This document shows positions 1 through 64,000 of a stretch of DNA of 64,000 nucleotides, piece after piece (within the stretch, counting starts at the first letter, position 1; each line of letters opens with the position of its first letter). The position numbers and the translations under genes are program-made. This DNA comes from Paenibacillus zeirhizosphaerae. Lineage in GTDB: Bacteria; Bacillota; Bacilli; Paenibacillales; Paenibacillaceae. The DNA lies in the NCBI RefSeq assembly GCF_030705605.1, contig NZ_JAPCKK010000011.1, positions 186,001-250,000 of the forward strand, in the 5' to 3' direction. The notes under the pieces were generated by a model. The model saw only the letters and a program-made list of their open reading frames with translations, did not search any database and was not told the DNA's origin.

Positions 1-613
1 TGCCCGATGCCACCGCGATGACGTGCGCACCCTTCCATTTAGCCAACTGCACCGCTAAGTGCCCCACGCCGCCCGCGGCACCATTGACGAGTACCGTCTT
101 GCCGCCCAGCGGCACCGGGCGATGCGACTCCGGTTGAAACGGATTCGCTTCATTGTGCCCCAGTTCAATCAGGTACTGCCAGCCGGTGAGACCTGCCATC
201 GGCGCCCCTGCGGCTTGTACGTGATCGATGCCAGCCGGTTTGAGTGCAAGGTCCGACGCTGGCGCGGCGACGTACTCGGCATAAGCGGCGCTCTCCCCCA
301 TGCTAGGAAAGCGAACCATGCCGAACACTTCATCGCCGATGGAGAAGCCCTGCACATCCGTGGCTACCGCCTCGACGACGCCCGACACGTCTGACCCCAG
401 AATGAAGGGAAAGGACACCGCCGGCTGCCACTCAGGAGGAAGATCCTTATACCCGGCGCGCAGGTACCAGTCAGGGGGATTGATGCCAACCGCGTGCACG
501 CGGACAAGCACCTCACCCGGTTTCAGTTCGGGAAGCGGGGCCTCCTCGTAACGCAGTACCTCAGGGCCGCCAAATTCGTGCTGCCGAATCGCCTTCATTG
601 TGTTTGTAGACAT
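1..613 (-). CDS. NADP-dependent quinone reductase-like oxidoreductase (3' end cut by window)
   Basis: Medium-chain dehydrogenase/reductase of the zinc-free quinone reductase type, expected to reduce quinones or activated alkenes with NADPH in the cytoplasm. The minus strand reads MSTNTMKAIRQHEFGGPEVL, then the GroES-like fold with PGEVLVRVHAVGINPPDWY and GSDVSGVVEAV, and reaches the nucleotide-binding loop (VLVNGAAGGVGHLAVQLAKW) before the window ends, so about 204 residues are visible. The ATG at 611-613 follows AAAGGAG (622-629 complement); an internal ATG at 598 is less well placed. It is divergent from the TetR gene at 735, which probably controls it. Confidence 0.85.
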   Translation of the reverse strand, partial: MSTNTMKAIRQHEFGGPEVLRYEEAPLPELKPGEVLVRVHAVGINPPDWYLRAGYKDLPPEWQPAVSFPFILGSDVSGVVEAVATDVQGFSIGDEVFGMVRFPSMGESAAYAEYVAAPASDLALKPAGIDHVQAAGAPMAGLTGWQYLIELGHNEANPFQPESHRPVPLGGKTVLVNGAAGGVGHLAVQLAKWKGAHVIAVASG

Positions 614-654
614 ATATTGTTTTCTCCTTTCACGCAGATGTGTTATTATTACTA

Positions 655-718
655 GAGCAGTGCTCCACTTAAACGGATCACTGTTCCGATTACAACTATA
701 CGGAGCTACGATCCGTTT
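655..718. promoter_or_regulatory. Candidate TetR operator region
   Basis: The 121-bp gap between the divergent oxidoreductase and TetR genes contains an 11-bp palindrome GAGCAGTGCTC at 655-665 and a wider inverted repeat AAACGGATC (671-679) / GATCCGTTT (710-718). TetR-family regulators usually bind such dyads in their own divergent promoter. Which dyad is the operator is inference. Confidence 0.45.
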
Positions 719-734
719 GTCAAGGAGGAAACAC

Positions 735-1316
735 ATGCGAGCTGATGCGAAGAAAAACTATGAGCACATCCTCGCAGTCGCGAGCGTCGTTGTAACCGAG
801 CACGGTGCCGATGCATCGCTGCGCGACATCGCTCGCAGAGCTGGCGTCGGGCTCGGCACACTGTATCGTCATTTCCCGACGAGAGAGGCGCTGCTCGAAG
901 CTTTGCTCCGCGCGAACTTCGACGAGTTTACGGCAAAGGCACGTGAGCTCGAAACTGCGAATTCACCCGCTGATGCACTCGTATCATGGCTACGCGACGT
1001 CGTTGCATTCACGGGCAACTATCAAGGTGTTGTGGACATGATGATGGCAGCCAAAGAGGACCCGGAGTCCGCACTCCACGCTTCATGCATCACGATGCGC
1101 ACGGCAGGCACGCGGCTTCTCGCTCGCGCTCAGGCCGAGGGTCTGGCGCGTACCGACATGGATGGTGATGACCTGTTCTCGCTAGCTGCTGCGCTTGCGT
1201 GGCTCAGCAATCAGCCCTCGTCCGCACCACGATCTGAGCATCTCTTCAGTATTATCGCGAGCGCGATCTTGACGAATCGAGCGAACAGCGATTTCAGGGC
1301 GCAGCCGTCACTCTAG
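735..1316 (+). CDS. TetR/AcrR family transcriptional regulator
   Basis: 193-residue DNA-binding repressor. The N-terminal helix-turn-helix is clear: ILAVASVVVTEHG, then ASLRDIARRAGVGLGTLYRHFPTREALLEALL. The rest is the variable all-helical ligand-binding and dimer domain. The ATG at 735 follows AAGGAGG (722-728) with 6-7 bases spacing; the open frame extends upstream to 600 but without ribosome site or similarity. It is divergent from the quinone-reductase-like gene, the usual layout for autoregulated TetR repressors that sense a substrate of the neighbouring enzyme. Ligand unknown. Confidence 0.9.
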   Translation: MRADAKKNYEHILAVASVVVTEHGADASLRDIARRAGVGLGTLYRHFPTREALLEALLRANFDEFTAKARELETANSPADALVSWLRDVVAFTGNYQGVVDMMMAAKEDPESALHASCITMRTAGTRLLARAQAEGLARTDMDGDDLFSLAAALAWLSNQPSSAPRSEHLFSIIASAILTNRANSDFRAQPSL

Positions 1317-1381
1317 AACAGGTCGCACGCGAAACAGAATTCATAGAAGTATCCCTCAAATCCGCTCCCGCCGCTAGGTGG

Positions 1382-1416
1382 GGGCTATTTGACGCTCACT
1401 TTTCACCAAATAGCCC
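1382..1416. terminator. Inverted repeat after tetR
   Basis: GGGCTATTT (1382-1390) and AAATAGCCC (1408-1416) form a perfect 9-bp stem with a 17-base loop, 65 bp after the tetR stop. No T-run follows, so a terminator role is only likely. Confidence 0.4.
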
Positions 1417-1424
1417 ATAACAAA

Positions 1425-1456
1425 GAACCCCGCATCTGTTGAGGATACGGGGTTTC
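1425..1456 (-). terminator. Terminator of the ndh-DUF1641 operon
   Basis: Hairpin ACCCCGCATC / GATACGGGGT between the convergent tetR and ndh-like genes, 20 bp past the ndh stop. Confidence 0.7.
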
Positions 1457-1475
1457 GTATATAGACCAAATAATA

Positions 1476-2657
1476 TTAGTAGGCCAATGCAAATAAGCCT
1501 TTGATGTGAGACAGGTAGCGAATGTTGCTGCCTTCCTTCATCATAGTGGCTACTGCGCCTTTCAGTTGGGTCTGGTTTGCACCCACGGTACCGATAGCGT
1601 CCGTTCTGCCCAAGCTTCCCAGTGTCCCGGAGAATACAGGCGAGAAGCTCTCCATTGGATGCCCGTTGAAGTATGCAAAGAGGTTGTAACCAACCGTCTC
1701 GCCCATCTGCCAAGCAAGCTGTGCCGTTGGAGGGTATGGGCGCTGTCCTTCACCAGGGAACACAACCGCGCTGTCGCCAGCCAGGAAGATATTCTCATGG
1801 GAAGTGGACTGCATCGTAGCAGTAACCGTAGCGCGTCCGCGATCCACAGCAATGCCGGATGCTCCCACAAGCACGTTGCCTTGTACGCCACCGGTCCAGA
1901 TCAGGGTGTTCGTCTTGATGGAACGTCCGTCCTTCAGCAGCACTTCGTCAGCCTTCATTTCCGTGATTGGCACACCGGTAATGAACTGAACGCCGCGTTT
2001 CTCCAGACTGGTTACTGCACGGTCAACCAGTGGCTGGGCAAACCCTGCCAGAATGGAAGGACCTGCTTCAACACAATACAATTGAATATCGTTGTAATTA
2101 ATGCCTTTGGCACGGCATACTTCAGGCAGCTTATCCGCATATTCGCCGACCAGCTCTACGCCTGTCAGACCGCCGCCGCCGATTACGATGGTAGCATCCG
2201 CCGGATTGCCGGATTTCTTGTAGGCATCCAAACGCGCCTCTACATGCGCACGAATCTTGTTTGCCTCATCCACGGATTTCAGCGTCAGGCTGTATTGCTC
2301 CAGTCCAGGAATTCCGAAATAAGCCGTTTGACTTCCCAGAGCGATAACGAGCGCGTCATAGCTGAGCGTAGTACCGCTCGCTAGAGTTACATGCTGCTCT
2401 GCAGGCTTGATTTCTGTTACCGTATCCACCTTCAGGTTGATATCCTTGTTACGCAGCAGCTTCTCCAGCGGCAGCGCCACGGCCTTCTCGCCGATGGTGC
2501 CTGCAGCCAGCCGGTGCAGCTCTGTAATAATCTGGTGTGTCGCATAGCGGTTAACAACGGTAATCGACGCTTCCCGCAGGCTCATATGTTCACGAGCCGT
2601 CAAAGCGGCCAGCAATCCGCCGTATCCGCCGCCAAGAATCAATATTTGCTTCGACAT
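1476..2657 (-). CDS. Type II NADH dehydrogenase-like FAD oxidoreductase
   Basis: 393-residue pyridine nucleotide-disulfide oxidoreductase-fold flavoprotein. Two Rossmann motifs are visible: ILILGGGYGGLLAALTA at the N-terminus (FAD) and TIVIGGGGLTGVELVGEYAD near the middle (NADH); FLAGDSAVVF near residue 300 is the usual FAD-ribityl contact. This fits membrane-associated NDH-2 or a related NADH:quinone reductase, which passes electrons from NADH to menaquinone without pumping protons. The first ATG (2663) abuts the GGAGG; ATG 2657 (MSKQILILGGG) has 6-base spacing and is preferred. It lies 30 bp downstream of the DUF1641 gene, probably one operon. A sulfide:quinone reductase role is possible but I see no matching cysteine pair. 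Confidence 0.82.
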   Translation of the reverse strand: MSKQILILGGGYGGLLAALTAREHMSLREASITVVNRYATHQIITELHRLAAGTIGEKAVALPLEKLLRNKDINLKVDTVTEIKPAEQHVTLASGTTLSYDALVIALGSQTAYFGIPGLEQYSLTLKSVDEANKIRAHVEARLDAYKKSGNPADATIVIGGGGLTGVELVGEYADKLPEVCRAKGINYNDIQLYCVEAGPSILAGFAQPLVDRAVTSLEKRGVQFITGVPITEMKADEVLLKDGRSIKTNTLIWTGGVQGNVLVGASGIAVDRGRATVTATMQSTSHENIFLAGDSAVVFPGEGQRPYPPTAQLAWQMGETVGYNLFAYFNGHPMESFSPVFSGTLGSLGRTDAIGTVGANQTQLKGAVATMMKEGSNIRYLSHIKGLFALAY

Positions 2658-2687
2658 TTCCATCCTCCGTTCTTGATTAGTCAGCAG

Positions 2688-3119
2688 TTATTTGTTTTGT
2701 GTCTGGCGCTCGTTCAAAACGTCAAAGAAAGCCTGAGCGAAGCGCAAGCCCTTCTGCACATTCGGATCTTTGAGCATTTTAAGCATAGCAAACAGCCCAA
2801 CCGTCCCCGCCTCGGTTTGTACACGGTCACCAGCTTCAATAGCAGCAGAAGCAATACCTTTGGCCGATTCTGTTACTGGCTTCACAAACTCTCCCATGGA
2901 GCTTTTCATATCCCCGATAAATACCGGGTCTGTCGCCAGACTGCGCGCTACATCATAGGCGTTAGTCATAACTGTAACCATCTCGGTCAACTTTGGCAGA
3001 TTTTCAACCAGAACGGTCAACGATTGTTGAACCTCCGGCTTCATCAATTGGTCCAGCACATCGCGGGACTCCATGGTAGCTTCCTGTGTAGCTGCCACCT
3101 CTTGTTGATTTTCTGACAT
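2688..3119 (-). CDS. DUF1641 family protein
   Basis: 143-residue protein resembling the DUF1641 family (YrhD-like in Bacillus), small proteins commonly encoded beside NADH/FAD oxidoreductases or formate dehydrogenase-type genes. Visible features are a helical N-terminal half (LMKPEVQQSLTVLVENLPKL) and a conserved-looking C-terminal stretch VGLFAMLKMLKDPNVQKGL. No transmembrane segment or catalytic motif. The start at 3119 follows AAAGGAGG with 11-base spacing; the open frame extends to 3266 without support. First gene of a probable two-gene operon with the flavoprotein, so it may be a partner or anchor for it (inference). Confidence 0.75.
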   Translation of the reverse strand: MSENQQEVAATQEATMESRDVLDQLMKPEVQQSLTVLVENLPKLTEMVTVMTNAYDVARSLATDPVFIGDMKSSMGEFVKPVTESAKGIASAAIEAGDRVQTEAGTVGLFAMLKMLKDPNVQKGLRFAQAFFDVLNERQTQNK

Positions 3120-3513
3120 GACGTGAACGTCCTCCTTTACTCTAAAAATAGAAGTCCATTCCTTTCTCGTTACCTGCTTTGCATAAACGGCTCGCGAATC
3201 CCGGACAAATAAATCCATGACACATTGAAAAAGCCTTTTTGCTGCTGCAATGACCACGCACTTCATCTTCGTGAATCAAACAGGCCGAAACGGAATCCTA
3301 TAACTCTATATTACACCTTTCACAAGCCTAACGTCGAAAAAAATTTTAGTTTTACATAAAATTTTTATAATATATACCGTAATTTTCATGAAAGCACCGG
3401 TTACATCTGAATATTTTCCATTTTTTAATGCAAAAAGGTTATTTCTTTGACGAAGCTGGTGATCATTGGATATCATTAGAGAGTATAAAATCTATGGAAT
3501 GGAGGCTACAACT

Positions 3514-3909
3514 ATGGCGTTAACATTTATGGACATGCTCAAGCAAGCACAGGCAAACGTGACAGGAGTAAGCTCACAGGAAGCTAAGAAAATGATTGAA
3601 GAGAACCCGGATACCTTCGTCATCGATGTTCAGGATGCCACGGATGCGGGAGCCTGCGGCCTGATCCAGGGAAGTGCGAACATTTCGCTCGGTATGCTTC
3701 CGATCCGTGCTGATCTGGAACTGCCGCAAGAGCTGCGCGACGAGCGCCTGGCAGACCGCAACCGTCCCGTTCTGACTACCTGCGGCGCAGGAGGCCAGGC
3801 TGCTCTGGCAGCTTATCTGCTGAAGCAAATGGGCTTTACCAATGTCGCCTACATCGAAGGCGGCACCGCAGCCTGGAAGGAATCGGGCTACGAGGTTAAA
3901 ATGTACTGA
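3514..3909 (+). CDS. Rhodanese-like domain protein
   Basis: 131-residue single-domain sulfurtransferase fold. FVIDVQDATDAGACGLIQGSANI matches the N-terminal rhodanese motif and LTTCGAGGQAALAAYLLKQMGF the active-site loop with candidate catalytic Cys90; GGTAAWKESGYEV is the usual C-terminal motif. The loop lacks the arginine typical of thiosulfate-specific rhodaneses, so the sulfur donor is unclear. ATG 3514 is preferred because GGAGG lies 8 bases upstream; ATG 3466 has no ribosome site. Divergent from the DUF1641-flavoprotein operon. Confidence 0.85.
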   Translation: MALTFMDMLKQAQANVTGVSSQEAKKMIEENPDTFVIDVQDATDAGACGLIQGSANISLGMLPIRADLELPQELRDERLADRNRPVLTTCGAGGQAALAAYLLKQMGFTNVAYIEGGTAAWKESGYEVKMY

Positions 3910-3926
3910 TTTTTAGCGAATTATGA

Positions 3927-4200
3927 GTAAAAGGGGCTGTCCCAAAGCTTGGGGCATCCCCCTTTTCAATTTTGTTAAGCCAAAAGATTGCGATTTCCGG
4001 TTGTTCTTGTTAAGTTGGGGGATGCACAAAAGCAGCGGAGAGGACGAAGCAATTCCGGAAAAGCGGAGCGGTCCCCTTTGGCCCGAAGGGTCAACAGGGA
4101 TTGGAGGAATGCTTCGTTCTCGGAGCGTCTCACCCACGCGCGAAACACACACGAAAAGAGTCCCCCGGTCAAGAGCCTTTGGGGACACCCTCTTTTTTCT
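3927..4200. mobile_element. MITE-like element with imperfect terminal inverted repeats
   Basis: The whole gap between the rhodanese and HNH genes is one structure. Its left end AAAAGGGGCTGTCCCAAAGC (3930-3949) is an imperfect inverted match of the right end, GCCTTTGGGGACACCCTCTTTT (about 4179-4200). The left end resembles terminal repeats of some IS families. The 94-bp palindromic repeat lies inside. The flanks can also act as terminators of the convergent genes. It encodes no protein. Confidence 0.4.
4034..4127. repeat. 94-bp palindromic interspersed repeat, copy 1
   Basis: Matches the copy at 32254-32347 over 94 positions without indels, with about seven substitutions. The ends pair (GACGAAGCAATTCC near 4043 with GGAATGCTTCGTTCTC at 4106-4121) and an inner hairpin forms from TTGGCCC-GAA-GGGTCAA (4078-4094). 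REP-like or structured-RNA-like. Confidence 0.75.
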
Positions 4201-4209
4201 TCGTATTAT

Positions 4210-4869
4210 TTAGGTCAGCCGCACACTCTCCCGTATGAACTCGTCAACATCCCGGTCCGCCTTGGACTGGTTACACTCATTACACGCACAGACACAGTTC
4301 ACCGGCGTTGTATGTCCGCCTTTGGCACGGGGAAGAAGATGGTCGAGAGTGTCGCCGTAATTACCGCAGAAATAACAGGTGTATTTATCCCTCATCATGA
4401 TATAACGGCGGAATTCACGATTCGTATATAAACGCCGGATGGTCGAGCGGTTGACAACCACCGCCATATGCTCCTTCACGAGGGTCACCGCCAGCTCAGG
4501 GTCGATCTCCTGGTTCCAGCGCCGGCCCTTGTCCGTTTTACCGCGCAGGCGGATCATTCCGTTCCTGTTCGGACGCAGCGCAGCCGCATCGTCGGGATTC
4601 AACTGGGCTCGTCCACCCTTGGTTGTGAGCTGCCGCCTCTCCATAGAAACGGGAAGCGCACGGGGAGCCGTCTTCTCCGCTTGCGGTCTGTCTGGCGCAG
4701 ATTTGTCAGCAGCAGCCTGATTCTTGTGGTGCCGGCAATCCCGGCATGCGCCCCGCCGCGAAAGCGGCCCCGATTTCCGACCTGTTCTTCGCTGGAAACC
4801 GGCCAGAGGCTTGTATTCTTTACAGTAATTACAGTACTTCAGCATCGTCTGTTCGGCTGCATCCATCAT
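4210..4869 (-). CDS. HNH endonuclease family protein with N-terminal zinc knuckle
   Basis: 219-residue protein. Near the N-terminus is a Cys4 zinc site (CNYCKEYKPLAGF then CRDC); the C-terminal third is an HNH nuclease: YTCYFCGNYGDTLDHLLPRAKGG, then NCVCACNECNQSKAD, with the catalytic DH and paired CxxC zinc ligands. The middle is basic. Such stand-alone HNH proteins are common in Bacilli; substrate unknown, nicking or cleaving DNA is inferred. The ATGATG start at 4869 is forced by an upstream in-frame TGA, yet the strong AAGGAGGTGA lies about 30 bases upstream, an unusual spacing; a later start such as residue 9 is possible. Confidence 0.75.
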   Translation of the reverse strand: MMDAAEQTMLKYCNYCKEYKPLAGFQRRTGRKSGPLSRRGACRDCRHHKNQAAADKSAPDRPQAEKTAPRALPVSMERRQLTTKGGRAQLNPDDAAALRPNRNGMIRLRGKTDKGRRWNQEIDPELAVTLVKEHMAVVVNRSTIRRLYTNREFRRYIMMRDKYTCYFCGNYGDTLDHLLPRAKGGHTTPVNCVCACNECNQSKADRDVDEFIRESVRLT

Positions 4870-5144
4870 ATCCGGGCAGAATGAACTGCCGTCAGGTCAC
4901 CTCCTTGCGCTTGTCCGATATCTATATTTGTCCAATCCGTTAAACACTAAACCCTACCCTAGACTAGCCCTAACCAAAATTACAGCCTGCTGCTTGTATT
5001 GTACCATAATCCAGTTAAAATAAAGGCATAAGCCAACCCGTCTAACCCATTCATCCGCTTGTATGGGTACGTTCTTCGGCAGCAGAAGTTTAGCATACCT
5101 TGCCTAATGGGTAACTTGTTATATATGCAAAGGGAGGGACGTGC

Positions 5145-6599
5145 ATGAAAAGAAATCATACGATGATGCAGTTTTTTGAATGGCACGTAAAGGCTGACGG
5201 GAAACACTGGCAGCGGCTGATGGAGCGGGTGCCTGAACTGAAGCGAAAAGGGATCGACGCGTTATGGATTCCACCTGTGACCAAAGGACAATCCCCCGAT
5301 GATACGGGGTATGGAGTATATGATTTATATGACCTGGGGGAATTTAACCAGAAGGGAGCCGTCAGGACCAAATATGGCACTAAGGACGAGCTGCTGGGAG
5401 CCATGGCCGCCTGTGTGAAGCACGGTCTGGCTGTCTATGTTGATCTGGTTATGAACCATAAAGCGGGGGCGGATGAAACCGAGCTGTTCAAGGTGGTTGA
5501 GGTGAATCCGGCCAACCGCAACGAGGTGATTTCCAAGCCTTTTGATATCGAGGGCTGGACGAAGTTTACCTTCAATGGACGCGGGAACCAATATTCAACG
5601 TTCAAATGGAATTTCGAGCATTTCAACGGAACCGACTATGATGAGAAACGGGACAAGACCGGCATCTACCGCATCCTGGGCAAGAACAAGCAGTGGAACG
5701 AAAATGTGGACGATGAGTTTGGCAACTACGATTATTTGATGTTCGCCAATATTGATTATAACAACCCGGTTGTACGGGAAGAGATGATCCGATGGGGCAA
5801 ATGGCTTGTGGATACGCTGCAATGCAACGGATTCCGGCTGGATGCCATTAAGCATATTAACCACGAGTTTATCCGCGAGTTCGCAACAGAGATGCTCAAG
5901 AAACGCGGACAGGATTTCTATATCGTGGGCGAATTTTGGAAGTCCGATCTCAAATCCTGCCAAAAATTTCTGAATACCGTTGACTATAAAATAGATTTGT
6001 TTGACGTGGCCCTTCATTACAAGCTACATAACGCTTCGCTGGCCGGCAGCAACTATGATCTGTCTACCATTTTCAAAGATACGCTGGTCAATACACATCC
6101 GCTCAATTCCGTCACCTTCGTAGATAATCACGACTCTCAGCCGAATGGGGCGCTGGAATCCTGGGTAGAAGACGGGTTCAAGCAGATGGCTTACGCTCTC
6201 GTACTGCTGCGGAGAGACGGCTATCCTTGTGTGTTCTATGGGGATTATTACGGGATCGAGGGGGACGAGTCTGTTGAAGGCAAGCAGGCACAGATCGATC
6301 CGCTGCTCTATGCCCGTTATGAGAAAGCCTACGGTGACCAGCAGGATTACTTCAACCACCCGAATACCATCGGTTGGGTAAGATTGGGCACGCCTGAACT
6401 CAAGGCTTCCGGCTGCGCTGTCGTGATTTCCAACGGTAAAGACGGGAATAAGCGAATGCGTGTCGGCCAGCATAGAGCCGGTGAATTATGGACCGATCTG
6501 ACCGGCAACCGGCATGACCAGGTCCAGATTGATCCGAACGGATGGGCCGAGTTTCCGGTCAACGGACGCAGTGTATCCGTATGGGCGCTGGCTAAATGA
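5145..6599 (+). CDS. Cytoplasmic alpha-amylase (GH13)
   Basis: 484-residue glycoside hydrolase 13, close in layout to liquefying Bacillus alpha-amylases; hydrolyses internal alpha-1,4 bonds of starch or glycogen-like glucans. The four GH13 motifs are present: DLVMNH (100-105), GFRLDAIKH with nucleophile Asp233, GEFW with acid/base Glu263, and FVDNHD with Asp330. No signal peptide: mature-type sequence begins at residue 1 (NHTMMQFFEWH), so it should act in the cytoplasm on imported maltodextrins or storage glucan. ATG 5145 follows AGGGAGG. Stands alone, with no sugar transporter beside it. Confidence 0.92.
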   Translation: MKRNHTMMQFFEWHVKADGKHWQRLMERVPELKRKGIDALWIPPVTKGQSPDDTGYGVYDLYDLGEFNQKGAVRTKYGTKDELLGAMAACVKHGLAVYVDLVMNHKAGADETELFKVVEVNPANRNEVISKPFDIEGWTKFTFNGRGNQYSTFKWNFEHFNGTDYDEKRDKTGIYRILGKNKQWNENVDDEFGNYDYLMFANIDYNNPVVREEMIRWGKWLVDTLQCNGFRLDAIKHINHEFIREFATEMLKKRGQDFYIVGEFWKSDLKSCQKFLNTVDYKIDLFDVALHYKLHNASLAGSNYDLSTIFKDTLVNTHPLNSVTFVDNHDSQPNGALESWVEDGFKQMAYALVLLRRDGYPCVFYGDYYGIEGDESVEGKQAQIDPLLYARYEKAYGDQQDYFNHPNTIGWVRLGTPELKASGCAVVISNGKDGNKRMRVGQHRAGELWTDLTGNRHDQVQIDPNGWAEFPVNGRSVSVWALAK

Positions 6600-6620
6600 T
6601 GGCCTACCCGCATTCAGCAA

Positions 6621-7715
6621 TCATTTGTCCATTGTCGGGATGACCAACTCAAATTCAGCCGAAGCTTGCTTCACACCGTTCACGATCATATCCAGCCCGT
6701 GCGTACCGGGATAATGCTTCCTTGTCGTGATGGGCCGGATCGCATGGCGTCTCGTAACCAGGCTGATCCCCGGAGGGTATGCCTTCTCGGACAGCTTGAA
6801 ACGCTTAGGTGCGGGAATACCGTTCGCTTTCATATATAGGATGTCATATTCAATCCGCAGCAGCAGCGGCTCCCCGGCAGGGTTGAACACGGTAAATGAA
6901 AACTCCAGCTCCTCCCCTTCTGTAATCGATGGCCGGGCTAGATGCAGATCACGGATTTCCACCCCTTCCGCGCTTTGCAGCCCGAACAGCTTCAGCACCT
7001 GCGGATCACCTTTCTTGAGCAGAGTCCTGCAGCCATGCCGGACAATCCAGTTCGTGTGAGGGTTCTCCCCTTTCCACGCACGGGCGATATCCGCCACCAG
7101 ATCCGGGTGATCCTTGGCAATATCGTTCAGGTTATTGGCTACACTCTTGCGCACATACAAAGAAGGATCGCTCTTCAGCAGCTCCAGCAGCTCAATGACC
7201 GGGGCCGGGTCGGCGATAAATTCCTTCAACTGCCCTCCCCATGGCAGACGAGGCCTGCAGCCTTCACTTGCAAGCCGCCGCACATGCTCGCAGCTATCCG
7301 TCGCCCATACCCGCATCCGGCTCATGACACCCTTCGGATTCCGACGGATCAAGGCGCGAATCGCAAATTCGGAGGTGGAATACCGGGTAAGCTGCTTGAG
7401 CGCCTCCAGGGAGAGCTCCTCATACTCAAGCCCATTCAGCTCAACAAAGTCCGGAAAGAAAATATATTCTACTCCTCTACAGTCAGGAGCCGCCGCACAT
7501 AATATATCCAGCGCTTCCGGGTAGGATGGCGGCAGCACCTCCGTCAGGGCACGGGCAATATGGCGGATGCGCTGCTTGAACTCCTCCTGCTCCCATTCCC
7601 CATCCTGGACACGCTCCACAAAACGGGCACCGTCAAAATCCGGGTAGACCTTACGGAACACGGCTGCCGTATCCTCCAGAAATTCGGGGCTAAATAATTC
7701 CTTGAATGTTGACAT
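6621..7715 (-). CDS. alkC: AlkC-type DNA glycosylase (DNA alkylation repair)
   Basis: 364-residue HEAT-like repeat protein of the AlkC/AlkD superfamily, which removes alkylated bases such as N3-methyladenine without base flipping. The helical repeats run over roughly residues 1-245 (YSTSEFAIRALIRRNPKGVMSRMRVW, ASEGCRPRLPWGG, SLYVRKSVANNLNDIAKDHPDLV, TNWIVRHGCRTLLKKGDPQVL). The last ~110 residues look like the immunoglobulin-like beta domain specific to AlkC (ELEFSFTVFNPAGEPLLLRIEYDILYMKANG). Start ATG 7715 follows GGAGGG; an upstream in-frame ATG at 7745 lacks a site. Convergent with the amylase gene, 21 bp apart. Confidence 0.85.
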   Translation of the reverse strand: MSTFKELFSPEFLEDTAAVFRKVYPDFDGARFVERVQDGEWEQEEFKQRIRHIARALTEVLPPSYPEALDILCAAAPDCRGVEYIFFPDFVELNGLEYEELSLEALKQLTRYSTSEFAIRALIRRNPKGVMSRMRVWATDSCEHVRRLASEGCRPRLPWGGQLKEFIADPAPVIELLELLKSDPSLYVRKSVANNLNDIAKDHPDLVADIARAWKGENPHTNWIVRHGCRTLLKKGDPQVLKLFGLQSAEGVEIRDLHLARPSITEGEELEFSFTVFNPAGEPLLLRIEYDILYMKANGIPAPKRFKLSEKAYPPGISLVTRRHAIRPITTRKHYPGTHGLDMIVNGVKQASAEFELVIPTMDK

Positions 7716-7889
7716 CTCTTCCCTCCGGGTCGTTTTCCATATCATGTGATCTAGGGCTCAGTTCTAAAGATGTTTTATTATAGCACATACGTTCCCCATG
7801 AAGCATCAGAAATAACCCTCAGGAAAAACCGCGTGCATCATGGTAAACTAGGAGCAATAACTACAACCTTCGGAGAGGAGTATGAATCC

Positions 7890-9128
7890 GTGAAACAAGA
7901 CTTGATTCAACGTTTGAGCACCTACGCCCAGGTCGATACCCAATCCAATGAGGAGAATGAGACCTGCCCCTCGACACCTGGGCAAATAACCCTTGCACAC
8001 ATGCTCGTGGAAGAGCTGAACGCCATAGGCATGCAGGAGGTAACCATGGACGAGAACGGCTATGTGATGGCAACCCTGCCCTCCAATACGGATAAGTCCG
8101 TGCCAGTCATCGGCTTCCTGGCCCATCTGGACACAGCGACAGAGGTTACCGGCGCGGGTGTCCGCCCGCAGGTCGTTGAGAACTACGACGGACAGGACAT
8201 TGTGCTGAATGAGCAGGAACGGGTCATCTTGTCTCCTCGTGATTTCCCCAGCCTGTCCCGTTATCAAGGGCATACACTGGTCACAACAGACGGCACCACT
8301 CTGTTGGGCGCGGATAACAAGGCCGGTATAGCCGAGATCATGACAGCTATGGACTACCTGATCCATCATCCGGAAATCAAGCACGGCAAAATTCGCGTTG
8401 CTTTTACACCCGATGAGGAAATCGGCAGAGGGCCGCAGCGGTTTGACGTCGCCGCCTTTGGCGCGAAATATGCGTATACGATGGATGGAGGCCCGCTCGG
8501 TGAGTTGGAATATGAGAGCTTTAACGCCGCAGCCGCCAAGGTCACCTGCCTCGGTGTTAATATCCATCCCGGCACGGCCAAGAACAAGATGGTGAATGCC
8601 GCCAAAATAGCGATGTTTATTCATACCAAGCTCCCTCCGCAGGAAGCTCCTGAGTTTACGGAAGGATACGAGGGCTTCTATCACCTGATGTCGATCCAGG
8701 GAGATATCGAACGAACCAGAATGCACTACCTCATCCGGGACTTTGACCGGCAGCAATTTGAAAGCCGCAAAGCCCGGCTGACCCAAATTGTGGAGGAAGC
8801 CCGCGCCATTTACGGAGAAGAACGCGTGCTTCTGGAGATCAAGGATCAATATTATAATATGCGGGAAAAGATTGAGCCTGTGAAACATATTGTGGACATC
8901 GCCCAGCAGGCTATGCAAAATTTGAACATCGAGCCCGAAATCAAGCCCATCCGCGGCGGCACGGACGGTTCGCAGCTCTCCTATATGGGACTGCCCACAC
9001 CGAATATTTTCACTGGCGGCGAAAACTATCACGGCAAATTTGAATTCATCTCCGCCGATGTCATGGTACAAGCCACCGAGGTTATGCTGGAAATCATCCG
9101 GTTATATGAAGAGCGTGGTAACAGCTAA
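7890..9128 (+). CDS. pepT: Peptidase T (tripeptide aminopeptidase)
   Basis: 412-residue M20-family zinc aminopeptidase that removes the N-terminal residue from tripeptides in the cytoplasm. Metal and catalytic motifs are intact: [11 protein letters not shown] (His and Asp), [10 protein letters not shown] (bridging Asp), [10 protein letters not shown] (catalytic and metal Glu pair), [14 protein letters not shown], and NYHGKFEF with the final His. The frame is open from 7770, but the first good start is the GTG at 7890, nine bases after GGAGAGGAG, giving the normal family length. Divergent from alkC. Confidence 0.93.
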
Positions 9129-9253
9129 GGGAACCGCGTCCTCCTGCAGCACTTTATTTTATAGAAGCCGTATTCATTTTCAAGGCCTTCCATCCGAAAT
9201 ATAGGGTATTATGTATGACCCATATTAATTTCATCCTTGAAAGGTTGGTTGAC

Positions 9254-10087
9254 TTGAACATATTAGAAGCTCTGATTACCGCTTTGCCTTATCTGGAAAA
9301 AGTAATGAGGGAGAAGCTGAACCTTGCGCTGTTCGATAGAACTCAGGTTGTAGCGTATCGAGGAACCTCCGATTTTGATATGGGTTTCAAGCCAGGATAT
9401 GTGCTGGTTGACGGGTTCAAGGACTTTGCCATGCTGAAGAACGGGAATGAAGCGACTATGATCACGGTCCCGAAGGAAACCTTCGGTGTTGAACTGCACA
9501 TGGTATGTGCTCCTGTACACGATGAGAATGGTGATATTGTCGCTGTGTTCGCTGCTATCTATAACCAGAGTAACCAATCCCAACTGGATCAGATGGTCGA
9601 GGAAAGCCGTGCGATTTCAGACCAACTGGTAGAAATGGTCCAGCACGTTGCCGCGCATTCCCAAGAGCTTCAGGCTACCAGTGAACAGATTTTGCAGAAC
9701 TCGAAGCAAGCGGTTGAAAATTCGTCCAAGATCAACCAGGTTGCGACCTTCATCAAAGAGATTTCAGACCAGACCAACCTGCTGGGCCTGAATGCCGCCA
9801 TTGAAGCAGCCCGTGTCGGAGAAGCGGGAGCAGGCTTCGGCGTTGTGGCTCAAGAGGTGCGTAAGCTGTCCGTTGAATCTAAGCAGGCAACGACAGATAT
9901 TGAAGCGGCTTTGAAGGATGTGCAAAATTCCATGCGTCAAATGGAGCATGAAATCGCCCAAATCGCTGCATCCTCTCAAGAGCAGGCATCCCTGGTTGGC
10001 CAATTTACGGAAGTGATTGAACGCATGCAAAAGGCGAGCGACACGATGAAGGAGCTGGCCGGCAACCTGACCGTCTATAACGTTTAA
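9254..10087 (+). CDS. Soluble methyl-accepting chemotaxis-type receptor
   Basis: Cytoplasmic chemoreceptor of about 277 residues without transmembrane segments. The N-terminal ~110 residues form a small sensor-like domain ([42 protein letters not shown]); the remainder is an MCP coiled coil with the conserved hairpin tip [37 protein letters not shown]. It resembles B. subtilis YfmS. It should act through CheW/CheA on a cytosolic cue. The TTG at 9254 (AAGG nine bases upstream, LNILEALI) is preferred; an ATG at 9215 is the alternative. Confidence 0.82.
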
Positions 10088-10121
10088 TATTTAGAAGGAT
10101 AACGTCCTCACACATATAAGC

Positions 10122-10168
10122 AAAAGCGGCCCCCGGTATCCATCATCGGTTCAGGGGACCGCTTTTTC
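10122..10168 (+). terminator. Terminator after the soluble receptor
   Basis: AAAAGCGG-CCCC stem closing with GGGG-CCGCTTTTT, followed by a T-run; typical intrinsic terminator. Confidence 0.85.
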
Positions 10169-10247
10169 GCTGTTTTAGGCACAATGGATTTTTGCAACAG
10201 GCTCATATACAATATAATGATCAGCTTTTCGAAGGAGTCGGAGCAAT

Positions 10248-10589
10248 ATGGGAAACCAACAGTTCAAAACGGCGGTAGAGCTCACACTTAAAGTCATCGG
10301 GGGCAAGTGGAAGCCGGTGATTCTATGCCATCTGACCGACGGCGCCAAAAGATTCGGTGAACTCAGACGAGATATGCCGGGCATCACGCAGAAAATGCTG
10401 ACTCAGCAACTGCGTGAGCTTGAGGATGACGGCATTATTCATCGGGAAGTGTATTCACAGGTGCCTCCTAAGGTCGAATATTCTTTTACCCCATATGGCC
10501 TGACTGTCAGGCAGCTACTGGATGAAATGGCGGACTGGGGGACACAGCACCAGCAGCATCTGGGAGAAGGCAATTCCATCGAATCATAG
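10248..10589 (+). CDS. hxlR: HxlR family transcriptional regulator
   Basis: 113-residue winged-helix regulator with hallmark HxlR sequence: VIGGKWKPVILCHLTDGAKRFGELRRDMPGITQKMLTQQLRELEDDGIIHREVYSQVPPKVEYSFTPYG. In B. subtilis HxlR activates the formaldehyde-inducible hxlAB genes, and this copy lies directly upstream of hxlAB on the same strand, 123 bp away, which supports the same job. Start ATG 10248 follows GAAGGAG. No cysteine sits at the YodB-like position, so formaldehyde sensing here is not evident from sequence. Confidence 0.88.
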   Translation: MGNQQFKTAVELTLKVIGGKWKPVILCHLTDGAKRFGELRRDMPGITQKMLTQQLRELEDDGIIHREVYSQVPPKVEYSFTPYGLTVRQLLDEMADWGTQHQQHLGEGNSIES

Positions 10590-10712
10590 TTCCCTTCTGG
10601 TAACCACCTTACTTCGAGGATACTACGTTCCGAAATAGTGCGTACTTACATTATGAAAGAACAAAAAGTACAATGGACTCGACAGTAAAACATTAAAGGG
10701 GCGAACAGAACA

Positions 10713-11351
10713 ATGGAACTGCAATTAGCACTGGATTTGGTAGACATTCCGCAAGGGATCGCATTAGTAAAAGAGGTTGAAGCTCATATCGATGTGGTGG
10801 AAATCGGCACGCCGATCATCATCAACGAAGGCCTGCATGCGGTAAAGGCGATGAAAGAAGCTTTCCCTAACCTGAAAGTATTAGCCGACCTCAAGGTGAT
10901 GGATGCAGGCGGTTATGAGGTTATGAAGGCTTCCGAAGCAGGCGCGGACATCGTTACGATTCTGGCCGTGGCCGAGGATGCAACCATCCGCGGCGCTGTT
11001 GAAGAAGCCAGAAAACAAGGCGGGAAAAAGATTCTCGTGGACATGATCGGTGTCAAAAATCTGGAGCAGCGGGCTAAAGAGGTGGATGCGCTGGGTGTCG
11101 ACTACATCTGTGTGCATACAGGCTATGATTTGCAGGCTGAAGGCGAAAGTCCTTTTGAAGGCCTTAAAGCGGTCAAGAGCGTCGTCAAGCATGCCAAAAC
11201 GGCGGTAGCCGGCGGCATCAAGCTGAGCACCCTGCCTGAGGTGATTGCTGCCCAACCGGACCTCGTCATTGTGGGCGGCGGCATTACAGGAGAAGGCGAC
11301 AAGCAAGCCATAGCGGCTCAAATGCAGCAATTGGTTAAGCAAGGCGCCTAA
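10713..11351 (+). CDS. hxlA: 3-hexulose-6-phosphate synthase
   Basis: 212-residue orotidine-decarboxylase-superfamily TIM barrel that condenses formaldehyde with ribulose 5-phosphate to hexulose 6-phosphate, the first step of formaldehyde detoxification by the ribulose monophosphate pathway. Motifs: MELQLALDLVDIPQGI, DLKVMDAGGYEV (the catalytic DxKxxD), IGVKN and DYICVHTGYD, and the phosphate-binding VAGGI / VIVGGGITG. Full family length. RBS AAAGGGG. hxlB starts 5 bases later, so the two are cotranscribed. Confidence 0.95.
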   Translation: MELQLALDLVDIPQGIALVKEVEAHIDVVEIGTPIIINEGLHAVKAMKEAFPNLKVLADLKVMDAGGYEVMKASEAGADIVTILAVAEDATIRGAVEEARKQGGKKILVDMIGVKNLEQRAKEVDALGVDYICVHTGYDLQAEGESPFEGLKAVKSVVKHAKTAVAGGIKLSTLPEVIAAQPDLVIVGGGITGEGDKQAIAAQMQQLVKQGA

Positions 11352-11356
11352 TCGTC

Positions 11357-11914
11357 ATGCAGACAGTCCAATATTTGACGGAAATCCTCAAGGAGCTGGA
11401 AAGAGCACCGGAGGTGGTCTCCAGTGAAGAGGCCGAGCGCTTGGCTTCGGCTATCATGGAGGCTGGGCAGATTTTCGTTGCCGGAGCAGGCCGTTCCGGC
11501 TTCGTCGTCAAATCCATCGCCATGCGGCTTATGCATATCGGTCTGAACAGTCATGTGATCGGTGAGACGGTTACGCCTGGGATCGGCCATGGAGACCTGC
11601 TGCTTATCGGTTCCGGCTCCGGTGAGACGAAGAGTCTTGCCGCCATGGCCGATAAAGCCAAATCGCTGGGTGCTTCCGTCGCCCTCCTCACGACCGCACC
11701 CCAGTCATATATCGGCTCCAGCGCGGATATTGTGGTCAAGCTCCCCGGCTCACAGAAAGACCCGGCGAGCGCGCATTACGAGACCATCCAGCCGATGGGC
11801 TCTCTCTTTGAACAGAGCATGCTCCTGTTCGGTGATGCCATTGTATTGAGGATTATGGAGCAGACGAAGCAAACGACGGAAAGTATGTACGGCAAGCATG
11901 CCAATCTTGAATAG
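11357..11914 (+). CDS. hxlB: 6-phospho-3-hexuloisomerase
   Basis: 185-residue SIS-domain isomerase converting hexulose 6-phosphate to fructose 6-phosphate, completing formaldehyde fixation. The SIS fold motifs are visible: IFVAGAGRSGFVVKSIAMRLMHIGLNSHVIGETVTPGIGHGDLLLIGSGSGETKSLAAMA, with the sugar-phosphate-binding Ser/Thr loops. The C-terminal part carries the expected EQSMLLFGDAIVLRIME. Translation is probably coupled to hxlA because its own ribosome site is weak. Confidence 0.95.
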   Translation: MQTVQYLTEILKELERAPEVVSSEEAERLASAIMEAGQIFVAGAGRSGFVVKSIAMRLMHIGLNSHVIGETVTPGIGHGDLLLIGSGSGETKSLAAMADKAKSLGASVALLTTAPQSYIGSSADIVVKLPGSQKDPASAHYETIQPMGSLFEQSMLLFGDAIVLRIMEQTKQTTESMYGKHANLE

Positions 11915-11954
11915 ACAGTTGTCCCATTGCCTTGGCAGCTAGCGTAATGATAGG

Positions 11955-11990
11955 AAGCCGCGATGATGTAGCATTCATCGCGGCTTTGTT
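11955..11990 (+). terminator. Terminator of hxlAB
   Basis: AAGCCGCGATGA / TCATCGCGGCTTT perfect 12-bp stem with a short T-run, about 40 bp after the hxlB stop. Confidence 0.85.
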
Positions 11991-12024
11991 ATGTCTTCAC
12001 AGCACAACAGCTTGTGAAGTTCAC

Positions 12025-12061
12025 TTGACAGAAAACTCAAATGTAACTATATTAGTTACAT
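12025..12061 (+). promoter_or_regulatory. Sigma-A promoter with overlapping palindromic operator
   Basis: TTGACA (12025-12030), 17-bp spacer and TATATT (12048-12053) make a near-consensus promoter for the oxidoreductase at 12117. A perfect dyad ATGTAAC (12041-12047) / GTTACAT (12055-12061) covers the -10, so a repressor bound there would block it. No regulator gene is adjacent apart from hxlR upstream. Confidence 0.7.
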
Positions 12062-12116
12062 TACGATCTATTTAGTTTAGCTGCTTTATAATTTTCTGTT
12101 CAGGAGGAGATTTCAT

Positions 12117-12980
12117 ATGAAAATATTAGTGACCGGCGCTACCGGACAATTGGGTTCAATGGTGGTCGAGACACTGCTCACCAAGGTTGCAGCCGACAGT
12201 CTTGCAGTAAGCGTGCGTGATCCCCACAAAGCAGACGATCTGGCTGCTCGTGGCGTTGAGGTAAGGCAAGGCGATTTTGACGATCCCGCTTCGCTCGATA
12301 CGGCTTTCGCAGGTATTGACCGCCTGCTGCTCATTTCTGCTACAGATGACAACGATACGCGGATTCGTCAGCACAAGAACGCCGTTTCTGCGGCACAACG
12401 CGCAGGAGTAGGCTTTATCGCTTACACCAGTGCGACCAACGCTGCTGAAAGTCCTCTGTTCCTCGCGGAAGTTCATCGCACTACGGAGCAAGCCATCCGG
12501 GAGACAGGCATTCCTTACTCCTTCCTGAGAAACAACTGGTACCTGGAGAACGAAATGGGTGTGATCCAAGCAGCGTTGGCAGGCGCTCCTGTAACCGTGT
12601 CAGCCGGAAGCGGCAAAGTCGGCTGGGCGCTACGTGAGGATTATGCCGCTGCTGCCGCCGCTGTTTTGGTAGGCAACGGCCATGAGAATACGGTCTATGA
12701 GCTGTCTGGAACGCTTGCAACCTATGACGATCTCGCTGCTGTCCTGTCCAAAGCACTTGGCCGTGAGGTCCCCGTGCAGCATGTGGATGATGAGGCTTAT
12801 GGCCGTATCATGGCCGAAGTCGGCGTGCCTCAGGAAGCGCTGCCGATCGTGATCGGCATCCAGTCCGGCATACGGGCAGGAGCGCTTGAAGTCAGCTCGA
12901 ACGACTTGGAGACTCTGCTCGGCCGTCCTGCCGTATCGCTGGACGAAGCTGTGTCCCGGCTTGTAAATCAGCTTAAATAA
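12117..12980 (+). CDS. QorB-like NAD(P)-binding oxidoreductase (NmrA type)
   Basis: 287-residue atypical short-chain dehydrogenase resembling NAD(P)H:quinone oxidoreductase 2 (QorB/YtfG). The N-terminal ILVTGATGQLGSMVVETLL is the glycine-rich dinucleotide loop; GVEVRQGDFDDPASLDTAFAGIDRLLLISA follows the family pattern, and FIAYTSATNA and PYSFLRNNWYLENEM lie near the substrate pocket. Likely reduces quinones or reactive carbonyls. RBS GGAGGAG. Monocistronic between good terminators; expression probably set by the palindrome-covered promoter at 12025-12061. Confidence 0.85.
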   Translation: MKILVTGATGQLGSMVVETLLTKVAADSLAVSVRDPHKADDLAARGVEVRQGDFDDPASLDTAFAGIDRLLLISATDDNDTRIRQHKNAVSAAQRAGVGFIAYTSATNAAESPLFLAEVHRTTEQAIRETGIPYSFLRNNWYLENEMGVIQAALAGAPVTVSAGSGKVGWALREDYAAAAAAVLVGNGHENTVYELSGTLATYDDLAAVLSKALGREVPVQHVDDEAYGRIMAEVGVPQEALPIVIGIQSGIRAGALEVSSNDLETLLGRPAVSLDEAVSRLVNQLK

Positions 12981-13001
12981 GCAGACGATCATATCGACTT
13001 G

Positions 13002-13035
13002 AAAGAGCCGCGATTGCTCCAAATCGCGGTTCTTT
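13002..13035 (+). terminator. Terminator of the QorB-like gene
   Basis: AAGAGCCGCGATT / AATCGCGGTTCTTT stem with a five-base loop after the stop at 12980. Confidence 0.85.
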
Positions 13036-13066
13036 GACGTGTTTTTATCAAAAAAAGGAATGATGA

Positions 13067-13086
13067 CTACCATACTTGTATGGTAG
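13067..13086. promoter_or_regulatory. Candidate GntR-family operator
   Basis: CTACCATA-CTTG-TATGGTAG, a perfect 8-bp dyad around a 4-base centre, 25 bp before the GntR gene start. FadR-subfamily GntR proteins bind compact palindromes of this kind, so autoregulation and control of the following uxu genes is likely. Confidence 0.6.
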
Positions 13087-13110
13087 TATGGTGATTAAGG
13101 AGGTGAATAT

Positions 13111-13788
13111 ATGGATGAAACCATGTACCGGCACAGCGGATCGGCTGGAAATTCCGTGTATGCCCGGCTGAAGCAGCAGATCATGAACCTGGAGCTTCCG
13201 CCCGGGACCGCGCTGTCCGAGAAGGAAACCTCCATTCTCTTTCAGGTCAGCCGTACTCCGGTGCGTGAAAGCTTCGTCAGGCTCGCCCAGGAGGGACTGG
13301 TGCTGGTGCTGCCGCAGCGTGGTACAAAGGTATCCTTGATCGATACGGGGCTTGTGGAGGAAGCGCGCTTCATGCGCGAGCAGCTCGAATCCGCCGTGGT
13401 ACGTCTGGCCTGCTCCAACTTCCCTGCCGAACGACTTACGGAATTGGAGGCCAACCTGGCACAGCAGCGGGAAAGTATTGAAAAGCATGACGGGCGGCGG
13501 TTGTTCGAGCTGGATGAGGAGTTTCATCGCATCCTGTTTGAAGGCTGCGGCAAGCTTGCAACCTGGAGCGTGATGCAGCAGATGAACATCCATTTTAACC
13601 GGGTGCGCATGCTGCGGCTCGATACGAATCCGCATTGGGAGCATTTATATGATCAGCACAGCCGGATGGTGGAGGCGGTGGGCAGGAAGTCCCCGGACAC
13701 GGCTGCACGGATTATGCATGAGCATCTGAATCTCGGCGTGGCCGATTTGAGTGTCCTGAGGAAACAGTATCCCGAATATTTTAAGTAA
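13111..13788 (+). CDS. GntR family regulator with FCD domain, probable uxu regulator
   Basis: 225-residue regulator. The N-terminal winged helix has VYARLKQQIMNLELPPGTALSEKETSILFQVSRTPVRESFVRLAQEGLVLVLPQRGTKV; the C-terminal FCD ligand domain has the metal-site pattern with FELDEEFHRILFEGCGK, DQHSRMVEAV and ARIMHEHL. FadR-subfamily members next to uxuA respond to hexuronates or fructuronate. ATG 13111 follows AAGGAGGTG. A palindromic candidate operator precedes it. Located 94 bp upstream of uxuA on the same strand. Confidence 0.88.
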   Translation: MDETMYRHSGSAGNSVYARLKQQIMNLELPPGTALSEKETSILFQVSRTPVRESFVRLAQEGLVLVLPQRGTKVSLIDTGLVEEARFMREQLESAVVRLACSNFPAERLTELEANLAQQRESIEKHDGRRLFELDEEFHRILFEGCGKLATWSVMQQMNIHFNRVRMLRLDTNPHWEHLYDQHSRMVEAVGRKSPDTAARIMHEHLNLGVADLSVLRKQYPEYFK

Positions 13789-13805
13789 GCTCTGGCTTCA
13801 AGGTT

Positions 13806-13821
13806 CAGGCGCAAGCGCCTG
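13806..13821 (+). other. GC-rich hairpin between gntR and uxuA
   Basis: CAGGCGC-AA-GCGCCTG, a perfect 7-bp stem with a 2-base loop, no T-run. It could be a partial attenuator or RNA processing site that separates regulator and enzyme expression; function not shown. Confidence 0.4.
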
Positions 13822-13843
13822 TTCCACGGGAGCGGCGTAGTTT

Positions 13844-13857
13844 TGTAAGCGTTATCC
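13844..13857 (+). promoter_or_regulatory. Candidate CcpA cre site before uxuA
   Basis: TGTAAGCGTTATCC agrees with the catabolite responsive element consensus (TGWNANCGNTNWCA) at all but the last position, 25 bp upstream of the uxuA start. A cre here would let CcpA repress glucuronate use when glucose is present. Confidence 0.45.
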
Positions 13858-13881
13858 TATCAAAAGAAAGGCGGTGTTGGA

Positions 13882-14976
13882 ATGCGAATGACATTCCGCT
13901 GGTTCGGTGAAGGAAATGATACGGTCTCTTTGCAACAGATCAAGCAAATTCCAGGGGTGGAAGGCATTGTATGGGCGCTGCACGATGTGCCCGCTGGAGA
14001 GGAATGGCCTCTGGAGCGGATGATGGCAATTCGGGAACAAGCGGACCGGGCCGGGCTGCATCTGGATGTGGTGGAAAGCGTCAATGTGCATGAGGATATC
14101 AAGCTGGGGCGGCCGACACGCGATCTATATATCGGGAACTACATAAGAACGATTGAAAAGCTCGCTCAGGTCGGCGTTAAGGTCATCTGCTACAACTTTA
14201 TGCCGGTGTTCGATTGGGTGCGGACCGATTTGCACAAGGCGACGGAAGACGGAGCGACCGCCCTCTTTTTTGAAAAATCCAAAATCCACGGTATTGATCC
14301 GTTAGAGCTGGTGCGCCAGATTAACGAGAACAGCGCCTTGACGATGCCGGGATGGGAGCCGGAGCGGCTGGAGCATTTGACGTCACTGTTCGAAGCCTAC
14401 CAAGGGGTGACCGAAGAGGACCTGTGGAAGAACCTGCAGTATTTCCTCGATGCCATCATCCCTGTGGCGGAGCGCAACGGCATAAGGATGGCCATCCATC
14501 CCGACGATCCGCCATGGCCTATCTTCGGGCTGCCCCGCATCATTACGAGTCAGGACAATCTGCGTAAGTTTCTGGCACTGCATGACAGCCCGTCCAACGG
14601 CATCACCTTATGCAGCGGTTCACTCGGCGCCAACCCGGATAATGACATCATTGCGATGATTCATGAATTTGCCGACCGTATTCCGTTCGCCCATATCCGC
14701 AATGTGCGGGTGTTCGAGAATGGGGACTTCATTGAGACCTCGCACCGGACACAGGACGGGACCGTCGATATTTCCGGTATTGTCCAGGCATACCACGACG
14801 TCGGCTTTACCGGGTACGCCAGACCGGATCATGGTCGTCACATCTGGGATGAACAATGCAGACCGGGATATGGACTATATGACCGGGCGCTCGGCATCAT
14901 GTACTTATGGGGCCTGTGGGATGCCTATCAGCGTGGCGTGGATGTGCCTGTCGCTGAAAAGGAGGCCGTACAATGA
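13882..14976 (+). CDS. uxuA: Mannonate dehydratase
   Basis: 364-residue enzyme converting D-mannonate to 2-keto-3-deoxygluconate in glucuronate breakdown, with a divalent metal. Recognised from [70 protein letters not shown], the metal-binding [40 protein letters not shown] and the C-terminal [13 protein letters not shown]. Full family length. RBS AAAGGCGG. It overlaps the next gene by four bases (ATGA), so the two are translationally coupled. Probable CcpA site just upstream. Confidence 0.95.
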
Positions 14977-15827
14977 CCGCTCTCCCCCTCCACCCGGCCT
15001 TGTCCGGAAAAGTAGCCGTCGTAACCGGCGGCTCCGGTGTACTGTGCAGCGCCATGGCCAAAGAGCTTGCCCGCCAGGGCGTCCGAGTCGCCATTCTGAA
15101 CCGTACTGCCGAAAAAGGCGAGTGGACAGCACGGGACATTCGCGAGCATGGCGGAGAAGCTGTTGCCGTTGCCTGCGACGTGACGGATACAGAAAGCGTC
15201 AAGCAGGCCGAGGAAACCGTCCGCCGCCTGCTTGGCCCTTGTGACATTCTCATTAACGGAGCGGGTGGAAACCATGCCAGCGCCAACACAAGCCGGGAGA
15301 CGTTCCAGCCTGATGACCTGAATCAGCCGCAGGTGACAACGTTCTTTGACCTGAGCGTGCCCGGCTTCCGTCAGGTGCTTGATTTGAACTTTGTCGGGAC
15401 TTTAATCCCAACACAGGTATTCGCCAAAGGAATGATCGGTCGGCCAGGTGCTGTCGTGCTCAACATTTCCTCTATGAGCGCCCCCAGCCCGATGACCAAG
15501 GTTCCCGCCTACAGCGCCGCCAAGGCGGCGATCAACAACTTTACGCAGTGGCTGGCGGTGCATCTAGCCGAGTCCGGCATACGGGTGAATGCGATCGCGC
15601 CGGGATTTTTCCTGACCGAGCAGAACCGCCAGTTGCTTACGAACGAGGACGGCTCGCTCACCGAGCGCTCGGCCAAAATCATGGCCCATACTCCGCTGCG
15701 GCGCTTCGGGGTGCCTGAAGATCTGCTCGGCACACTGCTCTGGCTCGCCGACGACACTGCCTCCGGCTTCGTAACCGGCACGGTCATTCCGGTGGACGGC
15801 GGCTTCATGGCGTATTCGGGAGTCTGA
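14973..15827 (+). CDS. SDR-family D-mannonate oxidoreductase (fructuronate reductase)
   Basis: 284-residue short-chain dehydrogenase. [23 protein letters not shown] is the NAD(P) loop; [16 protein letters not shown] (Ser) and [11 protein letters not shown] (catalytic Tyr-x-x-x-Lys) give the active site; the ending [20 protein letters not shown] is typical. Family knowledge places such SDRs beside uxuA in Bacilli (YjmF type), where they interconvert D-fructuronate and D-mannonate, replacing the unrelated UxuB of E. coli. The four-base overlap with uxuA supports that role. The uronate isomerase uxaC is not in the window. Confidence 0.85.
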
Positions 15828-15860
15828 ACTTTCCCGGCGACAGCATCCCGCATCTGATTC

Positions 15861-15897
15861 GGAAGAGGCTTCCAGCATTACTGGAAGCCCCTCATTT
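15861..15897 (+). terminator. Terminator of the uxu operon
   Basis: GAGGCTTCCAG / CTGGAAGCCCCTC stem around CATTA, followed by ATTTT, between convergent genes. Confidence 0.8.
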
Positions 15898-15911
15898 TCG
15901 GGTACGAACAA

Positions 15912-17243
15912 TCAATTTGTAATCTGCTTCCAATCTGCGGCACCGCCTCCGGTGCCTACCGCTTTGTAGGCCGTTCGAGTGACGGTATCGATATACTCTT
16001 CTCCAATATAATTCGCATTCATCGTTGGAGCGACCGTGCCGGTACGGACAACCGGAAACGATGAATAGGTCAGTCCATGATCGAAGGAGATTTGCGGAGT
16101 CGCCGCGTCAATTTTTCTGAAGCGCATTCGTCCTGCCCCGATGTAAGGGTATCTGCCGGTACGCCCGGCCACCAGACCATAATCCAGCTTCGATTGCGAG
16201 GATAAGGATTCACCGATGCCCACCTGCACTCCGTTGGCGTAGGCACGGTATCCGAATCCCGGGATAACATCGTACAGCGACATGTGCGAGCCCTGTCCCG
16301 AGAATTGTGCCAACTGAGTCTGGGAGAACTGACCGTCAATATTGTAGGATTCAAATCCCCATTGACCGTTCTCCGCCGGAGAAACCTTAATAATCCCCAT
16401 GGCCATATGAGTTGCCGAGGTACCCAGGAAGCTGCAGTTCGATGATTTGAAGATTGCTCTTCCGTATCCACGGATGCCCCATCCGTGATGGTAGCCTTCA
16501 AAATCTATGCCGATGACGTCAATATTGCCCACAACTCCGATTTTTGAATTGTCAAAATAGTCCATTCCTATCACCATACAGCCCCAGGCGTCGTTGTCTG
16601 CTATCAGATTATAGCCCATGCCAAGCTGCCCGCCGTAGAAATGGTATCCTCCTCCATCCCGGTGAATCCAGACGCCAGCCCGTTCCCCATACAACCAGCA
16701 GTTAATGAATACCAGATCGCTCCCGCTCCCCCACAGCCCTGCGTCCTGTCCGCGCAGCAGCAGCCCAACCTGCGTGGAGCCAAACTCTGTCTGAACCTTA
16801 TGGAAGGTCGTGCGGAAGCAGTTGTTCTGCAGATCGAAGCCAAAGGTAAAATTGGTCGATTTCACGTTGTGGATATCCAGTCCCCGGACTCCGTTAAGCA
16901 CGAGCCCCGCTGAATTGGTTGTTGGTCTGGCTGAGGGCCCCTGAATGGACAAATTGCTGATATAGCCTGCAGGGTCCAGCAGCGGAGTACCTACCAATCC
17001 CGGTCCCAGCCGCAAGGCGGTCACCGCAGGATCGGTCGTTCTGATCACCGTGGCCCCTCTTCCACGAATGAAAAAATTAGTGCGCGTGCTGACAATCCCC
17101 TGCGAGATGTTAAGGATACCGTTAGGCAAAACCAGCTCAGCCCCCAAATCGGCACAGGTATCAATCGCATTTTGCAGCGCGGTGTAATTATCGATGCCCG
17201 GCATCACACCAAAGTCTTCAGCGGCAATTGAAGTTTGTGGCAT
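15912..17243 (-). CDS. Right-handed beta-helix (pectate-lyase-3 type) protein
   Basis: 443-residue protein. The N-terminus EDFGVMPGIDNYTALQNAIDTCADLGAELVLPNGILNIS is the signature of the pectate_lyase_3/glycosidase-28-like superfamily found in polysaccharide lyases and phage tailspikes. Residues about 60-350 show repeated short beta-strand turns (NLSIQG, LDIHNVKSTNF, VFINCWLYGERAGVWIH, IDVIGIDFEGYHHGWGI). The C-terminus EEYIDTVTRTAYKAVGTGGGAADWKQIT resembles tail-fibre ends. No signal peptide is evident, and no other phage gene is near. Start ATG 17243 follows AAGGGGG. Sugar substrate unknown. Confidence 0.72.
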   Translation of the reverse strand: MPQTSIAAEDFGVMPGIDNYTALQNAIDTCADLGAELVLPNGILNISQGIVSTRTNFFIRGRGATVIRTTDPAVTALRLGPGLVGTPLLDPAGYISNLSIQGPSARPTTNSAGLVLNGVRGLDIHNVKSTNFTFGFDLQNNCFRTTFHKVQTEFGSTQVGLLLRGQDAGLWGSGSDLVFINCWLYGERAGVWIHRDGGGYHFYGGQLGMGYNLIADNDAWGCMVIGMDYFDNSKIGVVGNIDVIGIDFEGYHHGWGIRGYGRAIFKSSNCSFLGTSATHMAMGIIKVSPAENGQWGFESYNIDGQFSQTQLAQFSGQGSHMSLYDVIPGFGYRAYANGVQVGIGESLSSQSKLDYGLVAGRTGRYPYIGAGRMRFRKIDAATPQISFDHGLTYSSFPVVRTGTVAPTMNANYIGEEYIDTVTRTAYKAVGTGGGAADWKQITN

Positions 17244-17514
17244 GCGTATTCCCCCTTGATAGTTCTGATCACAATGCAATGATGACCTTTTTCAGACTAT
17301 ATGTGAAAGAATTCATCTATAATACTTCTTTCAACACTGCCTCATGATACAAAGTGCTTCTTTTTACAATATTTCAAAAATGTGTTGATATGATATCAAA
17401 CCATTTCGATTGTTGTTGAAAAAGAGCGGAATGATCTGACCCAGCGTGCGTGGGAATCCTGTTATAATGGAACGGTAAAGCTCCAGACACTACGCGATAG
17501 AAGGAGGATGAAGG

Positions 17515-18459
17515 ATGAAACAACAGCTGGTGGATATCAGTAAAAATGTATTGCAAAGCTGTCTCGGCCTGAAGGCGGAAGAAACCTTTCTGGTCGTGGC
17601 GGATGATGTGAAAAAGGAACTGGCCGAAGCTCTGTATGAGGCCGGCAAGCAGCTCGGGGCTGAGGCGATGCTCGTGGTCATGAAGGAGCGGATGAAATCC
17701 GGCGAAGAGCCGCCGCTGGCCATTGCCACCGCCATGGCGCAATCGAACGTGGTCGTCTGTGTGACCCAGCATTCGTTGACCCATACGCTGGCACGCAAGC
17801 AGGCCGCCGCTTCGGGAGCCCGCCTTGCCACAATGCCGGGTATTACAGAGGATATGTTCCTTGAGGGCGCCATCTCGGCCGATTACCATCAGGTCAAAGC
17901 GTTGACCGAGCAGGTAACCGCCATGCTGACGCCAGCCGAATCGGTACGTATTGAAAAAGACGGCTATACACTTACTTTCTCTATCGCAGGCCGCGAAGGC
18001 GCACCCAGCACCGGCATGTACCTGAATCCGGGTGAGTCTGGCAATCTGCCGTCCGGGGAAGCCTACATAGCGCCGCTGGAAGGCACAGCGGAAGGCCAAA
18101 TTCTGATCGACGGCTCCATGGCCGGCATCGGCAAGCTGAGCTCCCCGCTGCTGCTCACGATTGAGCAAGGGCGGATCGTGAAAACAGAAGGGCCTGACGG
18201 TCCAAAGCTGCTGGAGATTCTCGGCGATGGAGACGGCCGAATGCTGGCCGAATTCGGCATCGGCACGAATGACAAAGCGAGAATCACGGGCGTCGTGCTG
18301 GAGGATGAGAAGGTCTACGGCACCATCCATGTCGCTTTTGGCAGCAACAATACGTTCGGCGGAACGATCTCGGCCGGTGTGCATCTGGACGGCGTGGTCG
18401 GACAGCCGGATGTGTATCTGGATGAGAATCTGATTATGAAAAGCGGGAAGCTTGTTTGA
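17515..18459 (+). CDS. Aminopeptidase, M29-like
   Basis: 314-residue protein resembling M29 leucyl aminopeptidases / NicX-like metal enzymes in the C-terminal half: LAEFGIGTNDKARITGVVLEDEKVYGTIHVAFGSNNTFGGTISAGVHLDGVVGQPDVYLDE. This contains the expected metal ligands (Glu of AEFGIGTN, Glu of EDEKVYGT, His of GTIHVAFG, His and Asp of VHLDG). Shorter than the ~410-residue canonical M29 enzymes, as is common in Paenibacillus paralogues. RBS AGGAGG. Cytoplasmic cobalt- or zinc-dependent peptidase is the likely role. Confidence 0.8.
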   Translation: MKQQLVDISKNVLQSCLGLKAEETFLVVADDVKKELAEALYEAGKQLGAEAMLVVMKERMKSGEEPPLAIATAMAQSNVVVCVTQHSLTHTLARKQAAASGARLATMPGITEDMFLEGAISADYHQVKALTEQVTAMLTPAESVRIEKDGYTLTFSIAGREGAPSTGMYLNPGESGNLPSGEAYIAPLEGTAEGQILIDGSMAGIGKLSSPLLLTIEQGRIVKTEGPDGPKLLEILGDGDGRMLAEFGIGTNDKARITGVVLEDEKVYGTIHVAFGSNNTFGGTISAGVHLDGVVGQPDVYLDENLIMKSGKLV

Positions 18460-18503
18460 AAGAAATTGCATAATGTATTGGAATATGAATAGATTCGGAA
18501 AAG

Positions 18504-18554
18504 TGAACTGCACCTCCAATGTTAGATGGTGTCTAACAATTGGGGTGCAGTTCA
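18504..18554. repeat. Long inverted repeat (possible IS-end remnant / terminator)
   Basis: A 23-bp arm at 18504-18526 beginning TGAACTGCACC and ending TTAGA is mirrored at 18532-18554 (TCTAA...GGTGCAGTTCA) around a 5-base loop, with a slightly shifted centre. It follows the aminopeptidase stop by 44 bp. The arm resembles ends of some IS3-family elements, so two abutted IS ends is one explanation; a transcription terminator is another. Confidence 0.55.
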
Positions 18555-18732
18555 ATCCCCGGTGGTTTTCTTGTCTCGCACGATTTTCCAGGCGCCCCAC
18601 AAGGTCAAAAATCACCAATAATCAAACACTAGCAATTGATTCATATTTTCATAAGTTACATTTTGGGTACAATTTCTCTAGCTTCTGAAGCAATTGCTAG
18701 CTATACTATTTAATGAAAGTAGGTCAATTTAA

Positions 18733-19878
18733 ATGAAGCAGCGGTATCACCCATTGAGGCTCGTCATTTTTACCGCAATGGTGATGACATTGGTTTTAGC
18801 CCAAAATTCTTTAATTCTGGCTTCAAACCGGCCTGAAGGATTTGACAATGTAACTGACAACATGGGGCAATCTACAGATTCTACTGGAGATACAGACGTT
18901 ACCAAGCTGGATTTGTCAGGCGATACGCCCCAATCTGATGATGCTGGCAGCACCATGGAGCGTAACATCCAACTGATATATGATGGTGCGGAAGTCCATT
19001 TTCCGGATGCGAAGCCGTTTATAGACGAAAATAGCAGAGTACAGGTACCTGTCAGATTCATGGCGGAGACCTTGAATTTTGATGTGAAATGGGGAGCAAG
19101 CAGCGGCCAAAAAAGTATTATTCTGACAAAAGACAATGTGAATGTAGATTTGAAGATCGACGACAAAGTGGCTGTTGTCAACGGAACGCAAATAGATATG
19201 GATACTAGCGCCATGATACTTCACGAAAGAACTTATGTCCCGTTAAGGTTTCTGAGTGAACTTGCCGGGATGGACATTATGTGGGGCTCCGCTGGCGATA
19301 CCATTACACTGTCTCACAAGGAAACACAAGACAACAACTCCGATGAGCAGACTCAGACTCAACCGGCTCAACCTAGCGATACATACATAATGTCTGCCCC
19401 AAGAGCTACTGTTCAGCAGGCAAAGGAATGGGCAAGGGCCAAGAGCGCAACGGATGTGTTCATAGATCTGGCGGATATCGTCTGGGATGAGGCGCCAAAA
19501 GCGGGGGTCGATCCGGTTGTGGTGTACTGCCAGTTTGCAAAGGAGACCGGCTTTGGAAAATTTGGAGGCATATTAGATGAAACGTTTATGAATCCGGCCG
19601 GCTTAAAAACGCCAATCGGAGGCTCCGACACAGATCATGTGGCACATCAACGCTTTTCGAGCTGGCAGGAAGGGGTTCAGGCGCAGATTGACCATTTGGC
19701 GCTGTACGCAGGCGCTCCGGATTACCCTAAAGCCTACACATCTGATCCAAGGCACTTTCCCGGTTTGATGGGGCAGGCCGTTACGGTGGAGGCATTAGGC
19801 GGGACATGGGCGATCAACCCTACCTATGGCGTCGAAATTGTTAAGATGATGATGGAATTGGAAGCGATAAGCAGTTAG
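18733..19878 (+). CDS. Secreted stalk-domain / glucosaminidase-like cell-wall protein
   Basis: 381 residues. N-terminal signal anchor (LRLVIFTAMVMTLVLAQNSLILA), an Asp/Thr/Ser-rich linker (35-75), then a copper-amine-oxidase-N-terminal-like 'stalk' domain with its usual repeats: VQVPVRFMAETLNFDVKWG and TYVPLRFLSELAGMDIMWG. After another polar linker (205-225), residues ~235-380 look like an N-acetylglucosaminidase (lysozyme-like) domain: VDPVVVYCQFAKETGFGKFGG, NPAGLKT, AHQRFSSWQEGVQAQIDHLALYAG. Expected to be exported and to trim peptidoglycan. Monocistronic; no other wall gene nearby. Confidence 0.8.
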   Translation: MKQRYHPLRLVIFTAMVMTLVLAQNSLILASNRPEGFDNVTDNMGQSTDSTGDTDVTKLDLSGDTPQSDDAGSTMERNIQLIYDGAEVHFPDAKPFIDENSRVQVPVRFMAETLNFDVKWGASSGQKSIILTKDNVNVDLKIDDKVAVVNGTQIDMDTSAMILHERTYVPLRFLSELAGMDIMWGSAGDTITLSHKETQDNNSDEQTQTQPAQPSDTYIMSAPRATVQQAKEWARAKSATDVFIDLADIVWDEAPKAGVDPVVVYCQFAKETGFGKFGGILDETFMNPAGLKTPIGGSDTDHVAHQRFSSWQEGVQAQIDHLALYAGAPDYPKAYTSDPRHFPGLMGQAVTVEALGGTWAINPTYGVEIVKMMMELEAISS

Positions 19879-19896
19879 GCAGCATCACCTGACAGT

Positions 19897-19945
19897 GAAC
19901 AAGCTCTTGAAATGGTCCATGTGACCATTCAGGAGCTTGTTCAGT
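19897..19945 (+). terminator. Terminator after the glucosaminidase gene
   Basis: GAACAAGCTC (19897-19906) / GAGCTTGTTC (19933-19942) with an inner GGTC/GACC stem; followed by AGTTTT. Confidence 0.8.
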
Positions 19946-20007
19946 TTTGGATATTCTATTTCCCAGGGAGCTTCGTGTATCTTTATTGGATCATGAGACT
20001 GGGGCAC

Positions 20008-20385
20008 TTAAGGCAGCATCCTCATTAACCCCTTCTCCTGCATGTCATACAGCGCCAATTTGTAATTAATCTGCTCCAAGTATTTATAGGTCTGTCTAAG
20101 GTCCTCTTCCACCTTCGCCTTATGATCAAGCATCATTTTTTTGCGGATGGCCAGGGTGTTTTCCCCATCCCGATACAAATCGACATATTGCTTGATTTCA
20201 GACAACGGCATGCCCGTCGAGCGCAGCGCCAAAATAAAATTCAGCCACTCCATGCTTTCTTCATCGTAAAAACGGTTGCCGCTTGTATCCCGTTTGACGA
20301 AAGGCAGTATTCCCTCCCGCTCATAATAACGCAGCGTATATGCCGTGATGCCTGTTTCCTCCGATACCTCTTTAATTGTGGACAT
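20008..20385 (-). CDS. MerR family regulator
   Basis: 125-residue regulator. N-terminal winged helix: TIKEVSEETGITAYTLRYYEREGILPFVKRDTSGNRFYDEESMEWLNFILALRSTGMPLSEIKQYVDLY, followed by a coiled-coil dimer helix (KKMMLDHKAKVEEDLRQTYKYLEQINYKLALYDMQ). Closest remembered group is AdhR/NmlR-like, which responds to aldehydes or electrophiles; there is no cysteine in the C-terminal part, so the signal is unclear. RBS AGGAGG. Divergent from the SDR gene at 20614, whose promoter has the 19-bp spacer that MerR proteins need. Confidence 0.88.
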   Translation of the reverse strand: MSTIKEVSEETGITAYTLRYYEREGILPFVKRDTSGNRFYDEESMEWLNFILALRSTGMPLSEIKQYVDLYRDGENTLAIRKKMMLDHKAKVEEDLRQTYKYLEQINYKLALYDMQEKGLMRMLP

Positions 20386-20528
20386 TCTTTTTCCTCCTCA
20401 TATTAGAGTTAACTATAATTCAATTCCGCTAATTTTAAAGCCATTTTACCAAATATCTGCCCTAAACAACAACATAATCCCTATAAATAAAGGGATTTTT
20501 TCATGTTTTATTTTTTATAATTTCACGC

Positions 20529-20559
20529 TTGACTTAGAGTTTACTGTATTAGCTAAGAT
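20529..20559 (+). promoter_or_regulatory. MerR-type promoter of the SDR gene
   Basis: TTGACT (20529-20534), 19-bp spacer, TAAGAT (20554-20559). The overlong spacer holding a partial dyad (TTAGAGTTTACTGTATTA) is the hallmark of promoters that MerR regulators untwist to activate. Confidence 0.7.
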
Positions 20560-20613
20560 GAACTCAAGCCAGTTCGGCTGGTCATAAAATTCCAAAACAA
20601 GGAGAGATTCGAC

Positions 20614-21357
20614 ATGAACCAAAAAGTGGCCATTATTACAGGTGCAAGCAGTGGAATGGGAGCTGCCACCGCAAAACTCCTCGCTCAACATGACATTAAA
20701 GTCATGCTGTCCGCACGCAGAGAAGACCGCCTGCAGCAGTTGCAGGCGGAAATTCGCAAGGCCGGAGGCGAAGCCAGCTATAAGGTTACGGACGTAACGT
20801 CACGCAGCGATATGGAAGCCTTGGCTGAAGTTACGATTCAAAAATACGGACAAATTGACATCATGATTAACAACGCTGGAATCATGCCGCTTTCCTTCTT
20901 CCGCCATTTAAAAGTAGATGAATGGGAGCGCATGATTGACGTTAACATCAAGGGTGTAATCTACGGCATGGCAGCCGTTTACAAGCATATGGAGGAACGC
21001 AATGAAGGTCATATCATCAATTTCTCGTCTATTGCGGGACATCTCACCTTCCCTTCCAGCTCCGTGTACAGTGCAACCAAGCATGCTGTACGTGTGCTGA
21101 CAGAAGGTATGCGGACAGAACTGGACGCAAAGCAAAACATTCGCACAACCCTCATCTCCCCCGGCGCGGTTGAAACGGAGCTGTACGGCACCATTACAGA
21201 CGATTCGATCTATCCCGCGCTGGAGAAGCTGGGCAGCAAGGATTGGCAGCAGCTTCATCCAAACGATATCGCCAACACCGTTCTGTTTGCTATCCAGCAG
21301 CCCGCAAATGTGACAATCAATGAACTGATCGTCAGACCTACGTCGCAAAGCCTGTAA
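20614..21357 (+). CDS. SDR family NAD(P)-dependent oxidoreductase
   Basis: 247-residue classical short-chain dehydrogenase. VAIITGASSGMGAATAKLLAQHD (cofactor loop), NNAGIMPLSFF, NFSSIAGHLTFPSSSVYSATKHAV (Ser, Tyr and Lys of the active site) and ISPGAVETELYG are all intact. Alanine and arginine at the end of strand 2 (MLSARREDRL) favour NADPH. Substrate unknown, an aldehyde or ketone. Divergent from and probably activated by the MerR gene at 20385. Confidence 0.9.
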   Translation: MNQKVAIITGASSGMGAATAKLLAQHDIKVMLSARREDRLQQLQAEIRKAGGEASYKVTDVTSRSDMEALAEVTIQKYGQIDIMINNAGIMPLSFFRHLKVDEWERMIDVNIKGVIYGMAAVYKHMEERNEGHIINFSSIAGHLTFPSSSVYSATKHAVRVLTEGMRTELDAKQNIRTTLISPGAVETELYGTITDDSIYPALEKLGSKDWQQLHPNDIANTVLFAIQQPANVTINELIVRPTSQSL

Positions 21358-21455
21358 GCTGATAAAACATTCTTTCATTTTCTATTTGAAGGAAAAGTCA
21401 TTGTAGATACTTTGGTCAATGCAGCCGGAATGAGGAAAATAAACCGCATAATATA

Positions 21456-21495
21456 AAAGGACGACGCCTGTCGTAAACGGGCTCGTCCTTTTTAC
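21456..21495. terminator. Bidirectional terminator between SDR and araC
   Basis: AAAAGGACGA / TCGTCCTTTTT stem with an inner GCC/GGC pairing; A-run on one side and T-run on the other serve both convergent genes. Confidence 0.85.
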
Positions 21496-21499
21496 CTTT

Positions 21500-22417
21500 T
21501 TAAATATCTCCTTGCCGAACAGCCTCAATCCGCCGGAATTCGCTGGGCGACATCCCCGACCACCGCTTGAACTGTCTGCTGAAATGGGCGATATCCCTGT
21601 AGCCGAGCATGGCGGCAATCTGCTGTACAGGCATGCCGGGATCCGCCAGCAGCAGCTTGGCTTCATGCAGGACAAGCCCGGAAAGATACGTCCGTGGCGA
21701 CTCTCCGAACACCTGTCTGAACACCCGGCTGCAGTGGGAGACGCTGATGCCAAACTCGGCCGCAATATCGTCGATTCCGTAGTGGCTTACCTCTTCCGCC
21801 CCCTGCCTGAACGTCTGATTGGCAATGCCCTGCAGACGGCTGGCGATCTGGTATGCCAGCTCGGTCCGGTCATAGGCACCAGCCGAGAGTGCTGCCGCCT
21901 CGCTGGATACCGCCTCCCACAGCACGGCAAACAGCTCGAACACAGCGGACTGAATTCGCATGCGCTGAGCGACTGTACTGCCGCCGCCGGGCTCCAACAG
22001 ATCAAGCAGCTTGGCCAGCGCTGGTCTGATCTGCCCCGCCACCGATCCGTCCGCCGGGAAGAGCTCCTGCTTCAGACGGGCGAGCAGGGACAGAAACAGC
22101 TTGTCATCGATATCGAAATGCATACAAAAATAGGTAAAGGGCGCTCCGCCGCTCGTGCTGGAATGAACAATGCCCGGGCGAAGCAGCATCAGATCCCCGG
22201 CCCGCTGCACATAGTGCCTGCCTTCCACGTTCATATGCTGCTCTCCGTCCAACACCACATTAATCTCGTATTGCGGATGCTCATGCGCGGGATAATCCCA
22301 ACCGCTTCCCACCCGGCGCGTATGGATGGCGAACAGATTGACCGTCGTCCGCACATCGGGAAAGAAAGCCTCCTCCATGCTACTGCCCGGCTTGGGCGGT
22401 ACAAAGCTTGCTGCCAT
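21500..22417 (-). CDS. AraC family regulator with cupin sensor domain
   Basis: 305 residues. N-terminal cupin-like arm (HEHPQYEINVVLDGEQHMNVEGRHYVQRAGDLMLLRPGIVHSS) for sugar binding, then two helix-turn-helix motifs: GIDDIAAEFGISVSHCSRVFRQVFGESPRTYLSGLVLHEAKLLLADPGMPVQQIAAMLGYRDIAHFSRQFKRWSGMSPSEFRR. Divergent from the GH52 beta-xylosidase, so it probably senses xylose or xylobiose and activates that gene. The 175-bp gap contains TTGACA (22500-22505) without a good -10 at normal distance, fitting an activator-dependent promoter. Confidence 0.88.
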   Translation of the reverse strand: MAASFVPPKPGSSMEEAFFPDVRTTVNLFAIHTRRVGSGWDYPAHEHPQYEINVVLDGEQHMNVEGRHYVQRAGDLMLLRPGIVHSSTSGGAPFTYFCMHFDIDDKLFLSLLARLKQELFPADGSVAGQIRPALAKLLDLLEPGGGSTVAQRMRIQSAVFELFAVLWEAVSSEAAALSAGAYDRTELAYQIASRLQGIANQTFRQGAEEVSHYGIDDIAAEFGISVSHCSRVFRQVFGESPRTYLSGLVLHEAKLLLADPGMPVQQIAAMLGYRDIAHFSRQFKRWSGMSPSEFRRIEAVRQGDI

Positions 22418-22592
22418 AGCTCGCTCCCCCTGCTCCGTAAGTCGTCATACCAACAGTATATACCGGGATCGGCCCGATTTGGGTAAATGTTGGCGCGATT
22501 TGACAATGGCCCTTGCCGCACGCTCCGTGATAGGCTGTAGCTGAACAAGTTAGCGGAGCACATTTCGACTCTAATTGAAAGGGGTTTCAGTC

Positions 22593-24818
22593 ATGACGTC
22601 AAATCTATTCTTTAATGCGCAGCACTCCCCGATCGGGGCATTTGCAAGCTTTACACTTGGTTTTCGCGGTGCCAAAGGTGGTCTTGGCCTTGAGCTGGGC
22701 AAGCCAGCCGACGAGAACGTGTATATCGGTCTGCAGTCACGGGACGGTGAGGTGTACGAAGCGCTGCCGTTCTTCACAGCCGTTCAGGATGAAAGCGTCA
22801 GATATGATGTGGAGAAAAAGGATAAAGAAACGGATGAAATTTCCCACTCCAACCCGAACGGAAACCATCTGCAAATTTCGAGCGGCTGGTATCGCCCCTC
22901 TGAGACGAAGCTGCTGCCGTTCGACGAAGCTGCCATCTCGCGCGAGTACAAGGCAGGCACCGATACATGGCGTGCGGGCGATCTGACGTTCCGGATCTAC
23001 TCTCCTGTCCGGTCCGTACCTGAGCCGGGCAAAAGCGGCGAAGAAGAGCTGAAGGCCGCCCTTGTTCCTGCCGTATTCGTTGAACTGACCGTGGACAATA
23101 CACAGGGTCAATTTGCAAGAAGAGCGTTCTTCGGTTACGAGGGAAGCGATCCGTATAGCGCCATGCGTGTCATCGACCACGTCTCTGCTGGCGGTAAAGG
23201 CATCGGCCAAGGCCGCAGCACGGCGATTGTATCCGACAACAACAGCATCGTTCCTGCGCTCGGCTTTACTATTGAAAAGATTCTGGAAGAAGCGCTTCCC
23301 GAGAACCTGACCTTCGGCCTGGGCGGCACCGGGGCGCTGCTCATGGAGGTGCCTGCAGGAGAACAACGGACATATCGCTTCGCCGTCTGCTTTTACCGCG
23401 CTGGCCTGGTGACGACCGGCATTGATGCATCGTATTATTACACCCGACTGTTCTCCAAAATTGAGGAGGTCTCCGGCTACGCCCTGGGTCGCTTCAAGGA
23501 ACTCACCGCCTCCTGTACTGTGGCGGATAGCTGGATCGATGCGGCGGCTCTGTCCGCCGACCAGTCCTTTATGCTGGCACATGCCATTCACAGCTACTAT
23601 GGCAGCACACAACTGCTGGATGCCGACGGCGAGCCGCTCTGGATCGTCAATGAAGGCGAATACCGGATGATGAACACCCTGGATCTAACGGCCGACCAGC
23701 TTTATTTCGAGCTGGCGATGAACCCGTGGACCGTCCGCAACGAGCTGGAGCTGTTCGTGAACCGCTACAGCTATCATGACGAGGTGTTCTTCCCGGGCCA
23801 AGACCGCAAATATCCGGGAGGCATCGCCTTCACCCATGACGTCGGTGTTGCCAACGTGTTTTCCCGTCCAGGATATTCCGCCTACGAGGTAGCCGGTATT
23901 GATGATTGCTTCTCCTATATGAGTCATGAGGAGCTGGTCAACTGGCTGTGCTGTGCGCTAGTATATGTGGAACAGACCGGAGACCGGGATTTCACGGAGC
24001 GCATGCTTCCAGTTATCCAGGAATGCTTCCAGAGCATGCTGAACCGCGACCATCCCGAGGCTGAAGAGCGCAACGGTCTGATGGGCCTGGACAGCTCGCG
24101 CACGCTCGGCGGAGCGGAGATCACAACGTATGATAGCCTGGACGTCTCTCTGGGCCAGTCGCGGAACAACATTTATTTGGCAGGCAAATGCTGGGCCGCA
24201 TATGTTGCGCTTGAGAAGCTTTTTGCCGCGGAAGGGCTGGCAGAGCTTTCCCGTGAAGCAGGGCTGCAGGCGGACAGATGCGCCGCCACGATCACCGAAC
24301 AGATGACGGAGCAAGGCTACATTCCGGCCGTCATCGCAGAGGGTAATGATTCCAAAATTATTCCTGCCATCGAGGGCCTGATCTTCCCTTACTTCACAGG
24401 CTGCGAAGACGCCCTCAAGCCGGATGGCCGCTTTGGCCCCTATCTGCAGGCGCTCACGCAGCATCTGGAGACCGTACTTGTGCCGGGAATCTGCCTGTTC
24501 GAGGACGGAGGCTGGAAGCTTTCCTCGACGAGCAACAATTCCTGGCTCAGCAAAATCTACCTATCCCAGTTCATCGCCCGCGAAATCCTCGGGCTGGCCT
24601 GGGAGCAGGAGGGCCATGCCGCCCATACAGCTTGGCTCACTCATCCGGAGCATTCTTACTGGGCCTGGAGCGACCAGATTCTGGCCGGCAACATCATTGG
24701 CAGCAGATATTATCCGCGAGGTGTGACAGCCATTCTGTGGTTATTTGAAGGAAAAGGCACCCGACTGACGGCCGGGCTGCAGGAACAATCCGAGCAATTT
24801 GCACGCACCATCTATTAA
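22593..24818 (+). CDS. GH52 beta-xylosidase
   Basis: 741-residue glycoside hydrolase 52, which releases xylose from xylo-oligosaccharides with retention; cytoplasmic, no signal peptide. Very recognisable family start (NLFFNAQHSPIGAFASFTLGF), DTWRAGDLTFRIYSPV, AFFGYEGSDPYSAMR, and the catalytic regions IVNEGEYRMMN (nucleophile Glu at 354-356) and LGGAEITTYDSLDVSLGQ (acid/base Asp, about 517). ATG 22593 follows AAAGGGG; the frame opens at a TTG (22575) inside that ribosome site, so it is not the start. Controlled by the divergent AraC; no xylan transporter is adjacent. Confidence 0.95.
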   Translation: MTSNLFFNAQHSPIGAFASFTLGFRGAKGGLGLELGKPADENVYIGLQSRDGEVYEALPFFTAVQDESVRYDVEKKDKETDEISHSNPNGNHLQISSGWYRPSETKLLPFDEAAISREYKAGTDTWRAGDLTFRIYSPVRSVPEPGKSGEEELKAALVPAVFVELTVDNTQGQFARRAFFGYEGSDPYSAMRVIDHVSAGGKGIGQGRSTAIVSDNNSIVPALGFTIEKILEEALPENLTFGLGGTGALLMEVPAGEQRTYRFAVCFYRAGLVTTGIDASYYYTRLFSKIEEVSGYALGRFKELTASCTVADSWIDAAALSADQSFMLAHAIHSYYGSTQLLDADGEPLWIVNEGEYRMMNTLDLTADQLYFELAMNPWTVRNELELFVNRYSYHDEVFFPGQDRKYPGGIAFTHDVGVANVFSRPGYSAYEVAGIDDCFSYMSHEELVNWLCCALVYVEQTGDRDFTERMLPVIQECFQSMLNRDHPEAEERNGLMGLDSSRTLGGAEITTYDSLDVSLGQSRNNIYLAGKCWAAYVALEKLFAAEGLAELSREAGLQADRCAATITEQMTEQGYIPAVIAEGNDSKIIPAIEGLIFPYFTGCEDALKPDGRFGPYLQALTQHLETVLVPGICLFEDGGWKLSSTSNNSWLSKIYLSQFIAREILGLAWEQEGHAAHTAWLTHPEHSYWAWSDQILAGNIIGSRYYPRGVTAILWLFEGKGTRLTAGLQEQSEQFARTIY

Positions 24819-24851
24819 TGGCATATTAATACTTTATGTCCCCCACTTCTC

Positions 24852-24887
24852 AGCAGCGGCGATGAGCAGCATCGCGGCTGCTTTTTT
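24852..24887 (+). terminator. Terminator of the xylosidase gene
   Basis: AGCAGCGGCGATG / CATCGCGGCTGCT stem around AGCAG, followed by six T. Confidence 0.88.
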
Positions 24888-24984
24888 GCTGCACTGCCGC
24901 GTGGGCTCCAATGCAAACATCCGACAACGGAGAATATGCATCTTGAGACGTTTACTTGCTAAAAATACCTTAAGGAGTTTTTTT

Positions 24985-25437
24985 ATGAAAAGTACCACCA
25001 GAAGGAAATACATTATTTTAGTTATTGGAATAGCTGTTTTAGTTGCTGTATATTTCATCACAAGGCCGAATACCACGTCTTTTAAGGAACTTGTATTAGA
25101 TCATGTGAATGTGGCTGACATTACTTCAATTGAAATTGTGAAGACCCAGCGTTCCTCACAAGAGGAAGAAATTGTAGTGACAGATCGTAATAAAATCGAG
25201 AACATCATAAATGGTTTTGCTAGGGCTGAGTTGAGACAATCAGATTCGGGTGGCGAATTTAGCGAAGCTTATTGGATTTCGATACAAGAAAATGATAAAT
25301 TAAGGTTCGGTTTACGTCTGGATGACCAAAACTATATTTCTATCAGTGATCTTCAGCGAAACGATAAATATGGAAGTGGTCATTATCAAATCACGAACGA
25401 TTTCAACTCTGAATTTATTAGAAATTTATTCAATTAA
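24985..25437 (+). CDS. Small membrane-anchored protein of unknown function
   Basis: 150 residues. One N-terminal membrane anchor (YIILVIGIAVLVAVYFITR, about 9-27) with a basic cytoplasmic start, then an exported soluble domain with alternating strands (SIEIVKTQRSSQEEEIVVTDRNKIENIINGF, YWISIQENDKLRFGLRLDDQNYISISDL). ATG 24985 follows TTAAGGAG; the longer frame from 24799 runs across the upstream terminator. Base composition is AT-richer than its neighbours and IS debris follows, suggesting a recently acquired stretch. I do not recognise the family. Confidence 0.7.
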   Translation: MKSTTRRKYIILVIGIAVLVAVYFITRPNTTSFKELVLDHVNVADITSIEIVKTQRSSQEEEIVVTDRNKIENIINGFARAELRQSDSGGEFSEAYWISIQENDKLRFGLRLDDQNYISISDLQRNDKYGSGHYQITNDFNSEFIRNLFN

Positions 25438-25509
25438 GTCTAATTAAAGTGGAATAAACTCGATAAATGCGAAATTGACTAATATAAAAATGGGATTGTC
25501 AACAGTAAA

Positions 25510-25568
25510 TCAGACAGCTTTTTTAAGGGCCTTTTGGCGGTACTGAACAGGTGTCATGTATCCCAGTG
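25510..25568 (-). pseudogene. IS3-family transposase (orfB) 3' remnant
   Basis: The minus strand reads LGYMTPVQYRQKALKKAV followed by a stop, the conserved C-terminus of IS3-family (IS150 group) integrase-type transposases. Immediately upstream is a TGA instead of the expected transposase codons, and the rest of the gene is absent. An IS end-like sequence (TGGGATTGTCAAC) lies just beyond, near 25492. Confidence 0.75.
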
Positions 25569-25663
25569 TTCATCCATAAGTAACGGCAAGATTTTATCGT
25601 GAACCGCATGAAAGTCGTTGGTATAATGATTCTATCTCGAACATAGAAGGAGGATCGGGCGGG

Positions 25664-26029
25664 ATGAAAATAAGCGAACTGTCGCAATTGACCCGCGTAA
25701 GCGTACGGTCGATCCGGCATTATGATAACAAAGGCCTTCTGAATGCCGTTAGAATGGAGAACGAGTATAGGGATTTCGACGAATCGGCCGTACACAAAGT
25801 CAAGGCGATTCAATTATACTTGAAGCTCGGATTAACGACTGATGAGATCGGAACTTTGTTCAAAGGCGAAACGGCGGATCCTGACGAATATGAATTTTGC
25901 GAGGAAATGCTGGCGACATATCAACAGAAGCTCAGCAATGTGAATCATCAAATTGAAGCGCTTCATGAATTGAGAAGTGTATTGGAGAGACAAATCGATA
26001 TAACGAAGAGCAAAAAAATCACCGTCTGA
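25664..26029 (+). CDS. MerR family regulator
   Basis: 121 residues: MKISELSQLTRVSVRSIRHYDNKGLLNAVRMENEYRDFDESAVHKVKAIQLYLKLGLTTDEIGTLFKG, then a coiled-coil (EEMLATYQQKLSNVNHQIEALHELRSVLERQID). MerR fold without C-terminal sensor domain or conserved metal-binding cysteines, so the signal is unknown. RBS AAGGAGG. It lies 118 bp upstream of the imine-reductase-like gene on the same strand, whose promoter has the MerR-style long spacer and a dyad, so it is the likely target. Confidence 0.88.
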   Translation: MKISELSQLTRVSVRSIRHYDNKGLLNAVRMENEYRDFDESAVHKVKAIQLYLKLGLTTDEIGTLFKGETADPDEYEFCEEMLATYQQKLSNVNHQIEALHELRSVLERQIDITKSKKITV

Positions 26030-26082
26030 ATTAGACGCAGCCCGGGGCATGATGAAATGCTCCAGGGCCGTTTGTATTCGTG

Positions 26083-26114
26083 TTGACTTTGACACTAGTG
26101 TAATCCTTTATGAT
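26083..26114 (+). promoter_or_regulatory. MerR-type promoter of the imine-reductase-like gene
   Basis: TTGACT (26083-26088) and TATGAT (26109-26114) with a 20-bp spacer that holds the dyad ACACTAGTGT (26092-26101). Long spacer plus central dyad is the MerR activation architecture. Confidence 0.6.
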
Positions 26115-26147
26115 GTGCTTGACTTCATCATGAAAGGAGTTTTTACA

Positions 26148-27053
26148 TTGAACAGCAATGCGCATGCAGCCGGGAATAGCAAATCGGTGACTGTCATCGG
26201 TCTGGGTCCGATGGGCCAAGCGATGGCGGACGTTTACCTGAAACGCGGTTATAAGGTGACCGTGTGGAACCGGACCTCCAGCAAAGCAGACGAGCTTGCA
26301 GCGAGGGGAGCCGTCAAAGCATCCTCAATCAACGAAGCGCTAGCCGCTAACGAACTGACGGTCATCAGCCTTACGGATTACGATGTAATGTACCCGATCC
26401 TCAATCCGGCTTCGGAACATTTGTCCGGCAAGGTTCTCGTCAACCTAAGTTCGGATACCCCGGAAAAAGTCCGTAAGGCGGCGAAATGGTTATCCGACCG
26501 TGGGGCCAGCCTGATCACCGGTGGAGTGCAGGTTCCGCCTTCTGGAATCGGCAAGCCAGACTCTTTCACGTACTATAGCGGTCCAAAAGAGGTTTTTGAG
26601 GCTCACATGAAGGATCTGGAAGTCCTTACCGGCACTGACTACCGAGGTGAGGATCCCGGACTGGCCATGTTGTATTATCAGATCCAGATGGATATATTCT
26701 GGACGTCCATGCTGAGCTACCTGCACGCGCTTGCTGTGGCGGGCGCGAACGGCATTTCGGCGGAGCAGTTCTTGCCCTATGCTTCAGCAACGCTATCATC
26801 GTTGTCAACATTTGTCGAGTTCTACACGCCGCGACTCGACGCTGGTAAGCATCCCGGCGATGTGGACAGACTGGCCATGGGGTTCGCGAGCATTGAGCAC
26901 GTCGTTCATACGGCCGAGGATGTCGGCATCGATATTGCTTTGCCATCTGCAGTTCTGGATATTTTCAAACGAGGTATGGAGAATGGTCACTCCGGCGATA
27001 GCTTTACCAGCCTCATTGAAATCTTCAAGAAATCGTCCGCTGCCCGTCCATAA
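26148..27053 (+). CDS. NAD(P)-binding dehydrogenase, imine-reductase-like
   Basis: 301 residues of the beta-hydroxyacid dehydrogenase superfamily. VTVIGLGPMGQAMADVYLKRGYKVTVWNRTSSKADELAARGA is the NADPH loop; LVNLSSDTPEKVRKAAKWLSDRGASLITGGVQVPPSGIG is the substrate region. The usual catalytic lysine of hydroxyacid dehydrogenases is not obvious, and AMLYYQIQMDIFWTSMLSYLHALAVAGANGI fits the imine reductase helix that builds the dimer active site. TTG 26148 follows AAAGGAG with 8-base spacing and is preferred over the 26049 ATG, which lies upstream of the promoter. Substrate unknown. Confidence 0.8.
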   Translation: MNSNAHAAGNSKSVTVIGLGPMGQAMADVYLKRGYKVTVWNRTSSKADELAARGAVKASSINEALAANELTVISLTDYDVMYPILNPASEHLSGKVLVNLSSDTPEKVRKAAKWLSDRGASLITGGVQVPPSGIGKPDSFTYYSGPKEVFEAHMKDLEVLTGTDYRGEDPGLAMLYYQIQMDIFWTSMLSYLHALAVAGANGISAEQFLPYASATLSSLSTFVEFYTPRLDAGKHPGDVDRLAMGFASIEHVVHTAEDVGIDIALPSAVLDIFKRGMENGHSGDSFTSLIEIFKKSSAARP

Positions 27054-27121
27054 ACATGAGGGGCTGTCCCATAAGTAACTTTTTTGTGAATAAGGACGGT
27101 CAGTGGAATCGAAAATCAAAA

Positions 27122-27168
27122 AAACGGACCGGGCAGAGTACTCATCCTTGCCCGGTCCGTTTACTTTT
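27122..27168 (+). terminator. Terminator after the imine-reductase-like gene
   Basis: AAACGGACCGGGCA / TGCCCGGTCCGTTT, a 14-bp stem followed by ACTTTTT. Confidence 0.9.
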
Positions 27169-27210
27169 TCATCCATTTCTACTTCTTCACTGGATATCTT
27201 TCAGTAAAAA

Positions 27211-28128
27211 TTAATTTACCCGTTGTTCGCCTGGGATCTCCAGAATCACATTATTAGACCCAGATGCAGCAGTTTCTCCAATTTGAGTTTTCGTTCCGTT
27301 TTCTTCAATCGTTCCATACCAAATTTGCTCTATCATCCACAAATCAACGAAGTAACTCAACTTGCCGGTAATGTTCGGTCGATCTCCCCGCTCTTTGCTG
27401 ACCGCATTAACAATATTGGGAATAATATCAGCTTTATTAGTGGCAGACGAGCTCTCAACACCTTCCCATCTAACCCAAGCTGCATTATCTTGGATCTCTA
27501 AATATTGAATTACTCCTTTGTTGATTATGAAAAACCTGTTAACCTCGCCATATGGAAAATAATACGTGGTTGAGTGTGATTCATCTGAAGTGGTGAATTT
27601 CTCGTGAAATGATATTCTAGGCAACTTGAGAGCCGCGGTTCTCGCTGTTTTTAAGTCTTCGCTTTTCAAATCTGCGATGACAGAAGGACCGGTGTTGTAG
27701 ATGGCCACGGATTTCGAGGCATTATCCCACTTTACTGTAGCTCCAAATGCCTCGCCTATAAAACGAAAAGGCACGTAGGTAACTCCATCGATCATGCGAA
27801 CCGGCGAACTTAAGCTAATCTTATCCTTTCCTTTTGAAGCGATTTTGTTCCCTACAATCAGATTCACTTTTTCCTGTGTCTTAGAGTTTGTAACTGTGAC
27901 CGTTTTTGTCTTGTTGTTCCAAGCAACTTGTAGATCAGGGAGTAAGGCAACAGTACGTATAGGAACAAAAGTAGTCTGATTAATCACTTTAGGTTCTTCG
28001 TCACTCACTAAAACCCCGTTAATATTCATTCCCACAGCCGCATTGGCTGAAACATAAGATGTGTCGCTCAAAATCAGTGGTACAACTAGGGAAACCGCCG
28101 CAAATGCGCAAACTAACTTCCTGAACAT
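27211..28128 (-). CDS. Secreted stalk-domain protein
   Basis: 305 residues. Signal peptide MFRKLVCAFAAVSLVVPLILSDTSYVSANA, then a copper-amine-oxidase-N-terminal-like domain of about 110 residues with the paired strands MNINGVLVSDEEPKVINQTTFVPIRTVALLPDLQVAWNNKTKTVTV and PVRMIDGVTYVPFRFIGEAFGATVKWDNASKSVAIY. The C-terminal ~150 residues (YYFPYGEVNRFFIINKGVIQYLEI, WYGTIEENGTKTQIGE) are unrecognised. Stalk domains are frequent in Paenibacillus surface proteins and probably aid cell-wall attachment or folding. No operon partner. Confidence 0.78.
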   Translation of the reverse strand: MFRKLVCAFAAVSLVVPLILSDTSYVSANAAVGMNINGVLVSDEEPKVINQTTFVPIRTVALLPDLQVAWNNKTKTVTVTNSKTQEKVNLIVGNKIASKGKDKISLSSPVRMIDGVTYVPFRFIGEAFGATVKWDNASKSVAIYNTGPSVIADLKSEDLKTARTAALKLPRISFHEKFTTSDESHSTTYYFPYGEVNRFFIINKGVIQYLEIQDNAAWVRWEGVESSSATNKADIIPNIVNAVSKERGDRPNITGKLSYFVDLWMIEQIWYGTIEENGTKTQIGETAASGSNNVILEIPGEQRVN

Positions 28129-28516
28129 TTTACACCATCCTAATTTTAGGATTTGTTAAGTTACATTGTATTAGAAGCATGAAAATGGAAAAAAAGTTGT
28201 TTTTGATAACAGGCCTGTTGATTAACCACTAAATTTATCAACAATTGGAGCAATTTTGTCAGTTTCTTCCTAACCAACCATTTCTCTATAGTCCTGGTCC
28301 AGTATATATTCCATTTCTGGAAGCAGAATTTCTTCTCTGAAGCCGAGTCTTTATGAAAAATCGATTTGAACGAACTCTTAATCACTCTAAATCAGGTCAA
28401 AAATAAAGCTGCAACAGCATGCCCACAGGCAACTTGTTACAGCTGTGATTCCAGAATAAATTAAAAATCGGAGCCCGTAAACCCGCGCGGCTCCGCTATT
28501 ATCGTTCCATGATTTA
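28129..28516. other. 388-bp gap with IS-like debris and a terminator
   Basis: Contains the araC terminator at 28469-28495, a diffuse hairpin near 28410-28445 (AGCTG...CAGCT) and, at 28211-28230, ACAGGCCTGTTGATTAACCA, which recurs inverted (one mismatch) at 31367-31386. A weak 74-codon frame on the minus strand (28161-28385) has no ribosome site and looks degenerate. Confidence 0.5.
28469..28495 (-). terminator. Terminator of the araC gene
   Basis: CGGAGCC / GGCTCCG stem; on the minus strand it is followed by ATTTTTAATTTATT. Confidence 0.75.
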
Positions 28517-29485
28517 CTAACTATCCTCGAATCCCCCAGCGTAAGAAGTTTTCCGCACCGCTTTGATATCTTGCAGAGGAGGCAGACCAAAAAACCTCCG
28601 GTATTCCCGATTGAATTGCGACGGACTTTCATAGCCTACTTTCAGAGCCGCCGTCGTTGCCCCCACGGGACCGCTCAACATGAGGCGCCTTGCTTCAAGA
28701 AGGCGGAGCTGCTTCTGATACTGCAAGGGCCCCATTGTCGTTACCGCTTTGAATTTATGATGCAGTCCGGAGGTACTCATGTTGCAGGATTTTGCAAGTT
28801 CCTGGGCGGTAAAAGAGCTTGCGTAATTTTCTTTGATCCAATGGAGCGCCTTTCCGATTCCGTCTGTTATTTGATCAAAGAACACCTTTTGGAAAAATAA
28901 GTGCCCATAATCTCCTGACAGTAAGTTGAAAATCATTTCCCGTTTGATCAGTTCGGACAGAAATCGAACTTCTTTAGGCTTATCGATTAACTTCAGTAAC
29001 CGCAAAAATATGTCCAGCAGCTCGGCATCCGATTTTCCGATGAAGGCTCCGGCACGCAGATCTTTCCCTTTGGGTTCCATGACGATTTCCGCCTCCATGA
29101 CCACAGAAGCGATTTCTTGCGTCGTAAAATCGATACGCAAACTGATATAAGGCGATTGTTCCGTAGCGCCGATGATTTGGGAGGAAGCCGGCATATCGAT
29201 CAGCGACGCCAAATAATCACCCGCTGAGTAATGCAAAATATCTTGACCAAGGTAGATCTTCTTAGTCCCTTGAAGGATCAGACAAAAAGAAGGCGTCAAA
29301 ACACCTGGACTTCGCAGCGTCTCGCGACTGCTTCTAACAATGGAAAGAAACGGAACGATGGTTGGCGTCCGTCCATCCGCAAGGGTAATCCGATCCGTCA
29401 TGGCAATGAGCTGATCCAACGCTTTCTTATGAATAGAAATGCTCTTTCCATTGATAGTTCGGCTATCCAGACCTTGTTCCCACAT
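28517..29485 (-). CDS. AraC family regulator (AraC_N type)
   Basis: 322 residues. N-terminal AraC_N sensor domain (FLSIVRSSRETLRSPGVLTPSFCLILQGTKKIYLGQDILHYSAGDYLASLIDMPASSQI) and C-terminal double helix-turn-helix (SSFTAQELAKSCNMSTSGLHHKFKAVTTMGPLQYQKQLRLLEARRLMLSGPVGATTAALKVGYESPSQFNREYRRFFGLPP). ATG 29485 (MWEQGLD) lies after GGGGGGTGG; the ATG at 29503 overlaps that site. This subgroup often controls aldehyde or drug-response genes; here it is divergent from an MFS pump at 29671, the likely target. Confidence 0.88.
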   Translation of the reverse strand: MWEQGLDSRTINGKSISIHKKALDQLIAMTDRITLADGRTPTIVPFLSIVRSSRETLRSPGVLTPSFCLILQGTKKIYLGQDILHYSAGDYLASLIDMPASSQIIGATEQSPYISLRIDFTTQEIASVVMEAEIVMEPKGKDLRAGAFIGKSDAELLDIFLRLLKLIDKPKEVRFLSELIKREMIFNLLSGDYGHLFFQKVFFDQITDGIGKALHWIKENYASSFTAQELAKSCNMSTSGLHHKFKAVTTMGPLQYQKQLRLLEARRLMLSGPVGATTAALKVGYESPSQFNREYRRFFGLPPLQDIKAVRKTSYAGGFEDS

Positions 29486-29670
29486 GTATTCCACCCCCCC
29501 CATCCTTATCTAAATTATACCGCCACTAAAAAAGATTGCAATGCAATTGAACTATGTAAAAAAAAGCAACTTGCAGCTTTAGGCAAATTTTAAGCAGAAA
29601 CGGTCTACTTCCTTCCGCTCATTCCAACCATAATATTCATCAGAACAGTATCTTCTAAAAGGAAAGGAAC

Positions 29671-31062
29671 ATGTTTATGCAACAGTCGAAATGGATTATT
29701 TTAATAATTGTCATCGCATGTCAACTTCTCGTTGTGCTTGACTCCTCCATTATGGTTACGGCAATACCTCAAATCGGTCGGTCGCTGCATATGACGGCAA
29801 CCAGCTTGACTTGGGTCCAAAATGCCTACATTTTGCCGTTCGGCGGTTTCTTGTTGCTCGGTGCCCGGGCAGGGGATATTATGGGGCGCAGAAGAATGCT
29901 TAGTGTAGGCATTGGATTATTTTCGCTTGCTTCTATGCTGGCTGGATTGGCGCCGACAGCTGAATTTTTGCTTGTCTCCCGTGCATTCCAAGGCTTTGCG
30001 GCGGCTTTGGCAACACCTGCTGCACTAGCATTGCTGTCAGCGAGTTTTGTAGAGGCGAAGGAACGTGCTAGGGCGATTGCGATGTACAGCGCGGTTGCGG
30101 GCGGAGGCGGCAGTGTCGGTCTCCTTCTTGGCGGATTTTTCACTGATTTTATTTCCTGGCGCGTTGGGATGTTTATCAATGTACCCATTGGAATTGCATT
30201 GCTGTATTTGATACAGAGGTTTATTCAGCAAACAGGTACGAGGACCGGACGTTTTGATCTTTGGGGTGCAATTGTCTCCGTAATCGGCATGACTGCGTTG
30301 GTATACGGTTTTGTTCAAGCTGCCGATCGCGGTTGGGGGGAACCCGAAACATGGATTTCACTTGCAGCCGGGATTGTTTTGTTAGTTGCGTTCGTTTTTA
30401 TTGAATCTCGAGCGGCTGAGCCGATCATCCCTCTCCGATTGTTTGCGAACCGCCAGCGGTCCGGGGCTTATCTTGGAAGGTTCCTATTATTATGCGGGAC
30501 TTTTTCACTCTTTTTCTTTATCCCTCAATATTTGCAAAACGTCCTTGGTTTCAGCTCGCTTGAAGCGGGATTAGCCTTCCTGCCGTTTACAGTCGCCCAA
30601 TTCGGGATGATGTATCTAATACCTGGGTTGGTGCAACGTTATGGAAATAGGAAAGTCCTGATAGCCGGTTTGCTGCTCGGCATCATGGGTATACTCTGGA
30701 TGAGCCGAAGCGTCTCCGTGCAAGCTCAATTCTTTCCGCAAATGTTCATCCTCTTGGCCATCATCGGCATTGGCGTCGGAATGGCCATCCAACCGCTTAC
30801 CGTTCTGGGTCTCTCAGATGTGGATCCTCAAGATAACGGTGCAGCTTCGGGTCTGATTAATGTCGCGCATCACAGCGGTTCCTCGTTAGGTTTGGCTGTA
30901 CTCATAACCGTATTTGAAGCAGCTATCGGTTCGGGATCTTCAAAGATGCAATTCGCACATGCTATATCGGACTCCCTATTGGGGTCTGTCGTATTTGCTA
31001 CATTAGCTCTTGTTGCGGTGTGGTTCTGCTTTGTTCCATCGCGCCAACCTGCTCGAAAATAA
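29671..31062 (+). CDS. MFS drug efflux transporter (DHA2, 14-TM type)
   Basis: 463 residues, about 14 hydrophobic helices. Motif LLGARAGDIMGRRRML is MFS motif A, and the proline/glycine-rich antiporter motif appears as YSAVAGGGGSVGLLLGGFFTD. N-terminal LLVVLDSSIMVTAIPQIG is the D1 signature of the DHA2 family (proton-coupled multidrug export). Expected in the cytoplasmic membrane. Start ATG 29671 or, two codons on, 29677. Regulated presumably by the divergent AraC protein; drug or substrate unknown. Confidence 0.9.
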   Translation: MFMQQSKWIILIIVIACQLLVVLDSSIMVTAIPQIGRSLHMTATSLTWVQNAYILPFGGFLLLGARAGDIMGRRRMLSVGIGLFSLASMLAGLAPTAEFLLVSRAFQGFAAALATPAALALLSASFVEAKERARAIAMYSAVAGGGGSVGLLLGGFFTDFISWRVGMFINVPIGIALLYLIQRFIQQTGTRTGRFDLWGAIVSVIGMTALVYGFVQAADRGWGEPETWISLAAGIVLLVAFVFIESRAAEPIIPLRLFANRQRSGAYLGRFLLLCGTFSLFFFIPQYLQNVLGFSSLEAGLAFLPFTVAQFGMMYLIPGLVQRYGNRKVLIAGLLLGIMGILWMSRSVSVQAQFFPQMFILLAIIGIGVGMAIQPLTVLGLSDVDPQDNGAASGLINVAHHSGSSLGLAVLITVFEAAIGSGSSKMQFAHAISDSLLGSVVFATLALVAVWFCFVPSRQPARK

Positions 31063-31114
31063 ACATTAATAGATTCTTGATAAAGGGTCGTTGTAACACC
31101 CACATCCAAAATGC

Positions 31115-31152
31115 AAAGAGCCAGGTAACTTTACTGTATGCCTGACTCTTTG
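31115..31152 (+). terminator. Terminator after the MFS gene
   Basis: AAAGAGCCAGG / CCTGACTCTTT stem, one mismatch, followed by a weak T-rich stretch. Confidence 0.6.
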
Positions 31153-31401
31153 ATTATTCTACTGAAGCTGATATTATTCGCTGCCGTGATTGCTTTTGTT
31201 CTTCTCCAATGGTTGCATAGCAGTATCAAGTCATCCATCATCAAGTGCAAATCGCTCGCGATTGTTTCTTTCGTCCGCTTGTTCCTTCTCGATCAGCTTT
31301 CTCTCGAATGGAGGGTCGCCATTTCCTTACTGTTGGATTGATGCAAGAATAATAATGCCCTAATAATTGGTTAATCAACACGCCTGTTTTGATAACATGA
31401 A

Positions 31402-31437
31402 AAGCGACTACTTTCCGGTTTTGGAAGGTAGTCGCTT
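31402..31437. terminator. Hairpin upstream of azoreductase
   Basis: AAGCGACTACTTTCC / GGAAGGTAGTCGCTT around GGTTTT, a 15-bp stem with one G-T pair. It stops read-through towards the azoreductase gene or could attenuate its leader. Confidence 0.7.
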
Positions 31438-31503
31438 GTGTATGTCACAGAATCAAACCGTGAATTGTCTTATTTACATATGAAAACAAAGGAGAGATAC
31501 ACG

Positions 31504-32160
31504 TTGGAAAAATTACTCGTTATTAATGCGCACCCAAAAGTGGAGGCCGATTCATCCGTAAGCTTGATCGTGCTTCGTCATTTTCTGGAAACCTATAAAA
31601 AATATAATCCGGAAGGCCCTGTTGAACAAATTGATTTATATCAGGACTACATTCCTTGCATTGATCGCATCTTCCTCAGTACGCAGGAAAAAATGAAGAG
31701 AAACGAGCGGTTGACTGAAGAAGAACAGTTGCTCGCTTCCCGTATGTCAGAAATTATGCGGCAGTTCAAAAGTGCCAAAAAATACGTCATAGCCATGCCG
31801 TTGCATAACTTTAATGTCCCCTCGAAGCTAAAAGACTACATGGATAACATTCTGATCGCCAAAGAAACTTTCGCCTATACAGATAAAGGATCGGTTGGTC
31901 TGCTAAACGACGGCAGGAACGTGCTCGTCATTCAGGCGAGCGACGGAATCTATACGAACCAGGACTGGTACGCCGAAGTCGAGTATTCCCATAAATTTTT
32001 GAAATCGATGTTTACCTTTATGGGGGTTGATTATCAAATCATCCGTGCCCAGGGGAATTACTTCTTCAAGAGAGATGAGCTTCTGGCCAAGGCATTCCAA
32101 GAGGCCGAGGCTGCGGCTGCCTCCTTTGCACAATCGAGTAATCTGAAAGGGACGAAATAA
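31504..32160 (+). CDS. FMN-dependent NADH azoreductase (AzoR family)
   Basis: 218-residue flavodoxin-fold reductase that reduces quinones and azo compounds with NADH. LLVINAHPKVEADSSVSLIVLRHFLETYKK is the FMN phosphate loop, MPLHNFNVPSKLKDYMDNILIAKETFAYT the isoalloxazine-contact motif (MPmyNF-type), and LLNDGRNVLVIQASDGIY the third FMN region. TTG 31504 (LEKLLVINAHP) follows AAAGGAGAG by 7 bases; the frame opens at 31438 within the preceding hairpin. Typical role is defence against quinone/electrophile stress, matching the adjacent drug-efflux genes. Confidence 0.9.
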   Translation: MEKLLVINAHPKVEADSSVSLIVLRHFLETYKKYNPEGPVEQIDLYQDYIPCIDRIFLSTQEKMKRNERLTEEEQLLASRMSEIMRQFKSAKKYVIAMPLHNFNVPSKLKDYMDNILIAKETFAYTDKGSVGLLNDGRNVLVIQASDGIYTNQDWYAEVEYSHKFLKSMFTFMGVDYQIIRAQGNYFFKRDELLAKAFQEAEAAAASFAQSSNLKGTK

Positions 32161-32175
32161 GCTTCTGGTATCTTC

Positions 32176-32218
32176 AAAAAGAGGAAGAGATGTTCGATCA
32201 ACATCTCTTCCTCTTTTC
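32176..32218 (+). terminator. Terminator of azoreductase gene
   Basis: AAAGAGGAAGAGATGT / ACATCTCTTCCTCTTTT, a perfect 16-bp stem with a short loop and T-run. Confidence 0.92.
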
Positions 32219-32253
32219 CCCTTAACCGCATCATATGGGTGATCGCACGCATC

Positions 32254-32347
32254 AGCGGAGAGAACGAAGCAATTCCGGAAAAGCGCAGCGTTCGCCTTTG
32301 GCCCGAAGGGTCAACAGCGATTGCAGGAATGCTTCGTTCTCGGAGCG
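32254..32347. repeat. 94-bp palindromic interspersed repeat, copy 2
   Basis: Same length and core as the copy at 4034-4127, again in a gap between convergent genes. Outer arms GAGAACGAAGCAATTCC / GGAATGCTTCGTTCTC; inner TTGGCCC-GAA-GGGTCAA hairpin. A C-G pair of copy 1 (4074/4098) is a G-C pair here (32294/32318). The outermost GGGTGAT (32238-32244) and ATCACCC (32354-32360) extend the palindrome. Confidence 0.75.
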
Positions 32348-32359
32348 GCTCCCATCACC

Positions 32360-34117
32360 CTACGACGCATTCTCGAACTGGCTGTTATACAGATCGGCGT
32401 AGAAGCCGCCTTTGGCCAACAATTCTTCATGGTTCCCTATTTCTATAATATCGCCGTCTTTCATGACCAGAATCAGGTCGGCATTCTTGATCGTCGAGAG
32501 ACGGTGGGCAATCACAAAGGAGGTTTTACCGACGGTCAGACGATCCATCGCTTGCTGAATCAGCAATTCCGTACGTGTATCCACGGAGCTTGTGGCCTCA
32601 TCCAGAATAAGCATGGGCGCATTTTCAATCATCGCTCTTGCGATGGTGATCAATTGCTTCTGGCCTGCGGAGAGGTTGGCTTTGTCATCCAGCACTGTAT
32701 CATAGCCCTGCGGCAGGGTTTTAATAAAGCTATGCAGCCCCACCGCTTGACATGCGGCTTCCACCTCTTCATCGGTTATATGCGTTTTGGAAAATACGAT
32801 ATTGTCACGAATGGTTCCTTCAAACAGCCAGGTATCCTGCAGCACCATACAGAATAAATCATGAACATTCTCACGGGTTAATTGGCTGATGGGAGTTCCA
32901 TCGATATAAATTTCTCCACTGTTCAGCTCATAAAATCGCATGAGCAAATTCACCAATGTGGTTTTGCCTGCACCTGTCGGACCGACAATGGCAATTTTCT
33001 GTCCGGCTTTGGCTGTCATGGAGAAGTCTTTGATAATCATACGGTCTTCGTTATAGCCGAAACGGACATTTTTAAACTCAACATCCCCTTTGGCATCTTC
33101 CAATTTCGTTGTCTTCTTGCTTTCGTCTGCCAATTCTTCTTCATCCAGAAATTCAAATACCCGTTCACTGGCGGCAGCCGCAGATTGCAGATTGGTTGCA
33201 GCCTGTGCCAATTGGGACAGCGGTTGTGTAAACAGGCGAATATATACCATAAAGGCCACAATCGTACCTATCGTTATGGCATGATTGGATACCAGCACAG
33301 CGCCAACGACGCAAACCGCGACATAACCGAGATTCCCGATAAACATCATGACCGGCATCATCAGGCCTGACATGAACTGGGCTTTCCATGCATTGGTATA
33401 TAAACGGCCGTTAATCTTATGGAATACCTCTTTGGCTTCCTTTTCCCCGTTATATACCTTGACTACGTTATGACCCGCATAAGCTTCCTCGATATGACCG
33501 TTGATTTGGCCAAGCTCTGCCTGCTGTGAAATAAAATATTTCTGCGAATGCTTCATGATCACGGTCATCAATGAAAAACCGATCAACGTAGCGGCAATTC
33601 CGGTGATAGCCATAATCCAGTTGGTATAAAACATCATGATCAGGGCACCAATGAAGGTGGCAAGCGCGCCAACCAGCGTCCCCAGACTGTTGTTCAACGT
33701 TTGACCGATGGTATCCACATCGTTGGTCACACGGCTCAGAACATTACCGTAGCTCGTAGAATCAAAGTATTTCAAAGGCATATGATTGATTTTCCGGGAC
33801 AGCTCGGTCCGCATCTTTTTCGTAATGCGCTGGGTTACCGTGGTCATGATAAAACCTTGAAAATAGTTAAAAACAAGACCCAGTCCGTAAAGGATAACCA
33901 GTATAAGAGCAATTTTCTGCACGGCATCCAGGTCGATGTCTGTCATGATTCCTTGCTGGATCAGATTCGTAATATCACTGAGCTTATCAGGACCTATCAC
34001 GTTGAAGGCAGAGCCGAGCAAACTGAGCAGCAAAGCCAGTATAATCATCGGTACATAAGCTTTGCTGTAGGACAATAGCTGGCTGATGGTTTTGCCGAAA
34101 TTTATCTTTTTATCCAT
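32360..34117 (-). CDS. ABC exporter, heterodimer subunit with canonical ATPase site
   Basis: 585-residue half-transporter: six-helix membrane domain (residues ~15-310) and ATPase. Walker A IVGPTGAGKTTL, signature LSAGQKQLITIARAM, Walker B MLILDEATSSVD with the catalytic Glu, H-loop FVIAHRL. Its partner upstream has Asp at the catalytic position, so the pair should form an asymmetric heterodimer of the YfiBC/LmrCD/TM287-288 kind that exports drugs or peptides. Overlaps the partner by 8 bases and follows GGAGGA. Confidence 0.93.
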   Translation of the reverse strand: MDKKINFGKTISQLLSYSKAYVPMIILALLLSLLGSAFNVIGPDKLSDITNLIQQGIMTDIDLDAVQKIALILVILYGLGLVFNYFQGFIMTTVTQRITKKMRTELSRKINHMPLKYFDSTSYGNVLSRVTNDVDTIGQTLNNSLGTLVGALATFIGALIMMFYTNWIMAITGIAATLIGFSLMTVIMKHSQKYFISQQAELGQINGHIEEAYAGHNVVKVYNGEKEAKEVFHKINGRLYTNAWKAQFMSGLMMPVMMFIGNLGYVAVCVVGAVLVSNHAITIGTIVAFMVYIRLFTQPLSQLAQAATNLQSAAAASERVFEFLDEEELADESKKTTKLEDAKGDVEFKNVRFGYNEDRMIIKDFSMTAKAGQKIAIVGPTGAGKTTLVNLLMRFYELNSGEIYIDGTPISQLTRENVHDLFCMVLQDTWLFEGTIRDNIVFSKTHITDEEVEAACQAVGLHSFIKTLPQGYDTVLDDKANLSAGQKQLITIARAMIENAPMLILDEATSSVDTRTELLIQQAMDRLTVGKTSFVIAHRLSTIKNADLILVMKDGDIIEIGNHEELLAKGGFYADLYNSQFENAS

Positions 34118-35873
34118 GTACGAGTTCCTCCTTCGACAGCTGCGAATAAGCGATTTCCTGATAAGTGCTGCAGCTGTCCATCAGCTCTTCATGCGTGCCA
34201 TTTCCTACAATTTCTCCATTCTCCAATACAATAATCCGGTCGGCATCCTTAATAGTGCCTATGCGCTGCGCAACAATGAGCGTCGTGGCCTGGTCGGTTT
34301 CCTTTTTGAGAGCAGAGCGCAGGATGCGGTCTGTCTTGTAGTCAAGCGCTGAAAAGGAATCATCAAAGATATAAATCTCCGGTCGGCGGTAGATGGCACG
34401 GGCAATCGATAGACGCTGCTTTTGTCCGCCGGACACGTTCGCTCCTCCTTGTGAAATCAGTCCCTCATACTGACCGTCCATTTTCTCCACGAACTCTGAT
34501 CCTTGCGCAATGCCGACGGCTGTTTCGACAAGCTCCTCCGAAGCTCCGGCACTTCCGTTATCACCATACGATACGTTGGAGGCCACCGTGCCGCTAAACA
34601 GTACAGCTCGCTGCGGAACATAACCGATTTTGTTATGAAGCGCTGCTTGTGTATAGCTTTTGACGTTGACACCATCGACGAGCACCTCTCCCTCGGTCGT
34701 ATCATAGAACCGGGGAATCAGGTTGATGATGCTTGTTTTGCCGCTGCCTGTAGCGCCGATAAAAGCCACCGTTTCACCTTTTCTGGCAGTAAAGCTAATA
34801 TTGCGCAGCACAGGCTCCTCCGCGTCCGGGTATTTGAAGCTGACATTGCGGAATTCCACCTGGCCAACAACGCCGCTTTCCCCAGCCGTTTGATGACCGT
34901 CCACAATTTGGGATTGGGTATTTAAGACCTCCATAATCCGTTTGGCGGAAATAGAAGCGCGAGGCATCATAATGAAGATCATGCTTACCATCATAAAGGC
35001 CATGACCACCTGCATGGCGTAAGAGGAGAATACGACCATATTCGAGAACAGGGTGATGCGGTCCGGCACGGCAGCCGCGTTAATCAGGTAAGCGCCGATC
35101 CAATAGATAGCAACACTCAAGCCAGACATAATAAAGGTCATGCCCGGGCCAATCATCGCCATTAACCGGTTGGCAAACAGATTGGTTTTCGTTAATTCCG
35201 TGTTCGCCTGCTCGAACTTGGCTTCTTGATACGGCGCTGCATTATAAGCGCGAACTACCCGCAGTCCGGTCAGATTTTCACGGGTGACAAGGTTCAGATT
35301 GTCCGTCAGACGTTGAATCCGTTGAAACTTCGGCAAAGCGAAAATAATGATCACACTCAGCATCACGATCAGGGCAGCTACGGCTCCCCCCGTGGAGGCG
35401 GTCCACTGCCAGTTTTGATCCGCAATTTTCACAATAGCCCAAACGGCCAGGATCGGTGCCTTGATGATTACTTGTAGCCCCATGGCAACCACGGTTTGAA
35501 TTTGGGTAACATCGTTCGTGGAGCGGGTGATCAGACTTGCGGTCGAAAAGCCGTTAATCTCCTCCATGGAGAACGATAAGGTTTTATCGAAGACCATGGC
35601 GCGCAGACGTTTGGCTAATCCTGCCGCCACCTTGGCAGCGAAATAACCGACAATGATTGAGGCGATCATACTGCCTACAGCACACAGCAGCATATAACCG
35701 CCGGGAATCAGCAATTCCGATAAACTTGACCCTTCCATTTGCAGCTTGGTCGTAATTTCCGCCATATAATCCGGCAGCCTCAGATCAAGCCATACCTGTG
35801 CAACGATGAAAACCAGGCTAAAAAATACGAGCAGCCATTCATTCTTTGTGAGATACTTGAAAATCTTCACCAT
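34110..35873 (-). CDS. ABC exporter, heterodimer subunit with degenerate ATPase site
   Basis: 587 residues with the same architecture: six membrane helices, Walker A FIGATGSGKTS, signature VSGGQKQRLSIARAIY, Walker B IYIFDDSFSALD, where Asp replaces the catalytic Glu, and LIVAQRIGT where Gln replaces the switch His. Both substitutions are typical of the non-hydrolytic site of heterodimeric exporters. First transporter gene after marR; operator-like palindrome at 35889-35909 directly upstream; RBS AAAAGGAG. Confidence 0.93.
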   Translation of the reverse strand: MVKIFKYLTKNEWLLVFFSLVFIVAQVWLDLRLPDYMAEITTKLQMEGSSLSELLIPGGYMLLCAVGSMIASIIVGYFAAKVAAGLAKRLRAMVFDKTLSFSMEEINGFSTASLITRSTNDVTQIQTVVAMGLQVIIKAPILAVWAIVKIADQNWQWTASTGGAVAALIVMLSVIIIFALPKFQRIQRLTDNLNLVTRENLTGLRVVRAYNAAPYQEAKFEQANTELTKTNLFANRLMAMIGPGMTFIMSGLSVAIYWIGAYLINAAAVPDRITLFSNMVVFSSYAMQVVMAFMMVSMIFIMMPRASISAKRIMEVLNTQSQIVDGHQTAGESGVVGQVEFRNVSFKYPDAEEPVLRNISFTARKGETVAFIGATGSGKTSIINLIPRFYDTTEGEVLVDGVNVKSYTQAALHNKIGYVPQRAVLFSGTVASNVSYGDNGSAGASEELVETAVGIAQGSEFVEKMDGQYEGLISQGGANVSGGQKQRLSIARAIYRRPEIYIFDDSFSALDYKTDRILRSALKKETDQATTLIVAQRIGTIKDADRIIVLENGEIVGNGTHEELMDSCSTYQEIAYSQLSKEELVHG

Positions 35874-35888
35874 CTATTTGTTCTCCTT

Positions 35889-35909
35889 TTATCTTATAGT
35901 GTAAGATAT
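35889..35909. promoter_or_regulatory. MarR operator, copy 2 (before the ABC genes)
   Basis: TATCTTATAGTGTAAGATA, the same dyad (reverse complement, near-identical) as in front of marR. It lies between the marR stop and the first ABC gene, so the regulator may also act on an internal promoter or on read-through. Confidence 0.75.
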
Positions 35910-35953
35910 TTGGCAAAAATATGATGCAGCCCAGGAGTGAACTGCATTTGAAT

Positions 35954-36367
35954 TCAGCATTTAGAGACGATGATTTTTACCAGACGGACAAATTCCTTAG
36001 CCTCCTCCTCACTTAGCTTACGAAGAGTTCTCTCTGTCCACGCAATGCCCTCGTTATGCCTGTCGATCAGAAATTGTTTGCCGGAATCGGTAATAAATAC
36101 GATCACTTTGCGTTTGTCAGTTATATCAGTCCGGCGCACAACAAGCCCCTTCTTTTCCAAGCTCTTCAGCGCTGTCGCTATCCGTCCCGTACTGACTGAC
36201 AAGTATTCACTCAATTCCCCGGAGGTGACCCCGGTTTTATTAAAATTCAAGCAAATGAGAATTCCCATCTCCCCACGCGAGAAATGCTGTCCCCGCTCAT
36301 CAAATGGCGGTTTACGCGCTTGGGTAACATAATCGAAGAGTTCTGTCGCTAATGCCTTATAATCCAA
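35954..36367 (-). CDS. MarR family regulator of the ABC exporter
   Basis: 137-residue winged-helix regulator: HFSRGEMGILICLNFNKTGVTSGELSEYLSVSTGRIATALKSLEKKGLVVRRTDITDKRKVIVFITDSGKQF, with flanking helices for dimerisation. Members beside ABC exporters repress them until a drug binds. It heads a three-gene minus-strand run with two ABC subunits. Its promoter carries TTGACA (36428-36433) and TATTAT (36405-36410) at 17 bp, and the palindrome covers the -10, indicating autorepression. Confidence 0.9.
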   Translation of the reverse strand: MDYKALATELFDYVTQARKPPFDERGQHFSRGEMGILICLNFNKTGVTSGELSEYLSVSTGRIATALKSLEKKGLVVRRTDITDKRKVIVFITDSGKQFLIDRHNEGIAWTERTLRKLSEEEAKEFVRLVKIIVSKC

Positions 36368-36387
36368 TGGAATACACCTTCTATAAT

Positions 36388-36433
36388 TTATCTTACACTA
36401 TAAGATAATAATGAATGTTAGATGCTTTGTCAA
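36388..36433 (-). promoter_or_regulatory. marR promoter and operator copy 1
   Basis: Minus-strand TTGACA (36428-36433), 17-bp spacer, TATTAT (36405-36410), overlapped by the palindrome TATCTTACACTATAAGATA at 36389-36407, whose reverse complement recurs at 35890-35908. Confidence 0.8.
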
Positions 36434-36532
36434 ACAGATACTTCCAACTCCCTTTCTTTTCCACCAGCTCGGTGTCCCCGTTCCCGATGACTGAATGCGG
36501 AACAGCATTTTTTTACTGTGAGAAACTGCAAA

Positions 36533-36583
36533 AAACGGCGTTTCCGCCGGGAATGAAGATGATTTCCCGGAAGAAACGCCGTC
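36533..36583 (-). terminator. Terminator of the gmd-rmd operon
   Basis: ACGGCGTTTC / GAAACGCCGT with an inner CCGGGAA / TTTCCCGG stem; very stable hairpin just after the rmd stop (minus strand). Confidence 0.85.
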
Positions 36584-36591
36584 TGCAATTT

Positions 36592-37524
36592 TTAATGCAG
36601 CTGTTCTTTCCAATGCTGAAGCAATTCCTGAATCGTTTCCGACAGGGAATGCCTGGGCTGCCAGCCGGTGTCTCGCCTGAGCTTTGAGCTATCCCCCGCT
36701 CGAACGGCAATATCGTGCATTCTTACTTTTTGCGGATCCTGGACGATTTCATAGTCGGCAATTCCTGCGTGATTAAACAATAAACCGATGATTTCACGTA
36801 TCGATACGGCATAACCGGAGCTGATATTGTAAATCTCTCCGCTGCGGCCATCCGTCAATAGTCTGCAATAGGCCTCCGCCACATCCCTTACGTCCAGGAA
36901 ATCCCGTCTAACATCTATGTTTCCGGTGTAGAGCTTTTTCTCACTATATTCAGTCAAACCGGCAATTTGGGCGGCAAAATCCGAGCACACAAAATCCTTC
37001 GACTGGCCCGGACCGGTATGATTGAACGGCCGGGCCATCACTGCATCAAGCCCATATGAATGGAAGTATTGCTGGCACATAAGTTCAGCGCATGCCTTAG
37101 CCGAAGAATACGGATTTATTGGCTTGCACGGGTCTTCTTCCGTTAAAGTCGCTTTTCGGGAATCACCGTACACATCGGCCGAGCTCACATAAAGAATTTT
37201 GCTATCCAACCCCAATTTCCGCACACATTCCAGCAGGTTCAATGTACCCTGAAACATGATTTCATAAGTTGGTTTGGGCGCTTTTAAAGAAGCGGGGATA
37301 AAGGCGGGAGCTGCGAGATGAATGACATAGTCGGGGCGATAAGATCGCAGGATAGCTTCAAGACGCCCGGCATCCAGCACATCACAACGCCATTCTGCAC
37401 TTTCCTGTCCGTTCACAAAGCCCTTTGACCTGGCTATCCCCACAACATCCAAGCCTTTGCTCAATAATGATTCGGTCAAGAAACTACCGACAAATCCGCT
37501 GGCCCCGGTTATGAACGCTTTCAT
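36592..37524 (-). CDS. rmd: GDP-6-deoxy-D-mannose reductase (GDP-4-keto-6-deoxymannose reductase)
   Basis: 310-residue extended SDR: MKAFITGASGFVGSFLTESLLSKG (NAD(P) loop), ILYVSSADVYG (Ser), NPYSSAKACAELM (Tyr-x-x-x-Lys), ARPFNHTGPGQ (family motif), DVRRDFLDVRDVAEAYCRLL. It follows gmd, so the product is most likely GDP-D-rhamnose, a sugar donor for surface glycans; a GDP-fucose synthase is less likely because that family differs at the motif. ATG 37524 chosen; a GTG at 37533 overlapping the gmd stop would also work and neither has a strong ribosome site, implying coupling. Confidence 0.82.
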   Translation of the reverse strand: MKAFITGASGFVGSFLTESLLSKGLDVVGIARSKGFVNGQESAEWRCDVLDAGRLEAILRSYRPDYVIHLAAPAFIPASLKAPKPTYEIMFQGTLNLLECVRKLGLDSKILYVSSADVYGDSRKATLTEEDPCKPINPYSSAKACAELMCQQYFHSYGLDAVMARPFNHTGPGQSKDFVCSDFAAQIAGLTEYSEKKLYTGNIDVRRDFLDVRDVAEAYCRLLTDGRSGEIYNISSGYAVSIREIIGLLFNHAGIADYEIVQDPQKVRMHDIAVRAGDSSKLRRDTGWQPRHSLSETIQELLQHWKEQLH

Positions 37525-37529
37525 TCCAA

Positions 37530-38663
<1,134 letters not shown>

Positions 38664-38670
38664 TTATAGT

Positions 38671-38949
38671 TTAATCTTCATAGCCCGCATAGCCCCGGTC
38701 CATGAAAAAGTCCATTTCCGTATCTAGAATCGTCTCCACCGTGAGTTCATCCAAATCCACATCCGGTCTGCTCAAGACATATTCCACCAGTTCATCTCCG
38801 TCCACGTCAACGTCACCGTTGACATCCGCCTGGGCATAATTGATAAAATCCTGCTCATGCTTTAATACAAGCCTAATGCTCTTGGAATCGATGTTGGTCT
38901 GTTCCGCTATGAACTGGACGAGATCCAGTTCATTCACTTTCTCACTCAT
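38671..38949 (-). CDS. Small acidic protein with EF-hand-like loop
   Basis: 92 residues, very acidic. The stretch DVNGDVDVDGDE (about 42-53) places Asp/Asn/Asp/Asp/Asp/Glu at EF-hand loop positions 1, 3, 5, 7, 9 and 12, so it may bind calcium; flanking helices are plausible (LVLKHEQDFINYAQA and LVEYVLSRP). No signal peptide or membrane segment. Good start at 38949 after GAGGAG. Monocistronic. Family unknown to me. Confidence 0.7.
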   Translation of the reverse strand: MSEKVNELDLVQFIAEQTNIDSKSIRLVLKHEQDFINYAQADVNGDVDVDGDELVEYVLSRPDVDLDELTVETILDTEMDFFMDRGYAGYED

Positions 38950-39189
38950 TACATTTCAACTCCTCATTATGACTTGTTTGGCATACTTTTTGTATATGGA
39001 CGACGGCGCTCACCTAATATATCCCGTCCTTCATGGCACAGGCTGAAACTAACATAACATATTACAGGGCCATGCGCCAGCCTCCGGCCCAACACGGGCA
39101 GCCTGGAATCCAGTGCAAGCTTAGGATGGGATAAATAAAGGATAATTATTCCTTAGTCAGCTTGTAAGCTTGTATTCATCTCATCATCT

Positions 39190-40878
39190 TCAGATTTTGA
39201 ATTGACCCATGGACTCTTGCAGCTCAGTGGCAATCACGGACAAGGCTTCCGAGGAGGAGGTAACCTGCTTAATGGATTGCTGCTGCCCTTCCGCTGAAGC
39301 CGCAACCTGGCGGGAGTTATGACTCGCCACCTTCGCAATCTGTGCAATCTCGTTAAACGAAGCGGCCACCTGCTGCACTCCTGCAGACATTTGCTCGGTC
39401 GTTGCCGCCATCTCCTCAATCTGGCCAGCGATATGGCCGTTCATCTCTACAATATGCCTAAAATTCTGCTCTGTCTCATGAGTCAGCCGCAATCCGTCCT
39501 GAACCTCAAGCATCACCCATGACATCGCCTCCATGGATTGCCGCATTTCCACTTCCATAGCATGCACCAGCTCTCCAATACGTTCCGAAGACCGAGCCGA
39601 CTCCTCCGCCAGCTTGCGTACCTCAGTGGATACAACGGTGAAGCCGCGTCCATGCTCTCCCGCCCTCGCCGCTTCAATAGAAGCGTTCAACGCCAGCAGG
39701 TTAGTCTGCTTCGAAATATTTTGAATGACGGCCACCATTTCACCGATCCCCTGCGATTTCATTTCCAATGACTTGATCGCTGCATCCGTAGAGCGTACGG
39801 AATCATGAATGCTCGACATCTGCTCCACTGTCCGATGGGCGGACCGTCCGCCTGTCTCGGCCTGTTCCTTGGAGGAGACAGCCGCTTCGGCCACCTCTGT
39901 CGATTTTTCAGCAATACGCTGAATGCCGATTGCGAATTCTTCTACCGCCGCCAGATTTTCCTGTGTACTGTGGGTCTGGCTCTCCGCTCCTGTGGCCACC
40001 TGGGCGATGGAGGCAGCGATCTGTTCGGATTCCTGGGCCGTTTGCTCCGCGATGCGCAGCAGGAAACGCGTGGATTCTCCAACCTGCTCCGAGGCGAGCA
40101 TGCCATTGCTTATAATTTTCTGCAAATTGGTTTTCATTTCATTATATCCGCCAGCCAGTTGGCCGATCTCGTCCTGCACCGTGTCTGTAACCGTATGTGT
40201 GAAATCACCGGTTCCGGCCTGCCGGATGGCTTCGGATACCCGACCGATCCGGCGTGTGAATTTACGAATATACCACAGAATCACGGCTATCGCGATGCCC
40301 ATGGCAATCAAAAAAACAATGAAAAATCTCGTCAGAAAAGAGGATACGATCACATCGATTAAAGACTGCTCCGCACCCACATATAAAATGCCGATGACTT
40401 CTCCACCCGTATTTTTGATTGGCTGATAGGCCGCCTGATAGGTTTTTCCGACGACAACCGCCTCGCCGTAATATTGCTCTCCGTTGTGCAGAACCAAGTC
40501 CGCCACTGTATCAGACACCTTCGTGCCTACAGCTCTTTCCCCATCGATCATGACGTTCGTGGCAACCCGCTCGTCCGCCTGGAAAATGGTGACTGTATCG
40601 CCCGATGCTTCTCCGATTTCATCCACCAGCTCAAAATTTCCGTTCATTACGGTATCACCTTTATACAACTGCCCGTCCCGGATCTGCCAATCCCCCGGGT
40701 GCTTGTAGCCGATCAGTTTATCAGTCATCTGCAGGTCCCGCTTTGCCTTCTCTGTTGCGAAGGTTTTAATGCCCTTCTCCATTTCTCCGATCACGTCAAA
40801 GGCAATCATCATAGAAAAAACAAGAAACATGCCGATTACGATCAGACTGATCTTGGTGCCAATACGAATGGTGCGCAT
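39190..40878 (-). CDS. Methyl-accepting chemotaxis protein with periplasmic-type Cache domain
   Basis: 562 residues: TM1 ([18 protein letters not shown], ~9-26), extracellular single Cache-like domain (~30-190, ending [26 protein letters not shown]), TM2 ([20 protein letters not shown]), HAMP ([24 protein letters not shown]), then the MCP signalling coiled coil with [47 protein letters not shown] 40878 follows AGAAGGAG; the frame continues upstream (to 41172) through a terminator and is not coding there. Ligand unknown, perhaps small acids as for other single Cache receptors. Confidence 0.93.
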
Positions 40879-41033
40879 AGTGAAGCTCCTTCTCATCATA
40901 AATGTTTCTCCACTTTCAGGAGATGCCGCTCCCCTGACAAGGAATACATGCTTTATTATCGGCACGTTACATCTGTTTTCGAAGGAAATGCAGTGGTGTT
41001 TGTCACTTTTTTTCAAAAAAAGACGCAAATAAG

Positions 41034-41080
41034 GGGAGGTCCCGTAAGATCTATTGACCCTGGGACTCCCCTTTTCGTGT
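41034..41080. terminator. Hairpin downstream of the minus-strand MFS gene
   Basis: GGGGAGGTCCC (41034-41044) / GGGACTCCCC (41070-41079). It separates the MFS gene from the chemoreceptor gene that follows on the same strand. Confidence 0.7.
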
Positions 41081-41107
41081 TCTGAGACGCTTCGAGAACG
41101 ATGTTTC

Positions 41108-42508
41108 TTAGACTTCAAGCGAACCGGATTTGTTATTGGCTTCCAGCAGCTTGGTGCCGCGCAAATAGGCATAAGACGAGATAATGGACAGCAAAGCCAT
41201 GACCACCAGCCCCCAGAAAATGTTGGAATACGCGGTCGAGAGCGAAAGCCCTTTTTGCCATTCCATAGCGCTCGATGCCAGAGCTACGCTGAATGCACCG
41301 CTAAAAAATTGCAGTAGCTGAAAGAGACCCATGCCAGAGCCAACCTGCGATTTGGGCAGAATCCGGGAAATTTCGTTGGACACGCTGCTTGACAGCATAG
41401 AGAAGCTCAAGCTGTTCAGCAAATAGATAAATAAGATGGAAATCCATGAATTTCCGGCAAGCAAAGCGAACAGAATCGTTGCGAGCAGCACCATTGGCGG
41501 CGCGTAGCGCAGAATCGCCAAATTGCCATGCCGGTCAATGATGGAACCGACCTTGCGGGAAGCAACTATGGCCAACAAGGAGCCGGGGAAGATGATAAAA
41601 CCGGCTTGGCTTGCGCTAAACGCAAACTGATGCACTAGAATTTGCGGAATCAGAAATAAGGTAGCAAAGCTGCACAAATACGAAAGAATGCCTACCAGCG
41701 ATAAAGCCGTATAAGAAGCATTAGCGAACAGGGACGGCTGGACAAACGGATCTGAAGCAAAGCGGATGCGCAGGACAAATAGAGCCATGCCCAGAACTCC
41801 CACCGCAAGCGCGATCCATGAATGGTTCGTCAGGAACAGAAGCACACCGGTCGTGCCGGCAGCAATAAAGATGGCTCCTGGCGTATCAAAAACACCCCGC
41901 GTCGGTGCTTCCCGAGGGATAAAAAGGTAGAAAAGCGGGACAAGCACCAGACTGATTGCGGTGATCACAAACAGATAACGCCAGCCGAAGAAATCAACAA
42001 TGGCACCGCCAGCAACCGGCCCGAGACCAAGGCCCAGGGAAACAGCCGACATAATGAAGGCCATGGCTTTGCCGCGCCGTTCAATAGGAATATAGCGGGT
42101 GAACAGCACCATGGAGAGTGACACCACCGCTCCGGCTCCGGCCGCTTGAAGTACACGCATGGTCAGCAGCAGCCAGAAGCTTGTGCTGAATAGTCCGCCC
42201 AAAGCGGCAAGCCCCAAGATAAGCAATCCGATCACGAGCAAACGCCGGAGCGGCACAAAATCCGAAAGCCGGCTGTATGTGATGGAAGAAATGGCAAACA
42301 TAATGGAATAACTTGTTACGGCTAGGGAAGCAACCGCATCCGGGAGTCCGAATGCATCAGCTATGTCTGGCAGAGCCAAATTAAACATGGACGTATTCAT
42401 GATGACCAGAACAACGGCAAGCCCGAGCAGCAGCGTCAGCACACCTTCTTTTTTCAAATCGCCCTCTGCAGGAATGGAAGAGGTAACATCAGTTGATGCT
42501 GCCTTCAT
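41108..42508 (-). CDS. MFS efflux transporter (14-TM, Tet(L)/QacA-like)
   Basis: 466 residues with about 14 membrane helices. [21 protein letters not shown] is the D1 motif of drug:proton antiporters, [16 protein letters not shown] motif A, and [36 protein letters not shown] motif C of exporters. Likely exports a drug or cation. Divergent from the ArsR-type regulator at 42633, with a GTTCGA/TCGAAC dyad in between. Confidence 0.9.
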
Positions 42509-42536
42509 TTAATTTCACCCACTCTTTAATTTTATA

Positions 42537-42554
42537 GTTCGAATGTAATCGAAC
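42537..42554. promoter_or_regulatory. Candidate ArsR operator
   Basis: GTTCGAATGTAATCGAAC, a 6-bp perfect dyad in the 124-bp divergent gap, 29 bp from the MFS start. ArsR-type dimers bind dyads of this size. Confidence 0.55.
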
Positions 42555-42632
42555 ATTTGAAATATAGCATGGCATCATTTAAAATGCAATTAGAGATTAT
42601 GTATTAAATTTCTTCTCAAAGGGGATTGTCAG

Positions 42633-42971
42633 ATGAAAGTGCTGCATCATCCGAACCGGGAGGATATTAAGCTTTCTTCCGTGTTATACGCTCTGAGTGA
42701 TCCAATCCGGTTATATATTGTCTCTCAAATTAGCCGTAACGGCGAAAATCCGTGCAACTACTTCGATGTGCCGATCGCCAAATCCACCTTATCCCATCAC
42801 GTCAGAACGCTGCGTGAGGCAGGGGTGACATTTACGCGTATCCAAGGGACGCAACACTTGATTTCGGTGCGGAGAGAAGATTTGGATTACCGTTTTCCGG
42901 GATTGCTTGATTCCATACTGAAAGCATACGAGTCTTCAGGTCAAACCCTGCAGCCAGATGAGAAAGAATAA
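42633..42971 (+). CDS. ArsR family winged-helix regulator
   Basis: 112 residues: SSVLYALSDPIRLYIVSQISRNGENPCNYFDVPIAKSTLSHHVRTLREAGVTFTRIQGTQHLISVRREDLDYRFPGLLDSIL. ArsR/SmtB fold; only one cysteine (Cys in NPCNYF) is present, so it is probably not a classical metal sensor but of the MFS-linked ArsR group. RBS AAAGGGG. Divergent from the MFS gene, the likely target. Confidence 0.88.
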   Translation: MKVLHHPNREDIKLSSVLYALSDPIRLYIVSQISRNGENPCNYFDVPIAKSTLSHHVRTLREAGVTFTRIQGTQHLISVRREDLDYRFPGLLDSILKAYESSGQTLQPDEKE

Positions 42972-43067
42972 TACATGATGCTCACCGGTGTTCACTCTAA
43001 AATACTTTTTGCACCCGCAGCCGTGAGAAGTTATGATTAAGAAAAAAGCCCTAAAGGAGCTTGCCAT

Positions 43068-44444
43068 ATGGGAATGACTTCCGCTATAACCGAAGGAGTA
43101 CTACGCACAAGAGCAAAGCTGCGCAAGGAATTGCTGCATTCTGTTTTTCATGAATTTGACGGCTCTCTTATGAATCTGGAAGAGCCTAAGCGAATCGAGA
43201 AATATCGCAAAATGTCGCAGAGCGCCTTTTCCTTCTATAGGGGAAGCGCCTATCTCTTCTATTTCGACGCCACCCGCCACTATTTCCCATACCATACCTC
43301 CGCTGAACGTCCTACCTGGATTCAAGGGGATCTCCATTTCGAGAACTTCGGGGCATTTCGGAACGAGTCGGGACAGATCGTCTATGATGTCAACGATTTT
43401 GATGAAGGCTATGTCGGCTCCTACTTGTATGATCTGCTGCGGATGTCCGTAAGCATAGCCTTAGTCGGAAGACAGCTCGGATACAGCAGAGAAGAACAAT
43501 TGCTGAGCGTGTCAGAGTATGTGCGTGCTTACTACAAGCAAATGCATCGTTTCTCCGCTCACAAGGACGATCCGGCAGCATTTATCGTAGATCAGCAATC
43601 GGCCAAGGGCCCGGTAAAAAAGCTGCTCCGCAAGCTTGAGAAGCGCAAACAGCAGCATTTCCTGGAAAAAGTAACAGCCTTTATGCAGACTGAACGCGTA
43701 TTTCTCGAAACAAGCGAGCTGGTTGCACCAACAGAAGAGGAACAGACCGGACTGGAGCAGGTCTGGGCCTTCTATCAGGACACTCTCCGGGGCAAAAAGC
43801 ACAGCGAGGAACATTACGGGATTAAAGATATTGCCGTGAAGCACGGCTCAGGAACCGCCTCCATCGGTCTTGACCGCTATTATGTGCTTATTGAAGGCGG
43901 CATGGAGAAAGAAGGCACGGATGATACGGTGCTCGAGGTTAAAGAGGTGCGTATTCCCGTACCCGCTTATTTCATGCCGTATTCGGAGTCCTTCTGGCAG
44001 TCCTTCGGTCATCAGGGCAAGCGGGTCACCGCTACACAGCAGGCAATGCATCATGAAGCGGACGAGTACCTTGGCTTTCTTACTATTGAAGACCGTCATT
44101 TCTACGTTCGAGAAAGATCTCCTTATAAAAAAAGATTGAAGCTTGAGAATATACAAAGCATGGACGATATGAAGCAAATTGTCGCTTTGATGGGCCGACT
44201 TACTGCCAAAATGCACGCCCGGGCGGATGCGGACGTTGACGCCGGCATTTTGACCTATCATAGTGAGCACGAAATTGTCAAAGCCATGGGTCCCGACAGA
44301 GATACCTTCTGCCGCCATATTTCCCAATGGTCAGCCGCTTATGCGGACCAGGTTGAGACGGATTATGCCCTCTTCCTGGAATGGGTCGGACAGTATGCTG
44401 CAGAACAGGCAAAGCCTGAAGAAGAGCAGCTCGTACAAATATAA
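43068..44444 (+). CDS. DUF2252 family protein
   Basis: 458 residues of the uncharacterised DUF2252 family, which has a kinase-like (aminoglycoside phosphotransferase-like) arrangement: FYRGSAYLFYFD at the N-terminus, the WIQGDLHFENFGAFRNESGQIVYDVNDFDEGYVGSYLYDLLRM block (QGDxHxxNFG resembles the kinase catalytic loop and DxNDFDE the metal loop), and VGSGTASIG-like GSGTASIGLDRYYVLIEG. Cytoplasmic, no signal peptide. RBS AAAGGAG. Monocistronic; substrate unknown. Confidence 0.85.
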   Translation: MGMTSAITEGVLRTRAKLRKELLHSVFHEFDGSLMNLEEPKRIEKYRKMSQSAFSFYRGSAYLFYFDATRHYFPYHTSAERPTWIQGDLHFENFGAFRNESGQIVYDVNDFDEGYVGSYLYDLLRMSVSIALVGRQLGYSREEQLLSVSEYVRAYYKQMHRFSAHKDDPAAFIVDQQSAKGPVKKLLRKLEKRKQQHFLEKVTAFMQTERVFLETSELVAPTEEEQTGLEQVWAFYQDTLRGKKHSEEHYGIKDIAVKHGSGTASIGLDRYYVLIEGGMEKEGTDDTVLEVKEVRIPVPAYFMPYSESFWQSFGHQGKRVTATQQAMHHEADEYLGFLTIEDRHFYVRERSPYKKRLKLENIQSMDDMKQIVALMGRLTAKMHARADADVDAGILTYHSEHEIVKAMGPDRDTFCRHISQWSAAYADQVETDYALFLEWVGQYAAEQAKPEEEQLVQI

Positions 44445-44511
44445 GAAAACAGAGCTGTGGCAAACAAAATGTCTGCTGCTTGCCCAAAAAAAGGTCCTGC
44501 TTTCGAGAAAA

Positions 44512-44556
44512 TAACCGGACCGGGTAAGGATGAGCCCTTTACCCGGTCCGGTTTTC
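44512..44556. terminator. Bidirectional terminator between DUF2252 and the KGG protein
   Basis: AACCGGACCGGGTAA / TTACCCGGTCCGGTT, about 15-bp stem, ending in TTTT; sits between convergent genes. Confidence 0.9.
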
Positions 44557-44585
44557 GATTTTTCATTTAGGAGACGTCAATGGAA

Positions 44586-44846
44586 TCAACGATCATCACC
44601 GCGCGATTCGCCGCCTTTACGGCCGATCTCTTGGTAAAACTCTTTACCATGTGATTTGGCCGTAGCCTCGCCTCCCTTTTCACCAATTTCCTGATAAAAT
44701 TCTTTGTCATGGGAATCAGCGGTAGCTTCCCCGCCCTTGCGGCCGATTTCCTGATAAAATTCTTTGTCGTGATTTCGAGCAGTGGCTTCCCCGCCCATTC
44801 GGCCTGCTTCTTCTCGACTCATTCTGCCATTTTGGTTATGCGCCAT
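44586..44846 (-). CDS. KGG-repeat general stress protein (GsiB-like)
   Basis: 86-residue hydrophilic protein made of four tandem ~20-residue repeats of the KGG (stress-induced acidophilic repeat) type: REEAGRMGGEATARNHDKEF, YQEIGRKGGEATADSHDKEF, YQEIGEKGGEATAKSHGKEF, YQEIGRKGGESRGDDR. Related to GsiB and LEA-group-1 proteins, which protect cells in desiccation or SigB-type stress. RBS AGAGGAG. The repeat units are 87-95% alike at DNA level too, showing recent duplication. Confidence 0.9.
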   Translation of the reverse strand: MAHNQNGRMSREEAGRMGGEATARNHDKEFYQEIGRKGGEATADSHDKEFYQEIGEKGGEATAKSHGKEFYQEIGRKGGESRGDDR

Positions 44847-44980
44847 GTTCTATCACTCCTCTGAATTTGTAGTGTGGTTAGCGCCACGTTCATTTATTAC
44901 CCGCCCTCTGGAGAACGAAACACAGCAGAGTTTTATCCCGGAGCCGAGGGCCATGCTGTTCATCTAAGAGAGCATAGTTT

Positions 44981-45263
44981 TCACGTCTGTTGATGAACTG
45001 GGTTAAGAAGGCTCAACAAATAAACGTGCTTTACCGGCACTTTAGTCATGGCAATGACCCATTCGACTTGCAAATGATTATGCCGTATTTGTTCCGTGAA
45101 ACGGATGAACGGCATGGTCTTGCAAGGAATAATAAACGATTTTGAATGGTCATACAGCCATTTTAGGATCACGTAAGTTATTCAAGCGGCAAAAGCTGGT
45201 TGAATACGGCATTCTGCGTTGTGCCAAACAAAGCAGGCACATTGAGGTTTTGCTTGATCCATG
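44981..45263 (-). pseudogene. IS4-family-like transposase C-terminal remnant (frameshifted)
   Basis: The minus strand from 45263 reads AWIKQNLNVPALFGTTQNAVFNQLLPL, the C-terminal motif of IS4/IS231-like transposases (K-Q-x-L-x-x-x-x-x-x-G-T-x-x-N-A-V). It then meets a stop, but the shifted frame continues ITYVILKWLYDHSKSFI...MPFIRFTEQIRHNHLQVEWVIAM, as expected for the same family, until a stop at 44981. The N-terminal catalytic part is gone. It marks the left border of the defence island. Confidence 0.7.
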
Positions 45264-45508
45264 CCCTCACCTCTCAACAAGTATATAGTCTCCAGTATAC
45301 GTGAAAGCCAAGTTTTTTCTGTAATCGATGCCATCTACCAAAAACCGATCTTTACCGTCCATACCATTACATCTGCAGCCGAGGTATCAGAGGCTACTAC
45401 TATATCCTTGATAAGTTACACTAATGATCGGCATATCCACACAGAAAAAAGCAACCTGTCACGGTCACTTTTTTCCGATGCTATTGGCGGTGGGCCTGGA
45501 TCTCGTCT
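45264..45508. other. 245-bp decayed sequence between SBD gene and IS remnant
   Basis: On the minus strand, directly after the SBD stop, the same frame reads RRDP and a shifted frame reads FLCGYADH, which look like leftovers of the lost HNH nuclease half. A 99-codon plus-strand frame (45261-45560) has no ribosome site and overlaps the SBD gene; not called. Confidence 0.4.
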
Positions 45509-45988
45509 TCATCTTATCGATATTGCCACGTTCAAACCGACCGCATCTAAAATGTCCTGATGCCTCATTTCTGGAAAATGGTCATACAGTATCAAATTTG
45601 CCACTTCCTGTATTAGTTCCGGACGCTCATCCAGCAAACGAAGTACATCCGGGGTAAATCCGCCGCTGATACCTTCAGACATTAACAATCTGTCTGAAAT
45701 TCCGCTTTTATCCACCGATTTGTTCAACTCCCATAGGCCATCTGTCGATAACCGTACAAAAGGTTCTTCAGGGTGGTAGTATTTTCGTCGCGGACCGAAT
45801 TCTATCAGTAGATTTTTCAGTTTGCTGCGCGTTCCTTCATAAGTCAAACATTTCTCGCCATGCTGGAGCTTAGAGAGAGCGAGCAGCAGCAATAATGGTT
45901 TATGCGGAGCTGTCTGCCCCCTCCTCTTCCATACGTTCAAGTTTGCAATTCGCTCTTTCAATTCTTTTTCGGTTAAATGCACGGTCAT
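45509..45988 (-). CDS. Phosphorothioate-DNA-binding (SBD) domain protein lacking HNH nuclease
   Basis: 159 residues matching the sulfur-binding domain of ScoMcrA-like type IV restriction enzymes, which recognise phosphorothioated DNA. Seen: VWKRRGQTAPHKPLLLLLALSKLQ, LIEFGPRRKYYHPEEPFVRLSTDGLWEL, and the helical end EVANLILYDHFPEMRHQDILDAVGLN. Intact homologues have a following HNH domain of ~120 residues; here translation stops right after the SBD. It could be a decayed nuclease or a retained sulfur reader. ATG 45988 is used; an upstream ATG at 46033 adds residues without similarity. Downstream of a perfect 26-bp palindrome. Confidence 0.75.
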   Translation of the reverse strand: MTVHLTEKELKERIANLNVWKRRGQTAPHKPLLLLLALSKLQHGEKCLTYEGTRSKLKNLLIEFGPRRKYYHPEEPFVRLSTDGLWELNKSVDKSGISDRLLMSEGISGGFTPDVLRLLDERPELIQEVANLILYDHFPEMRHQDILDAVGLNVAISIR

Positions 45989-46040
45989 CACCCAGACCGA
46001 ATATATCAAACCCATCCAGTAGAAAACATGCACAAAAAAA

Positions 46041-46066
46041 TAACTTGAACCTATAGGTTCAAGTTA
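46041..46066. promoter_or_regulatory. Perfect 26-bp palindrome: terminator and/or XRE operator
   Basis: The two half-sites TAACTTGAACCTA / TAGGTTCAAGTTA are perfectly complementary. On the minus strand it is followed by seven T, so it can terminate the upstream defence transcripts. Its core AACC-TATA-GGTTCAA is shared with sites at the island's divergent promoter (60079-60095, 60162-60178), so it may also bind the XRE regulator. Confidence 0.65.
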
Positions 46067-46082
46067 CATACGCTCAGTACCG

Positions 46083-46487
46083 CTAACGATTAGCGCGCCA
46101 ATAATAGACTTTCCCACCCTCACATACGGCGATATCGGCATAGTTTAGCGGCTCGGCCGTTTCCCGATCCACGAAGCCCGTAACCTGGTAAGGATTATAG
46201 TACGCCTCACGCAATTGCAATTGCGATAGACTATCTATGTCTTGCTCGTATTTCCCTTTCACAAAAGCGTGCACGTTCTTCTTCCGCTCGCGCAGTACGC
46301 GCATTCTTCCGGAAGAAGAAACAGGGAACCGCACATCGCGAACAATGATCCGGTCCGTGTAGCCTGCCACTTTACGAGTTGTGGCAAGCCGCACCGAGAA
46401 ACATCGCTTGTGCAAATGGAACGCAATCAATACTAACTGACCATCCTCTACAACAAATCGTTCCGCCGCTCTCCGCATAAGCTTCAT
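46083..46487 (-). CDS. Unknown protein in defence island
   Basis: 134 residues, basic and rich in Arg, Val and Tyr: VEDGQLVLIAFHLHKRCFSVRLATTRKVAGYTDRIIVRDVRFPVSSSGRMRVLRERKKNVHAFVKGKYEQ, then QLREAYYNPYQVTGFVDRETAEPLNYADIAVCEGGKVYYWRANR. Beta-rich, no membrane segment. Start 46487 or, three codons on, 46478 (MRRAAERF). It has its own promoter-like TATAGT near 46505, 77 bp after the PP-loop gene. No family recognised; position suggests a part in the defence system or a passenger. Confidence 0.65.
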   Translation of the reverse strand: MKLMRRAAERFVVEDGQLVLIAFHLHKRCFSVRLATTRKVAGYTDRIIVRDVRFPVSSSGRMRVLRERKKNVHAFVKGKYEQDIDSLSQLQLREAYYNPYQVTGFVDRETAEPLNYADIAVCEGGKVYYWRANR

Positions 46488-46564
46488 CCTAACTAGTAGT
46501 TTTACTATATTAGTATGCGGAGAGTTTGCGATTTTATAACCAAGCTAACCAAATATTAATAACT

Positions 46565-47365
46565 TTATATCGCGCAGACGCAAGGCACCGTATCATCCGC
46601 TTGCCTCAAATAATGCTCAATGCCTTCTCTCTCCAAAGTTTCGCGGTATTCCCTCAATGTATAAGGGCCTCCGTTACGCTTCAGAATCGTGACATCCTTA
46701 TCAAAATGACGCCTGAACTCTTCTTCCATCTCTTCCTGTTCCCTGTAAACATCCGGCCAAGTGCGGTACAAGTGGGCGTAATGCTGGAATCCGCCTCTGA
46801 CACATCTGCCCCCGCAATTGGCATGCGAGAAACCTAACTCATACATGATAGGCAACCGAATGCCCCATTGTTCCTCTATAATTCGTTTGGCATCCATTTC
46901 CTCCCGGAACGTCGAAATGAGCGGAAATCTCGTTTCGACCGGTTCAAGCGGAACATGGGCGTAGAACTCTTTCAGATTGACCGCGCGATGCTGCTCGTGC
47001 CGACCAATGCCAAAATACAAGATAGGCTCGAGTCCGTGTTCACTTCTCAGTTCTTCTAGGAAGATAACGGTGTGCCTGACTTTCAGTTCCTCGGAACACT
47101 TGGCCAGCCGCGAATTCCCCATGAATCTATAATCGTAGAAGACTTGCTCCGGTGTTCTGCCGTCGGTGCGGTAAGTAATGTCCATACCCAAGTAATCGGC
47201 GACTTCATGCATGAATCGATAATTGTCTTCATGCTCCCATAACGTGTTCGTAAAGAACAAGATGCTGTTTTCTCTTCCATATGTCTGCACCATATGATGG
47301 GCGACGTAAGCGGAAGAAGCACCTCCGCTGTACATAGCGACATGAACCGGTTTGCGCGTCGTCAT
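46565..47365 (-). CDS. Compact PAPS-reductase / PP-loop ATP pyrophosphatase family protein
   Basis: 266 residues. The N-terminal VHVAMYSGGASSAYVAHHMV (SGGASS at 13-18) is the PP-loop of adenine nucleotide alpha-hydrolases such as PAPS reductase and DndC; ILFFTNTLWEHEDNYRF follows the family fold. Cysteines at about 90, 184, 188, 262 and 264 (KCSEE, NCGGRCVRGG, PCVCAI) could hold an iron-sulfur cluster or relay sulfur. Much shorter than DndC (~500). RBS GGAGAGGAG. Last gene of the dpt-like operon, 34 bp after the ATPase gene. Probable sulfur or adenylation chemistry on DNA (inference). Confidence 0.78.
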   Translation of the reverse strand: MTTRKPVHVAMYSGGASSAYVAHHMVQTYGRENSILFFTNTLWEHEDNYRFMHEVADYLGMDITYRTDGRTPEQVFYDYRFMGNSRLAKCSEELKVRHTVIFLEELRSEHGLEPILYFGIGRHEQHRAVNLKEFYAHVPLEPVETRFPLISTFREEMDAKRIIEEQWGIRLPIMYELGFSHANCGGRCVRGGFQHYAHLYRTWPDVYREQEEMEEEFRRHFDKDVTILKRNGGPYTLREYRETLEREGIEHYLRQADDTVPCVCAI

Positions 47366-47399
47366 CGTATAGCTCCTCTCCTCTATCTCATTAAATCTG

Positions 47400-50300
47400 T
47401 TACAATTCGTAGATCAGTTTGGCCAGCAGCTGTTTGATTTCTTGCGTTGAAACGTCTCTCCCGGCGTATTTCAACATATTTTTTACGTTGATATAGAGCG
47501 TTTGCGTTTTTTTCGATAAGGGTTGGTTCACATCGACGGTCATATCAACGACAGCGGCCACCTCACTGCCCGCCCTGAACAGCTCCCACTCATATTTGAC
47601 TTGGCTCAGGAAAAGCTCTTGTGTCGAATCCGACCAGTCCGCTCGCGCGACCCCTACGAGATGCTCCGCCATTCGATCGATGATCCCCGTCAGATCCTCC
47701 GTTACCGGCAGCGTCATCAGCTTGCTATTCTTCTCGATTGCTTCTTCGCGGCTCTGATTGAAGATTTCGAAGAAGCGTACGAAAGAGTGCTGTCCTGTTA
47801 AGGCCAATATGCGCTGCGCCAGCTCCCGTTCGTTATGCTGCATGAAATGTTCCATTTCTTCCTTGGCTTCCGCCAGCGAATCCAGATCTATGACAAGCTC
47901 CTTCATGTAGGTATAAGGGTCCACCTCTGTTGACCTGATCCGATCGCGAATTCGAAGCGTCTCAGGTGAAAGCTGCTGCGAAATTTGTGCAAACTTCGGC
48001 AACTGCCGGAGCCATTGCAACAGCGATTCGGACGCTTGAATGAAGCTGTTGCATGCTTCGTCAGGAAGCTCCAATCGCCTGCCCGCTTCCAGCAACTGAT
48101 TGCGTTCTTCAACAGACCAGTCGTAATACCGATATTCGAACGAATCGGCCAGCTCGACCATTTCCAGAATAGAGACACCGCTCAAATGCGAGATCATCAT
48201 ATCATGCGAATAGAACAGCAGTTGCTCCCACCGATCTCTGAGTAAGGCAACGAACAGAAGCGGTACGACCGATGACCGGATGCCGTAAGGCGCCTCTCGC
48301 ATCATCCCGATAAGCTCGGACAACTTCCCGATCGGCTTCCGATACAATTGCTGCATCAACCCTTGCCGGATGGCTTCAAGCGTTCCGTTGCAATTCACGA
48401 CTCCGTCCCTATCGATGTGGTAGTCGTTATTTTTCAAAGTCGTCGCGTAGATCAAATAGTTCGGGCCGTGGCCGTCAATGCCAAGTGCAGGCTCCGACGG
48501 ATCCTGGATCAGGCGATCAATAACATCTGTGACCGCCCGTCGCTGGATCGCAGAAATCCGGTTCCGGTTGAACGCTTCATTGCGAATAACCGGAGTATGA
48601 GGATATTTATGCAGCAGCCGATCACTGAGTCTTCGCTCCAGAACGTGCAAGTCTCTCACCATCACCCGTTCCGTCCCCGAGCGCCATTCCAGCTTGGCAA
48701 ACTCAAAATATCGGTCGACAAAAGCCTGAATCATCAGGCTTGTTTCTTCCTGTATGAACAGAAGCTCGTTCTTCAACCGGGAATCTAACGCCAACAGCAC
48801 CGTATCATTCAGCAAGTGTTCCGTTATTTTAAATTTCAGCACATAGGGAAGCACTGTTTCCATTGAAAAGGAGGGAAATGCAACCAAGAAGGATCGGCCC
48901 AACTCTTGCATAACAGCATCCGGATCGTCTTTCCGATCCTGATCTTCATAGGCCACGAACCAGATTCGATCATCGCCCGGCCATTCTTTTTCTTGGGAAG
49001 CTTTCATCTCCGCAATATCTGCAAATCGGATATCCGCGTAACGAAGCATATCCATTTCGTCGTTGTAATCATAAGGAAGAATAAACGATAACGGCAGATG
49101 GCGCTCCAGAATATCCATCCCCTCGCGGGTTGTGAGTGAGGATGAAGTCAGCTTCTCTGCAATCAGATCCTCTATATTGATCGAGCTTCCGTTAAATAGC
49201 TCCCATTGCCCTCTCACGCTGTTGTATCGAACGATCTTAGCCTCGACCAACCGGTTCAGTTCGTTCTCGACTGCAACGTCTTCGATGCCAAGCGCAAATG
49301 CGAGGAATGGAATCGTAACGGGTTGTTTCTGAGTCAGCCTGGTTTCGGCCCACATGGTCAGCAGTTCCACAATACGCTTCTGCATCAGGCTTTCGCCATC
49401 TATGTAAGGTATTACGGCATGATAAAGCTCCAAAGCCGATTGTTCCTTAATGTCTGCCGTGTCCAATCGAAAAAAACGAAACAGTCGATCAGCATAGTAA
49501 TAACCGTCATGCTGCTGTATATGCTCGCGTAGGCTGTCGCGCTCGTGATCGGACAGAAACGAGTACAACGTACGCTCGTTTTGCCCATAAATATTGGAAA
49601 GCTGCGGCAGTAACATGACCGCAACCGGATGAACCGGATACAGTGTTGTGAGCAACCCTTGCTCCAACTGATAGGAAGTAAAATCGCCAAACAAAGGGAA
49701 GCCTCTTAACGAATCCGCTGTCTCAAAATCGGCTGTCCCCCCCAAGTTGGCCCCATTAATGTCGCGCAGCGCTTCTTGCGCCAGATGCAAGTAGGTCCCG
49801 GCATCGTTCTCTAGCGTATAATGGCGGAAGCGTCCCTCGATCTTTTCAAATTCCAATCTTATGGATTCCCGGCTATTGGTGGCGTATTGCCGAATATGCT
49901 TATGACTGACTAATAGCAGATGTACATTATTCGCCCGATCGGCAAACTCGGCGAGCGCTTGCAGATCCCGCATATTAGGGGTTGAATTCACGTCATCAAG
50001 CGTCTGCAGGAACCAGCCGAACTCATCATAAACAATGAACAGCCCCAGCTGCCTCGCTTCCAGTTCCTTGGACACCGACTCAAGCTCTTCAATGAAGGAA
50101 GCCTCATGATTATATGACCATGACGTACCGGCCGTCACGCTTGGATAGAAATTGATAAATTGCTGTGTCAGTTCCTCATGGCATGCTTCGATCTGCTTGC
50201 GCCATTCCGCTTCTTCAATCGGTCTCTCCTGCAAAAAATGCAAAAATGCGTTGTACGCTTCCGAGTATGACTGCTTCCAACGATCCACTGTACTGAGTAT

Positions 50301-50738
50301 CGCTAACGCTTCATTCGGCGTGACGATGTGAAGACCCGCTTGATGCAGAGCGCGATGGATAGCTTGATTGATGATCTTGGATATATTTCCGGTCTTCCCG
50401 CTAATTAATACCGGTATATAGGTGACTGGACTCCCATTCATGCGGCGAAGCATGTGCGCCAACTGTGTGTCAATTCGCTCCGCTTGACCTTGCAGATTCA
50501 TGCTCCACTCATGCGAGAATTGACGCGACAATAACTGGCAGATGATTGTGGATACGAGAGATTTGCCTGTCCCGTAAGGTCCGATCAATAAGTGTGAATG
50601 CTTGTCTCCTTGCCCGGACACTCCCTCCAGAACTCCGTTTAACACTTTGCTATGGGATAGCGTCAGCACATACCGATCCAGCAAGTGCGGGTCGGGCAAG
50701 TCGAATTGCATATGGATGCTGGAACGATATTTTTTCAT
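47400..50738 (-). CDS. Large P-loop ATPase (BrxC/PglY-like) of defence island
   Basis: 1112 residues. Walker A LIGPYGTGKS at 51-60 and a Walker B-like LFIVYDEFGWFLQ at 233-245 give an AAA/STAND-type ATPase, followed by LLLVSHKHIRQYA (sensor-like) and a long helical region with winged-helix-like parts (TIPFLAFALGIEDVAVENELNRLVEAKIV). Size and motifs recall BrxC/PglY of BREX, but no pglZ, pglX or brxL is near. The ATG at 50738 shares one base with the DUF4007 stop (TGATG), so translation is coupled. Probably powers DNA scanning or assembly of the modification complex. Confidence 0.75.
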   Translation of the reverse strand: MKKYRSSIHMQFDLPDPHLLDRYVLTLSHSKVLNGVLEGVSGQGDKHSHLLIGPYGTGKSLVSTIICQLLSRQFSHEWSMNLQGQAERIDTQLAHMLRRMNGSPVTYIPVLISGKTGNISKIINQAIHRALHQAGLHIVTPNEALAILSTVDRWKQSYSEAYNAFLHFLQERPIEEAEWRKQIEACHEELTQQFINFYPSVTAGTSWSYNHEASFIEELESVSKELEARQLGLFIVYDEFGWFLQTLDDVNSTPNMRDLQALAEFADRANNVHLLLVSHKHIRQYATNSRESIRLEFEKIEGRFRHYTLENDAGTYLHLAQEALRDINGANLGGTADFETADSLRGFPLFGDFTSYQLEQGLLTTLYPVHPVAVMLLPQLSNIYGQNERTLYSFLSDHERDSLREHIQQHDGYYYADRLFRFFRLDTADIKEQSALELYHAVIPYIDGESLMQKRIVELLTMWAETRLTQKQPVTIPFLAFALGIEDVAVENELNRLVEAKIVRYNSVRGQWELFNGSSINIEDLIAEKLTSSSLTTREGMDILERHLPLSFILPYDYNDEMDMLRYADIRFADIAEMKASQEKEWPGDDRIWFVAYEDQDRKDDPDAVMQELGRSFLVAFPSFSMETVLPYVLKFKITEHLLNDTVLLALDSRLKNELLFIQEETSLMIQAFVDRYFEFAKLEWRSGTERVMVRDLHVLERRLSDRLLHKYPHTPVIRNEAFNRNRISAIQRRAVTDVIDRLIQDPSEPALGIDGHGPNYLIYATTLKNNDYHIDRDGVVNCNGTLEAIRQGLMQQLYRKPIGKLSELIGMMREAPYGIRSSVVPLLFVALLRDRWEQLLFYSHDMMISHLSGVSILEMVELADSFEYRYYDWSVEERNQLLEAGRRLELPDEACNSFIQASESLLQWLRQLPKFAQISQQLSPETLRIRDRIRSTEVDPYTYMKELVIDLDSLAEAKEEMEHFMQHNERELAQRILALTGQHSFVRFFEIFNQSREEAIEKNSKLMTLPVTEDLTGIIDRMAEHLVGVARADWSDSTQELFLSQVKYEWELFRAGSEVAAVVDMTVDVNQPLSKKTQTLYINVKNMLKYAGRDVSTQEIKQLLAKLIYEL

Positions 50739-51613
50739 CAATAGCCCGCCTTCCGCTCATAGGCCTTCTCCAAGAATGCGTATGGATCTTCTGTTTCTAT
50801 GTTCAAGACGTTGAGTTGATTCGTACGGACGAGATTCACAGGATAATCGGAATTTGCCTGGAGCATCTCCATCGCTTCCAGAATGTGATGAGTCGACAAA
50901 TGAAACAGCTTTCCCCACAGTAGTGGTTTGACCAGAATCTCCTCCAGCGTCACACTGTCCACCTGATTAAGCTCACAGTAGCGGAGCAACGCGAAGTACA
51001 GCGCATCAAGCTCCAACTGCAGTCTCTCCGGGGTACGCTTGATGAACTGCTCCTTGGATTCAAGAAGCAAATCCAGCCCCGTTAACGGACTGGTTACAAT
51101 ATCTTCAGGATCGTCATTGTTGCGGGCCCGCGCAGTGTACATTAGCTTAAGGCAGTCCAGATCCCTCTTCAGCGTATGAATGGACACGGGCCGGCTATGA
51201 TGAAGCGAAGCCCAATTAGCTAATGCGGCCAGCATTCCCTCATTGGAAGCGGCTCGCTGATTGAACTCGTTGAAATACCAGTACCAGGCCGGCGCACTTA
51301 CTTTGTTGGAGGCCAGTACGGTATGCAGCGCGGCAGCCGTCAGTGGAAGTCGGGCAAAACGGTCGTGGCGCGATAACAGCTGGCCGAATGGCGTCAATCG
51401 ATGAATCGATTGACGCTGTTCGTTTTTGCCTTCTTCCATAACGGTTGTAGCCACGACCCAATATCGCAGCGACTTAACCATGTTTTTGCCCAGTCCGACT
51501 CTCTCGAACGCGAATTCCTCAAAGAAAAATCTTGGATCTTCCTGCGTCATTTTTATCGCTTTGGACAGCCAATTCACCCGCAAATAAAAACTTTGATGAT
51601 GTCCGAATTTCAT
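50738..51613 (-). CDS. DUF4007 family protein
   Basis: 291 residues, clear DUF4007 start: FGHHQSFYLRVNWLSKAIKMTQEDPRFFFEEFAFERVGLGKNMVKSLRYWVVAT. The rest is helical (LHTVLASNKVSAPAWYWYFNEFNQ). DUF4007 proteins are found in defence loci together with PAPS-reductase-like genes; biochemical role unknown, perhaps a DNA or complex adaptor. ATG 51613 follows AAAGGATG; 32 bp after dptH and overlapping the ATPase start. Confidence 0.85.
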   Translation of the reverse strand: MKFGHHQSFYLRVNWLSKAIKMTQEDPRFFFEEFAFERVGLGKNMVKSLRYWVVATTVMEEGKNEQRQSIHRLTPFGQLLSRHDRFARLPLTAAALHTVLASNKVSAPAWYWYFNEFNQRAASNEGMLAALANWASLHHSRPVSIHTLKRDLDCLKLMYTARARNNDDPEDIVTSPLTGLDLLLESKEQFIKRTPERLQLELDALYFALLRYCELNQVDSVTLEEILVKPLLWGKLFHLSTHHILEAMEMLQANSDYPVNLVRTNQLNVLNIETEDPYAFLEKAYERKAGY

Positions 51614-51645
51614 GATGCGAGTTCATCCTTTCAACCACTTTGCAG

Positions 51646-54600
51646 CTATTCCTGCTTCGTAAAATACTGTATGAGTGCGCGTTTGACGCGAGGTATCAGA
51701 AACGGACTCTTCGCTCGCACGGTTTCCGGCAGATCCAGCTTGATCAGAAAATCCCCCTTGCCGCCAAGCGTCTCGGCGCCTTCCTCATTGATGATAATTT
51801 TGGAGGCATGGTGGTCCGCCGCCTTCAAAGCCAACCGGGCCGGCAGATTATTGCGAATATTCGTCGGCACAATATCTGCCTTCGGATTTTGCGTACAGAT
51901 AAGTAAATGAATACCAGCCGCCCGCGCTTTTGCTCCAAGACGCAATATAGAGCTTTCCACCCTGTCGCTCAAGCTCTTCTCCCGCTCCATGAAATCTGCG
52001 AATTCGTCGAAGACGACAACAAGACGCGGAAGCGGCGAACCGGTTGCCTCTACAAACTCGTCGATGCTCATTACGCCTTCGCGTGCAAACAACGAATATC
52101 GCTGCTCCATTTCCTCTACCAATTGCTCGAGTACGATGATCGCTTCCTCAATCTCGGTTATAACCTGCTTCGTATGGGTGCGGTTTTCATAAATCATAAA
52201 CTCGACCTTCTTCGGATCAATGAACAGAAATTGCACCTCGGACGGCTCGTATAGGCACATCATAGCCAATATAATCGAGTTGATCGTGACGCTTTTGCCA
52301 CTCCCCGTCGTTCCGCCTACCAAGAGATGCGGCGTGTTGGAGCTGGAGAAGTCTAGCACGATGAGTTCACGCACCTGCCCGACGCCTATCGGCGCAATCA
52401 GCTTGCCCTTCAGCTTCTCCAGCGGGTACTGCGCCCGTGTTATCTCCATGAAATCTTCGAAGTAAACCGTTTCCGGCTCCTCTCGATTAATGTCGATATT
52501 GATTCTGCCTTTGCGAAGCGCGATAAACGGCACGGAAGGCAGCTGCAGCCACAGGCAAATATCCTTGGCTTTGTTTTCGATGCTGCTATATGACTTATCC
52601 ACCGGAATTTCGACGACAAGACGAATGACGCTGACGCCGATGAACGCGTCTACGACCTTAATCGGTATTCCGATTTGACTGAAATTAAACCGCAGCTTCT
52701 TCTGATAGCTCTCTACCAGTGGCAGCATGTCCTCAGTGCTATTCGATTGTTCCCTCGCTTCGTCGGCAAGAGCTATCTGCTCGGGATAAGCCTTATCCAC
52801 GTTACCATAAGCTGCAGTTGTGCCCGCAACTTGAGCCAACGTCTCCTCAATTTCACGATGCGCCGCTGCCGCTTCCGAATGATCCGGCACCGGAGTTTCC
52901 ACTTCTACCCTCGCATCATTTCTGGAAATGACGGCAACATTCATCTCCTCCATCACGTTCTCCAGCGCAGCATCTTCGAATTCCAGCTTGCTCGTAACGA
53001 ATACCGGAAGCTCCTCCAATGCCTCGTAGGAAGGTGTAACATCTTCCTGGGACGCGCCTAGCGCTCTCAAGATATAAGAACGATTATAAATATGGTTCGT
53101 ATATTCGTTATGAAGCCGTTCCATCTGATAGCCGTTCACATGTCCTTCCATAACACTGAGCTCCAGCATATTGGACGTATAAACGAATGTGTCGATTGAG
53201 CCGGACAGCTCCACGTCGATGCAGTCAGTTGGAATCGACTGCAATTCCTTCAGCAGCAATGCGTCCTCCACTGAATATGTGCCATACTCCAGCAAATAAT
53301 AAATCAATTCTTGGCGCCACAACGACGCGCTGGCCGGATGCTCGTTGAATACAAATCGGTTCTGGTACACTTCAAGCCCGGCTTTCACTTGCTTGATGGC
53401 ATCATACCTTTCCGGCTCAAAGATGGTATGTGAAATAAACTTCAGCTCAATGATTTCAAAATGGATATGAATCCGTTCCCCGGTACGCCTTAACGCCATG
53501 CGCACGAGGTCAGGTCTCCGTGAATTGCCTTGAAACCACGGCAGTTCGTCGCAAACAGACCAGACAGTGAGTTCCCCGTCTTGCGCCGCTCTGACCTGTG
53601 TTGCCAGGTAGATCGCCATCATCTCATGAGCAAACTTGCCGGGACCAATTGCGCGCAGTACGACGCCGCCTGAAATATCCTTCACCCGCTCAGTCGCCTG
53701 CACAATGATTTGCGGGTCGATATGGTCGTTCTTGAGCATCAGCGTGTACTTCTGATGCAACCGGTCGTAGTATTCATGATCGGCAAGCTCATTCGCCAGC
53801 TTCCGAATGTATTTCGAAGAAGACAGTATCGTCCGAAAATCCTTGTCATTGCCTGCCTTCGATTTATACTTGATAATCTGGGCTTTGGAGGAAACCTGCC
53901 GCAACAAGGACTTATCCAGATGCCGGTCGATAAAGAGTGACCAATTAAACTGATCGTGCATATAGTTGATCAATTCAGTATCCGACAGCTTCGTAATAGA
54001 GATTACGTTGCGCAGCAAATAATGCTCATCGGGCCGAACCGTCTCATTGTTATGCACGATAAACTGCATCTGATAGAAATACTGCATGACCTTGGGCAAG
54101 CTCTCGCTGATGAAGCTGACCCGTTTCACCGCATCATCCCTCTTGAGCGGCTCCTTATATATGGTGCCGAACCAATTGTCCGAATCCTTGACGCTCACCT
54201 TCTCAAGTCTGTACTGAATATGAGACGTTTGGCCGAAATAATTAATCAGCACCCCAATGTCCGCATCGAGCAAATACTGGGATACGCTCTGCATCATAGC
54301 ATTAATGGAATGCTCGGCGATGACCTGAATTTCTACCCTTGGGAAGCTGTTGTAGCGTTCAGAATGCTGCTCCTCCTGATTCATCCAGCCGTTCAAATGT
54401 TCATGTACAGCAGCACCGTTCGTCTCGCAATGCACGATTGCCTTGACTTTACGCACATCGGTATATCTGAATATCCGGTCTACGGCGCTCGTCACATACT
54501 CCGCATGGGGGCAATACAAGAACACGATGTCCAAGCAATCGCTAGCGTATGGATACACGTCCAGATACGTCTTGACCGTGGTCAGAAATTCCTCGCTGAA

Positions 54601-56724
54601 TGTATCGACAAGCTGCTCCTCGCCGCTGTTCTTGCCGTTCAGCGCAAATATCCCTTCGCCCATCCGTTCCTGCTGTTCGATCAGGAATTGATCCTCAATG
54701 ACAAAATAACGTGGCGAAAGATGCGCTGTTTCTTCCTGCTTCTGCTGCAGATAAGCTTTCATCTCGTCAATAGTTGATGACGTTATTCGCTGTTGTTCTA
54801 CCCAACTGTCCAACTCCCCGCGAATGCGTGAGAGACGCTTAGCATAACTGAGCAGCCGCAGTGGATTAAGAAGTGTCAGTACGCGCGTCTGCGCATGACC
54901 GACCGAATCGCTGATCTTGCAATCGTAACGGTCGATGGCTCCCAGATGGCCGATATATTGAAATACATGCTTCGAAAGGAGTGCCGATTGATGGATTTGG
55001 CTTAGCAGGAGTTCCAGCTTCGCTTCCAGCTCAGCGAAGTCTATGCTGCTCAGTCCTGAATTCAATCCACCCTTAAGTTCACGGGTGTACCAAGCGATAA
55101 ACGCATAGATTTGTACAGCTGCATCTTCAACATGGGAATAGCCCGTCGCCACGTAGCCGCTGACGCGTTCCTTCACTTCCTGCACCACATCCGTCAGCTT
55201 TATTTCGGATCCATAATATTCGCGCACGTAAGGAATATGCCCCGTATCCTGCATATGCTCAATCATACTCGGGAGAGCACCCGTGAACGCCTTGACCAAC
55301 TTGAACTGGCTTTCCAGAACGGCCTTGTTGTGTATAAGCAATTGCAGCTTAAAAGAAAGATCGCCGTCTTTCTCTTGCGCGTCGGAATCCTTGAGCGAGG
55401 ATTCGTCGAATTTGATATACCCCGTTAATTGCTCCAGTTGAAGGAGATGGAAGGATAGCGCCGTTCGCGCGGATTCTTGCACGGGCGAATTCAAATAGAG
55501 CACGAATGCCGCTTCGTTCAAGCCATACTCCTCCTGTTCGGAAGAATATTCTTCTAGCAACTGAATCGACTCTTGCAGCAGAGCATCGCTAAGCTCCGTG
55601 TATTCGGCCAGTTGCCGTTGACGAGAGAGGATGCGCTCCAGATCCTTCTTCAGCTTCGGGTACTCTTGAAGCTCGTCTGTGAACTCATTGATAAATTCCT
55701 GAATTTTGTCAGGCTCGCGGCCATCGTCAATAGCTTCCAGTGCTTCCGTTACGATCTGATCCTTTTCCGGCTTCCAATCATCCTGCCCTTCGAGCACCAT
55801 CCTGAAATCATTAATCTTCTCGTTAATCTTCTGCGCCTTTAGCTTGAAGAACAGCGCCGTGGATATAACATCGAAATCATATTGAAGCAACTCACTCGAT
55901 TGATTATGAATAAATGCCAGCGCCTGCTGGCGAAAAACATCCGGGTGAACCTTATCCCACAGCTCATGCTCGTCCTGCGGAGCAGTCGATTTCTCGATGA
56001 ATGAATACAAATTGTCGATCAGATCATCTTTCTTGACGGTCTTCCCTTCCCGCTCTAGTCTGGATAGCTGGTAGTTCCGTTTCAGTCGCGCATATCCATC
56101 GGCCCCGCGGAAAGACAGCTTGCTGTCACGGAACAGTAGTAGCTGATCCATGTTCTGCTGTATCCTGTCGATCATAGACAGCTGCGGGTCCTGAACGACG
56201 GCAGCCAAGAAGGCGAGCACAGTGCGCAGTTGTGCATCCGCGATCCTGCCGTACATACTTAGAAATTGCTTTAGCGCCTCCAGCTCGTCTCCATAGCACT
56301 TATGTATATCCGCGAAAAGCTGGTACAACACTTCCAACCCTTGCGGGCTTAATAGACGGGCCTCATCAATGGTAAATATGTTTTCCAAGCTTTGCGCTTC
56401 TGGAGACACATCGTTCATAAAGATAAGAAGCGCGCTGCCCGCTGCCGTATTATTGCGAAGCCAAGTGCTGGTTTCATGCTGCTGACACTGATAGGACTCG
56501 AAACCGTTCACCTTGTTCAAAGTACGAATAACAGGTTTGTAGTACGCCAACAACCGATCTTCCGCGTCCCGAAACGACTGCAGCACATCGCCCCATGCCG
56601 CATCGTCAATACCTGTGATTTTGGTAAACAGCTTGTCCCCATTGGCCCTCTGCTGATCCTGGAAATAGCGGATGACAAGCTCGACCATCCACTGGCCCAA
56701 CAATTTTCGTGCGGAGCTATACAT
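51646..56724 (-). CDS. dptH: Phosphorothioation-dependent restriction protein DptH-like
   Basis: 1692 residues, the size known for DptH/DndH, the ATPase-translocase subunit of the DndFGH restriction complex. The N-terminal ~1200 residues are mostly helical and unassigned. The C-terminus is an FtsK/HerA-type motor: HLLVGGTTGSGKSVTINSIILAM (Walker A at about 1471-1478), FLFIDPKKVEF, LVVVFDEFADF (Walker B about 1568), LLICTQNP and TNIRNNLPARLALK. In characterised systems the complex attacks DNA lacking phosphorothioate and depends on dndBCDE for self-marking. ATG 56724 overlaps dptG by 8 bases and follows GGAGG. Confidence 0.82.
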   Translation of the reverse strand: MYSSARKLLGQWMVELVIRYFQDQQRANGDKLFTKITGIDDAAWGDVLQSFRDAEDRLLAYYKPVIRTLNKVNGFESYQCQQHETSTWLRNNTAAGSALLIFMNDVSPEAQSLENIFTIDEARLLSPQGLEVLYQLFADIHKCYGDELEALKQFLSMYGRIADAQLRTVLAFLAAVVQDPQLSMIDRIQQNMDQLLLFRDSKLSFRGADGYARLKRNYQLSRLEREGKTVKKDDLIDNLYSFIEKSTAPQDEHELWDKVHPDVFRQQALAFIHNQSSELLQYDFDVISTALFFKLKAQKINEKINDFRMVLEGQDDWKPEKDQIVTEALEAIDDGREPDKIQEFINEFTDELQEYPKLKKDLERILSRQRQLAEYTELSDALLQESIQLLEEYSSEQEEYGLNEAAFVLYLNSPVQESARTALSFHLLQLEQLTGYIKFDESSLKDSDAQEKDGDLSFKLQLLIHNKAVLESQFKLVKAFTGALPSMIEHMQDTGHIPYVREYYGSEIKLTDVVQEVKERVSGYVATGYSHVEDAAVQIYAFIAWYTRELKGGLNSGLSSIDFAELEAKLELLLSQIHQSALLSKHVFQYIGHLGAIDRYDCKISDSVGHAQTRVLTLLNPLRLLSYAKRLSRIRGELDSWVEQQRITSSTIDEMKAYLQQKQEETAHLSPRYFVIEDQFLIEQQERMGEGIFALNGKNSGEEQLVDTFSEEFLTTVKTYLDVYPYASDCLDIVFLYCPHAEYVTSAVDRIFRYTDVRKVKAIVHCETNGAAVHEHLNGWMNQEEQHSERYNSFPRVEIQVIAEHSINAMMQSVSQYLLDADIGVLINYFGQTSHIQYRLEKVSVKDSDNWFGTIYKEPLKRDDAVKRVSFISESLPKVMQYFYQMQFIVHNNETVRPDEHYLLRNVISITKLSDTELINYMHDQFNWSLFIDRHLDKSLLRQVSSKAQIIKYKSKAGNDKDFRTILSSSKYIRKLANELADHEYYDRLHQKYTLMLKNDHIDPQIIVQATERVKDISGGVVLRAIGPGKFAHEMMAIYLATQVRAAQDGELTVWSVCDELPWFQGNSRRPDLVRMALRRTGERIHIHFEIIELKFISHTIFEPERYDAIKQVKAGLEVYQNRFVFNEHPASASLWRQELIYYLLEYGTYSVEDALLLKELQSIPTDCIDVELSGSIDTFVYTSNMLELSVMEGHVNGYQMERLHNEYTNHIYNRSYILRALGASQEDVTPSYEALEELPVFVTSKLEFEDAALENVMEEMNVAVISRNDARVEVETPVPDHSEAAAAHREIEETLAQVAGTTAAYGNVDKAYPEQIALADEAREQSNSTEDMLPLVESYQKKLRFNFSQIGIPIKVVDAFIGVSVIRLVVEIPVDKSYSSIENKAKDICLWLQLPSVPFIALRKGRINIDINREEPETVYFEDFMEITRAQYPLEKLKGKLIAPIGVGQVRELIVLDFSSSNTPHLLVGGTTGSGKSVTINSIILAMMCLYEPSEVQFLFIDPKKVEFMIYENRTHTKQVITEIEEAIIVLEQLVEEMEQRYSLFAREGVMSIDEFVEATGSPLPRLVVVFDEFADFMEREKSLSDRVESSILRLGAKARAAGIHLLICTQNPKADIVPTNIRNNLPARLALKAADHHASKIIINEEGAETLGGKGDFLIKLDLPETVRAKSPFLIPRVKRALIQYFTKQE

Positions 56725-58309
56725 AGCTTACCTCCATCATGCTAGGCGCGTACGGATTCTGAACCATAGCCGTAGCGTCCGAAAATTCGATAAGCAGCCC
56801 GTTATGACGTAGTTTGTCGCGCAGTGCCTTCTCATTATCGTTAAAGTAGCGAATATTCAGCCTTGATTGCTCATACAAACCCGATTGTCTGGCCTGGCTT
56901 TCCCCAATAACAATTCCGTAGTCCCGGTAAAGCGTCTCAAGAAACTCATAATACTCCATCTTCTCCTTCGGCTTCACTTTCGTGAACACGATCATCTGCA
57001 AGAAGGGGTCCGAAATCGAGTAGCGATAATTGGAAGCCGAACCGCGGCGGTAAGTCGCAAAACCGCCATCTCGAGAGATGACCCGAGTAATGTTCAATTG
57101 ATGCTTCTTCAATTGATCGGAGATCGCTTCGCGAATCAGTGCCTGCAACCGTCCCGTTACGTCGGCAACACTGTTGCACCGTAAGAGTGTGTTTTCAATA
57201 GTCCTCTTCCGGCTGCGCATCAGGTTTAATCCCAGTATGTCAATGAATTGCTCCGGTTCCGCCTTCCATTGCGGTAACTGCTGCTCGATCTCTTCTTCGT
57301 TGCCGAATGTCTGTTGCATTCTCAATTCAAGCTCATGCTCGAACCTAGCTTTGATCAAGTTCTCATGTTGCTCGAAGCTAAGAGACGACAGCCGGGAGAT
57401 CGGCTTATTAGTGCCGTCCAGACAATCAATGAAATAATAATGACGGCCAGGAGTAGTATACGACCTTTCATGCATGTAACGCGCCAATTGGAAGCATACC
57501 AGCGCAGTCAGAAGATGAAACATCTCATAGATATCGAGATCAATGGAGAGAAGACGCTCCAATTCTTCCGCAAAACTTTCAAACAAACGTTCATTTTCCT
57601 GCGGGGCGGACGGCGGCAATACAGGCACATTCTTCTCGCTACTCGAAGCGGACCGCAGTCTGGCTTGATCCGACGAAGCTTCATCCTCATCAAAGGCCGA
57701 CGCAATTTTGTCCACGACCTTCTCAATAATCTTGTTCTTCTTCAACAATTGCTTGAAGCGTGTCTCAATAAACTGACGACGTTCTGTATGCTTGTCGGTA
57801 CCATATGCTAGCATGAGAAAATACAATTCACCGCCGCGGGCATAGAAATTTCGTTCAAAGGACAAGTCCTTCCCCTTCTTACGCAATTCCACATACAGCA
57901 ACGATTCATGCAGAGGATACAAGGATCGGGCAAACCAGGAACGATCCGCCTCTTTTCCCGTCGTGTTATACAATGTAACTTCCAAATTTCGAAGGAATTG
58001 CTTAAGCACATGGATATTGTCCTCTTGGATAGCGCCAAGAAGCTTTGTTTTTTCCTCTTCCTCCAGCACCAAGATACCACTCGAGCCTGAACCTTCCTTC
58101 ACGCCCTCAAAAATAAACTTGCGAAGACCCACCGACTTCTTGCGCCGATAGTAGTCATCACTGAAGCTGTAATTCGCGCCGAACAACACATTAAGAAATT
58201 CCAGCACGTACTCCGGCCCCCGCTGGCCATCCTTAAATCGGTGTCCCCATATATCGGCAGATAGTTGTGACGTAAATTTCGCATTACTTTCCTCTGATGT
58301 CTTCTCCAT
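56717..58309 (-). CDS. dptG: Phosphorothioation-dependent restriction protein DptG-like
   Basis: 530 residues, assigned mainly by position between dptF-like and dptH-like genes and by size. Visible: an N-terminal segment DIWGHRFKDGQRGPEYVLEFLNVLFGANYSF, a charged helical middle (FIETRFKQLLKKNKIIEKVVDKIASAFDEDEASS), a low-complexity linker (SASSSEKNVPVLPPSAPQ, ~225-245), and a C-terminal winged-helix-like end (YYEFLETLYRDYGIVIGESQARQSGL). No nuclease motif seen. The frame opens at 58327, overlapping the dptF stop by one base, but ATG 58309 has GCGGAGG nine bases upstream and is preferred. Confidence 0.7.
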   Translation of the reverse strand: MEKTSEESNAKFTSQLSADIWGHRFKDGQRGPEYVLEFLNVLFGANYSFSDDYYRRKKSVGLRKFIFEGVKEGSGSSGILVLEEEEKTKLLGAIQEDNIHVLKQFLRNLEVTLYNTTGKEADRSWFARSLYPLHESLLYVELRKKGKDLSFERNFYARGGELYFLMLAYGTDKHTERRQFIETRFKQLLKKNKIIEKVVDKIASAFDEDEASSDQARLRSASSSEKNVPVLPPSAPQENERLFESFAEELERLLSIDLDIYEMFHLLTALVCFQLARYMHERSYTTPGRHYYFIDCLDGTNKPISRLSSLSFEQHENLIKARFEHELELRMQQTFGNEEEIEQQLPQWKAEPEQFIDILGLNLMRSRKRTIENTLLRCNSVADVTGRLQALIREAISDQLKKHQLNITRVISRDGGFATYRRGSASNYRYSISDPFLQMIVFTKVKPKEKMEYYEFLETLYRDYGIVIGESQARQSGLYEQSRLNIRYFNDNEKALRDKLRHNGLLIEFSDATAMVQNPYAPSMMEVSYV

Positions 58310-58326
58310 TTGGCGGTACCTCCGCA

Positions 58327-60000
58327 TTAAATATCGATTTCATATGGCGTGTACACGCCTTTGTTCGGATCGATTGCGAATACTTGCAAGCTGAACTCAT
58401 TCAGTTCGCTGCGACTTATCAAATCGTTCTTGAAGGTGCCTAACAAGATGTCAACCTCTTGTCTGAGCGCTATGAACAATCCGCCCCCTGCTAAGCGGAG
58501 CAAATATTCAAATACCGGCAGTTTAACCTCCAGCTTCGTTTCCTGGTTGACGGTTATGTACAATTTGGACGGCAAATAATCGATATCCGAGCGATCTTCG
58601 TCTATCGAAAGCTTCACTTGACTTGCAGAGAAGCTTTCGTGAATAAGAAGATTTTCGTTCACTACAAACAAGTTAGTTTCGCTCCGGCCAATCAGTTTTT
58701 TGGAGAAATTATGGTTGAGCCCTTGGATCAGTTCTTTGCGCACAGAAGCAAGCACCTGCCGATCCTTCAAGCTGTCGAGAAAACGATAGAAATGTAAATA
58801 AGGGATCAGCTTCTCGCGCATACTGCCATCCTGTTCGTCTGTCTCGAAGAAATACTTCCTTCTGAACCTGGACATTTGAACGAAAATCTCCATTGATTCC
58901 TTGCTCCGATCCTGGATACGATGCACCTCGATCATCTTGCGATAATAACCGAACAGCAAGTCGATTTCGTCATCGAATAGCCGTTGATGCTTCTGTATAA
59001 CCTGGACATCGCCACTAATATCCCCGTTCAACAAATAATCGTCGATAGCTGAAATAGACAGCTTGCCGGGATCAAGATGCTTGAAGTAGCGGATCGCACC
59101 TTGCTCTCCCGCGCCGCTCTGGGGCAAATGCACGCCATAAAAATTGTCGTAGTAGGCACGATTAGCATGCTCTTCGATATCTTGATATCCAGCGCTCATC
59201 ACTTGCTCGCAGGTGAGCCCGCCGGTCAACACATAGCTGATATGTATAAGTATTTCGCGCATGGTAACATGGACGCCCAAGCAATCGAGAAGGCGATACT
59301 GCTCAACAAGCCGATTCCGGACCAAGGACTGAGACATTCGCCGATGGTTCAACTGAATCACACAGTTTTTGTTTCGACTACATCTCTCGCAAGCGGTCCA
59401 ATTGTCTTCACGGTTCCATTCTTCCATGATGCGAGACGCGTATATAGATGAAGTGACATCCTGCAAATTGACCAAATGGAGCTGTCTATCATTAGACCTA
59501 TGATTGAGAAATCTATCATTAACGGCCTGGGACAATGGGTAAAGAGCAGGATGTTGAGAGAGGAACTTGGACAGCTTGCCTTCATTGGCGGCGATCAGAT
59601 AATAATGACGACTCACGTGTCCCTTCTCCATCACCTCTTGCAAGCGCTTAAGCTCTTCCAGGATTACTGCATCGGTAAGTTCTGACAAATCCTTCACAAT
59701 CCGAAGCGTGCCCCCGCTGAACGGTACGTCCACAATTCCGCTAATCGGCCATTTCTGCAGTGGCTTCCCCGTTATCTGTTCATATACAGTTCGACATAGG
59801 CGTGTCTTGCCATCGCCGGCATTGCCCGTCATGATCACGCTGCGGGGCGCTTCCTTAAATAAGGACAACAAAAATCGCTCAATGTTGGTATCGATTGCAA
59901 ACCGATATTGATCCGTACTTTGGATATACTCGTCGTATATTTTCGCATGGCTTGGAGAAAGGACGTTAAATTGATCGAGGTATTGAATGAAGGAATTCAT
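58327..60000 (-). CDS. dptF: Phosphorothioation-dependent restriction protein DptF-like ATPase
   Basis: 557 residues. N-terminal P-loop MTGNAGDGKTRLC (GNAGDGKT at 59-66), ILEELKRLQEV and YYLIAANEGKLSKF in the ATPase part, then a cysteine cluster WTACERCSRNKNC (Cys204, 207, 213) that may bind metal. The C-terminal ~250 residues are unassigned. Size and order match DptF, the first subunit of the FGH restriction module. First gene of the minus-strand operon; RBS GGAGG; promoter at 60067-60095 overlapped by the XRE-type operator. Confidence 0.8.
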   Translation of the reverse strand: MNSFIQYLDQFNVLSPSHAKIYDEYIQSTDQYRFAIDTNIERFLLSLFKEAPRSVIMTGNAGDGKTRLCRTVYEQITGKPLQKWPISGIVDVPFSGGTLRIVKDLSELTDAVILEELKRLQEVMEKGHVSRHYYLIAANEGKLSKFLSQHPALYPLSQAVNDRFLNHRSNDRQLHLVNLQDVTSSIYASRIMEEWNREDNWTACERCSRNKNCVIQLNHRRMSQSLVRNRLVEQYRLLDCLGVHVTMREILIHISYVLTGGLTCEQVMSAGYQDIEEHANRAYYDNFYGVHLPQSGAGEQGAIRYFKHLDPGKLSISAIDDYLLNGDISGDVQVIQKHQRLFDDEIDLLFGYYRKMIEVHRIQDRSKESMEIFVQMSRFRRKYFFETDEQDGSMREKLIPYLHFYRFLDSLKDRQVLASVRKELIQGLNHNFSKKLIGRSETNLFVVNENLLIHESFSASQVKLSIDEDRSDIDYLPSKLYITVNQETKLEVKLPVFEYLLRLAGGGLFIALRQEVDILLGTFKNDLISRSELNEFSLQVFAIDPNKGVYTPYEIDI

Positions 60001-60066
60001 GTCGCCCTCCTAACGAAGCTAATAGTTCCATAGTAATGAATGTATGTGATTAATTTCCTACAACAT

Positions 60067-60095
60067 AGCATACCACTTTTAACCAATAGGTTCAA
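60067..60095 (-). promoter_or_regulatory. Promoter of the dpt-like operon with overlapping operator
   Basis: Minus-strand TTGAAC (60090-60095), 17-bp spacer, TATGCT (60067-60072). The dyad AACC-AATA-GGTT (60081-60092, within TTAACCAATAGGTTCAA) covers the -35 and part of the spacer, so a bound regulator would repress. Confidence 0.65.
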
Positions 60096-60160
60096 TTGAA
60101 CTATACGTTTTATGCTGTATTTTGTAGAATCATGCTTTTTTGAATAACAATTTCACCCAA

Positions 60161-60178
60161 TTTAACTAATAGGTTCAG
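60161..60178. promoter_or_regulatory. Second XRE-type operator half-palindrome
   Basis: TTTAACTAATAGGTTCAG matches the site at 60078-60095 at 15 of 18 positions, same orientation, 83 bp apart. It lies upstream of the XRE gene and suggests autoregulation. Confidence 0.55.
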
Positions 60179-60241
60179 TTTGATCTTGCATTCATGTTAT
60201 CTCTGAATTGCGGTTGCTATATTTTTAATTGGGTGATGATC

Positions 60242-60574
60242 TTGAGCTTTGACTATGGAATTATTGGGAATCGTATCAAAAAATCGCGAGAGAAAAAGGG
60301 GTTAACTCAAGAAATGTTGGCCGAGGAATTGGATGTGTCCAATGCTTATATCAGCAAAATCGAAAGAGGAAAAACGCAAATCAGCCTGGATCGCTTATCC
60401 GAGCTGTGTTACGTTCTTGAGGAATCGACAGAATATATATTGAACGGTTCGGACAGCACATCGGATGACTATCTCCGGAATGAAATTATGGTCATGCTGG
60501 AGGGTTGCTCTGCGGAGAAAGTGAAACTCATTTCGCAGGTGATTAAACCTATTGTCGAGTATCGGGAGAAGTAG
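60242..60574 (+). CDS. XRE family regulator of the defence island
   Basis: About 110 residues: IIGNRIKKSREKKGLTQEMLAEELDVSNAYISKIERGKTQISLDRLSELCYVLEESTEYIL, a typical Cro/CI-type helix-turn-helix, with a short C-terminal helical tail for dimerisation. It resembles control (C) proteins of restriction systems in size, orientation and position: divergent from the restriction operon, with repeated dyads between. Start uncertain: TTG 60242 (SFDYGIIG) lies just after GGGTGATG; ATG 60236 and 60194 are in frame. Confidence 0.85.
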   Translation: MSFDYGIIGNRIKKSREKKGLTQEMLAEELDVSNAYISKIERGKTQISLDRLSELCYVLEESTEYILNGSDSTSDDYLRNEIMVMLEGCSAEKVKLISQVIKPIVEYREK

Positions 60575-60584
60575 CATAATTGTA

Positions 60585-60622
60585 GAACTACGCCAATGCT
60601 GATGGGCTTTGGCGTAGTTTCG
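60585..60622 (+). terminator. Terminator of the XRE gene
   Basis: GAACTACGCCAA / TTGGCGTAGTTT, 11-12 bp stem with T-run, 10 bp after the stop. Confidence 0.88.
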
Positions 60623-60629
60623 TGTGCTT

Positions 60630-60875
60630 AAATGGTTCTTTTCTCTTCGACCAGATTGGGCATGCCCATTCGACAGCCCATCGTCAGCATGCGAAATCCT
60701 TTAAAATAAGCGCCTGTGGCATGATCTCTAAATCGGGCGAGCAATTCCACCGCTTTACTGCGGTTGCGTTGAACATGGAGTCATCAATGATGAAGACCGA
60801 AATCCGATCCCCTAGACGTAAGCAAACGGACCTTAGTACCGTAGCGACACTAAGCAGAGTCAGGAATCTGAGCCT
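60630..60875 (-). pseudogene. IS4-family transposase fragment (frameshifted)
   Basis: The minus strand reads RFLTLLSVATVLRSVCLRLGDRISVFIIDDSMFN (about 60860-60766) and, one frame over, NRSKAVELLARFRDHATGAYFKGFRMLTMG (about 60765-60672), together the DDE-domain core of IS4-family transposases, with VDDS carrying the first catalytic Asp. N- and C-terminal parts are missing. It borders the island on the right. Confidence 0.78.
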
Positions 60876-60887
60876 ACGTCATTAATT

Positions 60888-61109
60888 CTACTTTTTCGAA
60901 TTAAAATACTCTTTATCAACTCTCAACTGCTGTTTTAAAATCCGATTAAACAGGCCTTTACCGATTTCTCCCGTTCCCTTTGATACCGCTGTTCTTAAAA
61001 TCTCTCCGTTTGGCAGAGTTTTTTCATATATCTTATCCCTGCCATTCTGTCTTACCAAAACCCAGTCATCGCGTCTTAAAAAGCTTTCCAAATCACCCCA
61101 ACTAGGCAT
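60888..61109 (-). CDS. HicA-like toxin
   Basis: 73 residues: MPSWGDLESFLRRDDWVLVRQNGRDKIYEKTLPNGEILRTAVSKGTGEIGKGLFNRILKQQLRVDKEYFN, a dsRBD-like HicA fold, though the usual catalytic His (G-S-H-x-x-Y) is replaced: here KIYEK follows GRD. Such divergent forms pair with HicB-like antitoxins in Firmicutes; mRNA cleavage is the family role but activity here is uncertain. Starts within the antitoxin gene (8-base overlap), antitoxin first. Confidence 0.72.
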   Translation of the reverse strand: MPSWGDLESFLRRDDWVLVRQNGRDKIYEKTLPNGEILRTAVSKGTGEIGKGLFNRILKQQLRVDKEYFNSKK

Positions 61110-61518
61110 GGAATATTCGTGCTACTGACTCAATATCATCTTCCAATAGTACACGTAGAATGTACGGGGCATGTTTATGTCGATTGGGGGTATTGTAGTA
61201 ACGCGAGTAATTGGCCTCATAATCTATCGCATATTCAACCAAGTTCCTGGACAATTCATATTTGAGTTCTTCTAGTGTCTCGGCGTCTGCTACAATATCA
61301 TCGATTTGCTCTATTGAGCCGGCATATCGACCATCCTCATCTTGTTCATATTCAAAGGTCAACTCATACACGGACAGCAATTCCTTCATTTGCTGTTTCG
61401 AGAATGCCATTATGACATCTCTGTTTCGCTTGATCGCTTGAGGCTTATCTCTGACAATGGTATCAATAAAACCACCGAAATTTGCTCTTACTTCTGTAGC
61501 GTTAAGAACAGTTTGCAT
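61102..61518 (-). CDS. Antitoxin with Phd-like N-terminus and HicB-like C-terminus
   Basis: 138 residues. MQTVLNATEVRANFGGFIDTIVRDKPQAIKRNRDVIMAFSKQQMKELL is Phd/YefM-like (DNA-binding, toxin-neutralising antitoxin family), while TFEYEQDEDGRYAGSIEQIDDIVADAETLEELKYELSRNLVEYAIDY is HicB-like (partial RNase H fold). The fused layout suggests a chimaeric antitoxin. ATG 61518 is six bases after GGGAGGG; overlaps the toxin gene, so they are coupled. Likely autoregulated by the Phd-like part. Confidence 0.78.
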   Translation of the reverse strand: MQTVLNATEVRANFGGFIDTIVRDKPQAIKRNRDVIMAFSKQQMKELLSVYELTFEYEQDEDGRYAGSIEQIDDIVADAETLEELKYELSRNLVEYAIDYEANYSRYYNTPNRHKHAPYILRVLLEDDIESVARIFHA

Positions 61519-61612
61519 AATCATCCCTCCCTCGCCTCCATTGTACAGAAATATGTACACATTGTACACTGTGTAGTATATTCATCTGTGTTCCCAATCA
61601 TACCTGCAACGC

Positions 61613-61653
61613 AAAAAGAGCACCTAATACGTTCCTAATACGGTGCTCTTTCT
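61613..61653. terminator. Hairpin between TA locus and symporter gene
   Basis: AAAAAGAGCACC / GGTGCTCTTTCT with the direct repeat CCTAATACG (twice) in the loop. Likely a terminator read in either direction. Confidence 0.65.
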
Positions 61654-61744
61654 CATGGTTTGGTGGAGGCGGAGGGCGCGGAGGGGCAAACCCACAGTTC
61701 ACCACCGCGTGATATAGATATAAATTTCCCAAAACGATAAATTA

Positions 61745-61770
61745 TCCCCGCAGCAAGCTGCGGGGAATTA
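61745..61770 (-). terminator. Terminator of the symporter gene
   Basis: TCCCCGCAGC-AA-GCTGCGGGGA, perfect 10-bp stem, 15 bp after the stop; AT-rich tail on the minus strand. Confidence 0.85.
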
Positions 61771-61780
61771 GCCCTAGAAA

Positions 61781-63124
61781 TTAAAACTTGATGAAACCCG
61801 CGGAATACAACAGTACAAGCAGCATCAGTACAGGCGCTACATAACGCAGCATGAAGAGCCATACACGGAACCACGCTGCAGTCAGACCCGCCGCATCCGC
61901 AGCCTTCTTCCAGAAGTATCCTGCGAAGAGTGTGGTAAGCAGCCCACCCAGCGGAAGCAGAATATTGGAGGCAATAAAGTCCATCCAGTCAAAGAATGCC
62001 TTGCCGCCGAACGTCAGGGCAGGTACCATTCCGAGCGACAGCGCGGAAGGAATACCCAGAATGAAACAGAGCAGCGCCATCGTCCACACAGAGCGGGAAC
62101 GGCTCCAATTCCAGCGTTCTTTGGCATAAGCTACAGGAACCTCCAGAATCGATACTGCAGAGGTCAGCGCGGCAATCGCCAGCAGAATGAAGAACAAACC
62201 GCCGAACAGCCCGCCGAGCGGCATCGCGGAGAAAGCTGCAGGCAGGGCGATAAATACGAGCGAAGGTCCTTGTGCGGGATCAATGCCAAAAGAGAATGTT
62301 GTCGGGAAAATAATCAGGCCGGCAATCAGCGCATAAATCAGGTCGCCTGCGCCAATGGCCAGTGTAGCCGTTCCCAGCGACTGGCGTTTATCCACGTAAG
62401 ACCCATACGTAATCAAAATCCCCATACCCAGGGAAAGCGAGAAAAAGGCATGTCCCAAAGCCACCAGCGCAGATTCCGTGGTCAGCTTCGAAAAGTCGGG
62501 ATTCAGAAAGAAGGAAACCCCTGCACCGGCACCCGGAAGAGTTACAGCGCGAACCATCAGCACAATCAACAGTACAACCAGGCCGGGAATGAGCACCTTG
62601 TTAAACTTCTCGATGCCTCCGGAAATACCGCGGATAACAACCCAAACCGTAATGAGCATGGCAACCGCCTGCCATACAATCACCATAGGCCCGGACACTA
62701 AGGAGCCAAACTGCCCGGCAAAATCCTCATTCACAAACAGTCTGCCGCTGAACGCAAGAATAGCATAATGAAGCGTCCAGCCTGCTACAATTACATAAAA
62801 GGACAGAATCATGGAGGGCGCGATGATCTGAATCAGTCCGAGACGTTCCCAGATCTTGCCCCCTCCGGCTTTGACGAAGGATGAAGCAGCGCTACCCCGC
62901 CCGCTGCGTCCGATGGCCAGCTCGGCCAGAAGAACCGGCAGACCCACCGCTATCAAACATACGATAAAGATCAGGAAGAAGGCCGCTCCTCCGTATTGTC
63001 CCGTAATATAAGGGAACTTCCACATATTCCCTAGTCCTACCGAACTGCCTATTGCCGCCAAGATGAACCCGGAGGAGGAGAAGCGTTCTCCTTTCACAGA
63101 CAGCTTTTGTTCTTGCAAACTCAT
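61781..63124 (-). CDS. Neurotransmitter:sodium symporter (SNF) family transporter
   Basis: 447 residues with about 11-12 membrane helices. SSGFILAAIGSSVGLGNMWKFPYITGQYGGAAFFLIF is the TM1 signature of NSS/LeuT-type transporters with the sodium and substrate site (GSSVGLGNMWKFPY); AFFSLSLGMGILITYGSYVDK is TM6 with the unwound SLGMG. Likely sodium-coupled amino acid uptake. RBS AGGAGG. Divergent from a T-box-controlled serS-like gene, so serine or a related amino acid would be a reasonable substrate (inference). Confidence 0.92.
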   Translation of the reverse strand: MSLQEQKLSVKGERFSSSGFILAAIGSSVGLGNMWKFPYITGQYGGAAFFLIFIVCLIAVGLPVLLAELAIGRSGRGSAASSFVKAGGGKIWERLGLIQIIAPSMILSFYVIVAGWTLHYAILAFSGRLFVNEDFAGQFGSLVSGPMVIVWQAVAMLITVWVVIRGISGGIEKFNKVLIPGLVVLLIVLMVRAVTLPGAGAGVSFFLNPDFSKLTTESALVALGHAFFSLSLGMGILITYGSYVDKRQSLGTATLAIGAGDLIYALIAGLIIFPTTFSFGIDPAQGPSLVFIALPAAFSAMPLGGLFGGLFFILLAIAALTSAVSILEVPVAYAKERWNWSRSRSVWTMALLCFILGIPSALSLGMVPALTFGGKAFFDWMDFIASNILLPLGGLLTTLFAGYFWKKAADAAGLTAAWFRVWLFMLRYVAPVLMLLVLLYSAGFIKF

Positions 63125-63270
63125 TTAAATCCTCCTAATCAAAACCCAAATTTAGTTCATTATATACTAGCTTACACAGTAGGTCAGCAACAAAGTTTGA
63201 AAATTCGCGAGGCAAATACAAATCGTTAATCTGTCCACCCCCGGAATAATATCTATTTTCAGAAAGGTGC

Positions 63271-63300
63271 TTGAATTGATTCTCCTGATCTGTGTATAAT
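63271..63300 (+). promoter_or_regulatory. Promoter of the T-box leader
   Basis: TTGAAT (63271-63276), 18-bp spacer, consensus TATAAT (63295-63300); transcription would start near 63307. Confidence 0.75.
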
Positions 63301-63306
63301 ATCCAA

Positions 63307-63515
63307 AAACATACTCGATCATGCCCGTGAAGAGCATCCAACTCGGAGGTGTTTTCGTCAAGGAGCTCGCTGCAGTGAGCAGCATCTCCCTAAGTTAACC
63401 GGCCCCGCCCGTTACAGCGGACTAAAGTGGATTGGACAGCATGCTGTCCGGTCAATTTGGGTGGCACCGCGAGATCAGAGCGCTCCTCGTCCCATGTGGA
63501 TGAGGGCGCTTTTTT
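63307..63515 (+). promoter_or_regulatory. T-box riboswitch of the serS-like gene
   Basis: Leader RNA that binds uncharged tRNA to relieve termination. The diagnostic T-box sequence TTTGGGTGGCACCGCGA lies at 63456-63472, followed at 63478-63515 by a terminator (GAGCGCTCCTCGTCC / GGATGAGGGCGCTTTTTT) that can pair alternatively with the T-box. Stem-like AGCTCGCTGCAGTGAGC (63362-63378) is part of the upstream structure. The specifier codon, presumably serine, could not be fixed by eye. Confidence 0.9.
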
Positions 63516-63565
63516 GCATTTCAGATGGATCTCAACCTATTCGATGGAAGAAGGAGTGCGGTGAC

Positions 63566-64000
63566 ATGTTGTTGGATATCAAATGGATCAGACAGCATCA
63601 GGAGGAAGTACAATCGGCGGCAAATCAGAAAAAAATCAAGGTTTCAGTAACGGAATTGCTGGAATGGGACGACCGGAGACGGCAATTGCTGCAGGAGATG
63701 GAGACGCTTCGCCAGCAGCGCAACCGACTGAGCCGGGAGATTGCAGCCCTGGTCCAGCAGAAAAACAGCACGATGACAGACTTGACCAGACAACAGGCCA
63801 AGGAAGTTCATGCGGCGTTGGATAAGCTGCAGGAAGCCTATCAGGAAGCGGAAAGGCAGTGCCAGGAGCGCATGCTGCTCATTCCTAATATCGTTTCGCC
63901 AGATACACCCGTCGGCAGCTCGGATAAAGATAATGTGATGCTGAAACGCGTGGGCGAGTCGCCTTGCTTCGACTTTGAGTTTAAAGATCATATTGCCCTC
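63566..64000 (+). CDS. serS: Seryl-tRNA synthetase (5' part, cut by window)
   Basis: The first 145 residues: MLLDIKWIRQHQEEVQSAANQKKIKVSVTELLEWDDRRRQLLQEMETLRQQRNRLS, the N-terminal coiled-coil arm that grips the serine tRNA long variable arm, then LLIPNIVSPDTPVGSSDKDNVMLKRVGE, the conserved link to the class II catalytic core. RBS AAGGAG. It charges tRNA-Ser with serine. The arm diverges from the usual housekeeping start (MLDVKxLR), so it may be a second, T-box-controlled paralogue. Confidence 0.88.
   Translation, partial: MLLDIKWIRQHQEEVQSAANQKKIKVSVTELLEWDDRRRQLLQEMETLRQQRNRLSREIAALVQQKNSTMTDLTRQQAKEVHAALDKLQEAYQEAERQCQERMLLIPNIVSPDTPVGSSDKDNVMLKRVGESPCFDFEFKDHIAL

Follow-up and report, generated by a model that had tools for sequence, protein, structure and literature searches.

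A stretch of 64,000 nucleotides from Paenibacillus zeirhizosphaerae (contig NZ_JAPCKK010000011.1, positions 186,001 to 250,000; hereafter the window) very probably carries an SspBCD-SspFGH phosphorothioate (PT) restriction-modification system that belongs to an XRE/palindrome regulon with a PT reader and that is accompanied by a small protein of the Phage_L5_gp82 family. Judged by sequence, the core of the locus is the published SspBCD-SspFGH PT defence. Three additions to this core look new and are absent from the literature searched: a seventh gene of a phage family, a shared palindrome, and the presence of this palindrome in front of a gene for a sulfur-binding domain (SBD) or SBD-HNH protein. 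SspB, SspC, and SspD, together with a cysteine desulfurase encoded elsewhere in the genome, would place sulfur on one strand of the host DNA, and SspF, SspG, and SspH would attack unmarked DNA, as others have shown for Vibrio and as homology suggests here. The XRE protein would bind the palindrome, which overlaps the sspF promoter and is also encountered before the XRE gene itself and before the gene behind the operon. The latter gene would code for a PT-reading SBD, to which the reader seems reduced in this genome, and for SBD-HNH proteins in two sister loci. The small basic protein encoded after sspD most likely works with the PT machinery or tempers it.

Table 1. Features of the Ssp island, numbered from the first position of the window.
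Feature	Position	Strand	Description
SBD-only gene	45509..46033	-	174-aa ORF; probable start 45988; HNH half absent
Terminator-like hairpin	46040..46067	-	12 pairs, then T run; contains site 3; fold z -3.9
Operator-like site 3	46045..46062	.	TTGAACCTATAGGTTCAA, perfect palindrome; precedes SBD gene
Seventh operon gene	46083..46487	-	Basic 134-aa protein, Phage_L5_gp82 family (PF25735, phrog_586)
sspD	46565..47365	-	266 aa; PP-loop (PAPS reductase-like) putative sulfurtransferase; PADLOC SspD E 3e-12; Pfam PAPS_reduct E 1e-5
sspC	47400..50741	-	1113 aa from TTG; ATPase of PT-writing complex, Walker A GPYGTGKS; PADLOC SspC E 3e-102
sspB (DUF4007)	50738..51613	-	291 aa; subunit of PT-writing complex; Pfam DUF4007 E 1e-62; PADLOC SspB E 2e-51
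sspH	51646..56724	-	1692 aa; large subunit; PADLOC SspH E 9e-102
sspG	56717..58327	-	536 aa; subunit of restriction module; PADLOC SspG E 4e-108
sspF	58327..60000	-	557 aa; P-loop ATPase of restriction module, Walker A GNAGDGKT; PADLOC SspF E 1e-191
Operator-like site 2	60078..60095	.	2 mismatches; at sspF promoter
Operator-like site 1	60161..60178	.	4 mismatches; precedes XRE gene
XRE regulator	60194..60574	+	Divergent from sspF; Pfam HTH_3 E 2e-16; probable start near 60239

The six genes from sspF to sspD overlap or nearly touch, as an earlier note on this DNA had described: sspF and sspG share 1 nt, sspG and sspH 8 nt, and sspB and sspC 4 nt, with gaps of 32 nt between sspH and sspB and of 34 nt between sspC and sspD. 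For six of six operon proteins the best PADLOC match is an Ssp model (Table 1), and the names dptF, dptG, and dptH, proposed earlier for the first three genes, have to be given up: no Dnd or Dpt model appears at E <= 0.01 for the operon proteins in the output of PADLOC or NCBIfam, libraries which we take to include such models, and similarity to DptF/G/H is in effect absent. SspH ends in an FtsK/SpoIIIE translocase domain (Pfam FtsK_SpoIIIE, E 2e-41, residues 1436-1614), and no PDB sequence matched SspG at E <= 0.1. The DUF4007 assignment of the fourth gene holds, and a profile built from eight relatives of its product finds the solved SspB structures 6juf/6lb9 (E 3e-19); in published systems SspB is a nickase. 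The fifth protein, previously regarded as BrxC-like, is indeed an ATPase that matches BrxC (E 2e-28), but the SspC models of PADLOC fit it far better (E 3e-102). The sixth is PAPS reductase-like as proposed, and its identity is 84-94% in six of the seven other close loci and 72% in the remaining one. The SspD score itself is modest (PADLOC E 3e-12) and counts against our preferred explanation.

The survey for the same gene order that had been suggested identifies the identical six genes in identical order in 11 other Paenibacillus-group loci, and because of this recurrence the order is not due to chance. A three-gene restriction module is joined to a three-gene marking module other than DndBCDE, as anticipated in the earlier note, and the marking proteins are homologs of BREX type 4 parts. 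In the genome, which is 94.2% complete, neither DndC (TIGR03183) nor DndB (TIGR03233) is matched, although no control genome exceeded either cut-off, so that the sensitivity of these models is unproven; the search for a Dnd set elsewhere in the genome covered these two proteins. SspE was searched for with one model (PDLC02785), which is unmatched in the genome. Six Aminotran_5 (class-V aminotransferase) matches, a family wider than the cysteine desulfurases, are encoded elsewhere in the genome, none of them adjoining the operon.

The range 46565-60000 considered previously omits the seventh gene, the SBD gene, the XRE gene, and the three operator-like sites. The XRE protein has a restriction "control protein" (E 4e-12) among the 25 PADLOC matches listed, and its HTH match, together with palindromic sites in front of its own gene and of sspF, makes binding at these places a prediction. 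The left half of site 2, TTGAAC, could act as the -35 element of sspF, 17 nt from TATGCT; this putative promoter falls below the threshold of the promoter scan and is unlisted there. With 13 promoter-like matches in the region against 19.6 in shuffles, and 13 terminator-like matches against 13.5, the counts are not above shuffles and the scan alone therefore lends no support. The palindrome is located at the sspF promoter in six of six XRE-bearing loci and in none of the six XRE-lacking ones (Fisher p 0.002), a comparison of loci from related species that amounts to fewer than 12 independent events. Its end lies 77-81 bp before sspF in five of the six XRE loci and 19 bp from the longer ORF start in L071. 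By chance, 0.02 occurrences would be expected per 64 kb at <=3 mismatches. The palindrome also precedes the SBD or SBD-HNH gene in three loci, the window and two sisters; the SBD-HNH gene of L071 has no site directly in front, and no site at <=4 mismatches is present in the loci of 20 genes that exceed the cut-off of the NCBIfam model NF045808 and are not beside Ssp genes. Since the palindromes are shared, PT writer, restrictor, and PT reader would constitute one regulon, with the sites located by sequence and binding and control predicted from them.

The SBD-only protein aligns with positions 1-155 of the 284 positions of NF045808 (E 7e-45; 153 bits, under the cut-off of 180 bits). By its modeled fold (AlphaFold2, pLDDT 85) it is a complete sulfur-binding domain, superimposing on ScoMcrA (5zmo_A) with Z 18.3 and rmsd 2.4 over 149 aligned residues and on 7ccd_A with Z 17.8 and rmsd 3.2 over 157, while rows other than SBDs reach at most Z 9.0. 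Within the pocket, H44, K45, and P91 are present, and the Tyr and Ala positions are occupied by Glu and Arg, respectively. According to one study, His and Pro are the most conserved pocket residues, Lys is usual in place of Arg, and Tyr is poorly conserved (PMC6224610). In another, changing the pocket Tyr of SprMcrA to Ala nearly eliminates binding, which speaks against a functional window pocket with Glu (PMC7470945). A pocket special to Ssp-linked SBDs was considered and rejected: among the 14 rows that cover the site (one gene entered twice; 15 rows kept, many over-cut-off loci dropped), 13 show Glu/Gln-Pro and L036 shows Tyr-Pro, whether Ssp-linked or not.

Full-length SBD-HNH genes adjoin Ssp genes in three sister loci, in two of them behind the palindrome, and the reader gene of the window has lost its nuclease half and retains just the sulfur-binding domain. 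It is rather probable that this gene is a decaying SBD-HNH pseudogene and site 3 a relic, given that the codons after an in-frame TGA read RRDP, which in the relatives introduces the HNH domain, that no HNH similarity is detectable downstream of the TGA as far as 44400 (best tblastn E 1.1), and that within the order further NF045808 genes are likewise broken or partial. Against decay, several elements are intact: the open frame, the complete SBD fold, H44/K45/P91, the palindrome, and an upstream element common to the sister loci. Moreover, tight PT-DNA binding by itself might restrict, as proposed in PMC7461809. That article is the sole one among the matches listed that combines SBD-HNH with an Ssp term; its relevant passages set SspE beside SBD-HNH enzymes and mention no linked genes.

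The product of the seventh gene exceeds the Pfam cut-off of its family clearly (E 1e-24; 86.8 versus 27 bits) and matches phrog_586 with E 3e-28; no paper naming PF25735, phrog_586, or Phage_L5_gp82 was encountered in the literature searched. In all 12 related loci of the Paenibacillus group its gene comes after sspD. A GTDB scan shows the gene to be missing from 18 of the 23 remaining loci that bear SspF, and therefore it is not essential for PT writing. In a tree of 107 rows and 145 columns, with many unresolved forks and long branches, the Ssp-linked copies require three changes, two of them forced by supported branches, and Ssp loci have likely acquired the gene more than once. Comparison of the predicted fold with the PDB yields no match at E <= 0.001 and, in a second look, at most Z 2.1, from which neither novelty of the fold nor any function follows. 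JSS1_004, known as a phage antagonist of DndFGH, was considered as a relative and discarded, as it is a T7 gp0.7-like kinase of another family.

Most likely, judging by its gene neighborhoods, the gp82-like protein cooperates with the PT machinery or tempers it, and two forms of such a role can be envisaged. It is possible, though we hold it with some doubt, that the protein acts as a brake on PT restriction, or as an immunity factor against it, and also serves phages and plasmids as an anti-restriction protein. Matches to the family occur in 680 of 50,697 phage records; the copy of phage Mater resides within the terminal repeat, and an ocr-like anti-restriction gene lies at a distance of 1.2 kb; one plasmid copy adjoins ArdA; and large phage proteins of several domains (Zeta toxin, ART-PolyVal, PcfJ-like) are among the structure matches. 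This argument is built on gene neighborhoods, however, and the gene is also found in the SspBCD locus L086 without SspFGH nearby, likewise in L106, where the contig starts about 4 kb upstream, and beside one Dnd operon, DndFGH being outside that look.

Alternatively, the protein might tentatively be seen as an accessory of the PP-loop sulfurtransferase that assists in writing or placing the PT mark. In 14 of 16 genomes with a gp82-like gene, a PAPS-reductase, DndC- or SspD-type gene is situated within 10 kb (P ~3e-22 for the 12 genomes detected via PF01507 alone and P 5e-9 for five of eight non-Ssp genomes, both calculated as if the genomes were independent, which is not the case). None of 80 viral loci, the best 80 of at least 584 relatives, has a PAPS-reductase gene in its flanks (3 kb; up to 10 kb), so that the link is restricted to bacterial copies; this, as well as the absence from most other SspF-bearing loci, argues against an accessory. 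Among plasmids, 13 of 34 matching records were examined, one of them without annotation in the stretch. In the 12 annotated records, a PAPS reductase is adjacent in one and about 4.5 kb off in another, DndB lies some 4 kb from the copy in one, ArdA is adjacent in one, a type I R-M system adjoins in one (a Variovorax plasmid), one copy is near a cluster of methylase, nuclease, and helicase, and for six no such link to defence or PT was noted.

Defence genes cluster in genomes, and the gp82-like and SBD genes could be ordinary passengers of a defence island with no functional tie to Ssp, a reading that agrees with the Variovorax copy and with the variable contents of the neighboring slots. We consider it unlikely in view of the constant position behind sspD within the Paenibacillus group, the recurrence beside Dnd, and the palindrome common to the operon and the SBD gene. 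The slots adjoining the gp82-like gene in L067 and L073 hold genes unrelated to defence. Finally, the earlier note favored a novel hybrid that combines Dnd/Dpt restriction with BREX-4-like marking. The homology of SspBCD to BREX-4 parts, the weak BrxC matches, and the similar layout of FGH modules, with a Walker A motif in F and an FtsK-like C-terminus for H, might speak for it. This hybrid is rejected as highly improbable because of the HMM evidence and because a 2021 paper already describes the SspBCD-SspFGH pairing (PMC8092258), and neither PglZ nor BrxL occurs among the ten island proteins scanned.

Returning to the SspBCD-SspFGH system with its regulon and companion, one may speculate further, with low expectation of being right, that the Ssp island of the Paenibacillus group is a switch-controlled, two-sided PT surveillance in which SspBCD would write, SspFGH would hit unmarked DNA, SBD-HNH would hit PT in another context or density, and the gp82-like family would set or shield PT self/non-self and act as a phage and plasmid counter-measure; the window would then have dropped the nuclease and kept a bare reader. 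A PT-dependent nuclease is expected to endanger a PT-writing host, and in the survey reported in PMC7461809, dnd clusters lie immediately near SBD-HNH genes in <3.6% of cases. The full SBD-HNH genes that adjoin Ssp here, two of which follow the palindrome and one of which does not, therefore make self-protection in PT systems testable. New partners are wanted as well, since 2,211 of 2,678 sspBCD loci have neither SspE nor SspFGH, according to PMC8092258. The gp82-like family connects phage records, numbering in the hundreds, with PT systems; it offers a small candidate brake, helper, or anti-defence factor.

The closest known systems include the SspBCD-SspFGH pair from Vibrio anguillarum FF-93, for which PMC8092258 reports single-stranded PT at CPSCA and damage to DNA that lacks the mark, with sspFGH accompanying sspBCD in 196 of 2,678 strains and in 36 more together with sspE. 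The same six gene families are adjacent in FF-93, a separate cysteine desulfurase is allowed, and Walker A of SspF and the FtsK-like C-terminus of SspH are in common. In the window, FGH is followed by BCD on one strand with the genes nearly touching, and they are accompanied by the phage-family gene, the XRE gene with its palindromes, and the SBD gene behind a palindrome. DndABCDE-DndFGH (DptFGH) follows the same logic, in which a sulfur mark signifies self and FGH, with an ATPase motif in F and a translocase-like H, attacks unmarked DNA; the genome of the window, in contrast, has no DndB or DndC match, and SspFGH and DndFGH have no significant sequence identity according to PMC8092258. BREX type 4 possesses a homologous PAPS reductase, a BrxC-type ATPase, and DUF4007, whereas the scanned island proteins of the window include SspFGH instead of PglZ and BrxL. 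With the SBD-HNH endonucleases SprMcrA, EcoWI, Bsp305I, and ScoMcrA, the window protein shares the complete SBD fold but differs in lacking HNH and in the replaced pocket residues, and the sister genes differ in being placed beside a PT writer, in two of the three cases behind the palindrome. The C (controller) proteins of type II R-M systems are small XRE proteins with palindromic sites before their own and partner genes. The XRE protein of the window is likewise small, with predicted sites in front of both its own gene and the partner genes, but it would control a PT system together with a PT reader.

The six-gene run proposed by the earlier note at positions 46565-60000 is borne out, neighboring genes overlapping or being separated by gaps of at most 34 nt, and these core six genes are an already known system, Ssp. 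The solved structure of SspB (6juf/6lb9) is also matched by a profile built from SspB relatives. The names dptF, dptG, and dptH have to be abandoned, since the Ssp models match instead and no Dnd or Dpt model of PADLOC or NCBIfam matches an island protein at E ≤ 0.01. The reading of the sspC product as a BrxC-like ATPase holds in so far as a BrxC model matches (E 2e-28), but this match is weaker than that of SspC (E 3e-102, PADLOC); the BREX-4-like impression arose because SspBCD is homologous to parts of BREX-4, according to PMC12839542. The absence of dnd marking genes is supported for dndC and dndB, whose models match nothing in the genome (94% complete), and profile search of this genome with one SspE model is negative as well.

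Features of the Ssp island and its flanks (positions within the window)
Feature	Position	Strand	Evidence
sspF	within 46565-60000	-	PADLOC SspF E 1e-191
sspG	within 46565-60000	-	PADLOC SspG E 4e-108
sspH	within 46565-60000	-	PADLOC SspH E 9e-102; C-terminal FtsK/SpoIIIE, Pfam E 2e-41
sspB	within 46565-60000	-	PADLOC SspB E 2e-51; Pfam DUF4007 E 1e-62
sspC	within 46565-60000	-	PADLOC SspC E 3e-102
sspD	within 46565-60000	-	PADLOC SspD E 3e-12; Pfam PAPS reductase E 1e-5
gp82-like gene	46083-46487	-	Phage_L5_gp82 (PF25735), 134 aa
SBD ORF	45509-46033		NF045808 positions 1-155 of 284, E 7e-45, 153 bits
XRE gene	60194-60574	+	
Palindromic sites	60161-60178, 60078-60095, 46045-46062		
PHD_like antitoxin-family gene	61102-61569	-	Pfam E 4e-31
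Small ORF	44586-44846	-	repeated GRKGGEA-type motifs
ORF beyond the small ORF	43068-44444		

Judged from its genes, the window operon fits the published SspBCD-SspFGH system. In that work (Wang and others 2021, PMC8092258), IscS-SspBCD together with SspFGH protected E. coli against four of five phages tested, SspFGH alone harmed cells lacking phosphorothioate (PT), DndFGH and SspFGH share no significant identity, and IscS can stand in as cysteine desulfurase. No cysteine desulfurase was found inside the window operon, and the rest of the genome has six matches to class-V aminotransferases.

SspF relatives occur in 16 of 392 genomes from the same order as the window, eight being close (E < 1e-190, the window's genome included) and eight distant (25-29% identity). 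The close loci have FGH followed by BCD, and all eight distant ones have BCD upstream of FGH. With SspB as query, a scan of GTDB genomes yielded 115 relatives; the top 80 were retained as loci. After merging of the sets and removal of repeats, the window's gene order is found in 12 Paenibacillus-group loci (the window, L066, L048, L067, L068, L069, L070, L050, L071, L072, L073, and L076); the named ones belong to Paenibacillus or Thermobacillus, and L071, L072, and L076 represent a different family of the same order in the genome set. In other loci (L093, L099, L100, L106, L107, L109, L110, and L112) sspD lies on the strand opposite to sspBC.

A seventh gene, encoding a gp82-like protein, is situated downstream of sspD in 12/12 Paenibacillus-group loci; in L067 its distance from sspD is about 4.6 kb, an insertion lying in front of it. 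Among the best 80 of the 115 SspB loci, it accompanies 14 of 32 with SspF above 30% identity (9/9 in the Paenibacillus group, 5/23 in others) and none of the ten with the distant FGH type; L086 and L106 combine it with SspBCD, no SspF above 30% identity being in view. Order-wide, 14 of 392 genomes carry the gene, including 8/8 with close SspF versus 6 of the remaining 384 (Fisher p 2e-13). Nineteen Ssp-linked copies of this basic protein have net charges from +3 to +13. Its predicted structure (pLDDT 85) has no clear counterpart in the PDB but matches predicted proteins of phages, including large multi-domain ones. Matches exist in 680 of 50,697 phage records and 34 of 72,556 plasmid records. 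The terminal repeat of Bacillus phage Mater carries the gene at a distance of 1.2 kb from an anti-restriction gene resembling ocr (L167:1094-3175), and the gp82-like product is a candidate anti-defense protein. On a Variovorax plasmid (L266:6548-14375), the gene and a divergent HTH gene are directly 5' of a type I R-M operon (MTase, S subunit, and R subunit).

Neighborhoods outside Ssp also link the gene to PT chemistry. A non-Ssp gp82-like copy from genome G339 (L248), 81% identical to an Ssp-linked copy, is located 1.2 kb from a Dnd operon (L248:5969-8607) encoding DndB (E 3e-122), a PAPS-reductase protein, and an SMC-like ATPase. Pieces of a Mutator transposase and a PLD-helicase-DUF3427 gene adjoin this operon and the gp82-like gene. 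Across 16 genomes with gp82-like genes (14 from the order-wide set, 2 more from a class-wide scan), a PF01507 match lies within 10 kb in 12; BLAST alone detects an SspD neighbor in G180 and a DndC-like one in G228, and in G148 and G078 such a gene is on the same contig at 25 kb and 112 kb, respectively. Chance would yield 0.14 of 16, a figure assuming independent genomes, which is untrue of the eight Ssp operons. No PAPS-reductase gene is found beside viral copies (0/80, the best 80 of at least 584 viral relatives, flanks up to 10 kb). In G558 (L258:8224-14407) genes for ThiF, a DndC-like PAPS-reductase protein (654 aa), a C5 DNA methylase, and DUF4062 come after the gp82-like gene, in what may be a further cluster for sulfur-based modification of DNA. 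Of all parts of the Ssp system, the gp82-like protein has the least certain role, the candidates being brake, helper, and passenger.

The window's SBD ORF (45509-46033) matches part of NF045808, a family of PT-DNA-binding restriction endonucleases (SBD-HNH), below the 180-bit cut-off as a half protein should; it stops at TGA, RRDP comes next, and then similarity is gone entirely. Its model (pLDDT 85) superposes 149 residues on the sulfur-binding domain (SBD) of ScoMcrA (Z 18.3) and resembles that of SprMcrA (Z 17.8). In the predicted pocket His, Lys, and Pro are kept, Tyr is replaced by Glu, and Ala by Arg. PMC6224610 describes His and Pro as most conserved and Tyr as poorly conserved; against this low weight on Tyr counts that SprMcrA nearly lost binding on Tyr-to-Ala exchange, as stated in PMC7470945. 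In P. radicis (L068), P. paeoniae (L070), and P. thalictri (L071), a full-length SBD-HNH gene adjoins the Ssp genes. Order-wide, 22 of 392 genomes have an over-cut-off gene, two of them beside Ssp (G353 and G203); in G368 it is about 240 kb from Ssp, and the G180 protein in this slot matches the HNH half only (E 5e-14).

Other occupants of the slot, among ten genes following sspD or the gp82-like gene, are helicase or PLD-helicase proteins of type IV or PbeA kinds (L069, L072, L074, and L079), McrB-like AAA proteins (L080 and L096), HNH_2 (L076), a transposase (L083), and genes without a tie to defense, for mannosidase (L067) and PPDK (L073). On the window's flanks, the PHD_like gene lies beyond the XRE gene, and the small ORF between the island and ORF 43068-44444 presumably resembles a KGG-repeat stress protein.

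A repeated palindrome occupies the gap between sspF and the divergent XRE regulator gene, and the gp82-like and SBD genes have a perfect copy between them; scanning the window at up to three mismatches gives two sites versus 0.02 expected. All six loci that carry this XRE (L067-L071 and the window) have a site 5' of sspF; the distance from its end to the start is 77-81 bp in five of them and 19 bp in L071, where the ORF start is longer. Such a site at sspF is seen in 0/6 loci where no such XRE occurs in the stretch examined. The left half of the sspF site, TTGAAC, is 17 nt upstream of a -10-like hexamer in 6/6 XRE loci, and therefore the regulator would contact the sspF promoter itself; a consensus promoter scan does not list the window's weak sspF hexamers. 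In 5/6 XRE loci a second site lies 3-49 bp 3' of the gp82-like gene and 5' of the next gene, which encodes SBD (window), SBD-HNH (L068 and L070), or XRE (L067 and L069). L050 has one four-mismatch site, 3.3 kb from sspF; 15 other FGH loci have none at up to three mismatches. When four are allowed, just two of the 22 over-cut-off SBD-HNH loci have one, and these are the two that adjoin Ssp. Because the window site after the gp82-like gene also forms a hairpin with a T run, it may serve both as operon terminator and as binding site of the regulator.

By homology, SspBCD would write the PT mark and SspFGH would attack DNA lacking it. SBD-HNH would cut PT DNA in contexts not used by the host, or at a density it never reaches, which would permit coexistence with a PT writer. 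Three features appear to be new, none being found in the literature searched, which leaves out most subscription-journal papers: the association of a gp82-like gene with PT systems, the putative operator of Ssp, and the proposed joint regulation of PT writer and reader. The genes for XRE and SBD share palindromes with sspF, and the XRE protein might time or limit expression of the Ssp system together with the PT reader. C proteins time or limit the expression of R-M systems, and the role proposed for XRE would be similar to theirs.
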